From assembly GCF_037975245.1 (NCBI RefSeq), contig NC_092577.1, positions 3,369,501-3,433,500 on the forward strand: a stretch of DNA of 64,000 nucleotides, given 5' to 3'. The DNA comes from Apostichopus japonicus. Taxonomy: Eukaryota; Echinodermata; Holothuroidea; Aspidochirotida; Stichopodidae. Below the pieces are notes generated by a model, which was given only the letters and a program-made list of their open reading frames with translations, ran no database searches and had not been told where the DNA came from. This document shows positions 1-64,000 of the stretch, one piece after another; positions within the stretch are counted from its first letter, which is position 1; every line of letters starts with the position of its first letter. The translations under genes and the position numbers were made by a program.

Positions 1-1570
1 AACTTGAAAACAAATTCTCCGTTAGGGTTGGGAGTTGCTTCAATGTAATCCAATTGTCGACCCGCATCTGGGTGACCCTTGACCTCAATTTGACCTCTGG
101 TGACCTTTTTGTGTTTTGTGGATTTTTACAGTTTCGATGCTATTTTCAGATGTTAAAGGTACCTTCTGATCATAAATGTCAATGGGTTGACCCCCGTGTG
201 ACCTTCATGTGCGAAGTTATATGAGGTCAAAGTTAATTTTCAGACATTTAATGCAATAACTCCCAGTTCCAAGGTGTGACAAGGTTGATATTTTTGGAGT
301 AGTTGCAAATGGTATAGAGGAATATTTTCAAACTTAACGGTCATGTGATACAAGGTCACCATAGGTCAATTTATGATAAAAAACTAGTATTTTGGGGGGA
401 GAAAATGGGCAAAGAAAACATGTTTGAATTTTTATAGTTTGATGCTATATTCACGTCTCACCGATCAAAAATTTCAATGAGTTGACCCAAGGTGACCTTT
501 GTGGGTTCAGTTATATGAAGTCAAAGTTAATCTTCAGACATTTAGTGCAATAACTCCCAGTGCCAAAGTGTGACATGGTTGATATTTTTGGACAAGTTGC
601 AAATGGTAGAGGGGAATATTTTCCAACTTAACGGTCATGTGATCCGAGGTCACCAAAGGTCAATTAATGTTAGAAAACTAGTATTTTGGGGGGAGAAAAT
701 GATAAAAGTGAGAAAAGTTTGAATTTTTATAGTTTTGACACTATATTTACATCTCACCAATCAAAAATGTCAATGGGTTGACTCAAGTGACCTTTGTGTG
801 TGAAGTTATACAAGGTCAAAGTTAATTTTGAGACATTTAAATTCAATAACTCCCTGTGACACTGTTCATATTTTGGGGCAAGTTGTGAACTGGTTAGGGG
901 AACATTTTGAAACTTAACATTCATGTGATCCAAGGTCACCAAAGGTCAATTAATGTTTAAAAAACTAGTATTTTGGGGGAAGAAAATTGGCAAAGACAAA
1001 AATGTTTGAATTTTTATAGTTTTGATGCTGTATACACGTCTCACCGATCGAAAATGTCAATGGGTTAACCCCAGGTGACCTATGTGTGTGAAGTTATATG
1101 AGGTCAAAGTTAATTTTCAGACATTTAATGCAATAACTCCCAGTGCCAAAGTGTGACACGATTGATATTTTGGATCAAGTTGCGAATGGTACAAGGGAAT
1201 ATTTCAAACTTATCAGTCATGTGATCCGAGGTCACCAAAGGTCAATTAATATTTAAAAAACTAATATTTTGGGGGGAGAAAATGGGCAAAGAGAAAAACG
1301 TTTGAATTTTTATAGTTTTGATGTTATATTCACGTCTCACCGAACAAAAATGTCCATGGGTTGACCCCAGGTGACCTTTGTGTGTGAAGTTATATGAGGT
1401 CTCCCGTTTCAATTGAACACCCACTTCCCCAGTTATGAGGAGCCAAAGGTTGGTTTTGCCTTTTAAGCAATAACATTCTATGTGAACATTGTAACAAATA
1501 ACAATTTTAAGACATAATTTCATATCATCGAGGGGAACATTTCTGATAAATACCATGAGGTCATCTAAGG
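1..1570. repeat. ~294 bp satellite-like tandem array
   Basis: About 4.7 head-to-tail monomers. The landmark 'gtgacctttgtgtg' and its variants recur near 199, 494, 788, 1075 and 1371, giving spacings of 287-296 bp. Other shared blocks are 'ctagtattttggggggaga' and 'catttaatgcaataactccc'. The array runs off the left edge and fades after about 1400, where the sequence turns into a diverged variant. A partial copy in the same orientation lies near 14.4-14.85 kb. Each monomer carries one AGGTCA-N4-AGGTCA direct repeat. No coding potential was recognised; the short ORFs here are incidental. Confidence 0.9.
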
Positions 1571-3240
1571 TCATTCAAGATTGCTTATGTGCAAAAATCT
1601 GCCAACTTACACAGTATGGTAATTGTTGCAACAACAACTTGTAGTCAGGAAGTCTGACATGGCTGATATATTGTGACAAGTTGCAAATAAAGTAGTGGCA
1701 CGTTTTCAAAAATTAATGTTATTTGATCCCTGGTCACCATAAGTCAATTATAGGTCAAAATGTGTTTTCTTTTGTGCAATAACTAGTGAAACTACAACTT
1801 GCAAGTTTTGACATTGTTGATTTTTGAGCTACAAGGGCAAGAGGGCATTTGTCCCCTTAGAATTATTTCTTTGAATTTTTTTCCCTAATAATATATATAG
1901 GCAATATTATATAACTCCTCTGACATAGCATTTATGCCAAACACACAGGGTACTGCTGACATGACTCAACTTCTTTATCCATGGAAATAGTGAGATACAG
2001 TGGTGGCACTACAGGGGGGAGGGTCATTTTTCCCTTCATTTTTTTTTCTCTTTTGTACTTGAGAGGTCAAGCAGCAGTCTGCACTTTCGATTATTATCAG
2101 CAGTCTGAGCAGTGATGACTGATAGAATGCATGCATGGATGGACATTAAGGTTGGGAGTTAGCTATTGTAATCAATAGTTGATTTGCATCGGGCTGACTT
2201 TTGACATGTGTTACTTTCTTTGGTTATTTGAATGTTTGTATCAATTTTTGTGCTGGTCAGATCACCTATAGTAAATATATGAACATTTATTTTATGGTGA
2301 AACTATGAATTTGAAACATGCCATCAATCTGAAAATAACACAGACAAGGTAAACATGACCAAATACCAAGCTCAGATCTGGTACTCATTAAAACTTCTAT
2401 AATCAGGTTTAAATTTGCAATATTTTCAGAGGTTAGATGTGTAAAAGTTGTCCATTTGATACATTTTGACACCACCAAGAATCTATGTTGCCTCCATGTT
2501 ACCCCTGTCCGCCCTCCTCGATCCCAGTTTACTTAGGTTGGTGTCACCACTGGTGTGATACTCCATGCTTTATCCAAACATTACCCTTTTGGACAATTTG
2601 CCAAGTTTTGTATTTGTGAGATAAATAGATATTTACACCCCTAATAATCTATGTTGTATTCCTCCTCCCTGTTTACTTATGCTGGTACCACCACTGGTGA
2701 GACACTTCATGCTATATCCAAACATTGAACTTAGCTTTTGGACAATTTGCTAACTTTTATCCTTTAGAGGTCAAGCAGCAGTACTCAATTCAGATAATTG
2801 TCAACAGTGATGACTGATAGAATGCATGCATGGTTTTAATGGAACGAGGATATTTGGTTCAACTTCACATTGATGTATGTGATGCCCCCCTTCTGGTATA
2901 TTTAGGCCAGTGCCACCACTGGTGAGATACTCCATACTTTATCCAGACATTGAACTCAGCTCCTGCACAATTTGCTTACTTTTGTCCTTGAGAGGTCAAG
3001 CAGCAGTCTTCACTCCAGATGATTATCAGCAGTGATGACTGATAGAATGCATGCATAGTTTTAGTGGTACAGAGGATATTTGGTTCAACTTGAAACTGAG
3101 TTCAGAATCAGATACTATTAATAACAGCATTTCAGGACTGCAGCATTCTAAACCATTCTTTCACCCTATCTGGATCGATTATTTATATTGCAACACTACT
3201 AGTACTATGGGCATCTGTAGAATCTGAACAAAGTGTTATT
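1571..3240. repeat. Dispersed repeat region, three copies of one motif
   Basis: There is no gene here. A block containing 'gaggtcaagcagcagt', 'cagtgatgactgatagaatg' and 'catgcat' occurs three times in the same orientation, near 2068-2150, 2763-2835 and 2993-3095. The last two copies also share 'gaggatatttggttcaactt' downstream. Between them 'ccaccactggtgagacactt' and 'tatccaaacattgaac' recur. This looks like an old tandem or transposon-derived repeat of unknown class. Confidence 0.7.
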
Positions 3241-5060
3241 ATTTATCTTTGTCGGTAACTGAATACAACGTTGTATATACAAGCATTGCGCCTATGTACC
3301 GTACCCAACATAATACATACTGTACAACGTTGCTTATTGGATCGGAGTGAACGATATTGTTGCGAATCAAGGTATTATATCTTTATTCCGTTGTTAACGT
3401 TTTCCTTAATGTTTTGCAATTATCGAGATTCAGTGTCAAATAAACAAGAGAATTGACGAGGTGCCGTTTACGAAAATTTACTGTCGCCTAGTTAGATTTT
3501 AATCAATGACCACTCTTAACTCGAACAAAATAGGCAAGGCCTGTGGGCAATTTATGTACAGTAGTCCAGGACAAGCCTGTGTTTTAAGGTAGTTTGTACC
3601 CAAACATTAATCAGGCGTAGCAGTAGGTCTAAGTTAGAACAATGGCAGTATGCTGTCTACAGTCTTTCACTTCAGCGACATATGAAGGAAATACAGTGCA
3701 TTAGGATTAGGTCTACGAGAGTTCATCTGCAGCTATGCTTTTTTTTTTGGTTATTGACTAATATTAGCAGCCATTTGGATACCAAATCAATTGCACTTGG
3801 ATAAAGCCATACTACTTTTCCAGGTCAGGTAAATTCAAGTTCACTTCATTGATTCTAGTCTAGGCCTGCAGATTTGCTATAATTTGGAGTCAGCTTTGAA
3901 GAAAATATGTTTTCAGTGTTAGGCCTAGGACTAGGAGTATTCATCTTCAGGAAAGAAATGTACAGAATGTATACTAGCCTAGGCCTTTTATTTTTGTTAT
4001 TTGACTAATGTTAGCAGCCAGGTGGATGAGAAATCAAATGACCTTGGAAAAGCCATAGTACTTTACTAGGTTAGTAAAATTCAAGTTCACTTCATTGACT
4101 CTAGACTTAGCCTATGTCTTACTTTTGTTAGTCCTAAGAGGGTTTTAGATGTGCTCTGCCCCTGGTCCTTTCTTCTCATCAATTTCCGCACGTACAGTCA
4201 TTTACATTAATGAAATAATATGGAAACGGCACAAGAACAGTGTTGTTTGTTTACATGTTTGAAGCCAGAAAATCACCATTATCTAAGATGTATGCAGAAA
4301 GTAAAGGTGGGAGAAAAATAAGTGTAAACTACCCCATGTTGGCTGGCCCCAATGCCAGACTCAAGCCATTTTTTTTTAGATAATGTTTATTTTCCTTTAT
4401 TTCTATTTTGCAGGTGAGCTATATCAGTTCAACACCCAAGGGCTTCACGTTCTATTATCAGAGTTAACGATATTGTTGCAAATCAAGGTATATCTTTCCT
4501 TCTGTTGTTTAAGGTTCCTTGGTATTTGCAATTGTCGAGATTCAGTGCCAAATAAAATCTTCAGGTTGAATGGTTATGTTGGAGAAATGACCAAGCGTGG
4601 TTTATGAAAATTAACTGTCACTTAATTAGATTTTTATCAAGACCACTCTTAACTCGAACAGAATTGGCTAGGCAAATGGGTAATTTATGTAGTCTAGGAT
4701 AGGTTTAACTTTAAAGTTAAATAACCCAGACATTAAATCAGGCTGGAATAGGCTTATCTTATACCAACAGTAGTATACTGAAGTCTGGCAATGAGATATG
4801 GAGAAATACATTACATTAGGATTAGGCCTAATTTTTCTTAGTGTTTTCTGTTTACATGTTTTGAAGGCAGAAGGCACCATTTTCTATGCTGTGAGAAAAA
4901 GTAAAGGTGAGTTAAAATAAGTGTATTAAGCTACCCCATGTAGGCTGGTCCCAAAGCTAGACACAGTCATTTTTTCTGGAAAACATGTTTATTTTTCTGT
5001 ATTTTTATTTTGCAGGTGAGCTATACCAGTTCAACACCAAAGGCTTGAAGTTCTGTGTAA
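3240..5060 (+). repeat. Triplicated exon-like module with splice-type borders
   Basis: One block, 'cgatattgttgc(g/a)aatcaag' followed by gta and then 'attcagtg(t/c)caaata', occurs at about 3351-3450 and 4467-4560, and both copies continue with 'accactcttaactcgaaca'. A second block, 'tattttgcaggtgagctata' followed by 'cagttcaacacc', occurs at about 4405-4440 and 5008-5040. In the 4.4 kb copy the two blocks bound an exon-like interval: acceptor 'tttgcag' near 4413 and donor 'caag|gtatat' near 4490. No conserved ORF runs through it, so if transcribed it would be a non-coding leader. It lies just upstream of the Helentron and could be its leader or unrelated host sequence. Confidence 0.55.
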
Positions 5061-5078
5061 GTTCCTTGTTTATTAAAA

Positions 5079-5310
5079 GCCATCCCAGGGCTGATAATAC
5101 TGGTTCAAACTTGATTTTCATTAAGCCATCCCAGGGCTTACAATACTGGTTCAAAGTTGATATTTATTAAGCCATCCCAGGGCTTACAATACTGGTTCAA
5201 AGTTGATATTATAACCCATCCCAGGGGCTTACAATACTGGTTCAAAGTTTGATAACTATAAAGCCATCCCAAGGCTTACAGTACTGGTTCAAAGTTGATA
5301 ATTACTAGCT
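5079..5310 (+). repeat. 46 bp minisatellite upstream of the Helentron ORF
   Basis: Five direct copies of a unit starting 'gccatcccagggcttacaat' and containing 'actggttcaaagttgat'. Units start near 5079, 5125, 5171, 5215 and 5263 (period 44-48 bp). It directly follows the third exon-like module and precedes about 670 bp of non-repetitive AT-rich sequence before the Helentron start codon. Short tandem arrays near the ends are known in Helentrons, so this may lie inside the element. Confidence 0.85.
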
Positions 5311-5979
5311 ATCATTTTATGTTAAGATAACTATACAGTTTACTTGGTCAATCAAACTAGCAGTTTATCAGGCCAAATATTATCAAAACTTCATGTCTAA
5401 AAATTGCTGACAAGCACTGCAAAGAGCTAAAAATATCGAAAGTACTAATAAAGCAAAAGAACTGCTACAAATTACTAACAAAGCATATGTAGGGCACTGA
5501 AAATACTCCAAACAAAAACCCGGAAAACTGCTCAAATTACTGACAATCAGAACAAAGTATAGTGCAAATAATCATAAAAAAAAGGAAACTTTGAAACATA
5601 TATATCAAAGGCATTTCTTAAACAGTTCTGATAGAAAACCGCATACTACTTGACAGTAATTAAAACCCACTTTAAGAACATCCTTATCACTTCTTGAAAT
5701 CATTTCTAGGCAACTCAACAAGTACTTTGACATAAAACAACTTTAAGCACACATAAAGCACTTAACAATATTAACAAGAACTTCACAGGGATACAAAAAG
5801 TACTTCAATTCCAAGCATTGCAAAGAAAACCATTCCAGAAAAAATAACACACATTCTGATCAAATGCTTGTGATAGATATCCAAAATCCACAACAGCATT
5901 AACAGTCAATCACTCTCTATATGCACTGCTATCCCACAGAAACTGTTGTCTGAAAGGAGATTGTCCACAATATTCTGTC

Positions 5980-8900
5980 ATGCCACGAACAAAAAAATTG
6001 AGTTACAGACAGCGAAACAAGACAAGAAGAGAATCAAAGCAAAACATAACATCAAAGCAAACATGCCAGTCACAAACATATGCTAATGAAACTCTCTCTG
6101 AAAAAGCAGTAGAGCAACATTCAGATGGTCAATCAAACATTACTGATATTAACTTGCAAAATATACACACTCATGACACATTTACTTTCTTCCCTCCAGA
6201 TGACTTATGGCGTGATGGAAAGATTGCTATATTAAAGCAGTTAATAACAGACAATAACGAGCAAATTCATACCAGTTCTTATCCAAATTTCCCAAATATT
6301 TGCAGTCCAATATTGTATACTAATACTGCAAGACCATGTAATATTTGGAGAATAATAGGTGATGGGAATTGTTTCTTTAGATCTTTGTCATTCATAATAA
6401 CCAGGTCTGAAAATAATCATCATATCCTAAGACGCTTGATAGTGCAATCTCTTCTGGAATGTGACCTACCATCTACTAGTAAATCTGTTCAGGATTATAT
6501 TCAAACATCCCATATGTCAGATGATTCAGTGTGGGCTACTGAAGTGGAAATAATGACTGCTGCAAAACTTTTACAAACTGACATTTATACATATGCTGTA
6601 TCTGGTAGTGAATGGAAATGGCTACGATTCCCAGCATGTGGTAGTCTCTCAGAAAGAATAGATACAAATAAACGTGCAATTTACATACAAAACACAAATA
6701 GAAATCACTTTGATGTCGTGTATGGACTCAATAATACTGATCTCTGTCTTGTAGCAGAGAACCTTGAATCTGCCCAACCAAAAACAACAAGAGATCGTGT
6801 ACAAGAAGAACTGAACAGACAAAACTTGTGGCAACAAAATAAAGATGAACAGAAACAGAAAGTGAACATCACTAAATTACCTCCCAGTAGTAGTTGTTCC
6901 AACAGTACTAAACGAATGCAAAAACTTAGAGCAACTAACAGTGCATACAGAGAACAAGAAAGGAAAAAAGACATTATTTACCAAAGAACTAGAAGACAAA
7001 ACAAAATGTACTGTGAAGAACAAATGCAAAAGAATATTAAAAGAATGAAAACCAAGAGGACAGATTGTGTGTACACTCAAAATGAAAGAACAAGAAATAC
7101 CAAGCGAATGAAAGATATCAGACAACAACCGGACTACTCTCAAAATGAAAAAGTACAAAACAGGAAACGAAAGAAAGAAAGAAGACAAAATCAGGAGTAT
7201 TCTAAAAATGAACAGAAACAAAACATGAAACGAATGAAAGACACAAGACAAAATAAGGAGTACTCTAAAAATGAAAAAATACAAAACATCAAACGAGTGA
7301 AAGACACAAGACAAAATGAGGAGTACTCTCAAAATGAGAGAAAGCAAAACATTAAACGGATGAAAGACACAAGACAAAATGAGGAATACTCTCAAAAGGA
7401 AAAGAAACAAAACATCAAACGGATGAAAAACACAAGACAAAATGAGGAGTACTCTCAAAAGGAAAAGATACAAAACATCAAACGAGTGAAAGACATACGA
7501 CAAAATGAGGAGTACTCTCAAAATGAGAGGAAAAAAAACATTAAACGGATGAAAGACACAAGACGAAATGAGGAGTACTCTCAAAATGAAAAGAAACAAA
7601 ACATCAAACGGATGAAAGGCACAAGACAAAAACTGGAATATTCTCAAATTGAACAGAAACAAAACATGAAACGAATGAACACTATTCGCAAAAATGACAC
7701 CTACACTGTCACAGAAAAACAAAAGAATCAAGAACGAATGGCAAAAGCTAGAACAGATCCACAGTTTGCAGCTAATGAAATCAAATCCAAATACAACAAG
7801 AGAACCAGCTGTAACACTTCATCAATTCAACAATTGCAACAAGGTTTTCTCAACTCTATTTCAGTAGGTCCAGAATATGTGTGCTGTTGTTGTGAACAGT
7901 TATGGTATAAAGAAAGTGTCACTAGCTTTGTACAGAAAACAGCAAAATCTACATTCAGCATTGCTTTACACAATCCTTCTATCAACAACAAATTGTGGAT
8001 TTGTAGTACCTGCAAGGAATATATTAATTCTGATAAGATACCACCATTAAGCCTTAACAATAACATGAAGTTTGTGACAGTTCCAAAAGAATTACAATTG
8101 CATTCTCTTGAAGAGAAATTAGTAGCTCTTCGTATACCATTTATGCAAATTCGAGAACTTCCTAGAGGGCGACAATTGAATCTGAAAGGAAATGTGGTAA
8201 ATGTTGCAGCTGATGTGTCAAGTACATGTAGACTATTACCACGCAGGCTAAATGAAAGCATGACTATTCCTGTCAAGTTTAAGAGAAAACTTTCTTATAA
8301 GCACTCGGTTCATAGTGAAAATGTCAGGCCCAATAAAGTAATTGATGCTGCACAATGGTTAGTTGCAAACAGTCAATTATACAAAGATGAAAGAGTCTCA
8401 ATTGATCAGAATTGGACGGAAACATTGCAGCAGATGGATGATGATTGGCACGAATTCATGGAACCTCTTGAAAAACAATCTGATAAAAATGAGAATGCTG
8501 ACTTACCAGTAGGTGCAACTCCTTCAATTCAAACCAATAATGAAGACAATCCAGATTCAGATGATGATTGGACAGAAGCTCAAAGTGAGGACATGCAACC
8601 TACAGGTACATTAGATACTATGCTAACACCAGAATTTCAGGAACAAAGCCAACTTGCTTATTGCGTAGCACCAGGTGAAGGAAATAGACCTATGGGCTTA
8701 TTTCAAGACAGTCTTTCTGAAATACTTGCATTTCCAACATTATTTTGTGGACAGCCAAGAAGTGACAACAAAGTTAAGGTACATTACAGCACAATATGTA
8801 AGTGGGAACTGCGTCACAAAGATAGAAGATTTGCCAAATCTGTCCAAAACATATTCTACAAAACCAAAAAGTTACAAATCAACCAAATACAGCAGAAAGT

Positions 8901-11900
8901 AACACTGAGTATGCGAAAGAAAAAAACACAAGGGAAGAAATTAACTGCTCAACATTTCAAAACAAATGAAAGTATCAAGCAAATATTGACCCTAGATGAA
9001 GGATTTAGAGTATTCCGAACATTACGAGGATCCCCTCCCTATTGGGAAAAGTCCAAGAAAGAACTGTTTGCAATGATTCGACAACTTGGAATCCCAACAT
9101 GGTTTCTGTCATTCTCTGCTGCTGAAACAAGGTGGCTTCACCTACTCAAAATCCTTGGAAGAACAGTCAAAAACAAACATTTCACGGATGAAGAACTCTT
9201 AAACATGAATTGGAATGAGAAATCTGACCTTATCCAGAGTGACCCTGTCACATGTGCACGTCACTTTGATTACATGTTTCGTAGGTTCTTGAATAATTTC
9301 CTGTATAGTTCATATCATCCAATTGGTGAGATCATTGATCATTTCTACAGAGTTGAGTTCCAACAGAGAGGTTCCCCACACATTCACATGCTAGTTTGGG
9401 TCAAAGATGCACCTTTATATGGAAATGCAGCTCCTACAGAAGTAGCATCATTTGTTGATCAATATGTCACATGTAACATACCTGACACAGTCAACCAAAC
9501 TGTTAACTTGCAATCTCACAGCCATGCAAAGATATGCAGGAAAAAGAGACAAGGTGTTTGTCGCTTTGGGTTTCCTATCCCACCAATGCCTAGAACTATG
9601 ATTCTAACACCATTGGAAGATAAAGGCAATGAAAAAACTACAGAATTGTACAAGTGCATAAAGGCCTACTTGGATGATTTGAAACTTGCTGAAGACATTA
9701 CTGACACATTTGAAGATATGTTGACAAAGTTGGGAAGCACAGAAAGAGATTACATTCTTGCTATACGTTCATCCATAACATCAGACAAAATCTTTCTCAA
9801 AAGATCACCATCTGAAGTCAGGATTAATGGTTACAATAAAGTCTTGCTAGAAACTTGGAGAGCTAATATGGATATTCAATATGTGCTGGACCCATATGCA
9901 TGTGCCATGTACATTGTATCTTACATTAGCAAAGGACAAAGAGGTATGAGTAATCTTATGCAGCGTGCAACATCAGAAGCAAGAGAAGGCAACATGGACA
10001 TCAAACAGCAAGTACGACACATTGGAAACAAATTCCTTAATCATGTTGAAATGAGTGCTCAAGAAGCAGTGTATTTGGTATTACAAATGCCACTCAGAAA
10101 AGCCTCCAGGCAGTTTGTGTTTATAAATACCTCACCATTAGAAGATCGAACAATCCTGATCAAACCATTGGAATATATTCAACAGTTGCCAGATTACTCT
10201 ACAGATATTGAATGTATGGGACTTATCAGGAAGTATGCTGTCCGACCTAAGGCACTACAACATTATTGCCTTGCAGACTTTGCAGCTTGGTTCGATATCA
10301 CTAGTGACAACAAGAGCAATGAGAGCACTAACAATGATTATGAATTAGATGAAAATGATGATGACCCTTCTATCAAATTGAACAAAGACAGCACTACCCA
10401 TGACTATGAATCACATGATAATGCTGATGACCATGATATGCAGGATACTGGTGAGGTCAAATGCTATGCTGTTGGTGCATTAAACTTTCGAAAAAGAAAC
10501 AAAGCCAAGATCATCAGATATGTTCGGTTTAACAAGGAAAATGATGCAGAAAAGTACTACAGAGAGCAACTGATGTTGTTTTTTCCTTGGAGATCTGAGA
10601 ATAATATCATAGAGTCATGTGATACGTACCAAGAACGATACCTTCAGGTTGAATCCGAGATTAAAGACAAGGAAGCAGAATATAACCACAGTGGAGATAT
10701 CATTGACCAGGCAATAGATGATATTGAAAATGAAGACCATGAGATGTATGATGAGATTGCACCTAATACAGAACATATGGAAAAGGCTCATCGAGACGAA
10801 AAGGATAAACAACAAGTGAAAATCCCTTCCAATGAATCACCTGAATTGTATGATATTGGACAAGACATTGGGATTGCAGTCAATAGTGCAAACATAGAAG
10901 AATTGCAAAAACCTCGCTTGCCTGATTCTGAATACAGAAGTCTAGTACGCAGCCTCAACAAACAACAGAAAGACTTTTTCTACTATGTACTGCATTGGTG
11001 CAAAATAAAGCAAGAACCAATGTACACATTTCTCACTGGCGGAGCTGGTGTAGGAAAATCTCAAGTATTGAAAGCTCTGTACAATGCACTTTTGAAATAC
11101 TATTCTAGCCAGCCTGGAAATGATCCAGATGATACTCACATTCTTCTAATGGCACCAACAGGCAAAGCAGCTTATGGTATTAAAGGCAGTACCATTCACA
11201 GTGCTCTACTCATTCCAGCTAGTCAAGGATTTCATTACAAGGCATTAACATCAGACAAGCTAAACTCACTTCGAGTGAAGTTCAGAAATTTGAAAATCAT
11301 TTTCATTGATGAAATATCTATGGTTGGTAATGGAATGTTTACATACATAGATAAAAGACTCCAACAAATTAAGGGTAGCAAGAAAATATTTGGAGGTGTT
11401 AGCATTATTGCTGTTGGTGATCTCTTTCAACTCAAGCCCGTGTTTGATGGATGGATATTTAATGATCTAACTCATGATTATGGTCCACTTGCATCTAATT
11501 TATGGAGAGATCATTTTATGGCCTTTGAACTAACTGAAATCATGCGACAAAAAGATGACCACAGTTTTGCTCAACTTTTGAACCGACTAAGAGAAAATAG
11601 ACAAACAGATGATGATTTGAAGCTGCTGAACACTAGACAGTTTACAGCCGACAAGGTTCCATCAAATGTTACACATGTTTATCAGACAAACCTAAGGGTG
11701 AATGCACACAATGATGAAGTTTTTTCCAAACTAGACACTCTAAAGCTCACAATTAGATCTCAAGACATTGTCGTAGGTGATGTCCCAAACACAGTCAAAC
11801 AAAAAATACTGACTTGCATACCGAACAACCCTCAAAAGACAATGGGATTATTCACTGAACTCTCCTTGGGCATTGACCAACGAATTGACCTCTGTCTCAA

Positions 11901-13092
11901 TGTTTCAGTTGAAGATGGAATGATTAATGGTGCTACTGGTATCATCAAGTATATAGAGAATGTACATGATCAGAACATTCACACTATATGGGTACAGTTC
12001 GATGACATTAGTGTAGGTAAAGCATGTCGACACTCTAAAAGAGAACTGTATCATTCAAAGCTTGCTTCAACATGGACACCAATATCAAGAAGTAGTCGAC
12101 AGTTTAGGATTGGTCACAACAAAAATGCAGAAGTTATGCGGAAACAATTTCCCCTGAGACCAGCAACTGCAAAGACAGTCCATAGATGTCAAGGAGATAC
12201 AATGAAAGAGATAGTTGTTGATATGTCAGGTGCTAGATCACAATGTCACATCCACTATGTTGCATTAAGTAGAGTGACTTCCATAAATGGATTATACATT
12301 CTTGAACTTAATCCTGAAAAAATTAATGTCGATCGAAATGTTGTCAAGGAAGTAGAAAACCTTCGTTCCACACGATCATTGAAAATATGCAGCCATGCAT
12401 TTGAAAGTACGGACAGCACCACCATCATTCATCAAAATGTAAGATCACTGAAGAGACACATTTCTGACATAATTCATGACAGCACAATCACATCTGCTGA
12501 TATTCTACTTTTCACTGAATGCCATTTATCAGAAGCAGTAACAAATGATGAGCTGTACATTGAAGGATTTACACTATTCAAAAACATCCCATCTCATGCT
12601 CCTGTCTCAAATTCCCCATATGGCACTGTAATCTACACTAAGAATAATATCACAACACTCACTGAACATACACTGAATACAAATAATATTGAAATCTCCC
12701 TGACAACCAAAGACACATGTGCTGGAACTATTCAAATTGCACTAATTTACAGGTCTAAAAAGGTTCCCATGCAACAATTCCATGATGAATTGAGTAACTT
12801 TCTAAATCACATAGATCATTCACAACAAACATTGATTATTGGTGATTTCAATGTTGATGTACTCCAAAACACACCAGACAAAAACAGCCTTCTCTCTTTA
12901 TTCACAAGAACATTCAAATACAAACAAATCATACTCACTCCTACAACAGACTATAACTCATGCTTAGATCATATCTACACAAATATTCCTACAAGTAAAA
13001 CAATTGGTAGTGGAGTCCTTGAGAGCTATTACAGTGATCACAAAGCAACTTGGATTTCTCTGCAAAACTTCCATGAAAACACAACAAGTTAA
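5980..13092 (+). CDS. Helentron replicase-helicase-endonuclease polyprotein (OTU-Rep-PIF1-EEP)
   Basis: One uninterrupted ORF of 2370 codons with no intron. Domain order: an OTU-type cysteine protease fold with D128-G-N-C131 and H243; a Lys/Arg-rich stretch of 21-residue tandem repeats (about 363-570); a Cys-rich segment with CCCC near 635 and CSTC near 676, resembling the Cys-rich domain found before Helitron Rep; the Helitron Rep domain (about 1000-1330) with HUH motif H1134-I-H1136 and catalytic pair Y1311/Y1315; an acidic linker (about 1440-1640); a PIF1/RecD-like helicase with Walker A GGAGVGKS at 1687-1694, Walker B FIDE near 1776, and C-terminal motifs HRCQGD near 2067 and YVALSRV near 2094; and an endonuclease/exonuclease/phosphatase domain (about 2150-2365) with GDFNVD near 2288 and SDHKATW near 2352. 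By family knowledge the protein nicks and transfers one strand (Rep), unwinds DNA (helicase) and may nick targets (EEP). The first Met at 5980 is followed directly by a basic stretch. Every catalytic residue I can check is present, which suggests a young or recently active copy. Confidence 0.95.
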   Translation: MPRTKKLSYRQRNKTRRESKQNITSKQTCQSQTYANETLSEKAVEQHSDGQSNITDINLQNIHTHDTFTFFPPDDLWRDGKIAILKQLITDNNEQIHTSSYPNFPNICSPILYTNTARPCNIWRIIGDGNCFFRSLSFIITRSENNHHILRRLIVQSLLECDLPSTSKSVQDYIQTSHMSDDSVWATEVEIMTAAKLLQTDIYTYAVSGSEWKWLRFPACGSLSERIDTNKRAIYIQNTNRNHFDVVYGLNNTDLCLVAENLESAQPKTTRDRVQEELNRQNLWQQNKDEQKQKVNITKLPPSSSCSNSTKRMQKLRATNSAYREQERKKDIIYQRTRRQNKMYCEEQMQKNIKRMKTKRTDCVYTQNERTRNTKRMKDIRQQPDYSQNEKVQNRKRKKERRQNQEYSKNEQKQNMKRMKDTRQNKEYSKNEKIQNIKRVKDTRQNEEYSQNERKQNIKRMKDTRQNEEYSQKEKKQNIKRMKNTRQNEEYSQKEKIQNIKRVKDIRQNEEYSQNERKKNIKRMKDTRRNEEYSQNEKKQNIKRMKGTRQKLEYSQIEQKQNMKRMNTIRKNDTYTVTEKQKNQERMAKARTDPQFAANEIKSKYNKRTSCNTSSIQQLQQGFLNSISVGPEYVCCCCEQLWYKESVTSFVQKTAKSTFSIALHNPSINNKLWICSTCKEYINSDKIPPLSLNNNMKFVTVPKELQLHSLEEKLVALRIPFMQIRELPRGRQLNLKGNVVNVAADVSSTCRLLPRRLNESMTIPVKFKRKLSYKHSVHSENVRPNKVIDAAQWLVANSQLYKDERVSIDQNWTETLQQMDDDWHEFMEPLEKQSDKNENADLPVGATPSIQTNNEDNPDSDDDWTEAQSEDMQPTGTLDTMLTPEFQEQSQLAYCVAPGEGNRPMGLFQDSLSEILAFPTLFCGQPRSDNKVKVHYSTICKWELRHKDRRFAKSVQNIFYKTKKLQINQIQQKVTLSMRKKKTQGKKLTAQHFKTNESIKQILTLDEGFRVFRTLRGSPPYWEKSKKELFAMIRQLGIPTWFLSFSAAETRWLHLLKILGRTVKNKHFTDEELLNMNWNEKSDLIQSDPVTCARHFDYMFRRFLNNFLYSSYHPIGEIIDHFYRVEFQQRGSPHIHMLVWVKDAPLYGNAAPTEVASFVDQYVTCNIPDTVNQTVNLQSHSHAKICRKKRQGVCRFGFPIPPMPRTMILTPLEDKGNEKTTELYKCIKAYLDDLKLAEDITDTFEDMLTKLGSTERDYILAIRSSITSDKIFLKRSPSEVRINGYNKVLLETWRANMDIQYVLDPYACAMYIVSYISKGQRGMSNLMQRATSEAREGNMDIKQQVRHIGNKFLNHVEMSAQEAVYLVLQMPLRKASRQFVFINTSPLEDRTILIKPLEYIQQLPDYSTDIECMGLIRKYAVRPKALQHYCLADFAAWFDITSDNKSNESTNNDYELDENDDDPSIKLNKDSTTHDYESHDNADDHDMQDTGEVKCYAVGALNFRKRNKAKIIRYVRFNKENDAEKYYREQLMLFFPWRSENNIIESCDTYQERYLQVESEIKDKEAEYNHSGDIIDQAIDDIENEDHEMYDEIAPNTEHMEKAHRDEKDKQQVKIPSNESPELYDIGQDIGIAVNSANIEELQKPRLPDSEYRSLVRSLNKQQKDFFYYVLHWCKIKQEPMYTFLTGGAGVGKSQVLKALYNALLKYYSSQPGNDPDDTHILLMAPTGKAAYGIKGSTIHSALLIPASQGFHYKALTSDKLNSLRVKFRNLKIIFIDEISMVGNGMFTYIDKRLQQIKGSKKIFGGVSIIAVGDLFQLKPVFDGWIFNDLTHDYGPLASNLWRDHFMAFELTEIMRQKDDHSFAQLLNRLRENRQTDDDLKLLNTRQFTADKVPSNVTHVYQTNLRVNAHNDEVFSKLDTLKLTIRSQDIVVGDVPNTVKQKILTCIPNNPQKTMGLFTELSLGIDQRIDLCLNVSVEDGMINGATGIIKYIENVHDQNIHTIWVQFDDISVGKACRHSKRELYHSKLASTWTPISRSSRQFRIGHNKNAEVMRKQFPLRPATAKTVHRCQGDTMKEIVVDMSGARSQCHIHYVALSRVTSINGLYILELNPEKINVDRNVVKEVENLRSTRSLKICSHAFESTDSTTIIHQNVRSLKRHISDIIHDSTITSADILLFTECHLSEAVTNDELYIEGFTLFKNIPSHAPVSNSPYGTVIYTKNNITTLTEHTLNTNNIEISLTTKDTCAGTIQIALIYRSKKVPMQQFHDELSNFLNHIDHSQQTLIIGDFNVDVLQNTPDKNSLLSLFTRTFKYKQIILTPTTDYNSCLDHIYTNIPTSKTIGSGVLESYYSDHKATWISLQNFHENTTS

Positions 13093-13660
13093 ACCAAAAT
13101 ATGTGTACCATATGTCTTATGTGCTCAACTTTGAACAATATTTAACCAAATTTGAACCAAATTTTGAAGTAACTTAAGAAACTTTTATATTTCTTTGAAA
13201 AGTGAAACAAAATTGATGATATTTCTTTAAAAAATGGATCAAAATTGATGAAGCTGAAATCACATTTGATTAACCTTGCAAATTTTAACAAAGATGTAAA
13301 AAACCAGAACAAAATTTGAACATTCATGAATAAACTTGAACACAATTTGAACAAATCTTAACAAAACTTGAACCTATTTTGAGATTTCTTCCAAATATTT
13401 TTCCAAATTTGAATAAATGTGAACCAAATTTGAAAAAACTTGAATTAAATTTGAACAAAGTGGAACAAATCGTGACCGAAATTTGAACAAGGTTGAACAA
13501 ATCGTGAACAAAATTTGAACCAATTCGAATAACCTTGACAATGTTAACAACAAATTTGAACAAAATTTTTAATTTCTGTAAAAAATTGAACAAAATTGAT
13601 GAAACTGAAACCAAATTTGAATAACCTTGCTAATTTGAACCAAAATTTAACAAACTAGAA
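13093..13660. repeat. AT-rich degenerate minisatellite 3' of the Helentron ORF
   Basis: Irregular repeats of 'aacaaaatttgaac' and 'accaaatttgaa' fill about 13140-13640. Short ORFs here, such as the Phe-rich ones on the minus strand, are products of the repeat. It probably belongs to the Helentron 3' region. Confidence 0.75.
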
Positions 13661-13807
13661 CAACATCCAGCTAAAGATAACAAGGTATCACGTTTCATTA
13701 TTGTCTGCATTTTGTAGCGACACAAACAAAACTTCACTTGCAAGGAACAGAATGTTAACTTTTTCAGATGTCCGCACGCAGTTTGGACGAGTCTTCAGTG
13801 CCTTTAA
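13661..13807 (+). repeat. Dispersed repeat block, copy A
   Basis: Shares long runs with the reverse complement of 47752-47897, for example 'gacacaaacaaaac', 'gttaactttttc', 'gcgac/gtgac' and 'gagtcttca(g/a)tgccttta'. I judge it roughly 85% similar by eye. Both copies stop matching just after 'cctttaa', which suggests a true element end there. It lies about 570 bp after the Helentron stop codon. Confidence 0.75.
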
Positions 13808-14409
13808 ATCCAAGTCCATGCATATCGAAGACAATCAAATTTGCAAAATTTAACTTCTCCAGTAATCAAAGCAAACTTGAAAACTTGTTTACAGAGGCCA
13901 GCTGCCCACCCCGTTGCCAGTCCTATCATTACGAATAACATTATAATCGGGAATTCTAATAATTGATGTGGTTATATTGTCATGAAACCAGATTTTCATA
14001 GTTGCAGCAAACCTAAAAGAACATTTAATGAAAAACACAATAGGTCATTAACTGTTCATGATTTTTTCAGAGACTGCAGGTATTCAAATGAAATAACATA
14101 ATATTTGTTTCTATAATCTTTTCATTGCAGATTCATGAGCCATAAATTAGGCTCATAACTTCAGCAATCGTGAGCGCAGAAATGGACCAAAGAACATACA
14201 GTTCACCATACTCAATAAAGATGAGTTACAATAGCTGACCCTCCCAACCGATAAAACGGACAGCTTTCTTGAAGGAGCCACCATAGTTCAGAAGTTTAAG
14301 TTCATATATTTTACAAAACAGCAGTACAGTTTATATCTACTATTTGAAAAAAATAAACAATATCAATGTATTTAAGGTATCTGAGTATTTGTCTTTTTTC
14401 AGTTATTTG
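13808..14409. other. Non-coding stretch
   Basis: I see no gene or clear repeat. The base composition is ordinary, with several short ORFs on both strands and no family resemblance. Confidence 0.5.
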
Positions 14410-14850
14410 ACAAAAGTTAATTTTCAGACATTTAATGCAATAACTCCCAGTTAATGGAAAAGGGAAATATTTTTAAACCTAACGGTCATTTGATTCAAAG
14501 TCACCAAGGGTCAATTAATGTTAAAAAACTAGTATTTTGGGGGAGAAAATGGGCAAAGAAAAAATGATTTAAGTTTTATAATAGTTTTGATGCTGTATTC
14601 ACATTTCACTGATCAAAATGTCAATTGGTTGACCTCCGGGTGACCTTTTTGTGTGAAGTTATGTATTCAAGTTCAAAGTTAATTTTTAGACATTTAATGC
14701 AATAACTCTTAGTGCCAAGGTGTGACAGTTGATATTTTGGGACAAGTTGTGAATGGGGTGGTAGAACATTTTCAAACTAAACGGTGATCTGAGGTCACCA
14801 ATGTTATCATATCTGTTGACCCGCTTGTAGGTGACTTTATATTTCTTACA
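14410..14850 (+). repeat. Partial copy of the 294 bp satellite
   Basis: Contains 'agttaattttcagacattta', 'atgcaataactccc', 'ctagtattttggggg' and a second half-unit from about 14640 ('gtgacctttttgtgtgaagt'), all in the same orientation as the 1-1570 array. The direct-repeat site has decayed here (AAGTCA-CCAA-GGGTCA). The 14772-15107 ORF lies on repeat-derived sequence and is not called as a gene. Confidence 0.85.
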
Positions 14851-15650
14851 TTTTTGACGTCACATTCAGATCTCAAAAGTGCCTTCCGATCAAAAATCCG
14901 ATCACAATTTGTGATCACAAAAGTGTTGGCTATAGTGTTGGTTATTTTATGGGTACAAGTAGGACCACAATTACTTGGACTATTTGAGCCCAATCTTGCT
15001 ATGATAATATTATGTGTATTGTCATATACCCCTACGCAAGGAACCGCAGTGCCCTTGGGCTCTTGTTCATGATTATTGTTGAGCATGAGGTTCATTGTGG
15101 TGAACATGAAGTTATAGGTCGACCATTAACAGCAGCATCGTACAAGCATATAGGCAGCACTAATCAACACTAACTGTTGCAAAAGGTGGGAGTAAGATTG
15201 AAGCTTTCCTGACCAAATTGAAACGTTTCTTTTTTGCCTATTTTCAAGATATGATATAACCACAAACCAAATGATCTCTGTATGACCTTAGAAGTCAACG
15301 CTACAGTACATTAGCTCATGGTTCTATTTTAATTTAAATTTGAAATAAGTTAAAGTTTTCGTTTCACTTAATTTATAGTTAGATTTATTGATAACGATTA
15401 GTGTTTTGTTTCTCACACAACTACGAATAAGAAAAAAAGGGATTCTAAAAATGATAATTCGAACACATTGCATCCATGATAATTACGAAAGTTATCTGAA
15501 ATGTCTGACGTCCTGATGGAGTAAGAGGTCATAGGTTATAGGTAATGAATATAATCATTGTACCGTATCATGTAACCTTGCCCCTGGTAAAATTATAGGC
15601 ATTCCGATTTTAAATCCCTCCATTATCTTCTATTTGTTTTTCGTTGTTAG
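14851..15650. other. Non-coding stretch upstream of the FZ-EGF-FZ gene
   Basis: The missing 5' exon(s) of the gene at 15651 might lie here or further upstream. I could not find a convincing start codon with signal peptide and donor site. A hydrophobic ORF at 14854-15072 begins in satellite sequence and has no matching donor, so I did not join it. Confidence 0.4.
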
Positions 15651-17525
15651 GTTGTCTGACGTCACTGTTGGTCGATTGTCATCCAATCAGCGGTTGCCAA
15701 ACGACCGCGCCAAATAGATACGGTTACGGGAATACTCCGGACAGGATATACCAGACATTCGGCAATTTCAAGATGCTATTACAAAACTTTGAATGCCATT
15801 CTAGATCAAAAGAGTTCTTATGCGCCATAATCCATCCTCCCTGCCGAACTCGTATCGATCAAAATGTGAATGAATTAAACTACGTTTTCGATATTGTAAA
15901 TTTCGTTCAGCAAAAGACTCCTATACCTTGCAAGTCCCTCTGTAACCAAATTGGCGACGAATGCCTGAAGAACTTACCTGAATCCCATAGGGGAGGGTTT
16001 TACGATTTATGCAACAGAATGCCAGAATCAGCCTCGGAAGCTATGTGTTTTGGTGGCAACCTTTCCAATGCAGGTGAGATTTGCATCCGAGGAGAGAAGG
16101 GGGTGGTGTTGGGCTGGGGGAGGGGGGGGGGGGCGGTGGGCAGGGGTCGGCAAAAATGTGACCTTGTGAACCGGCAATTTATCTTTCATCCGTTATGCTG
16201 AAATATGCTATCACACGTTGGAGCTATGTAAAGTAATGTTAGCTCCTCCTAACCACCATTTGTCACGTTGACCCTCATAGGCTTGTACTTTCCGCGGGGA
16301 AACGTTTGCAAATCGTTTCGCGGGCCGCAGGAAACTTGCTCACGAGCCGTATGTTATACACCTACCTGTGTTATATATGTATCAACTTAGAATCACCTAA
16401 TCATGGCTTTTTAGTTTTGTCATGGAAAGCAATGTTCGCTTGAGGTAGGTAGAGGTGTTTAATTTAATGTTTGACCAGGTTGGAAATGTGCATTTTCTAT
16501 ATATATATATTTTCAGCTGCTGATTGTCAACCCAATCCTTGTCTTAATGGTGGACTCTGTTTCATACAACGGGAACAACAATATTGTCAATGTACCACTG
16601 GATTCTATGGGACTCTATGCAAAAATGGTAAACAATGACGTCATTGCGTCACCCGTATGACACCTTACGAAAGTAGTCAACTATGGCCTTAAGATAAATA
16701 GGTGGTGCTATTCTTAATCAGATGTGTGATAAAATAGCGAATATGGGCTGTCCACCAGCTTTCCATGTTCATAACTGAAAAAAGTGCCTTTCTTTTTTCT
16801 TAAATTTACAAATTGGCCTTTTGTTGACAAATTGAAAAATATAAATAAAAGTGCCATTAAATGGAAAAAGCAACAACAAAAATGGAAATATTCGGGTTGA
16901 ATGCACAGAGTATCCATTTTTTTGAAAAGTTTAGAGGTATCTTTTTGGTCTTCCGAGACCAAAGTTGGACGGCCCCTGCCCCTCTTCGATTTCACCTCCT
17001 CAGATTGAATCCTCTTCTGTCGCCCTAGCAACAATAGCAAATGAAACGAAAACAGCAATGGCAATATCGATCACAATTTGTCGTTAATTACTTTAATTAC
17101 TTCAAATTGTATTAAAAATGTATTGTAATTAGTTACATAACTGTCTCTCTCTCTCCCCAGGAAACGTTACAAGTTACAATATCAGTAATGATCAATGTGT
17201 TCGCCTTCCGGAAGAATGTCGTTCGGTCCTACCCTACAATAACACTAGAGGTATCAACCTGAATGGAACAAATATGGCTTACATTGCATCATGGGATACC
17301 ATAGCAACAGTTGCCCGTGACAGCTCAACGAAGAAAACGTTATGCGCATTTGCCTACCCACAATGCCCTTCGGATGGCACAATAATCTATAAAGCCTGCC
17401 AAAAATCGTGTATGAAAGTGAAAAATGAAATCGAATTTCTGTTAGCAGCGATGTCTTATCCTACTTTAGAATGTGACAAGGCACTAGATGATAATTCGCT
17501 TCCTACAGGGACCGAATGTATCTGA
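15651..17525 (+). CDS. FZ-EGF-FZ secreted/extracellular protein (three 3' exons, 5' end missing)
   Basis: Three exons are joined in phase: 15651-16073 (acceptor 'ttgttag', donor 'gtgaga'), 16517-16627 (acceptor 'ttttcag', donor 'gtaaac') and 17161-17525 (acceptor 'ctccccag', stop TGA). Exon 1 encodes a frizzled-type Cys-rich domain (FLCAIIHPPC, then IPCKSLCNQIGDEC, FYDLC, MCF). Exon 2 is a textbook EGF-like domain (DCQPNPCLNGGLC, then CQCTTGFYGTLC). Exon 3 is a second FZ-like domain (CVRLPEEC, LPYNNT, LCAFAYPQC, KACQKSC). FZ domains bind Wnt or lipid ligands in frizzled, sFRP and corin proteins, but the partner here is unknown. The protein ends right after the second FZ domain with no membrane segment visible. 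The N-terminal exon with signal peptide was not found, so the model is partial. It could also be the C-terminal part of a larger mosaic receptor. Confidence 0.8.
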
Positions 17526-19800
17526 ATATGCATGAGGCCTTTTATGGGCATAGTTGACAAATCACGGGAACATGAACGGGGGGGGGGGGGGGAGGTGGGG
17601 GATGCATCGACACCTTATTTTCATACTTTGGCTTAATGGTAACGATATATCCGATAGACAGTGCATGAACAAAAGAAAACACCTCCTTGGCACGTAAACT
17701 TCACAAAGTAGAATATTTCCTAGGTTTTTTTATTCCTACTGAGGGTGTGTATAAGTGACTGGTGGTAGCGCTCAAATGTATTTGAATAATCGTTATTCCT
17801 TGGAAACCCCATCCGCATGATATATATATATATATTTTTTTTTCTTGGGAGGGGGGGAGGGGAGAGTTGGGGTTGGGGGTGTCATGATGCAGCTATTTCC
17901 CGTAGGATTCGCAACATGCATCAAATCCAAAAGATGATATATTTCAACTTTAACGGACAAAGCATCCTAATGAGTTTTCAAATGCTTTAGGGATGTAAAA
18001 TATATCACATTGAAAAGTGTTCATCGCAAATCCAAAACAACTTGACCCACTGTCAACCCCAACTTCTTAACATTTTTCAACCCAGTCGGTTTTTGATCAA
18101 CTATGCCTGGCCGTATGTTCGTTTGACGAAACCTGTGTACTACCATAATGTGTTAGACATACCTTCACTGTCAAACAGCGGCAACATAAAAGGAAAACGT
18201 CTTTTCAAAGAAATTCACACGCCATTCTCACATTGCAATGTAAGTATGACGTAGTATCATAATATTAATGGAAACCTGGGATGGGTTACGGTATATCCCT
18301 TTATGTTACTTGTATTAGTATTGAAATGTGCCTAGCCATATGTAAGTAGTAAACCTATGTTTTATATTTTCCCTACGTGCTTAGTATTCGCATACCATTA
18401 CTTTAATTACTTTAATCAATAACATAATTCTTCAACGCCTTGGGAGGGGGGATGCACCTTCATAGAATTTCCAGGTAAAAAATATGGATCATGATCATTA
18501 AAGCTAAAACATGGCGCTATTTTGTTAAGTATGATAGGGCTTTAAAAGTATCCTGTGATGAAACAGCGCTGAGCACCTTTAAAACTGTAATGTAGTAAAA
18601 TAGTTTAGTTACAATATTATTACACAAGGAAGGCATATACGGTTTCAATATACATTCACCCCGGCCTACACTAACGGGTCTTTTCAATATGTCTTCTGGG
18701 ATCCCTATATATTGGGTGTTATGTTTCATGCATGGGACGTCTGGATGTACTTGAGCAGATACTTAAAAAAGTACGTTTCCAAAACAAGAAAAGTTCAAGG
18801 CGGAAAGAAACTAGCACATGTAGCCGGAGTATTTTTCTTCCGACAATCTGTATTTTCATAAACAAATGGAAACTGATGATGGATTTCGTCGGCACCTTTG
18901 TCCATGGCATTTGAGCATCAGGATTCAGGGAATATAAGCTATTTAAATGAGGAGAATTATTGCCTGACTTATAAGCAGAAAAGAAAACCAAAGAATAAAA
19001 AAAGAAGTAGGCCACGAAGAACAGACACTTTTCTGAAACCAATGAGTACTCTTTTAATACGCGAAAATTACTGTCCTCTCCATGTGACCATGTAGTTGTT
19101 AAATTACAACTTATTAACAATATTGTTTTACATCTGGCACAAATTTCCGCCTACAATTAAATCAAATAAATCCATGGAAGCTTTCTCAAATGAGTTTAAA
19201 CACTATTTACTCATTCATAATTATGAACAGTAACAATACCAGTACCTGTTATATAGACATGTGACGTGTATATAAGTATAAACATATTTTTTGTTGTAAT
19301 CGTTTATAGACCTAGTTTTTGTTTTTTCTTCTCGCACCAACTGGTCACTATAGCTTTGATAAACAGCATTGCTTAGTATTTTTTCTAGTGTCCATTATAT
19401 TATGTCAATGTTCCTCAGGTTTATGATTATTTGTACTTCAGTAAATCACATATTTTAAATTTGAGCTTGAACTTGAAGGGCTCAATTATTTTCGGACGGA
19501 CATTCAACCACATAAAGAATAAATATAGCATATTTTTGACTAGATTGTTCCATTTGTCTCAGCTGATGAAAATATGATACAATGTAAAAGGTTTCTAATA
19601 TACTTTCAAAAACAATCATTTATACTTTTATGGCAGAGCTTGACTCAATTGACTTAACCCAATTTGCGTTTATAATTCTGGGCAGAAGCTTTCGTTGTCT
19701 TAATTAAGAAGGATTGTAATATGAATGTTAATTAACATTCTAATGAAGTTTTCAGAGTGAGAAGATAAACTGCGGTACAAACTAAAATGCATTTAGTTTT
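17526..19800. other. Intergenic region between the FZ gene and retroelement traces
   Basis: No supported gene. It contains poly-G tracts (17578-17592 and near 17848-17862), a short (AT)n run near 17820, and antisense short ORFs with no family resemblance. The FZ gene 3' UTR must begin here; I saw no clear AATAAA close to the stop. Confidence 0.5.
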
Positions 19801-19850
19801 GTCAGTGCAAAACTATATGGACTATAGATGAGTGAACTATTATAGTGATG

Positions 19851-19900
19851 TTTCAGCCTCTGAAGAAGATCCTACTGGGATCGAAACGTCAGGCCAACTT
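19851..19900 (+). ncRNA. Hammerhead-like motif, Penelope-type 3' remnant (copy A)
   Basis: The motif reads CTGAAGA (19860-19866), a hairpin GATCC/GGATC (19868-19872 with 19878-19882), GAAA (19883-19886) and GTC (19888-19890). The flanks GCCT and AGGC form a 4 bp stem I. This is the hammerhead ribozyme layout known from Penelope-like elements. The candidate stem III is the self-complementary ACGT with no loop, so cleavage would need a dimer. One extra A separates the core from stem II. The same motif closes the Penelope element at 37520. No reverse transcriptase is nearby, so this is a solitary terminal remnant. Confidence 0.6.
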
Positions 19901-20720
19901 ACTTTTCCACATAAGTAAGTAAATAAGTAAGTATAACTTTATTATATTCCAGAGGGCAATTACATGCTCACATAATAGAACATATTTAAAAGAGTAAGAA
20001 TACAACATGTAAAAGGATAAATTTACAAGTAGAATAAAGGAAAGTTCAGAAATAAAAGTTAACAAGTAAGATAGTTAAAATTGTCAAACATGAAAATGCA
20101 CAGCTCCAAGCCAAAACAGATATATACAAGAATAGAAAGAGCCTAACGAATGAAAAGGTTGTTATAAAGCGTAATTCACTGTGGAATAAAATATGACTTG
20201 TGTCTGTTAGTGGCAGCATACAGGAGTCTCATCCGTCCACTACGAGGAACTACTAACCCGGCAAGATCTTTGGTAGGATGAGCCAACCGTTGGCTGATTT
20301 TCTCCTAAAATACGACTAGCTAGTTTAATAATTGCGTCTCTTACACAGGCTCTGTTGTGGATAAGCAGTTTATCAACAGTTTCTTTTATTTTGACTGTAA
20401 ATGAGGGCAGCAGAATGTAATTAATGAAAAGTTGCTTTAAATAGTCTATGTAACGATTGCTCACCGTCAAACAATCAATTGTTTTTTTTTTTCATATCCT
20501 TGTTTTTTATGTATTTATATTTGCTCTAAGAAATAATATCACGGTGACCATTATATACTTTGATCTAAAGGAAAGATACAAAGTTTTGCTCAAATACTGT
20601 TTACACACTGTATTTAATGTTGTCGTTTGCCACTTGAAAGACATGTAAATAAATGTAAATAAACATTATCTTGTCCTTTAGTTATTTCTATTAAAGGAGT
20701 TGAGCAAAGCACCGAAGACT
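19901..20720 (-). pseudogene. Decayed mobile-element fragment (low confidence)
   Basis: On the minus strand, 20170-20470 holds two short frames that look like one broken reading frame: one with CVRDAIIKLASRI, the other with VPRSGRMRLLYAATNRHKS and FIPQ before a stop. The style (VPR.GR.R, ATNRHK, FIP) resembles the C-terminal end of retroelement-type ORFs, but I cannot assign a family. The plus-strand flank 'aactttattatattccagag' is also repeat-like. It is not a host gene. Confidence 0.3.
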
Positions 20721-20929
20721 GGATAGTGGATAAGGAGTATAGGGTGTAAAAAGGAAGTCTTTGGACAACACCTCACTTTATAACTTGGTGTGTATTCTTT
20801 AGCTTATATATGTCTAAATAAACAAACAAATCGAATAAACATAGATGCATGCTTTGATTATGAGTATCCGGAAGACAGGGCAAGGGACAGTCTACGCAAT
20901 AATGAAAGGGGTGGGAATAGGGTTAGGAC

Positions 20930-21400
20930 GGGTACTGTACTGTACTATAGTGTACTATTCTGTACTATACTGTACTTTACTGTACTATACTGTACTATAC
21001 TGAACTATACTGTACTATACTGACCTATACTGTACATATATACTGTACTATACTGTACATATATACTGTACTATACTGTACTGTACTATACTGTACTATA
21101 TATACTGTACTATACTGTACATATATACTGTACTACACTGTACTGTACTATACTGTACTGTACTATACTGTACTATACTGTACTCTACTGTACTATACTG
21201 TACTCTACTGTACTATACTGTACTACACTGTAATATACTGACCTATACTGTACTAAACTGTACATATATACTGTACTATACTGTACTGTACTATACTGTA
21301 CTGTACTGTACTATACTGTACTGTACTATACTATACTAGACTAGACTACACTACACTATTCTTTACTATACTACACTATTCTATGCTATGCTATACTTTA
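20930..21400. repeat. TACTG/TACTATAC microsatellite
   Basis: About 470 bp of imperfect TACTGTACTA and TACTATAC units with interspersed 'catatatac'. It ends just beyond the 3' end of the FMO gene. Any ORF in it is an artefact of the repeat. Confidence 0.95.
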
Positions 21401-21417
21401 CACAGTCTGTTTTTATC

Positions 21418-21423
21418 TTTAAT
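21418..21423 (-). promoter_or_regulatory. Candidate ATTAAA poly(A) signal for FMO
   Basis: The minus strand reads ATTAAA about 100 nt after the FMO stop codon, a suitable distance for a poly(A) signal. It is chosen on position and sequence only. Confidence 0.4.
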
Positions 21424-21520
21424 TTTGGATGGAGACTATGTTTGGTGTGTGACCAAGGTGGGAGAATGACATTGTCTTGCCAAAGTGAATTGAAATCGCT
21501 GTTAAAGCCATCAGCAAAGT

Positions 21521-24500
21521 CTACCACAGAGTAATTGATAAAGTAAGCGTTATCATCAGCGTTATTATGAAAACGCACAGTTTAGTCATCCCCAAATCCC
21601 ACATTGTACATTTAACTTGCTGGTTCTCTAAAGGCATTCCTCCGAAAATAGTACTCCAGGAGGTCAAAATGACGTCACGCGCGTCCTCCAATCTGTGTGG
21701 CCCGACCAGCCTGTACGTTGCCGGGACAACAGGGCTGAAGATCACGCGAGCAGCTAACCGAGGGTCGGAGACAAACAGAGACGCAAGAGAGGGGTAGCAC
21801 CCGATCTTAGTTGCTATGTTGTCCATGTAGCGCACGGCATCAACCTGAATGATCAACGAAACGACTGTATTTTAAGACTACATAACATCCTAATTGATAG
21901 CATTACGAAACTTGGTATTTGCACCAACATGCATTGATAATTTTTTTTTACGTTTATTTAAATTTAGCTAGATAGTTTAAATCTGTTAATTGGTCACTTC
22001 GTCGAAAACAGGTGTAATAGTAATGATATTGAGAGGCGAAACGTGTGAGGTGGGCAACAAATGCTGGGATGGGGCGAGCGAAAAACTCTTTAGAGAATTG
22101 TCTTTTATTTTTTACTTTCAAATGGGCAGTATCTGGTAAATGGTACCATTAAGTATCATGTAATAGAAGATATTACAATTAAATTGTTGATAGTTCACGT
22201 TCAAAGAGTATGTCCTGTATAATAATTAATGTGAGTACAAAAATCATTAGTAAACAAATATAATAAATATATATATGAATTAATCAATCTCAGATGATTT
22301 TAAAAATGCAGCTCTCAAGGATCACGTTCCTTATTTTTCCTTGTCATTGGTTAAAGTAGTAAAGTAATGTGTTATTAGTAGAATCTCATCGCCCGTATAG
22401 GGAGGCGATGAGTTGCTATAGAAGTATGTTAGTGATCGGTGCCAAACGAGCCAGTCGCCATGATAATAACAAATATTGATAAATAAATGATTTTAACAAT
22501 GTGATTTAGACTGTGCCATCTTCCACACAGTGTTATTAAAGCTCCATACTTGAGTGATACCTTAATCATAATATGCTAATGATAACGCCGGTGACTTTCA
22601 ATCATATAAGGTCCCGAGTTCGAGTCACTCCAAGATTAATGTATGTCGTCCAGTTGTTGGCTGTTGTTGACAAGGTTGTTGACAATTGTCAATTCCTAAT
22701 CATGGACGTTAAATATGAATCTAAGAGCCTGAATTCGGTCACCTTGCAGCTTTGATAAACCAATGAGGCTTCTTCGCGAGTTCCTGCTTGCAGGAGGATC
22801 TAAAATACATACACACATATACATACTTTATATTGCGTTTAGCTATCCTATTAATCTGTTAACCATAATACTTCCTCACGTTAATGGTACCATATTCAAT
22901 GAGTAAATCGGAAATAACCCGCGCCCCTCCCATCCCAACCAAATTAAAACCTAGTATTCAGAATGAAACTTGTTTCTTCAAGCAGCATATGTACTACGTT
23001 ATCATTTGCAATGGGGTTATAAACAACATCGGAAAAGTAACCAATTTAAACGAAACGTCTGCTCAATACTTTTCGACACAGTTCGCGTTAGCTAATGAAT
23101 GGTTCAGAACGACCAAAAGATACCAGTTCTATCACATCTGATCCAAGTTTAAAGGTAGGACATCCTCTTACCTGACAAATGACGCGACCATATCTTGAAC
23201 GTTCTGCCCTCTGTCTCTCTTCTACGTCAGTGAGCATTTCAGGAATAGAGGGCAGCATGCAGTTTCCACTCCATACTTGCGCCACCCACCGTGTTTGCAT
23301 CTCCATGACAGTGATTGGAGAGCCAATTGTGGCAGTTCTGAAGAATCCAATGTAAGCTAATGTTGAGTGTTTCAGTTGGACAGGGAATACGAGTGAATAT
23401 CGGTCAGCATCCGAAGTTCCTTTTCGGAGGAATGAAGAGAAAACAGATCGTACAAAGAGAGAGCAAGAGAAAAACAGAAACAAAAAAATAGATTAAATGA
23501 AAACAAAGCGTTGCCTACGTCGAGATGGGTTTTGGCTGGGAAAGGTAGTGTCAAAACTGTTAACGTATTCCACTTTGACCTGATAATAAGGCACTCAATA
23601 AAACATAATGGAGACCTATATGTTAGAATCATAAGAAGATATTTCAAAAAGACATAGGCTATTAAATTACAACTTGTTTCGTTATCTTTTCATTGCATCA
23701 GTTTAGTCTGATTAAGTCGCTTTGACATTTCCTCAGAGGCAAGAGAGAGAGAGGGGGGGGGGGGGGGACAAGCACAAAAGAAACGGTTTAAAGTATATAC
23801 ACAAGTAGCTTGGAACACTGGGCTATGAATAGAGTAGAGCTATACCTAGCAACGGTCAGGATTCTAAATAGCAAGCCGTCCCGCAGGCGTATTTTTTTTT
23901 CCCAGGACGAACGTGGGCATCGGCCAATCAAATCCCTGGCTTCCAAACATGTGACGCTTTTTCAAAAAATATGTTGTGAATCTTTTTTCCTAGTATTGAC
24001 CCCAGATTATGAACGACAATCCTTCATTTTCATAGAAACTGGATCCCTAACCCACTTTCTAAACCCTACCCCTGATTTCAAACGAATTTGTAAATTCCAG
24101 AAAAACCTGAAACCCACGTTCGTCCTGGGAAAAAAAATTACGCGTCCCGCAGACGGTAAAGAAGAAACAAAGGGCGGCAACTCTTATGCTCAACTTGCCA
24201 AACGGTATAAAACCAATACGATGCCCAAGTACAGTTCGTATTGTTATTGCAAATTGTACTATGCCAGTATGTGCATATGTAACAGGGAATGTCCGGTTGG
24301 TACGCACGCGCAGTGTAACAAATATGGCGAACTACTCGAGTCAGGCTCCCCGATTCGATTGAGCTCGTCGTTAAGCAAACTCGTGAACAGATAAACGTAT
24401 GAGTGTTCGCTAGGGAAAAACGACTCGAGATTCATATGTCGAAAACGCGGGTATTTCGAGGCTTTTCTTACCTGAGATAAAGATTTCCGCAGCAAACGGG

Positions 24501-27500
24501 ATTTGACTATGGTAGCCAGTACAGAACATAACAGCGTCTAAATCTTCAACTGTTGATCCATCTTGGAAGACAACTCCAGTATCCGTGAAATTTCGAATAC
24601 TTGGCTTCGGTAAAATATTACCAGACAACACTTGATTAATAAAGTTATCATTGAGTATCGCTCCGGTTGAACGTACTCCATTTTCAGAAGGAATGTTTAG
24701 ACCCAAATGTTCACATCGGAACTTCTTATAACTTTCTCTTCGAATGAGATATGTTTCAATCCAGGCCGGTAGTAACTGTATTAAACGCATTCCAATAAAT
24801 GAATCGAACGGCCAGCCGTTAGGACCAATCACAGGTGTGATGGAAAGGCCATTTCTACTACTGATATAGGTCTAAGAAAAAGAATAAAAAAGAATAAGAA
24901 TTAAACAAAATTGAAATCATAATGTCGGATTATTCTTCCCAAAGAAAGATAAAGTCGAAATACTTTTGGATATTATGGCAACAGTAACTGAGATCCTGTC
25001 ATAGATTTAGATTTTAAGAGAACAAACAAACTCAACGCATATAAACTCGTAGTAATTAATTTCACAAAATTAATTTCATAAAAAAGAAAGAAATTTGTGA
25101 GCACGAGAGAGGGGGAGGGGAGAGGGGAGGGGTATCTTGATCATCCAGGGCACTACCACGTTATTTTTCTTTTTCAGTAGCGAGTTCCTGCTTGCGGGAA
25201 GATCACTATACATACATACATACATACATACATACATACATACATACATACATACATACATACATACATACATACATACATACATACATACATACATACA
25301 TACATACATACATACATACATACATACATACATACATACATACATACATACATACATACATACATACATACATACATACATACATACATACATACATACA
25401 TACATACATACATACATACATACATACATACATACATACATACATACATACATACATACATACATACATACATACATACATACATACATACATACATACA
25501 TACATACATACATACATACATACATACATACATACATACATACATACATACATACATACATACATACATACATACATACATACATACATACATACATACA
25601 TACATACATACATACATGTCTTAAGTATGGGAGTATAGAAGGGGGCAGGAGGGGAGGGGGTTGTGAGACGAGGACACATCGATATAATAATTATTTGTCC
25701 GTCCCTTTACTACGTCCTTTACTGTTAACATCATCTTTGAGAAAAAAAAATGATTTCTGGTGGCTTTTGAAACTAGTAGCCTAGTAGAAATTCTAATTGG
25801 GGGGGGGCGCTACTCGCCTATACTAAGGATCAATTCAGTGCGAAACCATTGTAATTTTTATGACACTTATAAACTACCTGTTTCGAGGCATTACTTATGT
25901 CGGTTGCTATGTCACCAGCTGAAATTCCGCCACCTTCAAACAATAAAATGCGAGAGAGAGAGAGAGAGGAGTAAACATTAAGACAAAAAAATAAATAAAA
26001 AATAATGATTAATTGTTTAATTCATTAAGGTAATAAATATAACCTATTTTTTCCCAAAGTTGCCTTTAATTTCCAAATTTTGGTAATTTACCAAATGGAA
26101 AGAAATCAGTTGTATACGTACTTTCTTCCCGATAAAAAAATATGTTAATGTATGCCAAAATAACAAGAGCAGTTTATATAATAATGGTCGTCGCACCGAT
26201 ATGAGAACGCCTTCAAAAATGTACTTTCTTGATGAGGTCATTGGTGGTAACTCGAAGCGTTTTGCTGTAGAAACCATATGCAATTTGACAGCGAATTTTC
26301 TTCATTTTAACAGGATTTGAGGAAATGTTTGTTCGAAATGTTTTGACTAAGTTGGCGCTCTAGACTGGAGGTGATAGGTTACGGTTTCGAGCAAGGTTAG
26401 GCCTAACCCCAATTCGAGCTCTGTGGACAAAGACAGTGCATTATAAACGTTTTATTTTGAAATGTTTGGGGAACATGTAAAATATGATTTTGTTTTGCTC
26501 TAATAGCATTAACAGACCCACTCATAACTCATTGTCTAGAAATTTTTCTTTTACAGTAGCTTTAATCCCACAGGATTATTGAAATACGGATTTGAGCAAC
26601 TTAGGAAAAACGTATAATTACGTTACTAGTCGCAATATAGTTGAACCGGTTACGCCAATGACGTCATATACTATCGAATGATCAACCAAATTTGTTTGTG
26701 CCCTTGGTCGGCGATTAATTTCCTTTTTGTAAATTTCTACATTGCTGTTAAAAATTTGCGCCCAAAAAGTGCGGAAAATATTTATCAACATGTCCAAAAT
26801 GTTGTATTCTCTTTGCCTTTACAAGGCTTGAGTAACACGCTCTAAGGGGAAAAAAAGAGCAACAGGTTACACAATTGGAGGAATTCTTACGTATCAGATC
26901 AAGGCAAAAATGTCGTCACTGTATGAAGTTTTGATCGTATACTTGTTAAAAGACAACATTATCTAAATACATTGCAATATCTCTCGAACAACAGGGTTAA
27001 TTGGTTACCTAGCAACAAGGTACTTTCGTATTGCTTATGCAATGACTACGAATTATCACACCCAGTTGGGACGATTTTTTTTCTATACTGTAGTGCCATG
27101 TCCCGCTTCAGAGCACTCGTATTGTCAGTACGAGCATTATGTGTATCATGTTTCTATCAGATCAAGGTTAGGAACTGTTTGTACTGTCAGTTCCAGTGCT
27201 TTGAAGCATGATATTGGAGTACAGTTTAGAGAGGTATTAGCATTACAATCAGAGTAAGTTTGGGAACTTTTTGTACTGTCAGTTCCAGTGCTTTGAAGCA
27301 TGATATTAGAGTACAGCTTAAGAGAGGTACTATTAGCATTAGGAAATTGTCCAAACTGGTTGTTTTATCATCGTTCACAACACGGCCCTACATTTTTCTT
27401 ACTTTTCAAGTGGACGAGCTTGTCCATGAATGTACCATGAACCACAATTGTAATGTAAAACCACCTGAAAGGCGATAGAGAGCAAGTAATATATGTACAG

Positions 27501-30500
27501 TACCGACTGATGTGACTTTGTTTTCAGCTTTTTTTCCAGTCATCATCATTCTTTTTTATGCTTGGATGTTGAAGAGGATGAAATAAACTACCGATGATAT
27601 ACAAATCTGGAGGATTGAAGGTGATTTAAGGCGTTTTAGAAGTTCCTTGGTTCAACAGAAAGATTCCACAGCAAGATCTGACAGATATGTTGGAGGGAGC
27701 ACTATGCTAAACAATCACCTCTTCTAGTTCAAAATCTAAATATTTGCGATGCTGAGCTCTCTAAGCCACCAGCTATCATATGGTGGGTAAGAAATGTTAG
27801 TTGAAAAATATAACTTCTATCTATGGTCAAGCGGCCATAAAAAGGTGACGAAATTAGTCAATGCAGCATTCATGAAGGTACGACCACCCAATTATCCACA
27901 TCCTAGCTAGGAAAAATCCATAGGTAAAGTTATTCGATATATCCGTATGATGTGTTTTGTTTTGTTCATGGAAATGCCCTTTCAATATAGGATACCATCC
28001 TTTAATTTATTCCTATAGCTGTGTTAATAAAGTGCACCTGATCACACTGATAGCTTCGCACGACAAACAGCAGGAATGCGGGACTATTAGCTGATAACGC
28101 CGGTTTTCCATTTGATAAATACAGGTTGATATAATACAAGTGAATTTCGATAAACTCGTAACATCGACCTATAAACCGGGTGTCTCTAATTATTAGCGTT
28201 TAGCTTGCTATTTACTTTATTTGTTATTGCTTGTAACAAAAACAATCCCATTTCAACACGTGGCAGCTGTGAGAAGTATACACATCATCACAAAAGGTCT
28301 TTATAGTGATGCGAATTGAAGAAACAGTTTAAGTGAAGGATGCGATAACTGATCACTTACGGTAAAATAGGATTACGAATATATGTAGAGCGCCACCTAC
28401 TAAGGACCTGCCAAAATGGCCGCTTATACGATGATTGTATAATTCTAAATATCTTTAAGAAAAGAAACACAAAAAAAACAACAACAAAACAAAACTCACC
28501 AACAACTAGTACTTTTTGATCGGAATATTTGGTATTTTCGCGATATGTACTCCCTGTTGATATTTCACCTTTGAAGATATCTTGACCAGGATATCTCGGT
28601 AAGTTCGCCCGAGAATGAACACCTGTACAGATCATCACTGCATCGAAAAGCTCCTCGCAGTACCCGCCATCTGAACGAATCCTTATTCTCCAACGTCCAG
28701 TCGTTTCATAATCGTCAGTTGGATAAACTGTCGAGACCTCAGTGTTAAACCGTATGTACTGAGATAGGTCAAATTTTGTAGCATAGTCCTAATGGAAGTA
28801 AAGTTTGAATATGAGGGGAAAAATGGAAAGTCAACAGTCGAAACAATTTAAGCCACGACGCAGATGCTGGTTTCTGGGAACGGGAGGACGAAGGTTTGAG
28901 TCAGTTCCATTCCCTTGATTACGTCAGTTCCGCTAGTTCATGTTTTAAACCGCCATGACGATATCTCTGCGGCCCGAGGTTAATTAGGGGGGGGGGGGGG
29001 AGGGCGGAGAAGCACAGATAACGCATTATGTATTCTCATAATATGCTTAAGGAAAGATGAATCCTTAAGAAAGTGGACTCGATAACGTGAAAGTCAATTA
29101 GGACCCACGTACATGACAGACCACTCAGTTCACTTGTTTCGAGGTTGTGAAGCCGCCCCATTATGAGTACACTTAAGCTATAATTCAATTAAATCCTTTA
29201 ATTCAAAATTGAGTAAATCTATTGTAGATGTAGGCCTTATTGATTGGCAGTAAGAAAGCGTCATAGTAAATGTAGGTTATTACCTGAAAATATTCCAGAC
29301 AATTTTGTCGCGAAACGAAGGGTGTCCACTCTTTGGGACAAGGGAAATCCGTGAATCCAAAGAAGGCTTTACTGCCGTTGGTTTTTAAGCAGTTATACAC
29401 AGCTGCAGCTTCAGGGTATTCAGTCTGACTGATATCCCGATATACCCATATTCCTCCTGCGTGTACGTAAGAGAATTAAATAGTCGGTTGTTAAACCGAA
29501 CAAAGTTAGTTTTTGGATAACAAAAGTTGCATCTTTACAATGATGAATTAAGCGTTATACTGTTAAGGGTAAATAAAATATATCTTTTTAGTGAAGCCTT
29601 TGTTTAAGATAATTAACAGTGCCGTAACCGAGTTCAGGAGATTCGTCCAGCTTGCCTGAGTCCAGCTAGTCCGTGCCAGTTTAATTCGAATCCAGTTTGC
29701 CCAGATCCAGGTAGTCCGATTCCAACTGGCTCGGGCTAACTAAACTCGGGCTAGTAGTAGTAGGACTCGAGCCAGCTGGATTTGAGCCAGCTGGACCTGA
29801 GCCAGATAGACTCGAGCCAACTGGACTCGAGCCAGCTGGCTAGAGCTAACTACACTCGGGCTAGTTGGATTTGAGCCAGCTGGAGTCGAGCCAGTTGGAC
29901 TCGAGCCAGCTGGACCCAAGCTAACTGTTCTAGAGCCAGTTGGACACGGACTACCTGGATTTGAGCTAACTGGACTTCCGGTAGCCAGAGTCAAGTAAAT
30001 TCGTGTCCGGTTAGCCCAGTTGTGGCTAGTCTGAGTGGCCAGCTGGTCCGAGTCCAGTTATAATCTGAGCCATCTATAAGTTCAATGTTCAGCTGTAGTT
30101 TGTGTGTATGATTAGTCCGGGTTTAGCTTGCCTGAGTCCAGCTAACTCCAGTACAGTTTGTCAGAGTACAGTCAGCAGCAATTTTCTTTAAACAATGAAA
30201 ATCGGAATATCTATTTAAGTCTATTAACTATGCTGCTTTTTGAGCTGCTTAATTTGATGAGCTTAGGCTTTTTTTGTAATCGTTATTATCATTCCAACTT
30301 CAAGACATACATGCAAAAGTATACGCGGATTTCTCAGGGAGTTCATCAGATTTCAATTACCTTGTAAAATCAGATAAAACGTGTTATCACATGTAGAGGG
30401 TATCTGGCAATAATAGTGAATGAACCAGCAATATTGGTGGCTAAGGGGTATTTTCCCTTAGCAACGAGATACGATGTCCAAACTGGGTATGAAAGTACAA

Positions 30501-33500
30501 ATAAAGCTGATAACAGGAGACATGTTAACAGAGGAAAATATCAAATACTGTTGCTAAGGACTGATAATGCTCTCTGATCTGTGAAGTGAAGTTTGTGGTA
30601 GGCAGTGCCATTAAGTGACGTTGCTTTATGTAGGTGAACCATTGCACGCATTTTAGAGGACATTTCCGATGATATCGTGCGAGATTTTACTAAATGAAAC
30701 AAGAGGGCAATCCATGGAGTTGTATATTTCATCTTTCCCGTGATGGAAGTGATTGTTGGGTTACATCTGAATGCATCTGGTTGCTACCTTCAAATCTAAA
30801 ATTTGTCCCATTATTCTTTACATATATCTTGTGGTTTCATGCCTTTCTCCATACTGACAAGCAGGTAATGGCTAAAATACAAGTTTTGAGGTATTCGACC
30901 TTTGACCTTTAACCTCTGACCTTTGAACTGTAACGTCACCAATCACGCGGGCACGGCCAGGCACCCACCCAGCAAGTTTGAAGTTGATCGGAGTTCGCGA
31001 CACATTTTTATGCTCACTCTCTTTCTAACTCACACACATACACAGGCGCATCCTAAAATTTATGATCTAGATTGAAATACAATATCTCAACTTCCTAAAA
31101 GTTACGCTCTTACCAGTAAAATATTAGAAAACCCACTACGTCACGACCAGGCCTCTTTAAGCTTGATTAATATGCCGGGGTTTTTAAGCGGTTGCTACAG
31201 TGATGCAAAATCAGGTTTAGAATGCCTCGACTGATGGAATTACGAGTTGTTTTAATGGTAAGTAGTAAACATGCGAGAAACTTGCTGGTACAGAGTTTAG
31301 CATTATGTCAAACTGTGTGTATTGAAAACTTTATTTCTTTACTTAAACCAATGTTTTTTAATTGATACGCAGGCCAACGTTTGCTTTTTTAAATAGAAAA
31401 ACAAAACGAAACAAAAAGCAGAACGATAACGATATCGAGGTATCAAGCAAAATTGGAGACTAGATAGAAAAAAGACACTTTTTTTGGGTTCACTTTCATA
31501 AGTTGGCGGTTTTTTCCTATTTTAATATAAAAATGTCCTTTAAAATGTAAGCAAGTGCAAATAAAAGCATGGTTAAGTAAGTGAGTTGAGCTTATCTTTC
31601 TGTGATATTATGTAGCCTTTAAAGAGATGTAATTGGGTTTGGATTCTTCAGAAAAGAAAAGTTCAATTATTACTTAATTGAACACTTTTATGTTCTAAGC
31701 AGTTTAAGCAGTTCTAAGCGAAGTTTTATGATCTATGGCAAGCCATTCCGTAGAAAAGGACATTCCTTAATGTTTTCCTCTTGCAGCTTGTGTCGGAAAA
31801 GGAACTGCTGGGCTATTTTTCCTTTAGACTTATTAACAGTGTGTATGCATAGGCGTACGGGACCATTTCGGTTGGGGGGGGGGGCAGAAACGTTTGCGCC
31901 GAAAGTTCCCGTGACACTATCTAAGCGGAGCGCTACCATCGGTTGGCGCGTAGCGTACAAGAATTTTTTTTGGCAAAAAATGCCTCTCAGATTGCCGGAA
32001 ATGGCACTTCTGAGAGGCATTGCAAGTTGCATCTAAACGTTCTTTATTTTATAATCTCACATTTAGAAATATACACTTCCCCAAAAATTTGGTAAATTAG
32101 AAGAAGAATAAATGGTAAAATCACTTTGAAGGGGAAAAATAGGACAGTATATTTTTATGCTAATTTTTAGTTATCGTATTTCTTATGTTAACACAGTACT
32201 CAGCTACCTCCAGAAAAAAACATACATTGTAGGCGGGAAAATGTCAATGTCGGGTGAGACTGCAATTTGTCTCACAAAAAAGTATAAAAAATAACAAAGA
32301 AAATGATAAACCTGTACTTTTAGGCTTGTAGGACCCCCCCCCCACCCACCATCCATGAAAAAGAAAATGTTTCTTATATATACTCATGTCGGGGATGTCC
32401 AGGTATACAGTTGACTAGTTAGAAAAAAATGTTTACTGCGGTTTTTTTCACTTCAGAGACTGCTTATCTCCATGCACGCATGTCCCCACGATTGTGAGCG
32501 GCGTTCCCTGTTAATAATCTTGGGCGATAGTGCAAAAAGCGAGGTAGCCCAGATTAGCTGCGCTTACGGTGGTGTTACACGGAAATATTCGGGCATCATG
32601 ATGCTAAATAAAGAAAATCATAGGCCTATATTAATATTAATGTCACAAAACAAATAACACAAAAAACTCTCCACGGAATTGTCCGGCAAAAATATAAAAA
32701 AGTTCGGGCAAGCTACTGCATATTTATATATACATATTTTTTCTCCTCTTAGGCTGCCCGAATTTTCAGGACTTTTGCCCGAATTTTGGAAATTTGGGGG
32801 GGGGGGGGGGCAGTCTGCCCCTGCCGCCCGCCTCGTACGCCTATGGATGTATGCAAACTATTATTTTCTGCGATAATATAACGAAACCTTTAGTTTTTCT
32901 CTGTGAATATTTAGGAGTGTCAGCTCATTGGTTAACGCCGGTGCATTTCAATCATAAGGCCCGTGTTCGAGTCACTCCAAGATTAATGTATGTCGTCCAG
33001 TTACATAGTTGTTGACAATTGACAATTCATAATCACGGACGTTAAATATGAATGTAAGAGACTGACTTCGATCAGTTTGCGGCTTTGATAAGCCAATGAT
33101 GTCTTCTTCGCGAGTTCCTGCTTGCAGGAGGATCTAAAACACATACATAAATAAATACATACGTATTAAGCACACGGGTACACGCCAGGTGTTACCAACT
33201 TACAGCTACCATCCGCAGGGCTTCTTTCAGTGAAACGTGATCAGTCGGGCGAGTTTTGTTTGCTTGGGAAATCGTAATCTACTTAGCAAACAATTAGAGT
33301 GGTGTGATGCAAAATAATGGGACAATCTTTCAGCAGATATTTTCTCCCTTTCTAGGTCTTTTATAAATACTTCCCAGCTAGGGAATACGAAACAAGCGAA
33401 GATAGAGCATTGTTTCACGTGAAGGTCTAAAACGTTTTATTTTTTGTCTACAGTAACTTCGTCGTAAAGTGAGTAATGTTGACATGATAAACATTCAATT

Positions 33501-33809
33501 ACTTAACTTAATGACGCCAACTCCATCAAGGGATGTGGTTGCGGAAAAAATAGTAAAAAAAAATCTATAAAGGAACGATTTGATAGACAATAAATTGATA
33601 CTAAAAGTGCCTTTTAGCAAAAATCTAGAGTTTTTCTTAAGTAGATATTGCAAAACGAAACGAAATGATTTTACATTTTGATGATGAAGTTTACCTAACT
33701 GGTCGGTTCTCTCAAATGCAACTGGAGTGAATCCCTCTTCCAGACAAGCTTTAATCGCAGCTAACCCACCCGCCCCAGCTCCGACGATTCCAACGCGTTT
33801 CCTATCCAT
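21521..33809 (-). CDS. Flavin-containing monooxygenase, seven exons, complete
   Basis: FMOs use FAD, NADPH and O2 to oxygenate soft nucleophiles (N, S) on xenobiotics, usually at the ER membrane. Exons on the minus strand: 33809-33695, 29456-29284, 28788-28500, 25933-25878, 24871-24472, 23419-23172 and 21844-21521 (stop). All junctions are GT..AG and in phase, and they sum to 1605 nt (534 aa), the usual FMO size. FAD-binding motif GAGAGG at 10-15, with E33 and GGIW at 39-42. NADPH-binding GGGISA at 193-198 is encoded across the 56 nt exon 4 boundary. FCTGY at 327-331 matches the FATGY-type motif. The C-terminus ends in a hydrophobic segment (LCVFIITLMITLTLSITLW), like the membrane tail of vertebrate FMOs. 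In the family signature FxGxxxHxxxY the His is replaced by Thr (F168, T174, Y178). The start ATG lies in 'accATGG'. Introns hold SINEs, a MITE, a CATA array and minisatellites. I cannot assign a specific FMO orthologue. Confidence 0.93.
22555..22830 (+). mobile_element. tRNA-derived SINE, copy 1 (FMO intron 6)
   Basis: The head resembles a tRNA pol III promoter (B-box-like 'gagttcgagtcactcc' at 22616-22631), followed by 'aagattaatgtatgtcgtcc', a body with 'gacgttaaatatgaatc', and a 3' end 'gcgagttcctgcttgcagga' leading into a CATA/ACACA tail. It aligns along its length with 32917-33160. TTCCTGCTTGCAGGA forms a perfect 6 bp hairpin at the 3' end. Confidence 0.8.
23752..23768. repeat. Poly-G tract
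   Basis: A GA-rich run followed by about 15 consecutive G in FMO intron 5. It is one of many poly-G tracts in the window. Confidence 0.9.
23876..24156. mobile_element. MITE-like inverted-repeat element (FMO intron 5)
   Basis: The left end (23876-23918) and the reverse complement of the right end (24112-24156) share CCGTC, GCGTA, a T run, then 'cccaggacgaacgtggg', giving about 43 bp terminal inverted repeats with a few mismatches. The ~190 bp interior has no transposase. The 23810-24394 ORF runs through it and is not a gene. I did not find a clear target-site duplication. Confidence 0.75.
25170..25617 (+). repeat. CATA microsatellite grown from a SINE 3' end (FMO intron 4)
   Basis: About 408 bp of uninterrupted CATA units (25210-25617, roughly 102 copies). 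It follows directly on 'gcgagttcctgcttgcggga' (25179-25198), which is the 3' end of the SINE seen at 22.8 and 33.1 kb, so the array is the overgrown tail of a 5'-truncated SINE. ORFs reading YIHT or MYVC repeats are artefacts. Confidence 0.95.
27100..27340 (+). repeat. ~90 bp minisatellite family, locus 1 (FMO intron 3)
   Basis: Two good units, each with 'gtactgtcagttccagtg', 'ctttgaagcatgatatt' and 'gaggtattagcatta', plus a partial unit upstream. The same family appears at 45.0-45.56 kb and, inverted, at 48.59-48.95 kb. Confidence 0.85.
28980..29010. repeat. Poly-G tract (FMO intron 2)
   Basis: About 13 consecutive G followed by AGGGCGG. No gene function is implied. Confidence 0.85.
29640..30160. 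repeat. ~20 bp degenerate minisatellite (FMO intron 1)
   Basis: Many copies of 'gagccagctggactc' and its variants in one orientation from about 29750 to 29990, with more diverged 'gtccagctagtcc'-type units on both sides. The core CCAGCTGG is palindromic. The Ser/Pro/Gly-rich ORF here is an artefact. Confidence 0.85.
30161..31847. other. FMO intron 1 interior
   Basis: No exon signal fitting the FMO phases was found. At 30896-30930 there are four TGACCT-like half-sites in a row ('cgacctttgacctttaacct'), followed by 'cccagcaagtttgaagttga', which looks like a dispersed repeat. Confidence 0.4.
31848..32845. mobile_element. G-rich element with short terminal inverted repeats (FMO intron 1)
   Basis: The ends read CATAGGCGTACG (left) and CGTACGCCTATG (right), perfect 12 bp inverted repeats. 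The 8 nt flanks TGTGTATG and GATGTATG agree at 6 of 8 positions, including the last six, so an 8 bp target duplication (hAT-like) is possible. Poly-G tracts sit near both ends (about 31876 and 32797). No transposase ORF is visible, so the element is non-autonomous. Confidence 0.6.
31979..32021. other. Perfect 13 bp stem hairpin
   Basis: AATGCCTCTCAGA pairs with TCTGAGAGGCATT around a 17 nt centre that can itself pair TGCC with GGCA. It lies inside the element at 31848-32845. Confidence 0.8.
32917..33160 (+). mobile_element. tRNA-derived SINE, copy 2 (FMO intron 1)
   Basis: The head 'cagctcattggttaacgccg' gives an A-box-like start and 'gtgttcgagtcactcc' (32963-32978) a B box. The body matches copy 1 ('aagattaatgtatgtcgtcc', 'gacgttaaatatgaatg'). 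The 3' end 'gcgagttcctgcttgcagga' is followed by a CATA/AATA tail. This is the most complete copy in the window. Confidence 0.85.
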
Positions 33810-34920
33810 GGTATTGATGTGACCAGAGAGAATAAATCAAAAATTGAGGCATGCAATGAAACTAACGGCTTATATGATTAAGAGCTTTTTGTAACACGAG
33901 CTTGACAGAGAACACACAAGGAACTTGCTGGTATTGAGTTTAGCATGATGTCAATATATGTCGATATACTAATTGTAATGATTCAATTAGTGATCGATTC
34001 GATTTGTAATCACAAGTGAAACTTAGAAATCAAGCAGATTAATGGATCAATCAAAGGAATTTTAGAGGGCTAAATCTCAAGAAAACGAACTCTAAAGCAG
34101 TTTATATTTAGCAGTGTGTTAGCCGCGTAAAAACAGCTTGACCTAAGAGCAGAAATGAGGTAATTTTAAGAGTAGTCGAGGGCTCAGCGACAAGGATTTC
34201 AACCAAAGGGTTTCCTCAACATCATGCTTTACATGTCAACCATCTTCTTGAATGCATGCTAACCTAATTAGTGTCTACCGTATTTGCTGTTAAGAACTTA
34301 ACGTTTAGCAAACATAAATACGGTCGTTCTACTCGACATAGCCTAAGCCAGTTTTGGCTTTTAAGATCCTAGCTTAGGCTAAACGTTAGGATTGATTTGC
34401 CTTTGTGAGCCTTTTAAGATATCTGTAACGAAGGCTTTATATAGTTTGTACAATTGTAATTGTTATATCGAGTTTCATTATGAATTAAAGTTTCATTTAT
34501 TTGGTAGCATTGGTAAACAGATGCAAAATTGTGCCATGAAAAGAGGCAGAATTTTAGTCTTAATTATAGTCAACGAAAATGAAAATAAGAGAAACTTACG
34601 TGCTGGTGATATTATCTCGGTTTTTAAATATAATACACCTTTAAAAATATGCTAACCTCTGGAATGCTCCTTTAAAGCTATTGATGATGACGTCGACTCC
34701 TCAGTGCAAATTTCCACGTGTTTTCTTTAAATTCTAATAGCTCAATCAACACATGTTCTGTTAAGTACTTATAAACAGAAAAGCACATTTTAATTGCATT
34801 TAACACCGTTTTTCATCTGCTAAAATTGCAATGTAATTTGGATATTTAAATTAGGTTCGAACCAGAGAGCCCAATAATACTGGAAGATACACAAAGTAAA
34901 ATAAAAACAAAAACATAACT
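33810..34920. promoter_or_regulatory. Upstream region of FMO
   Basis: It holds the FMO promoter and 5' UTR by position. I see no distinct TATA box or other assignable site. The plus-strand ORF 34392-34655 has no family resemblance. Confidence 0.35.
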
Positions 34921-37575
34921 AACAGTGAGAAGAAAAAGGAAAATGAGTGACCTTCTGAAAAGACGCAAACGTACCACCTGCAACCGTTTCAAAGGTCCTA
35001 GCCTCCACCTGAGTCTGAACCACCCTCCTCTACTGCAGTTGTTAGCTTATCTTCTTCTACTCTTACCAGTGCAGACCTTTAATAGGCTTCTCTCCAAAGG
35101 ACTCAACTTCTGTCCTACTCCTCCATCATTTGACCAAGCGGAACTGCGCCAAGATCTTACTCATTTCTTTCGCAGAATTCGTCTCCGTGAGTTTTTCCTA
35201 GATGATCTTCCAGCTGAACGGGAATCCTTCTGCAAGAAAAGTTCTTGGATGCCTCCTAAGAACAGAGTACTTGTTTTAGAAGCTTACATCCAAGTTGTCA
35301 GCTCTGAGACTAACCAGTCAAACTCTCCTCTCCGCAGAACACATGACAACCTTCCAAGAAATGAACCTCACTGATGTCTCGCAGTGACATTATCATCAAG
35401 CAAGCCGACAAAGGTTCTGCACTTGTCATCCAGGTACGTCAGGATTACACCAAGCAAGCCATGCGTCATCTGTCCAACAGCGATAATTACACTCTTCTTG
35501 ATTCTGATCCCACAGATATTTTCTCCCAACAGAAAAAAACAGACCATCACTGATATGTACCAGCGGAACCAGATCTCTAAGAAGGCTCTTTGTTTCCTTT
35601 CTCCCACAGACTGTAAGGCAGCCAGGTTTTATCTTCTGCCCAAACTTCACAAGCCTGTAACCCTGGTGGGCCTGTCATATCAGGCCAATGGGTCCCACTC
35701 CGAGAAGAAATCCATATTTGTGGACCGTCACTTCATCAAACCTCTTGTTCCTCAGATTAATTCTTACATCTATGACACTCCAGATTTCCTCAGGAAACTT
35801 GAAGATATCAAGAACTAAATCCCCAGTACAGCCATCATCGGTACTTTCGACGTCACTTATCTTTACACTAACATCCCTCATGCTGAAGGTATCGCAGCCA
35901 CGTGTGCAGCCCTGTCCAAGAAGATCCACCCTTGTACACCCATCTCTGACATTAAAGTTCTTATGCAACATGTTCTCACCAAAAACAACTTCACGTTTAT
36001 GGACAAGAATTACCTTCAAAGACACGGGACTGCCGTGGGTACAGGATGGCTCCTTCCTTTGCTTGCCTGTTTATGTCTAGCCTTGAAGATTGCATGCTCC
36101 GTGCAGCTCCATGTCGTCCTCTTATCTGGTGGCGCTATATTGATGACATCTTCTTTGTTTGGACCAGTGATGAAGATAGCCTGTTCACCTTCATCAATCA
36201 CATCGATTCCTTCCACAGCACCATTAAAATCACCTCTGATTACTCTCACCAACGGGTTAGCTTCCCCGATGTGACTGTTCGCAAGGAACACGGTTCTCTC
36301 TCCACTGACTTATGCACCAAGCCCACAGACACACACCAGTATCTCCATTCTTCTAGCTGCCATCCACGACACTGCAAGTCTGATATTGCCTACAGTCAAC
36401 CACTTGGTCTTCGACCTATTTGCTCTAACAATTCCTCTTTCATTCGTCATACAGATGTTTTAGAAAAACATCTTTATTTGCCAGGGGCCATAGTGTTTAT
36501 CCAGATCATCTGCATTGGCAGTGATGTTCAATAAGGGAAGCGATTGCGACGACAGGCTCCCTCTGGTTGTTACTTTCCACCCAAATCTCCCTCCTCTTCA
36601 GCAAATCACCACTAACAACCACAACACTCTCTTCACTTCAGATAGACTTCAACGATCCGTCCCTGAAATACCCACCATTGCCTACAGACGTCCACGCAAC
36701 CTACGAGACCTTTTTGTGCGTTATGCTGTTTCACCTCTAATCTCTAACCCTACACACATTCAGCGTGGTACTTTCAAATGTGAACGTACTTCAAGATGCA
36801 TAGTCTGCAGCCACCTCATTGTTGAACCCAATTCCATCACCAGCCACAGCAGCCAACTCACTACAAGACTAAGGGTCACGTCACTTGCACAACCTCTTAT
36901 GTCATCTATCTGATCTCTTGCAGAGTTTGCGGCATCCAGTATGTTGGTGTGACTAAAACCACCCTCAAAAAGCGGTTCTATGGTCACAGATCCACAGTCA
37001 ACACCTTGAAGACTGAGACCCCGGTTGGATAACACTTTAACCTTCTCAACCATACCATTAATGACATGTCCTTATATGGGATTGAATCGTTAAGTAGCAA
37101 TCCTGACCTAGTACGAATCAGCAGAGAGAGACTGTGGATGCAACGCCCCCGCACCATTCAACCTCATGGGCTCAACATTCAGGAAGGATATGACTAACCT
37201 GTCTTCTGCCCCCTTCCATCTCCCATTGTATCCCCCTCTGCCACCCTTCTTCTCATAGCTCTCTTCCACTTTTTTCTCCACACTTTTTTATCTTTGTTCT
37301 TGTCTAGTTTACTCCCTACCCTCTTCCCTGAATCCTCCCTTGTCCCTGTACAGTTTATCTCCAACCTCCCCTCTCCCCCTGTTGGTTTCTTTCTTCTCTA
37401 CTAATCTTGTCTATTAATCCTCGTACATCTTTCTCTTTTGTGTTCACCCTGCTCATTAACCTATCTGTATTCTAAGTGTGTATTTGTCCCTTCTGTTACT
37501 TTAACTTGTCATTCAGCCTCTGAAGAAGATCCTGCTAGGATCGAAACGTCAGACCCTCTTACTTTTACACATAGT
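34921..37575 (+). pseudogene. Penelope-like retroelement, broken (RT + GIY-YIG endonuclease)
   Basis: Frames can be followed in order: an N-terminal region (34925-35374, with LSKGLNFCPTPPSFDQAEL), RT fingers/palm (35370-36040, including ARFYLLPKLHKP and IIGTFDVTYLYTNIP), the catalytic palm (36046-36490, RYIDD at 36133-36147), the thumb/linker (36515-36850), and a C-terminal GIY-YIG-type domain (36865-37195, with YLISCRVCGIQYVG and RISRERLW). Breaks seen: frame changes near 35370, 35535, 36045, 36490 and 36860, a stop at 35816-35818 and another at 37030-37032. This order is that of Penelope-like elements, which prime at nicked DNA. It is clearly inactive. It lies between the FMO and TRIM genes. 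Confidence 0.92.
37511..37560 (+). ncRNA. Hammerhead-like motif at the Penelope 3' end (copy B)
   Basis: CTGAAGA (37520-37526), a GATCC/GGATC hairpin, GAAA (37543-37546) and GTC (37548-37550), the same layout as at 19860. Stem I has one mismatch here (GCCT against AGAC). Penelope-like elements are known to carry hammerhead ribozymes in their terminal repeats. The extra A before stem II and the loopless ACGT stem III leave activity uncertain. Confidence 0.6.
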
Positions 37576-38913
37576 AAATATGTTAGAACTGATTTCAGTA
37601 ATTATATGTACTATAGTATACACTTATAACGTGTACGAAATGTATTAATATCACAGTCATTCTTAGCCTGTTTGCAAAACTAAACCATTCATGATATCAT
37701 CTAATACTTAAAACAGAATGCCATTATAATATCAATATTATGTTGTTCACTAGTATATAACATTCATGAGATATGTGTGCAATTAGCAGTTCTGCTATTA
37801 ATTCCATTACCACCAGTACGAAGTAGTACACTAGCAGTTCCGCTATTAATAGAAAATATATTTAGAAATGGATCAAATTGGTACCCCAAAGAAAGGCATC
37901 TTATTGTTATTTTTCAATATTATCATCAGTTCGTTTAAGCTGCCTGAGCTAGTGGATTTCAATAACCTGCTTTTTATATTCAATTCGGGCATCAGATGGT
38001 ATAACTTGACAGTTTAAAGTATCTACATGTAAGAACCTCTTACGATTCGGTCGTCTCTTGTTATCCAAAGACTACGTGAAGACAGAGTTATGTCTTGATT
38101 GATAGCATTTACATGTGCCGTGTCGCTTAGAATTTAATCATGACGACTGTTAATTCATTTGTTAATCTTCGATTGGCCTAGAGTGATAAATGCATAGAGC
38201 CCACATGTTAATTAGTGGACACCAACGTGACCTTTTCCAATTTGAAGCGTCTTCAGTGAGCCATTTTGCATGCATGGACCATCGAGGGAAATAACGCCCA
38301 CTGACGTATGTATACTGCTATTTGTAATGGAAATAAATCTTAGGAACTGATAACTTGAATTTTCTGAATTTATTACCATGACAATAACTGACAAACTGAA
38401 AAAAAACACAATATATACAGATCAGTCTGAGACTATTATAAACCCTTGCAATTTATTGTTAAAGTTTCAGTACGTGTTTGCCAAATTTAAACTTCGACCT
38501 TTCCAGCTTTCTGCACTAAAATCTCAGTGAAAACGGCACCGTTTTATGCAATTTCCATATTAATATTCATTATTTTTATTGAGTTATCTGTCCTCTCTTT
38601 TGATTGCGACACACCCACCTGGTCAGAGTACATTTAGAATAAGCAACATTGAATCTGCTTCGGAAGTCTGTTTTCCGAACTTAATCAGCAGACACGTATT
38701 TGAGGCACAAAACAAGGTATAAAGTACTTTACAAATGCTAAGATCAACTAATATTAATATTTGTTAGGGTATGGCACAAGGCTATCATTCTGTTTACTTG
38801 AACATAAAGAATGAAATTCTTGGAAACATTCGAAATACGGCTTAGGCTAACACCTACCTTACCAACATGAATGAAATTTTATCGGAAGGTCAGTTTGAAG
38901 TCGTTAGCACTCT
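37576..38913. other. Intergenic region between Penelope element and TRIM
   Basis: No supported gene. The TRIM 3' UTR lies at its right end; 'tttatt' on the plus strand near 38450 and 38575 gives AATAAA candidates on the minus strand. Confidence 0.4.
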
Positions 38914-41184
38914 TTAGCTAACACAAAGGTAATTTTCGTCGGTGGTAGCAGAACGCTTTGATGTTGCATCATAATAATTTATTAACGACTTCACTACTAG
39001 ACCATAGGTGTATAGCTTTCCCGAATGCACTGTAGTCATCAGCAGCTTCTCATTCCCGCCTATTTCCAATGTGGCCAAACAACGTGCATTTCCATCGACA
39101 ATTCTTGTTGTCAGTAGCTGTTGGCCATTCTCGCTGTACTGCAACAGTAGACATCTCCACAGACCTGAGGAGAATGCCGTCCATAACATGTAGACGAAAC
39201 CATTCTTGTCTGTACATACTCTGAGAGGTCGCCAGTTAATTCCATCAAGACGCGGTTTGACGAATTTATACAACAGCTTAGCGGTTGATTCCTCCGTGGA
39301 AATTGCATATGCTTCCATCCCTTCTGCGTCACACACCAGCAGATTACCTCGATGTAAAGCGATATCTGCCGAATGATTGATTTCTTCGGGCAATTTAATG
39401 ATGTGACTGAAATTCAGCTGATTATCGAATACGTACAAATCTCTGGTATTTGTACCCACAATGACACGATTGGTCGCACGATCAGTACATATACAGGTCA
39501 CGCACCGATCAGCTGGCCAGCTGGTAGTGACGTCACTGATCATTTTCTTTTCATAGGAACCACTGCGAACGTTGAAAACACCCATTTCATCAGCTTTGCA
39601 TACCGTAACGACAATGGCATCTGACAAATATGAACAATAACGGTATGGGTATTCACTGCAATTCTTTTCTCTTCGGACCTGTTTTTGAATTTGGGTTTTC
39701 CCGTCTTTGTTGATGACAGTGATGTGTGAGCGATCACCTGATAACTTACCAGTGATGACGATCTCACCTTCGCTGGTACTGGTCATACTTGTATTCCTCC
39801 AACCTTTGGCCTTGATTCCTTCAACATCAACAACAGTCTCTTCAAGTTCAGTGAGTCTGACGTCATCGACAATAACCTTTGTCAAATCACCCATAGCAAC
39901 ATCCGAGAGCGATTCTAACCCCGGGAATCCTCTGTCAATCTCTTCTGTCAGAGGTTCACAAGCTCTCCTAATATCAGGGATACATTGAGCGTCGGTCCAC
40001 TCGTTGTTGCAAGCAAGAATAGAAGTTGCTGTAGCGCGGAAATTTTCGTACCGCTTTATGATCTGCTCACAATAGTCTGACAATTTCGTCAGTTCTGTTT
40101 CATTTTGTATTGTTTGCTGTACTTTAGTTTCGTGCAAGCCTTTCACTTGATCATTCAAACGTTCAAGCATTCTACTGAGTGCACTTTCAATTTCGTCGTA
40201 TTTAGCTCTCAGCTTGTTTGTTTCTTTATCATATATTTCCCCTGCATCACAAATGATTGCGTTATATTTCTCTCTAACTTGACAAAGCTCGTCTTCCCGT
40301 TTCTTCCTTATTTGGCATATTTCATAGTTTCTTCTTGTCTCTATGTCCTTTAAGCCTCTTTCTCGTTCAGAGGTATTTTCGTCAATTTTATATTGAATCT
40401 TGTTGACCTGTTGTTTGTGCTGGTTTGTCAACTGGGTTGACTTACTTGCAACGTTATCTCTCAGCCTTCGTGAAGTTGATTGAAGTTTATTTCGTAAATC
40501 GGACGCTTTTCTGTCGAATTCGTTTAGTGTCGCCATTTTGAATTTGAGCGCCTCTCGTTCAGTTTTTGCTAGCTCAGTTACATCATGCAGGTCATGACCT
40601 TTGTGTTTGCTGTACGTACAGGTCACACAAACTGGTACATTTCCGCATGTACAGCAACATAACTGCGCTTGCTGTTTCACGTGTAAATGGCACCTGGGGT
40701 CTTCCGTTAGAGCTGCTAGTTTTTCCAGCGTCAGGTTTTGTTCTTCGTAACTTTCCAAGTTCAGAGTGTGTGGTTGGTGGTCTATGAACATTGGGTTTTT
40801 TATATGAAAATGGTAACAAGGATCACATAGAAAGTTTTTACACTTAAAGCAGTATGCTGTGACTGTTTTCTTCTGTGAACAGCTGATACATTTCTTTAAC
40901 TCTTTCTCCTTAAATGAGTTTTGCAGTTGTATAAATTCAAGCATACTCTTCATGTGGAAATCAGTCTTAAAGCCGTCTACCCCGTTGGCTGGTATTGCGT
41001 GATGCTGATTACACATTGGACATTTAAACGTCTCAGTATCACTTATTTGAATGACTACTTTCAGGCAATCACTGCAGTATCGATGAAGACACGGTAGCAG
41101 TTTCGGATTTTTCAATTGATCCAAGCAAACGGAACACCGAAAAAAGTTCTTTTCCATGTCCTTGAGTGGTGACGAAGACGCCAT
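38914..41184 (-). CDS. TRIM-family RING-type E3 ubiquitin ligase (RING, two B-boxes, coiled coil, propeller-like tail)
   Basis: A single-exon ORF of 756 aa. C3HC4 RING: C17-x2-C20-x11-C32-x-H34-x2-C37-x2-C40-x14-C55-x2-C58. B-box 1 starts at C99 (CISC, CFKC, CDPC). B-box 2 begins about 160 (CHLH, CCTC, CVTC, HKGH). A long charged coiled coil follows (about 205-375). The C-terminal ~330 residues have repeating hydrophobic blades (IVITGKLSG, RVIVGTNTRDLYVFD, NLLVCDAEG, GFVYMLW, KLLMTT), resembling a beta-propeller of the NHL/TRIM56 type, though clear NHL repeats are not visible. RING TRIMs transfer ubiquitin, often in innate immunity; the substrate is unknown. On the minus strand 'ctcttttacag' ends at 41207, so a 5' UTR intron probably precedes the coding exon (exon start 41206). 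A possible 5' non-coding exon ends at 43973 (CACAG|gtaaga). Confidence 0.93.
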   Translation of the reverse strand: MASSSPLKDMEKNFFRCSVCLDQLKNPKLLPCLHRYCSDCLKVVIQISDTETFKCPMCNQHHAIPANGVDGFKTDFHMKSMLEFIQLQNSFKEKELKKCISCSQKKTVTAYCFKCKNFLCDPCYHFHIKNPMFIDHQPHTLNLESYEEQNLTLEKLAALTEDPRCHLHVKQQAQLCCCTCGNVPVCVTCTYSKHKGHDLHDVTELAKTEREALKFKMATLNEFDRKASDLRNKLQSTSRRLRDNVASKSTQLTNQHKQQVNKIQYKIDENTSERERGLKDIETRRNYEICQIRKKREDELCQVREKYNAIICDAGEIYDKETNKLRAKYDEIESALSRMLERLNDQVKGLHETKVQQTIQNETELTKLSDYCEQIIKRYENFRATATSILACNNEWTDAQCIPDIRRACEPLTEEIDRGFPGLESLSDVAMGDLTKVIVDDVRLTELEETVVDVEGIKAKGWRNTSMTSTSEGEIVITGKLSGDRSHITVINKDGKTQIQKQVRREKNCSEYPYRYCSYLSDAIVVTVCKADEMGVFNVRSGSYEKKMISDVTTSWPADRCVTCICTDRATNRVIVGTNTRDLYVFDNQLNFSHIIKLPEEINHSADIALHRGNLLVCDAEGMEAYAISTEESTAKLLYKFVKPRLDGINWRPLRVCTDKNGFVYMLWTAFSSGLWRCLLLQYSENGQQLLTTRIVDGNARCLATLEIGGNEKLLMTTVHSGKLYTYGLVVKSLINYYDATSKRSATTDENYLCVS

Positions 41185-41312
41185 CTGTCTTGCTGTGTAA
41201 TCGGATCTGTAAAAGAGTAAGATATATCGGTATATATATTGTTCGATACAGGTGACAAACGCCTTCAGTGGAATTACGACCTTCCTTACCGGTTACGAAC
41301 CTCTGGACATAC

Positions 41313-41460
41313 AATCAGCGTCCATAGCCTATTGGTTAGGGTGTCTGCGTACTAAGCGCGAGACCTGGGTTCGAATCCCGGTGGAGGCTGGAAGATTTTC
41401 CACTGTTCTTGATTTTCCAAATCATTACGATTTTCAATTATATATATTCATTTGCCTTTG
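41313..41460 (+). mobile_element. tRNA-like SINE, copy 1
   Basis: It has a tRNA-like body with A-box region 'tagcctattggttagg', B box 'gggttcgaatcccgg', and ends GCGTCCA/TGGAGGC that nearly pair as an acceptor stem. The flanks 'gttcgatacaggtgacaaa' and 'ggaattacgaccttccttac' upstream and 'gattttccaaatcattacga' downstream are shared with the copy at 41.7 kb. The shared flanks argue for a SINE rather than a functional tRNA gene. It lies just upstream of the TRIM coding exon. Confidence 0.75.
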
Positions 41461-41607
41461 TCATTAACCTCCATTTGATCAACATGAAGTCTTTCAAAAG
41501 TATCTCTTTCGAGATCCGGCTTAAGGAATCACATATGATTTCGAGTTGGTTAGCATCATGTTTGATCTCTGAGTAAGGCAACATATGTCACCAAAAAAAC
41601 AGAATTA

Positions 41608-41805
41608 GTATTGTTCGATACAGGTGACAAAGCCTATAGTGGAATTACGACCTTCCTTACCGGGTCCGAACCTCTCAAGTTGGTTTGGGTGGTTAGGGTG
41701 TCCGCGTACAAAGCGGGTGGCCCGGGTTCGAATCCCGGTGGAGGCTGGAAGTTTGTTCACTGTTATTGATTTTCCAATCATTACGATTTTCAATAGAGAG
41801 ATATA
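41608..41805 (+). mobile_element. tRNA-like SINE, copy 2
   Basis: The same element as copy 1, about 370 bp downstream and in the same orientation. The B box 'gggttcgaatcccggtgg' is perfect and the anticodon-arm-like stem CCGC/GCGG is intact, but the A-box side is altered ('ggtttgggtggttagggtgt'). Upstream 'attgttcgatacaggtgaca' and downstream 'tgattttccaatcattacga' are kept. Confidence 0.75.
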
Positions 41806-42370
41806 TAGGTGTGTGTCTGATGATCGCTTACCGCGTGAAACCCTGAGACTGAGTAACAACTACTAGTGTTCCGCTAGTCTCAACCTATATAAATATAAAT
41901 AAGGTCCTGTGAATCACAAATGATTCAAGTTGGTTAGATCATGATTGATCACACGACAAGTTGTCTGATGATCGCCGCACAGGCGAGAACTCGAGTATAA
42001 ACTACTACTTGCTTTGAACACCTTAGTTATATTTACACGATATAAGGTAAATATATTAAACGCCATGCTCTGTTCTAATATTTCCGCCTTCTATACCTAA
42101 TATGGTTTTCATGCAAACTACAGAAGAAAGAGAATATCGGCCAGCTACATGTTCAATTAGTGAGCCCATGATAATGAGCCATGTGCGAGACTGAATATGT
42201 AATAACAACTAAATAACTAACTCGTTAAGAAATGTTGCTCTCTTTCATGTTTCCTCGTTGAAACGCAAAGTAAAGCTCTAGGCCCTAACAATTATGATCG
42301 AAGCCCAATCCGTTTATTTAAATTTCAAGTTCATAATGTATGCCTTATGCTGAGATCCATAGGCGTAGGC
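41806..42370. other. Non-coding stretch
   Basis: No gene seen. A duplicated phrase ('gattcaagttggttagatca', compare 'gatttcgagttggttagcatca' at 41537) suggests the SINE copies sit in a local duplication. Confidence 0.4.
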
Positions 42371-42930
42371 AGTGGCGTAGGAAGGTACTTTTGAGTGGGG
42401 GGGGGGCTGAAGGCTGATGGCCAGCCTGGGGGAGGGGTCTAAGGGGAGGGGGTGTCCCCCTCCCCTTTGGAATTTTTTGCATTTCCAGGTGGCTTCAGAT
42501 GCAATTTGGTGCAATGTAGCACACGTCAACACCCACTCCATTTTGTAAACTTAATTTTGTATTTTCACCTGGCCTTAGATGCAATTTGGTGCTCCAAATG
42601 AGATTTTTTTTTTCTCATTTGGAAATGAAAAAGGGGTTTTCTGACTTGCGAACCGGGGGGCGGAATGATACTTCCGCCCCTCCACATTTTTCACTGGGGG
42701 GCTGGCGCCCCCCGGTTCCTACGCCCTTGGGCGTAGGAGAGGGGTATGGGGGGGGGGAGCCTGCAGCCTACCAAGCAAATATTACTAACAAGCATAATAA
42801 CCGATGCATGCCTACCTGTATATGATATGGAGATTAAGATGTTGAACACGCGCGAAGCGCTCGAAAAAATTTGGTTTATTTCGGGCAAGTCGTTACAGCC
42901 CCCTCCCCCACCCTTAATCATACTGGGCTC
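42355..42930. mobile_element. G-rich inverted-repeat element
   Basis: Left end 'gtggcgtaggaa' (42372-42383) and right end 'ttcctacgcc' (42716-42725) are inverted. The interior has poly-G and C runs ('ggggagggggtgtccccctc'). 'Ataggcgtagg' at 42360 and 'gggcgtagga' at 42729 echo the ends of the element at 31848-32845, so the two may be related families. There is no coding sequence. Confidence 0.55.
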
Positions 42931-45009
42931 CTACACCTAGTGAGATCCGACATCATTCATCTTTTAAATTTGAACTCTTACCTTCTACTCGGCGAATTCT
43001 GTCCCTCAGAGCCCATATATTCTTGTAACTCTCATGCAAGTTTCAACATGAAAGACAGGTTCAACATGTATTAAATATGATATTCCACTACATCAACTCA
43101 CTGCATCACGTTGATCACGTGCATGTAGTGTATAGCAAATTAATCTAAACAGCAATAAATATTAAGAATTCAGGAATTGGATCCGCATACTGTCGACCTT
43201 CACTTTCATATTCATTGATATACATATATATACTTTCATTATATAACAATCGAACAGTATATATGAATGAAGACCTTCCTGGTTTCGATCCTCTGTGAAT
43301 ATGTACAACCATTATTATACATATTATCCATTAAGGGAGTGGTAGGTACAGTATCTATTTATATGTCTGTCCGCACGTACATCGATCCGTATATATATAT
43401 ATATTTATATATATATATGAGTATCAAGTATTTGAAGCAGATTTCATTTCCTAGAGACTATACATATATAGTTGAAGATCACTTTTGCCTGTAACGGTTC
43501 CGAGAGCTTGTTAGGGAGGAGGTAAAAGGGGGGGGGTGGAGGGGATGGAGTGGTATTATATATCATAGGATGAACTCTAAGAGTATGTTCCAACAGCTTT
43601 AACCCTAACGTCTACCAATTTATACTAATTTATGGATATTGCAAATATCACTGTTCAGTCATTAGGAGAGATAGTTGAGAAATAATAACAATGTAACTAC
43701 AAAATTGAGATATGCAACACAAGGAAGACACATATTTGAAAAACAAACCTTCATTTCTTATTATTCATTCAATCTGTAGAAATTGCAAAACAGAAAAATA
43801 TATCAACACAATAATCAAAACGACAGTAGTTAAAGCAGTATGTTACCTGACATTACACATATTGGCTATTGACAAAACTGATTCAGTTATAACATTTCCT
43901 GTAAAACGTTTACTCAATTAGTTCGTAGTTATATAGAAATCCCTAATATCTTCCATTTCGAACAAGTCTTACCTGTGTGATTGTTTAAGAATGATCTGAA
44001 TCAAGCGACCCTTTTAACGTGAGCTGGAAGCGGCCGCGAGACCCAAGCAACAATCCCCCTAATAAGTAGTGAATTGATCAGTAAATAGTTTTCCTTCTTA
44101 AGATGCAAAATCAATTTGTATAACTAAAGAGATTCATGTGTGATAAATCCAATTTATCTGGTGTGAAAGACCAGTAGACAAATCAGACCAGTAGATAATT
44201 AATTTTTTGCAATATCATGTAGGAATAAATCAATACTGATATTCAGGTTCTACTTGATCATATTTCTCATTTTCAGCAGTACTTTATATCAAACATTCAA
44301 AGGCATTCAGCCCACATTCCTGATTCTGACAGTATTTTCAACATTGCCCCCTGTCACTAATAAGAATTCCTTTTGTGTATGTCCTTAACCAACACAACAT
44401 GAAAAGCTACGCAGTGGATAATTTATTCCGTATCGCATCACAAAATGCTTTGCAAAATGGTCACATCGTTATACAAGTGCAAAGAATGTACAACATTGTT
44501 GTTTTACACAGTAACACATAGTAATTTTTTTTAAGTGACAAAATTCAGAGCCCACAAAACTGCTATACTAAACCTGAACTCTAAATTATTTCTTGCTAGG
44601 TCAGAAATGAAAATTGAAAATACCTCCAGAATGAGAACTCTGGCAACATTTGCTTTGCTTTATGAATTCAGTATACTATATATATATATTTATATATATA
44701 AATAAAAATATATATATATATTTATATAAATATAGTTTTAGTCCACACTGCTCTGGTATATTTGAGAAAAAAACAAGAAGAAGAACGTTCATTGTTGAAC
44801 AACAAATAACTCTCTCCAAGTCTGCAAAAGAGACTCAGATAGTAAACAGATTCATGTTTTTGTATTTCCATCTCAATATATCAATGTTTACAACTCTCTC
44901 CCACACCACCCAGTTGTTAAATTCTAATTTTTTTCTTCTCCCACGGTACACTTCAAAACCCTTGTACTGACAGTGTGTGCGCTATTGAGCTGTAGGAATA
45001 TCCTGTTTT
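42931..45009. other. Intergenic region with AT microsatellites
   Basis: (TA)n runs lie near 43386-43420 and 44675-44735. A donor-like site on the minus strand at 43973/43972 may end a 5' non-coding exon of TRIM. No protein-coding exon recognised. Confidence 0.5.
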
Positions 45010-45565
45010 TCTATTACTTTAGATAAAGGTTAGGTATCACTGATACTGTCAGTATGAGTGCTTTGAAGCATGATATGGGAGGACAGTACAGAGTGGTATT
45101 AGCATTACACTCGGATAAAGATTAGGAACTGTTCATACTGTCAGTATGATTGCTTTGAAGCATAATACAGAAGGACAGTATAGAGTGGTATTAGCTCAGA
45201 TAAAGGTTAGGAACTGTTCATACTGTCAGTACGAGTGCTTTGAAGCATGATATTGTAGGACAGTTTAGAGTGGTATTAACATAAGTATCAGATAAAGATT
45301 AGGAACTGTTCATACTGTAAGTACGAGAGCTTTGAAGCATGATACAGAAGGACAGTATAGAGTGGTATTAGCTCAGATAAAGGTAAGGAACTGTTCATAC
45401 TGTCAGTACAAGAGCTTTGAAGCATTACATTGGAGGACAGTATAGAGTGGTATTAGCATTAGAATCAGATAAAGGTTTAGGAGCTGTTCACACTGTCAGT
45501 ACGAGTGCTTTGAAGCATTACATGGGAGGGCAGTATCGAGTGGTATTAGCATTAGAATCCGATAA
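45010..45565 (+). repeat. ~90 bp minisatellite family, locus 2
   Basis: Six head-to-tail units, each with 'gaactgttcatactgtcagt', 'gctttgaagca' and 'acagtatagagtggtattag'. Landmark spacings alternate 92, 85, 92, 85 and 93 bp, suggesting a ~177 bp dimer as the amplified unit. The array lies about 340 bp beyond the UQCC1 stop codon. Confidence 0.95.
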
Positions 45566-45905
45566 AGGCATCTAAGAAAATTGTCCCAAACATTGTGATT
45601 CCTATTTGTATTCTAATTTGCATATAAGATTCTGCACTATGTCATATTCAGAATATTTATACCCTGACTCACCTTTAACAGTGTCTCTCTCATAAACATA
45701 GCACCGACTATGTCCGTAAAAAAACTTGCAGACGTAGTAATACATTAGTTAGACTGGTGGAAATTAATGTGCTTTCAAATTCACATTTACCACATTCCAT
45801 TGGTAAACTGCACTTAAATTATAACAACCTGTGTACATTAGTGTGTCCTACAAAGTCAATACACACAGCGAAAACTTCAGAACTGAACACATCACTATCC
45901 GTGGG

Positions 45906-48900
45906 CTAAACGGCTGGAACTTTGTCGAATTCAGGTATGTTGAGTTCTTCGTCGAGTGTCGCAGCCTTTCCAAGGGGTTCTGAAGACCTGTTGATTCCTC
46001 CTTCGAAGGGCAGCCATTTAATTCGACCAATCTGAAGTAACTTTGCTGAATCTAACGCATCGAGATATTGCATCTGTGATGTGAACGTAAGAAGGAAGGC
46101 ATGAGGAAAGTGAAGCAATACAGGGAATTCTTTATTGATGGAATCTCTTAAAATCACTGTTCTGAATGAGAGGATGCAATTTATTATTTTAGTTCAAAGT
46201 GCTGACTCTCCCAAGGACCCTTACGTGTCGATACTTCCCTCTGGATGAATTGTGCCAAAGTTAAAAACTTAACATTCTGTGGTTGCTCGAGGCTGTTCCA
46301 GGTCCAAGTTTTCTCGCTAAAAATCCTGTCCTGAAAATACTTCATTGCTGACCAGTCTTTGTGCAAGTTTGCCCATACAAGTCAAAACAGCATGCAGTGA
46401 TACTTAACTTATACTACAAGCCACCTACGTAAGGGACATCACATATTGATGGGTTTCACACACTGTATACTGGTTGATATCTAGAACGTACCATTTTGAC
46501 TTTGGTGAACATCTGAAAATAATGAACACATTTATAACATATTTTACCTGTTTTCTGATATATGCTACCATATCTAATAACTGTTCGGGATCCTCGCACT
46601 TCTGGAGGAAGACATTCCTCCACAAAGCAGCGGCCAAAATTCTGTCACTGGATAACAGTCCCTGAAATAACAAAAGTACATTGAAAAATTAGGATTTTCA
46701 TGAACCTACATTCATGGTTCCCCCACTTTAAAATTATGACAATGAAATTCCAGACATTTCCAAGACCAAAACACATTTTACAGTTTACTGTGAAGCCTAT
46801 TATAAACATGATGACTTAATTTTAGGCTACCTACACAATAATGATGACCTGATGATAGGCTACCTACACACTAATGATGACCTAATGTTAGGCTTACTAC
46901 AGACTTATGATGAGGTACAGGTAAGGTAAGGCTACCTACACACTAATGATGACATAATGTAAGGCTACCTACACACTATGATGACCTAATGTTAGGCTAC
47001 CAGCAGTAAGCCTAACAAATGTAATTCTTGCAAAAATGAATGCTAACACCTTTTTGTTAAGTTTTGGTGGAGCGGTCATCAAAAAGTCATGAACCCCAAA
47101 CATGGCATGTTGTAACCATAAATTTTCACCACAGTTTGAATTATGCCATGAACTTAATCTCACTCTTCTTAAGACAAAAAAAATCTTGCTTGCTAAAGAA
47201 ATAATTTCCAGACTAAACTTGAAAATTCAAGGACTTTCAAGCCCTAGAAAAGAAGTCTTTTCTTTTCCAATTTTTTCGCTCCAGACTTCTCCTCATTCCC
47301 AGAATGCTTCGGAATGGTGTTCACTAGAAATGTTTTCCATATTAAAACACTTTGAGACTATCTTATACTTTGATCTTCAAATTCGAGACACAGGAAAGAA
47401 TTATCTCAACGCGACTTCTTTTAATTGTTTTTTTTTTTTAAAGCTTTCTCAGACATCTCCTCTGTCATTTCCTCCATTGTTTACTCAGTCTCTGATTTGT
47501 GAAGCTCTAGAAGTTAAAACTATTTCTGCTAATTCTATTCCCTTTGAATTATAACAGGAGGCATGTCTTCCTATCACATTTAGGACTGAAGTAAATTAGA
47601 TGTCCTCCAAATAAGTTATTCTCACCTCATCGTAAGCGAAGAGGGCACCGTTGAACTGTTCTACCATCTTAGTCAAACTGTCCCTCATTTTAACGCTTCC
47701 AATCTGTGAGGAGAGACATAACAAGACGTGTATCAGGTATGCGATGATGTCTTAAAGGCATTGAAGACTCGCCCCAAACCGTGTGCGGCCGTCAGAAAAA
47801 GTTAACTTGCTGTTGCTTGCAAGTGAGGTTTTGTTTGTGTCACTACAAAGTGCAGACAGTAATGAAACGTTGTTATCTCTCTAGCTGGACCTGAGATGTC
47901 CATCACTGTATTGTTTGTACACTGTGTTGTGGGTATTGACCGCAGCTGTATGTACTGACTGTACTCTAGTGTCTAATTACCGACGGTAACAAGCTGTGTG
48001 TGTATTTTCTGGGATCGATGGCAGTGTCTAACACTTCTGTTACACCTTATTCGAAACTAGGTCAGATTACTGGCATTAGACGTTTTTCTTTTTGCGCGAG
48101 TCTTCACACCCTTTAACCCTGCTATCTTCTTTTGTTCACTGCTTCAGGGTGATAGTGAATGCTGCCCTCACTTTTGTGAAGGGGTTTGTTGATGTTCAAT
48201 ATAGCTGCACTTTTAGACAATTTGCCAGAATGGAGCAGTAGGGACCTTTACTACTCAACCACAACAGATATCTTTCATATGTGTTGTGTTACAAAGAATA
48301 ATTCATTACTCAAAATATTAGCAACCATATACAACCATAGATCAACGGATACACTCAATACTGAACTCATGTTCAAAGCTGCATTTTACAGTTAAAGTAC
48401 ATCACAACCTGGCAGTGTTGCAGGCAAACACTAAAGGCATCAGGACATACCTTTTTGTCAGAATCTAGTCCAAGGATTTCAAAATGAAAAAATACAAAAA
48501 TTCTGTGTATTGGACAAAGCCATTAAAAACTCTTCAGTAGCATGTCAACTGGTTGTAACCACACCAGCCAGATGGGAGAATTTATACGTGCTAAATACCA
48601 CTCTATAATGTCCTCCTGTATCATGCTTCAAAGCACTCCTACTGCCAATATGAACAGCTCCTAATCTTTATCTGATTCTAACGCTAATACCACTCTATAC
48701 TGTCCTCCCATGTAATGCTTCAAAGCACTCATACTGACAATATGAACAGCTACTAAACCTTTTTCTGATTCTAATGCTATATACCACTCTATACTGTCCT
48801 CCCATATCATGCTTCAAAAGCACTTGTACTGACAGTAGAAACAGTTCCTAAACCTTTATCTGATTCTAATGCTAATACCACTCTATACTGTCCTCCCGTA

Positions 48901-51900
48901 TCATGCTTCAAAGCACTCGTACTGACAGTATGAACAGTTTCTAATCTTGGATGATGTTATGGTAGAGTATCACCTGATTTTGGGTACAGTCTTTACAAAC
49001 TACACCATTTAAGTCTACTCACCCCCATGACTTTACCCCTTTCCTGCACATCATGCCACATACTCATGACCAGGTAGTGGGTCATGTACTTCCCCTCTCG
49101 TCCCTCTTGCTTTAGTCTTGCCATGCACATCCTGAGAGAATCAAAAGATTATATATCATGTTGAATGTTCAAGTTAAGTTTAAACAGTTTACAAACTTGT
49201 CCTCATCAAGGCCTGAGACCTTGTACACAAACTGTTTTTTACTCCATGGTCACACAACCCACACAACCAAGTGTACACATTTCAAACAGTCTTTTTTCAG
49301 GTACAAGAGTGCACCCCTATTACAATATGCCCCCCCCCCCATACAGTACAACCACAATCCCGGGCACACACTAGTTGCCTAGCAACATCCTATTCATATA
49401 CAATTGCAGACAATGTCGCACTTATTGTAAAGATTAACATTTGTCACACTGTTACTTGAAATCCCTACCTCAATATCTTGTTCCAAACTCCAGATGTTTG
49501 ATTGAATGTAATCTATTTAGACTTGCTAAACACTTGATTCTTCCCCTACCGCCTTGACCCCCCCACCACCCCAAATGGATTAAAAAAAAGAAAAAAAGTC
49601 ACTGTTCTGTGATGTCATTATGACAGAACTCTAAGGCATACTTGTAGTAAGTCCTGTACTCATGCTTGTACTGTACTTATTACTGAACTCAAGCTATAGT
49701 ACTCATAATACAAATCTGCTCTCAGGTCATCTCACAGAAACAGGCAATTTTTTCAGAGGACAATGGAGATCAAATTACGAAGGCATAATTCTCATAATAC
49801 AAAGGCATATTTCTCACAATACAAAGACAACCTGTACGTCTCACAATACAAAGGCATTTCTCACAATACAAAGACAACCGGTACGTCTCACAATACAAAG
49901 GCATTTCTCACAATACAAAGACAACCTGTACGTCTCACAATACAAAGGCATTTTCTCACAATACATACAACCTGTACGGCTCACAATACAAAGGCATTTC
50001 TCACAATACATACAACCTGTACGGCTCACAATACAAAGGCATTTCTCACAATACATACAACCTGTACGGCTCACAATACAAAGGCATTTTCTCACAATAC
50101 AGACAACCGGTACATCTCACAATACAAAGGCATTTCTCACAATACAAAGACAACCTGTATGTCTCACAATACAAAGGCATTTTCCTCACAATACATACCT
50201 GTACGGCTCACAATACACAGGCATTTTCTCACAATACAAAGCCAACCTGTACGTCTCACAATACAAAGGCATTTCTCACAATACAAAGACAACCTGTATG
50301 TCTCACAATACAAAGGCATTTCCCTCACAATACAAAGACAACCGGTACATCTCACAATACAAAGGCATTTCCCTCACAATACAAAGACAACCTGTACATC
50401 TCACAATACAAAGGCATTTCTCACAATACAAAGACAACCTGTATGTCTCACAATACAAAGGCATTTTCCTCACAATACAAAGACAACCTGTACATCTCAC
50501 AATACAAAGGCATTTCCCTCACAATACAAAGACAACCTGTACGTCTCACAATACAAAGGCATTTTCCTCATAATACAAAGACAACCGGTACATCTCACAA
50601 TACAAAGGCATTCTCTCACAATACAAAGACAACCTGTACGTCTTACAATACAATACATCACAATAGTAGCCTTAAAAGGTAATATCATATCATGGTGATT
50701 TCGCTAAGAGGTGACAATTTTGTTTTCCTATATAACTAAATGAATAATGGCAAAATGACCTGAAAATTTTAGACAATGCAAAAGGACGAATAGAGAAATT
50801 TATGGCTAGAACAGGGTTAAACCAGGGACCTCTGGGTCACAGGTTCACCTGGTTCTTTTTGATTTTGGTCTCTGATAGCATTTCTGAGAATATCCTGTAG
50901 AATGTAATTGGTCAACTTATTGAAAAACATAAAACGATACAGGTTTCTGTATGAAGAAGAAAAGGTTATCCCCTTTCATTTTGCCAGGTTAAATATGATT
51001 TTCAAATTTGGTTGATTCACAATGATACAGTTATGAATCCCTGTGAAAGTTGATTCATTTAGATATAAAACACCGTTTTAATTCACGCTATTACTGTATG
51101 TACCTTAGTATCTATTTGGTTGTGGTATCAGGTGCGCACATCTGTAGCATTATGTCATTACATATTAAGGCTGCTCTTACAGTACAGTAGCATACATGGG
51201 AGGAATGGTTCTCTTGTATAGATCTAGTAAGATATCAAGTCCACTTACCAAACATGTAACTCTGTGACCAGGAACCATGAAAAGAGAGTATCCCTCATGC
51301 TACATGCTACAAAACAAACCAAACTTGATTATAAGAAGTTAACTTTGCAATTATTTGTTTCATTTATTTCTGCCATTAAATCACAATGATACATACATTT
51401 GTTACTACATGGTTATAGCAATGAACCAGCAGGAACAGAAGATAGATAACTTTTCGAGTCTGGTCCCCTTACAAAGGTTAAACGAAAAAAATTAAATTTT
51501 ATATAGAGAAAAGAAAACATCAAGTAAACGCATAGAAAAACCACACACATAGTGGTTTTAACAGAACTGGTAAAGGAAACATTAATACAATGCTCATCAT
51601 GTCAATTATTATTACTCCTCGAAGAAGTATTCAGGCTAACAAAGATCCGTTCATATTACAAAAACAAGGCTAAAGATGAAACGAAACCAAATTTCTCTTC
51701 AGACAACCAAAATCAGCTTTGCGCTGTAGCAGGTTAGATATGAATATTTGAAAATACCACTAATATTATAGGAATGCTTGTACTATCATTGTTCAAAGCG
51801 CCAAGTTTGAAAAGAACTTAGTGGGAAAAAAAAAGAGAAAGAAAAAGGAAAAATGGAAGGCACACAACCCACCTCTAAAAAACTGTTCAACATTGATTCC

Positions 51901-54900
51901 ATCTGCACAAGATTTGTACATATTAAGCCCAGCGACTCTCATTTTCTGCAGAAAGAATTCGAGAGACTATTAATGATGAAGATAAGTGATGTAAATCGAA
52001 CAGGTATTCTTGAAACTTTTCGGACTATTCTGCTGAAATGAAATCACAATAAACATGTACAGTAATGTACTAGAGGCAGCTGGCAGTGTAAGGATATATA
52101 TATATCTGAACTCATCTCACAGTTACTTGGCATAACTTTTGCATCTGGTCACAAAGTTGATCAAACCTAGATAGCTTAAATAAAACAGGATACAAGTGAT
52201 CTCCTGTCACTGTGGTAGCATAGCCCATGAACAAGGATTCTTTTTATTTTTATCAAAGTTTCTTTAATGTGGAGGGTTGAAGGATTAATTTTGTCAACAA
52301 AAATTTTCATGAATTGGTCAGACACTTTGACATGTTACAGTTCTGGCAAAAAAGCAAATTCATTTGAAAATATGCAAATAGTGCTGACTTTAATTGTGTT
52401 CAGTATTTGCAAAATGACAGGAAATAAAATAGGAAAGGGTTGCTCGACATGTAGTATTTTTGTCACATGGCCTACATTTATCTTATTACGTACAGTAGGT
52501 AAAGACCACTCACAAATCTGTTGTATCGTAGTTTTCCTGTCAGCCCTACTTTGTCCAGCATGTTTGTTACCATGCCAGGCTTGTCATCTTCAACAACACT
52601 TGTACCTGTACTTTTCTTGATAACCTGACGTATGCAAAGAGAGAAAGAGAAAAAGTCAAAAGATTGAAAATAATCAAAATCAAAAAAATCATCAAAATCA
52701 AAATTCAAAGTTAAACATGAAGTACAAAGGCTGATATTATGAATCTTCAATGCTAATTAAGGATTTTATCTTTTTTTTCTAGTTTGAAAAATATGGTGGT
52801 AACTGCAACAACTGTGACCAAATTGATAATTATCAGCTGATAAAGCAGTGACAACTTACCACCTAATATGTTGTAGTGGTTTTGTGTGTAAATTCAACAC
52901 AAACAGAATTGTTAGAGTTTGATGTTGAATTTCCATGAATAATCCAAACATTGTCTTCCTGTATTAACATATTAGTGGGCCAATCAGTGACCTAGAACTA
53001 TGTCATGTGATTGCAAATTATACCAATTCAATATAGAAATTTAAAACATCACTTCCATGGACATTGACTGATATCTACTGCAGAATTTTGCCAAGTGTTA
53101 GGGTCAGTAATTTAAACAAATAATGTTTCTCTTCCAAACTTATTGCAAAAAAAAGTAAGTACAAAGGCCCCTGTCTTTTTTTTAAAGTATACACCACTTT
53201 GGCTACTCATAATGTTAGTGAGAGACAGTGCAAATAGTTTTGTGTTTTAAGTATTCCAAACTTTGTCAAGTTGAAACACATGGGTCTCAAATAATGCTCA
53301 AAGGATTTAAAATCAAATGAACTGTTTTCAGAAAAAAAAAGGAAAATAAAATAAGAAAGCAGACGAAGAAAGCATGTGAGAGGGGGTGAGAAACATGCTT
53401 TAATTACATTTTTTGATGTATATAATACTTTGGCTCTATATACTGTATGCCAGATAATCAATTACGGTCACCTTTGGATAAAATTCTGAAATTGTTTTTA
53501 TTGCCACCTTGGAGGAAATGTACCTCACTGGGACATTCAGTCATCTACTATGTTCATTTAGAATGTCTGAGAACAATTCGGAGAGTAAAGATCTCCGGGT
53601 ACTTTTGAAAACTTGTAGCAATTATAGCGTGCTATAATCTGGGGCCTATACAGACTACCTTTAAAAACACTCAACACTTGAGTTTTTTAAACCACCTTCC
53701 TTTTGAGTACTACATAGCAACAATGGGTACAATTATAGAATACAGGGCCATTCATTAACTCTTCCCAGCATCCGGATGCGCGGTGTGTCTGTACATGTCC
53801 GTACACGTATGACGCCCTCTAAAATTCCATCACGTATTTCATTTTGACTCCGCATCCGCGCATCCGCACATCCACCCCGGGAGTACTAGGAATGGACTTA
53901 AATAATTTTCGAAAGTTTCAACATATACCATCACGTATTTCCAATACTGAAAGTCCCATATGTACGAAGATATTCCACATCAATAGTGTGATGTTCTTAA
54001 AAGGCATCCGTACATGTGCGACGCCCTCTAAAATTCCACCACAGAAGTACTAGGAAAGGACTAGGAAAGAAATTTTTGACTCCGCATCCACGCATCCGCG
54101 CATCCAGGCATCCGCGCATCCACTCAAAAAGAAAGAACTGGGACTTTGACATTTTTTACTCACATATGTACTGGGGTGAGACTGAGCATCCGCGCATCTG
54201 AGCATCTGCTCAGATAGAATCATCGAGTGGCTCTGCATTCTATAATTACTCCCAACAATGGTGCCATATCAAGGACCAAAGCCGCATGTGGTCCCTTAGA
54301 GTACTTTTGTCCCTTGAGAATTTCAATGTGGCTGCAAGCAATGCATACTGCAGTGCACTGACATAGCTAAAAAATCTATCAAGCTGTAGGAAGGACTAAA
54401 AAGCAGTGTGTATACTGTACCTGTTTCTGGCAAGTGAGACTTAAAGATCGACCATACTCTGTAAAAACTGGTGATTGTCTGTGTCTGAATAGTAGGGAAT
54501 CTCCTCTTCTGTTGAGATCTGTGGTTGCTACTTTCCGAGAACTATTCTGCTGACATTTCTTGCAGTGAAGAAATGAACCCTGAGAGTTAATAGATGAATC
54601 AAAAGTGGAATGTAGACAACACCAAAGAGAGGGATTTCTGCATGACATTCTCCCAATTACAGACACACAATATAGTGCACAATAGTGTAGGCTGGTTGGG
54701 TTTTTGCATGCATTGTGAATAAACTGTCCCGACTGGCCTACAGCAAGTTTACCATCTCGAACTGAAATGGGCCTAACTTTAGAATCCGTACCATACTGAA
54801 TGAATGGGAAAGCTTACTTCGAATCGGCAGAATAACAACTGTATAATCCGGTTAGGATTAGGAGATAGAAGAACGGGAGGTGGAGATAGGGAGTGATTAC

Positions 54901-55289
54901 ATGAATGTGGGAGAGAGATAGTAAGCGGGACATGGATTAACAGAAATAGTCGAATGGTACGGATTCTAAATTAGTACCCTGAAATGTCATACCAAACACC
55001 CAGGCTCCATTTTATCTGTTTGTTATCTTACAAGTCAAAAGTTCAAAATGGCAAACTCACTAGCCTAGGCTCAAATGAGGCTAGGCGAAGTATTATTGAC
55101 AATACATGACATACACATAGCCCAGGATAGGCCTGACTGGAATAAAAGCCTATTTACAATGTACATTCTGATGTCATCTACGTCATTTCTCACCTGAGTG
55201 AATGCTGGCCCAGAGCGTAGCGTTATGCTGTGTAACACATTCGACAAAGAGTTGTAAACTCGGTTCGCAGATAAACTTCTGACAAGCAT
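45906..55289 (-). CDS. Ubiquinol-cytochrome c reductase complex assembly factor 1, nine exons, complete
   Basis: UQCC1 (CBP3 homologue) is a mitochondrial chaperone that helps make and insert cytochrome b into respiratory complex III. Exons on the minus strand: 55289-55194, 54579-54421, 52624-52514, 51945-51873, 51306-51249, 49131-49023, 47703-47626, 46661-46548 and 46073-45906 (stop). All are GT..AG and in phase, 966 nt in total (321 aa; human is about 300). The N-terminus (MLVRSLSANRVYNSL) is basic, Ser/Leu-rich and acid-free, like a mitochondrial presequence. The chaperone core is plain: DTLFSWFLVTELHVW across exons 5-6, then MCMARLKQEGREGKYM and WHDVQERGKVMG (exon 6), EQFNGALFAYDE (exon 7), ILAAALWRNVFLQKCEDPEQ (exon 8) and MQYLDALDS (exon 9), all matching the human protein motif by motif. 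The N-terminal third is poorly conserved, as expected. Introns 5 to 7 hold minisatellites. Confidence 0.95.
46795..47010. repeat. ~36 bp minisatellite (UQCC1 intron 7)
   Basis: Five or six units of 'gatgacctaatgttaggcta' followed by 'cctacacactaat', with small indels. Confidence 0.85.
47752..47897 (-). repeat. Dispersed repeat block, copy B (UQCC1 intron 6)
   Basis: The reverse complement matches 13661-13807 next to the Helentron. Here it is in the opposite orientation and inside a host intron, with no Helentron ORF nearby, so it is a dispersed non-autonomous repeat or a Helentron-derived end. Confidence 0.75.
48590..48950 (-). repeat. ~90 bp minisatellite family, locus 3, inverted (UQCC1 intron 6)
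   Basis: Four units reading on the minus strand as the 45.0-45.56 kb family ('taataccactctatactgtc', 'atgcttcaaagcact', 'actgacagtatgaacag'). Opposite orientation to locus 2, about 3 kb away. Confidence 0.95.
49790..50665 (+). repeat. ~46 bp minisatellite (UQCC1 intron 5)
   Basis: About 18 units, each of two half-units that both begin 'ctcacaatacaaag': one continues 'gcatttt' and the other 'acaacctgtacgt'. Some units lost the second 'aaag' (three nearly identical ones at 49968-50090). Long ORFs in several frames on both strands follow from the repeat length and lack of stops, not from coding. Confidence 0.95.
53760..54240. repeat. GCATCC-rich repeat pair (UQCC1 intron 2)
   Basis: A block with 'cgacgccctctaaaattcca', 'gtactaggaa' and runs of 'gcatccgcgcatccgc' occurs twice (about 53805-53895 and 54012-54120), with a third GCATC cluster at 54185-54215. 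CpG-rich in an AT-rich intron. Confidence 0.8.
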
Positions 55290-56905
55290 TTTGCTTAACT
55301 GCTGTTTTCGTTCTTAGTTGAAAGTAAATGCTTTTATGTCGAGTTTTTACAATAACTTAATCCGTTTCGGAAAAATACTTTAAAATGGTGTTGTAAAGGT
55401 AATGATGGCTGGATATTCTGGCTGGATATTCTGGCTAACTTCTGTGTATGTTAAGTGTTGCGTAAGTCATTCAGCTGTACCAAAACGTGCTACTCTTGGA
55501 ACGGAGATGTTTCATAAAGTAAACGGTCATTTTATATAAGAAACCGTTCATATTTAACGTTAAAGAACTTTTTCCTGAGTATAGCATTCTGGAAAATGTT
55601 AATACGCATGTTTAATAATTTCTTTCAAATATGTCGCTCTTTTAAGGTATTTTTGTGCAAAATAGTAGTAGTAAAATAAAATATGTGACTGAAGTCATTC
55701 TGTCCGTTGCGTAAGAATATTACGTAATTCAACACTAACACGACAAGGTACGTGAAATTGTCGTCTGCGCTGCAAGTGCATTGTAAAATTGTAAACAGTT
55801 TATATACTAGCCATGACCTGGTACAGCACTAGTGAGCAAAGGTCAGATATCAACAGATACCTGGCAGTTGTGGGGAAAGAAGATCGTTTATCTCAATGGC
55901 TAATGAGACGATGTAGGAAAGTTCAATACAGCAAACTCCCAAAGTTAGTGAGAGAAGATTTGACACAATTTTAGCCGAAAGAAAGCAAACCGTAGGCCTT
56001 AGTTGGCTAAAACAGAGCAAGCGTAATTAAAATTGTGTTAGAAGTTAGGCTACTCTAGGCTGTGCCTAACGTTAGGACCTAGGCAAGGCCAGTATGAGGA
56101 CTACATTTTAAGGTTTACCTTAAAAGTTACAGAAGGCTTCAGTAGACATACTGTATGTTACATGTAATAATAACAGTGATCATAACTTAAGGTGAATTAT
56201 AATGATAGGCTAATAAAAACAGTAGTGAAGGCTATAGCCTAGTAATAACACTTTTGCCTCAGAAGTCAGATTACTGATGGAAAAAATAATCATTACAATT
56301 AGTGAGTTAACCTATGTTTGGTATGTTGCATGTTTATTTAGAATCCGAATCCATCTCAAAGGATTGTTTTTGGAGCTCAAGTCAGTGAGTCTTCTTTGTT
56401 GTTATTGCAAAGGAGGTCAGTTGTCGACAGTGGTTGAAATCTTTTTTTTTTCCATCACATATATTTTTACTGTTTGGACATAATTTCATGGATATATTTA
56501 CAAAGCTGTTTTACTGCACTTATCAAAATAAAAAAATATGAAAAGGGAATATGATAATCAGTGAACACTGTACATGAACTTTAACATGATCAGTTTAACA
56601 GTAAGCCCAATACTTTAATTACAAGATATCCATATTTAGTAAATGTCATTGTTTGAACTTTGTCGAAAACTAGCAATTTTGGTAGAATTTCAAAAATTAT
56701 CACAGTAAAAGGATCAGACCTCCAAGGGATCTTGTTCATACAGAAGTGCTAAAGTTTAGAATGTCCCATACAGTCTAGTTTCTCTGCTGAAAACTGTAAT
56801 ATTTAAATATTGTTATTTGTTAGCATAAAAATTCAACTTTTTCTAGATTTCTGTTGCTCGATCAGTATATTACTTTTTTAAATTGATTTTGCTTTGCTCT
56901 TTTAG
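55290..56905. promoter_or_regulatory. Divergent promoter region between UQCC1 and LDAH
   Basis: UQCC1 starts leftwards at 55289. The first LDAH coding exon begins after an acceptor at 56905, so an LDAH 5' non-coding exon should lie in this 1.6 kb. A tandem 'ctggatattctgg' lies near 55410-55432. I could not fix transcription starts or the non-coding exon. Confidence 0.5.
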
Positions 56906-56917
56906 ATTTACAGATCT

Positions 56918-59900
56918 ATGGCATCGAGGACAAATGTTTCCCTCGTCCGGAAGTTTTTGTCAGTTAGAGGTATCCCTACATGTCTTTTAAAAGCAGGAGA
57001 GGTTCATGAAAGTGACACAAAAGCTGGGAAAAGCCTGTTTCTTATAATTCCAGGTTTGAAATGAAATTGTTTTAATTCAGTAATATTATGATATATTAAC
57101 TGATATAATTGATACAAATGACAAGTTTGTGTGAGTATTGTCAGTATTTTAAACATTTGCTTGGATTCTATAACTCCCTCTTGACTGCTTTAGGTAAGGG
57201 CTGAACTTAGGTATGGAAGCGCGATGGGTGTTTAACAATTTTATGAAGGAAGTGGCGGCCCTTGTTTCATTGAAGCTGAGTCCCATGTGGGGAGAGAGGG
57301 GGGGTGGGGGAAGGGGATCTGAAGGATCTCCGTAGAAAAGAATTAAAAATTTTGTCGTGAAATTGGTGCGCGGCATTCTGAAGCCATGACTTAGGTCTAG
57401 ATGATTATTAGCTTTGAGGGTAAATTGTGCTAAACAATGCTCAGATTTGTGTGTGTGTGTTGGGGGGGGGGGTGAGGGAGTGAAATCGGGCCGTAAACCT
57501 GTAGCAGCAGTCTGAAGATAATTCTTCACCGGCTGAATGCCAAAACTTTCCTGACTGATGAAGAAAAGTGGTGAAGCCATACCCCTCCAACCCTCTCTTC
57601 TCCCTTGCGCAAGCCAATAGTCAAAGGTTAAAAATTACAACTGAACTCTGCAAGAAAAGAAAACCTGTACAATTTTGCACTTATTATGTACAGGTAATCC
57701 TGGTGTGATTGACTTTTACGATGAGTTCCAGAAGATTCTTCATTCCGCAAGTGAGAGCGCCATTCCAGTTTGGGGAGTGGCGCATGCAGGACATATGGAA
57801 GTTCCCAAAGATATGACACCAAAAGCAGGTCAGTCTGGTTGGGAAGAATGACATAATCACCAAAAATAATTAATATTTCACATTTGTAGGTAAATGATTA
57901 ATCCTTTATACAACTAATAAGTTAATATCTATTAGTTTACGATACCATAGTTTAGGGCTGGAAAAAGAAAATTGAGTTCAGAACTGTTCTTCCTCCTGTC
58001 AAAAGTAAAAATATCTCAAATTGTCTAGGAAGATGTGGCTGCATTTTGCTCACCTATTCAGTAGGTCTTTCTATATGTGTGTGTTTGTATGGGTGGGGGT
58101 GGGGTGGGGTGGGGAGATGATGAGTTAAGCTAAATGCCACTAACTGATGTTAAGTGATCTAATTCATTATTGTTTAGTCATGCAATGAACAAAGCTTGGT
58201 GCTTTGTGTTTAAGTACCTTGCTTCTGTACGTAGTGTTCGTGATAAAATGTTCAAGGAGTACTGTACACCGTGATTGAAGTTTCGTGCTGCAAGGGAGCC
58301 CTTTGATGATGGTGTCATGGTAAGGAGTGCAAAGAAGGTGTGAAGTATTTATTTGTTTACAGTTAGCACTGTAACAGTCCCTTCTTTGGCACAAACAGAT
58401 TGGACATTGGCAATTGAGTCTAATTTCTTTCTTTGTTCTGTCTTCCAGGTGATCTGTATGAGCTCGAGGACCAAATAAACCATAAGATTGCATTCATAGA
58501 GGATCACATACCGGCAAACACACGACTTGTGTTAATTGGACATTCAATAGGTGAGTTAAAAATAAGTGATCTATGGGTCTGATGTTGAATGAGATTTACA
58601 TAAAATAATCACAGTGTATATTATTGGCAAATCTATTATCATGAACTTTATCACTTTCCTTCACTCACATTTTTTCAATCTTTATGAAAATCTGATGTTT
58701 TGGATAGATTGGACCCAACACCACGATGAACACCACGATGTGCACCGTTACACATCCGGGACAGCAAGTTTGCTTGTGAGGATGTTCATTAATCAAGAAA
58801 AAAATAAAAATATTTACCTGATTTCAAACAAAGTGCATCCCTAGGTCATCTTCCTTAAAATGTCAAAAAACACTGATTGCTTTTGCCAGGTAGATTTATA
58901 CCCACCCCCAAGACAAGATGACCAAATTTTTTCCCCAGAAATTCAGGAGGCATACTATTGATGTTGACACCCATGTTCACATCAAATGCTTATGTTTCTG
59001 TAGAAAGAGGCATCCATCATATTTAGCAAAGGTTGCTACATATATATTAAGTCAGTATGCCCTCTATTATTTCATCCATAACCTTACAAACCAATATAAA
59101 TATTAAGTCCTCTGTTGTCTTCAATTGTCTTGTTTTAATCTTTGAAACCAATTTATATATTAAGCCCTGCATCCATCCTACAAAAGCTGAGATTATGTCA
59201 GCATGCCCTCTATTGTTTCATACATAATTTTAGAAACCATATAAATATTAAGCCCTGTATTATCTTCTACAAAGGCTGCTGTATATGTATATATATTATG
59301 TCATTATGCCCTCTATTGTTTCATACATAGTCTCACAAACCAATCTAAATATTAACTCCTCTATTGTCTTCAATTGCATTGTTTTATAGATAATCTTACA
59401 AGCCAATATAAATATTAAGTCCTCCATTTTCTTCAATTGCTTTGTTTTATAGATAATCTTACAAACCCATCTTAAAATATTAAGTGCTCTATTGTCTTCA
59501 ATTGCTTTGTTTTATAGATAATCTTACAAACCCATTGAAATGTTAAGTCCTCTTTTGTCTTCAATCGTTTTTTAGATAGATAATCTTACAAACCCATTTA
59601 AATATTAAGTCCTCCATTGCCTTCTACAAAGATTCATATAGTAATTAAGTATATATGCCCTCTATTGTCTGTTACACAGGTTGCTACATCATTTTAGAAA
59701 TTTTAAGAAGAAAACCAAACCTGCCAATCCAGAAAGGAATTCTACTCTTTCCAACCATCGAACGGATGGCCCAGACGCCAAATGGGGTGGTTTCCAAACC
59801 TCTAGCGTTGAATTTCCGTTGGGCCGCTTATCTAGCGGCTAGCTTAGCCTACTACCTTCCTGATTGTATAAAGCTGTTCTTGATCAGACTCCATCTCAGG

Positions 59901-60808
59901 GGATCAACTGTAAGTCAATATCAATTTACCAGGCTTGCATCATAGGCAGCTTCAAGTTTAGTCATCTTCAGATTAGCTTGAAGAGAAAACATGTTGTTAT
60001 TTATTTGACTGTTATTTTTCTTGTTTTGTTAAATGTAAAGTCTCAAAAGTGCTTAAAAATCTTGAGATAGTTTGTTACCGGCAGTAAGTTAACTATCCCA
60101 CTGCAGAAAAGTATTGTCGACTTATATTATTAATACAGAAAATAAGAAGATGTGTAATCCCGCTCTTGCAAATCTATCTTTGAAGTTCTACAGTACCTAC
60201 CTCTCGTGTTGTTGTGAAAATATTCATTCACATACCTGATTGAAGTTAGCAGCCATTAACAGCACATGTAAACAAATATACAGCTCTTATATGTAGAGGG
60301 CAGCAATGCTAATTTAGAACCAGAGTCATATATATTTAGACAGCTCTGTTAAAATGTCATACTACAACAAGAACCTGTAGGAAAAACTCTTGGAAAGTCA
60401 TAGGTTTTTAGTCTTTTCAAATTTGGAGCCAAAAACTGATCACTTTTAATAACTGTCATTTACACCCCCCTTTTTTTTTTCTCTTAGATGAATCCAACCG
60501 CTGCCTTGTCAGCGTGTCATCTCTTCAACCCTGATTGTCTGAATAATTTAATCTTTATGGGTGGTCAAGAGATGCAACAAGTCAACGAGCCAGATACATC
60601 AACCATCAAGGAAAACCTGTCCAAGTTGATATTCTATTACGGACAAACAGACAAGTGGTGTCCCGTGGAATTTTATGAGGAAATGAAAAACAGGTTTCCC
60701 GATGGTAGGATTGTCATGGACGATAGAGGAATGTCCCACGCATTCTGTCTGCGAGCTAGCCGGGAAATGGCCGAACTTATCTGGGAATGGACAAGGAAGG
60801 ATTTGTAA
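56918..60808 (+). CDS. Lipid droplet-associated hydrolase, five coding exons, complete
   Basis: LDAH is an alpha/beta-hydrolase on lipid droplets and ER linked to sterol/neutral-lipid turnover; its substrate is still debated. Coding exons: 56918-57053, 57694-57828, 58449-58550, 59680-59909 and 60488-60808 (stop), all GT..AG and in phase, 924 nt in total (307 aa; human 325). Nucleophile motif GHSIG with Ser123, preceded by the oxyanion-type IIPGNPG (43-49). Asp256 (YYGQTDKWCP) and His285 (MSHAF) complete the triad, with spacing as in the human enzyme. KGILLFPTIERMAQTPNG is nearly identical to the family. A hydrophobic segment (AAYLAASLAYYLP) corresponds to the droplet-targeting hairpin. The acceptor 'ctcttttag' at 56905 lies 12 nt before the ATG, so the 5' UTR is spliced. 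I chose this Met because the resulting N-terminus matches the human length. Confidence 0.95.
59022..59679 (+). repeat. Intronic tandem repeats resembling the splice acceptor (LDAH intron 3)
   Basis: A longer unit ('tatgccctctattgtttcat', 'acataattttagaaacc', 'aaatattaagccct') occurs two or three times at about 59022-59340. A 60-65 bp unit ('cttcaattgctttgttttat', 'agataatcttacaaacccat') occurs about four times at 59340-59610. The array ends at the real acceptor, whose 'atgccctctattgtct' is the same phrase. Confidence 0.8.
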
Positions 60809-62105
60809 CCAAAAAATGGAAGAGAGTGCTTCATTTGCAAAGTCAGTTTTTGAGAAGGGTAACACAGTGTTACAACATGCAGTGTTACAGTAATTCATAG
60901 CAGCTATTTAAAGTAAGGAGTTTTTGCCTCTAGATCTGTATTTCTTAACCTTTTCCAACACTTACCTCCCTCCTTCCCCTTCCCTTCCCCTTCCCTTCCC
61001 CCCCCCTCCTTAAGTAATTGAAAAGCACCCCTCATTTACAGCTGTGGATGAAGTTAATTGTTTTGGAATTTTTCTCTAATATACAGTACATATATCTTCA
61101 TACACCTTGGAGTCCTTCCTCGCACCCCTGGCATTCCAGGTTTGGATGGCCGGACTAGATCGTGATAGTCGTTGATCTGTTTTAGCAAAAGGTCGTCTTT
61201 ATTTACGGGATATGTCATGAATATTTGAAGTATTGTCACTCATTAGATATTGTCATAGTAATGTTCCAAGCATACGAAATCTTACCAAATCTATTCATTA
61301 TGGAATTGTCTCCAGTTTTTAAAAGTAAAAAGTTCATAAAAATGTTAAAAATTTGAAATAAGTGCAACTGAACCACACAACTATTGCAAAATAAAAAAAT
61401 TAAAAGTAAATAAAAGGAAAACCCAAACCTTTCCAAAGTTCTGGAGAAAGTTGAAAATAGATTTAATAATTTGTAAGGAAATATTAGTTATTGTTGGATG
61501 GAAATGATTGGAGATATAATGTAGTGAAAGTTGCTGGTCATCTGGATGAGGAAGCCCCTTCCAAACTCTGTCAGTGACTCTATCTGTCAAAGGTCAAACC
61601 ATTACTCTATTATTTCTCCGGCTGATGGCTAAAATGTGGTTAGTATTGCTGTCGAGACAAATATCTGACCATCTGTAGAGCTAGACTGACCAAGTAGGAA
61701 AGTTTGACCTGTGGCTTTGCATCGGTTCCCCATCGTTATTATGTCCTGATGAGGTGAAATGTAATAGGTGCATAGAGTATACAATACAGCATACTAAAGG
61801 TCATTTGAATATTAAATGGTGTCATGTTTACATGTCACCAATTTCAAGTGTAACAGTCACAGACCAGGGGTAGAAAGGGGGACCCACCCTTCCCATGCCT
61901 GTACCACCCTCCCACCCTTAATTCACCAACCCCTGGCCCACTCCAACCTGCATGTTTCACTCATCAAATATATTACCAAAAATCTTTCAAATATGAAAAT
62001 TTATGCAAGCATATTAATATATATAAATATATATGTAAAGTTTGTATGTAGTACCATTGGGTATGTGAGGTTGAATGTGTATGAAGATAATCGCAGTATG
62101 TTATT
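60809..62105. other. LDAH 3' UTR and downstream DNA
   Basis: No further gene. There is a C-rich run near 60967-61010. 'Aataaa'-type signals occur near 61388 and 62783, but I cannot say which ends the LDAH transcript. Confidence 0.4.
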
Positions 62106-62440
62106 CTGAAGGCAGTGGGGAAGAGGTGGGAGTGAGGTGTGAGGTGGGGGTGAGCTGGGGGTGAGGTGTGGGTAACTCGGTTGTCTATGTCCATGTCATG
62201 CTGTATCATGTTTGCAACTACATGATGCTATAGAGAAAAGAACAAAAAGAACATTAAGTGTGAGTTATTGAATCTTTAACTACTCTTGGTGGGGGTGAGG
62301 TGGGGGAGAGACAGGGGATGAGGTGGGGGAGAGGTGAGGGTAACTCAGTTATCAATGTCCATTGGTCATGCTGTATCATGATGCTAGAGAGAAAGGAAGA
62401 TTAATGAACATCAAGTGAGTTGTTGAAGCGGAACTACTCG
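62106..62440 (+). repeat. ~175 bp tandem duplication with GGGGTGAGGTG tracts
   Basis: Two copies, about 62110-62285 and 62286-62440, each with G-rich 'gtgaggtgggggtgag', then 'gtaactc(g/a)gtt', 'catgctgtatcatg' and 'agagaaa'. The G-rich parts could form G-quadruplexes. Confidence 0.75.
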
Positions 62441-63585
62441 TAAGCTTGAGTGTTGTAATAAGATGTGAAATCAGAGACTGAGGTCAAACCAGTAAATTCT
62501 ATGCTATGCTAAGATGCACACTGGTGATTGTCACAGACTACAGATGGCCAATGGCAGAGGTGGTGCAAAGTACACAAGAATTGTTTGTTCATTTTAATCG
62601 TTCAAGTCTTTTAAAGCCAAATCTTTTTGTTTTCCATTTTCAAATTTATTTAGAGGATTTATTGTTCTATCATAGGTATGTGACCTACATGGTGGTATGG
62701 ATTTTAGTCTCATGCTTGCAGCCGTTTGTACCGATTAGGCATTCAACTGTACAGGGTGGTACCATTTAGCAGAGTCAATTTCAATAAAAGTAAAGAAAGT
62801 AAATGTAATGTGTGTTGAATTTATTTGGTCTTCAGCACATCACCTATGTTGTCAATTGTCAACTTATGTAATATACCAGCCAGATGCTGCCGACCCCCCC
62901 CCGGCCCCACCCCCTCTACCCTGTTTACCTACCCCCTCATTCTCATCAATTCACAAACACTCATATATCTCTAGTATATTTCTTCACAAATGAGTACTTT
63001 GAATTCATTCAAGTGGAATTAAAAAACGTCAGTTCATTCCAAATAAATCATTACTGAGCCCAAACCAAATGGAGGGGTTGGGAGTGGTTAATCCCTCCAA
63101 TATCCCATCCCACCACCCCTTTCCCCTCCAGCTCACCGCCCCTTCTTTCTCAAGACCTACAGCCCTCTACTCCTTTGTCAAACACACTTATCAGCGGTGC
63201 TGTACCACCTAACATTTCTGTCCTTGTCAATAGTTTCATTTACATCGCAATGGGATCATGAAAAATGTTGAATAATCATATGAGAATATTGTCAAGGATA
63301 TAGAAGTCAAATACAGATATTTTCTATGTTTCTATAGATTTTAGAATAGATTGAAGTCTTATAACTATAAAAGTTTAACGCGTACTGTCTATGTTCTTAT
63401 CCTGTCCTTGGAGACTTATAAATGATTTTGAGAGGTAATTTATACGCTCTGAATACAGCTCAGATCAACCTAATACAGCCGAAGACAACTGAAAATATGA
63501 TGTCTTTTATGTATAAGCTAAATTCTGTTTTGGTGACATATTTTGCCTAACTCTAGACATCAATCATGATGCTAGCCAACTCGAA

Positions 63586-63653
<68 letters not shown>

Positions 63654-64000
63654 TATATATATATATATAATATTGATCAGAACGATTCACCCTATAAGCC
63701 AACCTGTGCAAAACACAATATAGTGAGAGCTGTACGTATAATGTACCAGAACAATAGTTGATACCCTATAGGATGAAAGTGCACCTCACCTTAATATGAT
63801 ATCCATGGAATAATTAATGGTAGTCTAGCTATTGAAGTTAATTTGGCATATATGTTAATATTAATATGAAAGAGAAAACAACACAGTTTTGAAAATTTGT
63901 AATTTTGTCCAGCTTTCTTTATTGTAGGAATTTATATACAATATGCGTCAGCATAGAGGACCTATCGTTGTTTATCAGCCACTATACCGTAACTATTCCA
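62441..64000. other. Non-coding end of window with (AT)n tract
   Basis: Contains about 85 bp of near-perfect (AT)n at 63589-63670. No gene or element recognised otherwise; C-rich runs lie near 62890 and 63105. Confidence 0.6.

Follow-up and report, generated by a model that had tools for sequence, protein, structure and literature searches.

Ends, copies and end-sharing relatives of a 17.8-kb rolling-circle transposon in an echinoderm-like genome

A 7.1-kb open reading frame (ORF) that joins OTU-like, Rep, PIF1 helicase and EEP endonuclease domains in a single predicted protein raises two questions. To what kind of element does such a gene belong, and has that element, or its family, moved recently? 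The window analysed here is a 64,000-nucleotide stretch of DNA (C17:3369501-3433500), and relatives were sought in the genome of 671.6 Mb, assembled in 35 contigs. The ORF proves to be only the core of a 17.8-kb rolling-circle transposon. A preliminary description of this locus had placed the transposon at 5980..13092. These coordinates are right for the gene and too narrow for the element, which starts 2715 bases left of the window and ends at window position 15066.

Layout of the element and its protein

The whole element occupies C17:3366786-3384566 (17,781 bp), as determined from the points at which homology stops in other copies and from a paralogous empty site. Its 5' end reads TGGTTCCTTGC TTTA GCAAAAGGAACC.... 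The left-hand homology stops at TGGTTCCTTGCTTTAGCAAAAGGAACC in the six copies that were read so far to the left (one base differs in copy C17_16.06), and on the right 10 of the 11 copies lose homology after ...GCAAGGAACCGCAGTGCCCTTGGGCTCTTGT, at window position 15066, where C17_16.95 deviates by one base. The length of 17,781 bp is assigned because homology to other copies ends at both of these points. Lengths in the five further copies whose two ends were read range from 15,880 to 17,888 bp. In the eleventh copy, on C15, this 3' stop is missing and homology runs into another 5' array.

Much of the DNA outside the gene is repetitive (Table 1). The first units of the 5' array precede the window, from about -2455, and diverged unit material extends to about 1750. 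The 5' leader is kept in 8 of the 10 other copies read, with 89-91% identity (97% in C5). The subterminal inverted repeat of the window copy, GGTTCCTTGC/GCAAGGAACC, is 10 bp long, where 11 identical bp serve to define families; with the 3' variant carried by 82 of the 83 one-mismatch ends listed, it becomes an 11-bp repeat, TGGTTCCTTGC/GCAAGGAACCA. The palindrome at the 5' end is more stable than 194 of 200 shuffles (z -2.42). The stem of the 3' palindrome ends 9 nt before the end of the element, and its folding is no better than that of shuffles (z -0.55).

Table 1. Features of the element in window coordinates
Feature	Position	Strand	Evidence or remark
Element, part within the window	1-15066	+	5' end 2715 bases left of window base 1
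5' satellite-like array, right part (296-bp and related units)	1-1401	+	TRF (168-1401, period 296), blast, unit positions
5' leader region	3904-5304	+	comparison with other copies, TRF
46-bp tandem repeats closing the 5' leader	5077-5304	+	TRF
Single ORF, 2370 aa	5980-13092	+	ORF translation, Pfam, scripted residue check
OTU-like cysteine protease core, aa 127-247	6358-6720	+	GDGNC C131, HFDVV H243; below Pfam cut-off
In-frame 63-nt (21-aa) tandem repeats, 9.7 units	7071-7679	+	TRF
Helitron_like_N / Rep domain, aa 941-1139, FYR-VEFQQRGSPHIH	8800-9396	+	Pfam E 6e-28, motif check
Catalytic tyrosines Y1311/Y1315	9910-9924	+	downstream of Rep domain; scripted check
PIF1 helicase, aa 1659-1871	10954-11592	+	Pfam E 2e-22; more motifs up to aa 2098
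EEP (AP-like) endonuclease, Exo_endo_phos aa 2153-2354	12436-13041	+	Pfam E 5e-10
Further array unit material inside the 3' end	14453-14801	+	blast, unit positions
3' subterminal inverted repeat GCAAGGAACC	15036-15045	+	complement of 5' GGTTCCTTGC
3' palindrome, 5-bp stem CAAGG/CCTTG	15037-15057	+	element ends ...GGGCTCTTGT at 15066

Two other readings of these repeats were rejected. The 296-bp array flanking the ORF might have been a host satellite split by a 13-kb insertion, but it is internal to the element in other copies. Positions 13666-13807, which are 83% like one end of 47752-48115 on the opposite strand, were considered as a Helentron 3' end; homology extends past these positions in each of the 10 other copies read.

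Several features outside the element were also recorded. Window 47752 to about 48115, whose part 47889-47752 is the one resembling the Helentron-internal stretch, is by eye a separate, short MITE-like element whose inverted ends read CTTAAAGGCATTGAAGACTCGC ... GCGAGTCTTCACACCCTTTAAC. Three places in the window (27156-27329, 45021-45567 and 48589-48944) carry a family of 92-bp tandem repeats, in both orientations, and a 756-aa ORF with an N-terminal RING finger lies at 38914-41184 on the minus strand. Elsewhere in the genome, C29:14745-31219 holds five COX1 fragments, besides the complete COX1 on C35, and these are perhaps broken-up mitochondrial sequence. The C35 gene was translated with mitochondrial codes 9 and 5, and it is code 9, in which AAA is Asn, that yields STNHKDIG, GNWLIP and MNNMSFW, the residues usual in COX1. 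Code 9 is used by echinoderm and flatworm mitochondria; the host is probably an echinoderm and conceivably a sea cucumber.

The ORF of the window copy has no internal stop. Its 2370-aa product is ordered as an OTU-like region, a linker of 21-aa repeats, DUF6570 (aa 685-811, Pfam E 2.7e-20), Rep (HUH/Y2), PIF1 helicase and EEP endonuclease, with the endonuclease fused C-terminally to Rep/helicase within the one ORF. A scripted check located the HUH residues H1134/H1136 in EFQQRGSPHIH (aa 1126-1136), Walker A GGAGVGKS at aa 1687-1694, and the endonuclease motifs GDFN (2288-2291) and SDH (2352-2354), together with QNVRSL and FTEC. When phmmer was run against PDB sequences, PIF1 helicases were matched, as was Helraiser (E 1.5e-5). 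The OTU-like region is less securely identified: its Pfam match (aa 127-213) scores 21.7 bits, below the cut-off of 23.3 (E 3e-4), phmmer matches it weakly to viral OTU proteases (5jze, E 6e-4), and AlphaFold2 prediction of aa 81-273 without an alignment gives a pLDDT of 33, too low for the model to be used. Apart from this sub-threshold OTU match, Pfam and motifs agree with the preliminary description of a single-ORF Helentron with four domains and no stop or frameshift over 7.1 kb. Every catalytic residue that it listed (C131, H243, H1134/H1136, Y1311/Y1315, 1687-1694, GDFN and SDH) is in its place.

The repeat linker is basic and Asn/Gln-rich. Its unit number varies among copies, including intact ones, and ORFs range from 2303 to 2454 aa. 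No other coding gene was recognised among the stop-to-stop frames of the element, the longest of which are 110 aa (left) and 101 aa (right) in the window copy and 129 aa in the left part of C3; genes with introns may be present in addition. A scan of viral contigs found no relatives.

Copies, insertion sites and selection

The first 621 nt of the ORF were used as a query for further copies. The 31 matching stretches obtained (a lower bound) merge into 28 loci, all of which were scored, and 18 of the 31 are at least 89% identical and almost full length. The near relatives anticipated for this element are therefore present in the genome, rather than one diverged copy. Eleven copies were read: the window copy and the 10 next best-matching ones, with 18 kb around each of the ten. 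Seven have an uninterrupted ORF, and four (C5, C3, C17_21.7 and C17_16.06) are broken. This proportion overstates the intact share, because the 11 are the best-matching of the 28 loci. Among the 17 other loci, 7 match nearly in full and 10 match partially or at about 73-90%, and most copies of the family may be broken. The window copy had been thought to stand out as intact among Helentrons that are mostly broken. The copies read do not support this special status, although the statement about the majority may hold for the family.

The loci are unevenly distributed. C17 holds 17 of the 28 yet makes up 5.5% of the genome (binomial P 5e-15), and 16 of these 17 lie within about 8.4 Mb, mainly at 16.0-24.4 Mb. 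Our guess is that this is a low-recombination or heterochromatic block; local duplication of some loci is also possible. On C15, in the copy at C15:29231103-29249102, the 5' array of another element starts where the 3' end is absent, about 65 kb from the contig end, an arrangement that could represent a head-to-tail pair of elements.

The best sign of recent movement in the family comes from three other copies. Over 16.6 kb, C3, C20_31 and C17_24.3 share 99.5-99.9% identity. Each has a 3' flank of its own, and C3 and C20_31 are unlike in the 5' flank as well; they are therefore separate insertions, C17_24.3 being judged by its 3' flank. The window copy differs from its nearest relative, C5, by 1.4% in the ORF and from the other nine copies by 2.7-4.0%. 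Its insertion need not be very recent, because the nearest relative is this far away, and recent movement, suggested for this copy, is seen more clearly in the three near-identical copies. The same distance of 1.4% lends some weight to a rival reading, that the window copy is a decayed, fortuitously open Helentron relic, long immobile. Such a relic is improbable. Against it stand the seven uninterrupted ORFs, the identity of up to 99.9% among family members, and two further kinds of evidence from insertion sites and from selection.

Each of the six copies whose two ends were read is inserted between T and T, with no target duplication, and five of these insertions come after at least four Ts. 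Empty sites were examined for the window copy and for the one on C4. For the window copy, a joined-flank search and alignment identified a paralogue at C17:3320602-3322200, 45 kb left of the element and 97% identical over 1.6 kb. Its sequence passes through the junction without a break, and nothing is duplicated or lost there. The paralogue may have arisen by local duplication or be a second haplotype that was not merged; in both cases it is an empty site for an insertion between T and T, and its 97% identity argues against a long-immobile relic. The C4 copy sits in a dispersed repeat. At least 40 places (the best 40 of 898 first-look candidates) span its junction at 98-99%, and the four of those 40 that were fetched and aligned match across the junction. 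The flanks shared with the 97% paralogue of the window copy reach at least to window 15918, and a frizzled-domain ORF is located just right of the element, at 15644-16201.

Aligned copies also record how the protein has been constrained. Ka/Ks between subfamilies is 0.17-0.22 with the repeat linker excluded, which shows purifying selection on the ORF at this level. Regional ratios are lower for Rep (0.13) and PIF1 (0.15), which are more constrained, than for OTU (0.32) and EEP (0.44). Within the C4 group the ratio is 0.35-0.58 on few changes, and C20_31 differs from C17_24.3 by 6 non-synonymous and 0 synonymous substitutions; the youngest branches are thus without evidence of constraint.

Changes private to single copies bear on the window copy itself. 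It carries 12 synonymous and 12 non-synonymous private changes, where about 24% synonymous would be expected without constraint (P 0.005 against neutrality, from a simple test that is one of eight, uncorrected, and ignores gene conversion). A synonymous excess is also seen in C17_16.95 (30:18, P 1e-8), C5 (12:15, P 0.015) and C4 (7:7, P 0.03). It is absent from C23 (4:6) and C15 (3:11), both intact, and from C17_21.7 (6:17) and C17_16.06 (19:60). C20_31, C17_24.3 and C3 were left out, having 0 to 3 private changes each. The excess in the window copy speaks against a relic, although it is no proof that this copy works, because the broken C5 shows an excess too.

Class, mechanism and shared ends

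We hold with high confidence that the element is an autonomous-type, endonuclease-bearing Helentron whose family moved recently in this echinoderm-like genome. The class assignment is drawn from sequence features, namely the Rep motif, the fused endonuclease, the ends and the target site. In Helentrons, Rep motif 2 takes the form (V/I)ExQxRGSPHxH after (F/Y)(w/l/y/k)R, and the window copy has FYR-VEFQQRGSPHIH. A canonical Helitron would begin with 5' TC, end with 3' CTRR and insert between A and T, whereas a Helitron2 would have a single Rep/helicase ORF without endonuclease. Rep and PIF1 are common to all of these groups, so that their presence alone would suit either. Both are nonetheless very unlikely here, since the ends are TGGTT...CTCTTGT at T^T instead of TC...CTRR at A^T, an S stands between G and P in Rep motif 2, and an EEP endonuclease is present. 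That the ORF is a host gene, domesticated from a Helentron and kept for a host function, would fit the purifying selection between subfamilies but has almost no probability, since the ORF lies within complete transposon ends, its start recurs at 28 loci, some of them fragments, and the 3' flanks all differ among the 10 copies with a 3' end.

The transposition cycle of such a Helentron can be outlined from its parts. The palindrome and the subterminal repeat would mark the 5' end for nicking by the Rep domain, and the PIF1 helicase would peel off one strand. Transfer would be ended by the 3' subterminal repeat and hairpin, and the strand would then be joined between two Ts. The EEP domain perhaps helps to open or choose the T-rich target. 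More speculatively, the OTU-like domain may be a deubiquitinase directed against host control. We infer this biochemistry, and likewise that the window copy is still competent.

The ends of the element are far more numerous than its gene. At no more than one mismatch, the genome contains 634 matches to the 5' end and 600 to the 3' end, with 0 matches to reversed controls. A partner 3' end, on the same strand and no more than 25 kb away, exists for 56 of the 62 exact 5' ends located on C1, C2, C3 and part of C4. The spans of these pairs have a median of 2.69 kb, and 53 of the 56 are at most 5.6 kb. They cluster near 2.29, 2.67 and 3.08 kb; these steps of about 0.4 kb resemble the array units of C15, which are roughly 399 bp long. 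Two of the pairs are autonomous copies, and one other spans 13.0 kb. Three short copies were read (1324, 1324 and 1982 bp). Each is built of array units enclosed by the two ends, is flanked by T/T and is gene-less; these three are HINEs in the sense given in the available part of PMC4067079. The remaining short copies would, judging by their length, likewise lack genes.

Exact 3'-end matches to the window copy number 17, and 9 of these belong to the 11 copies read. The other 583 have one mismatch, and 82 of the 83 listed among them have the same A for G. The short copies therefore do not come from the window copy in particular. Of the suggestion that this copy could be the source of non-autonomous ones, the existence of many copies with its ends is supported, the three short ones read being gene-less, and a particular role of the window copy is not.

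Some copies carry their final segment more than once. A 3'-terminal unit of 100 bp is present eight times in C17_24.3 (C17:24306099-24315098), twice in C3 and C20_31 and once in the other seven copies with a 3' end. The terminal units of C17_24.3 are arranged head-to-tail, and units 2-8 are identical. Because little else separates these three copies, the shift from two units to eight, or the reverse, is recent. Termination stutter during rolling-circle transfer is one conceivable origin, to which we give limited credence; later slippage or unequal exchange is possible, as is an assembly error. If stutter of the terminator were the cause, errors of rolling-circle termination would be recorded directly in the series of copies. 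No publication plainly on 3'-terminal tandem units was recognised from titles and abstract openings, which does not establish their absence from print. Tandem arrays of whole Helitrons have been ascribed to a bypassed termination signal (PMC4067079).

Comparison with known systems

Helentrons are defined by a fused endonuclease, the Rep motif, subterminal repeats, a 3' palindrome and T-rich targets (PMC4067079), and OTU is listed among their proteins (Thomas, Vadnagara and Pritham 2014; PMC4067079). Those that bear an endonuclease often carry OTU (PMC5148889), and animal Helentrons with OTU, endonuclease and proteins over 2,000 aa are described (PMC6431247). For sea urchin, the available part of PMC4067079 reports Helentron proteins and not full-length elements.

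The element described here resembles these Helentrons in its C-terminal AP-like endonuclease on Rep/PIF1 and in Rep motif 2, and its OTU-like region may correspond to their OTU. It also shares with them a T-rich target without duplication and non-autonomous partners that carry its ends and outnumber the autonomous copies. Its 10-bp subterminal inverted repeat and its 3' palindrome may be counterparts of theirs. It differs from the Helentrons in the available part of PMC4067079 in its size of 17.8 kb, in the multi-kb satellite-like array inside autonomous copies and in the variable 21-aa protein repeat.

Its short relatives have counterparts as well. Cg_HINE of Crassostrea gigas comprises gene-less Helentrons with a microsatellite, satellite-like central repeats, an 11-12-bp subTIR, a TT target and empty sites (PMC7492417). 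The autonomous partner of these oyster HINEs is unresolved in the accessible text of that report, whereas autonomous-type copies with the same ends and similar array units are found here. By their description, DINE-1 (PMC4067079) and DINE-TR1 of Drosophila are also similar, being non-autonomous repeats related to Helentrons, a part of which contain internal tandem repeats. Fusarium FoHeli, of the Helitron2 type, shares asymmetric terminal inverted repeats and hairpins with the present element but is described as being without an endonuclease domain (PMC5148889).

The architecture of the element is thus already known, because its parts are described in the available portions of PMC4067079, PMC5148889, PMC6431247 and PMC7492417, and the view of the Helentron class is unchanged by it. 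What is added here is a complete, well-bounded Helentron together with relatives that have the same ends. Complete Helentrons with exact ends occur in one genome together with empty sites, several uninterrupted coding copies, near-identical insertions and many end-sharing relatives, of which the short ones read are gene-less and consist of the same array units. This makes it possible to test, in a single system, the partnership between long and short copies, what the endonuclease contributes to T^T targeting and how the satellite-like arrays arose.
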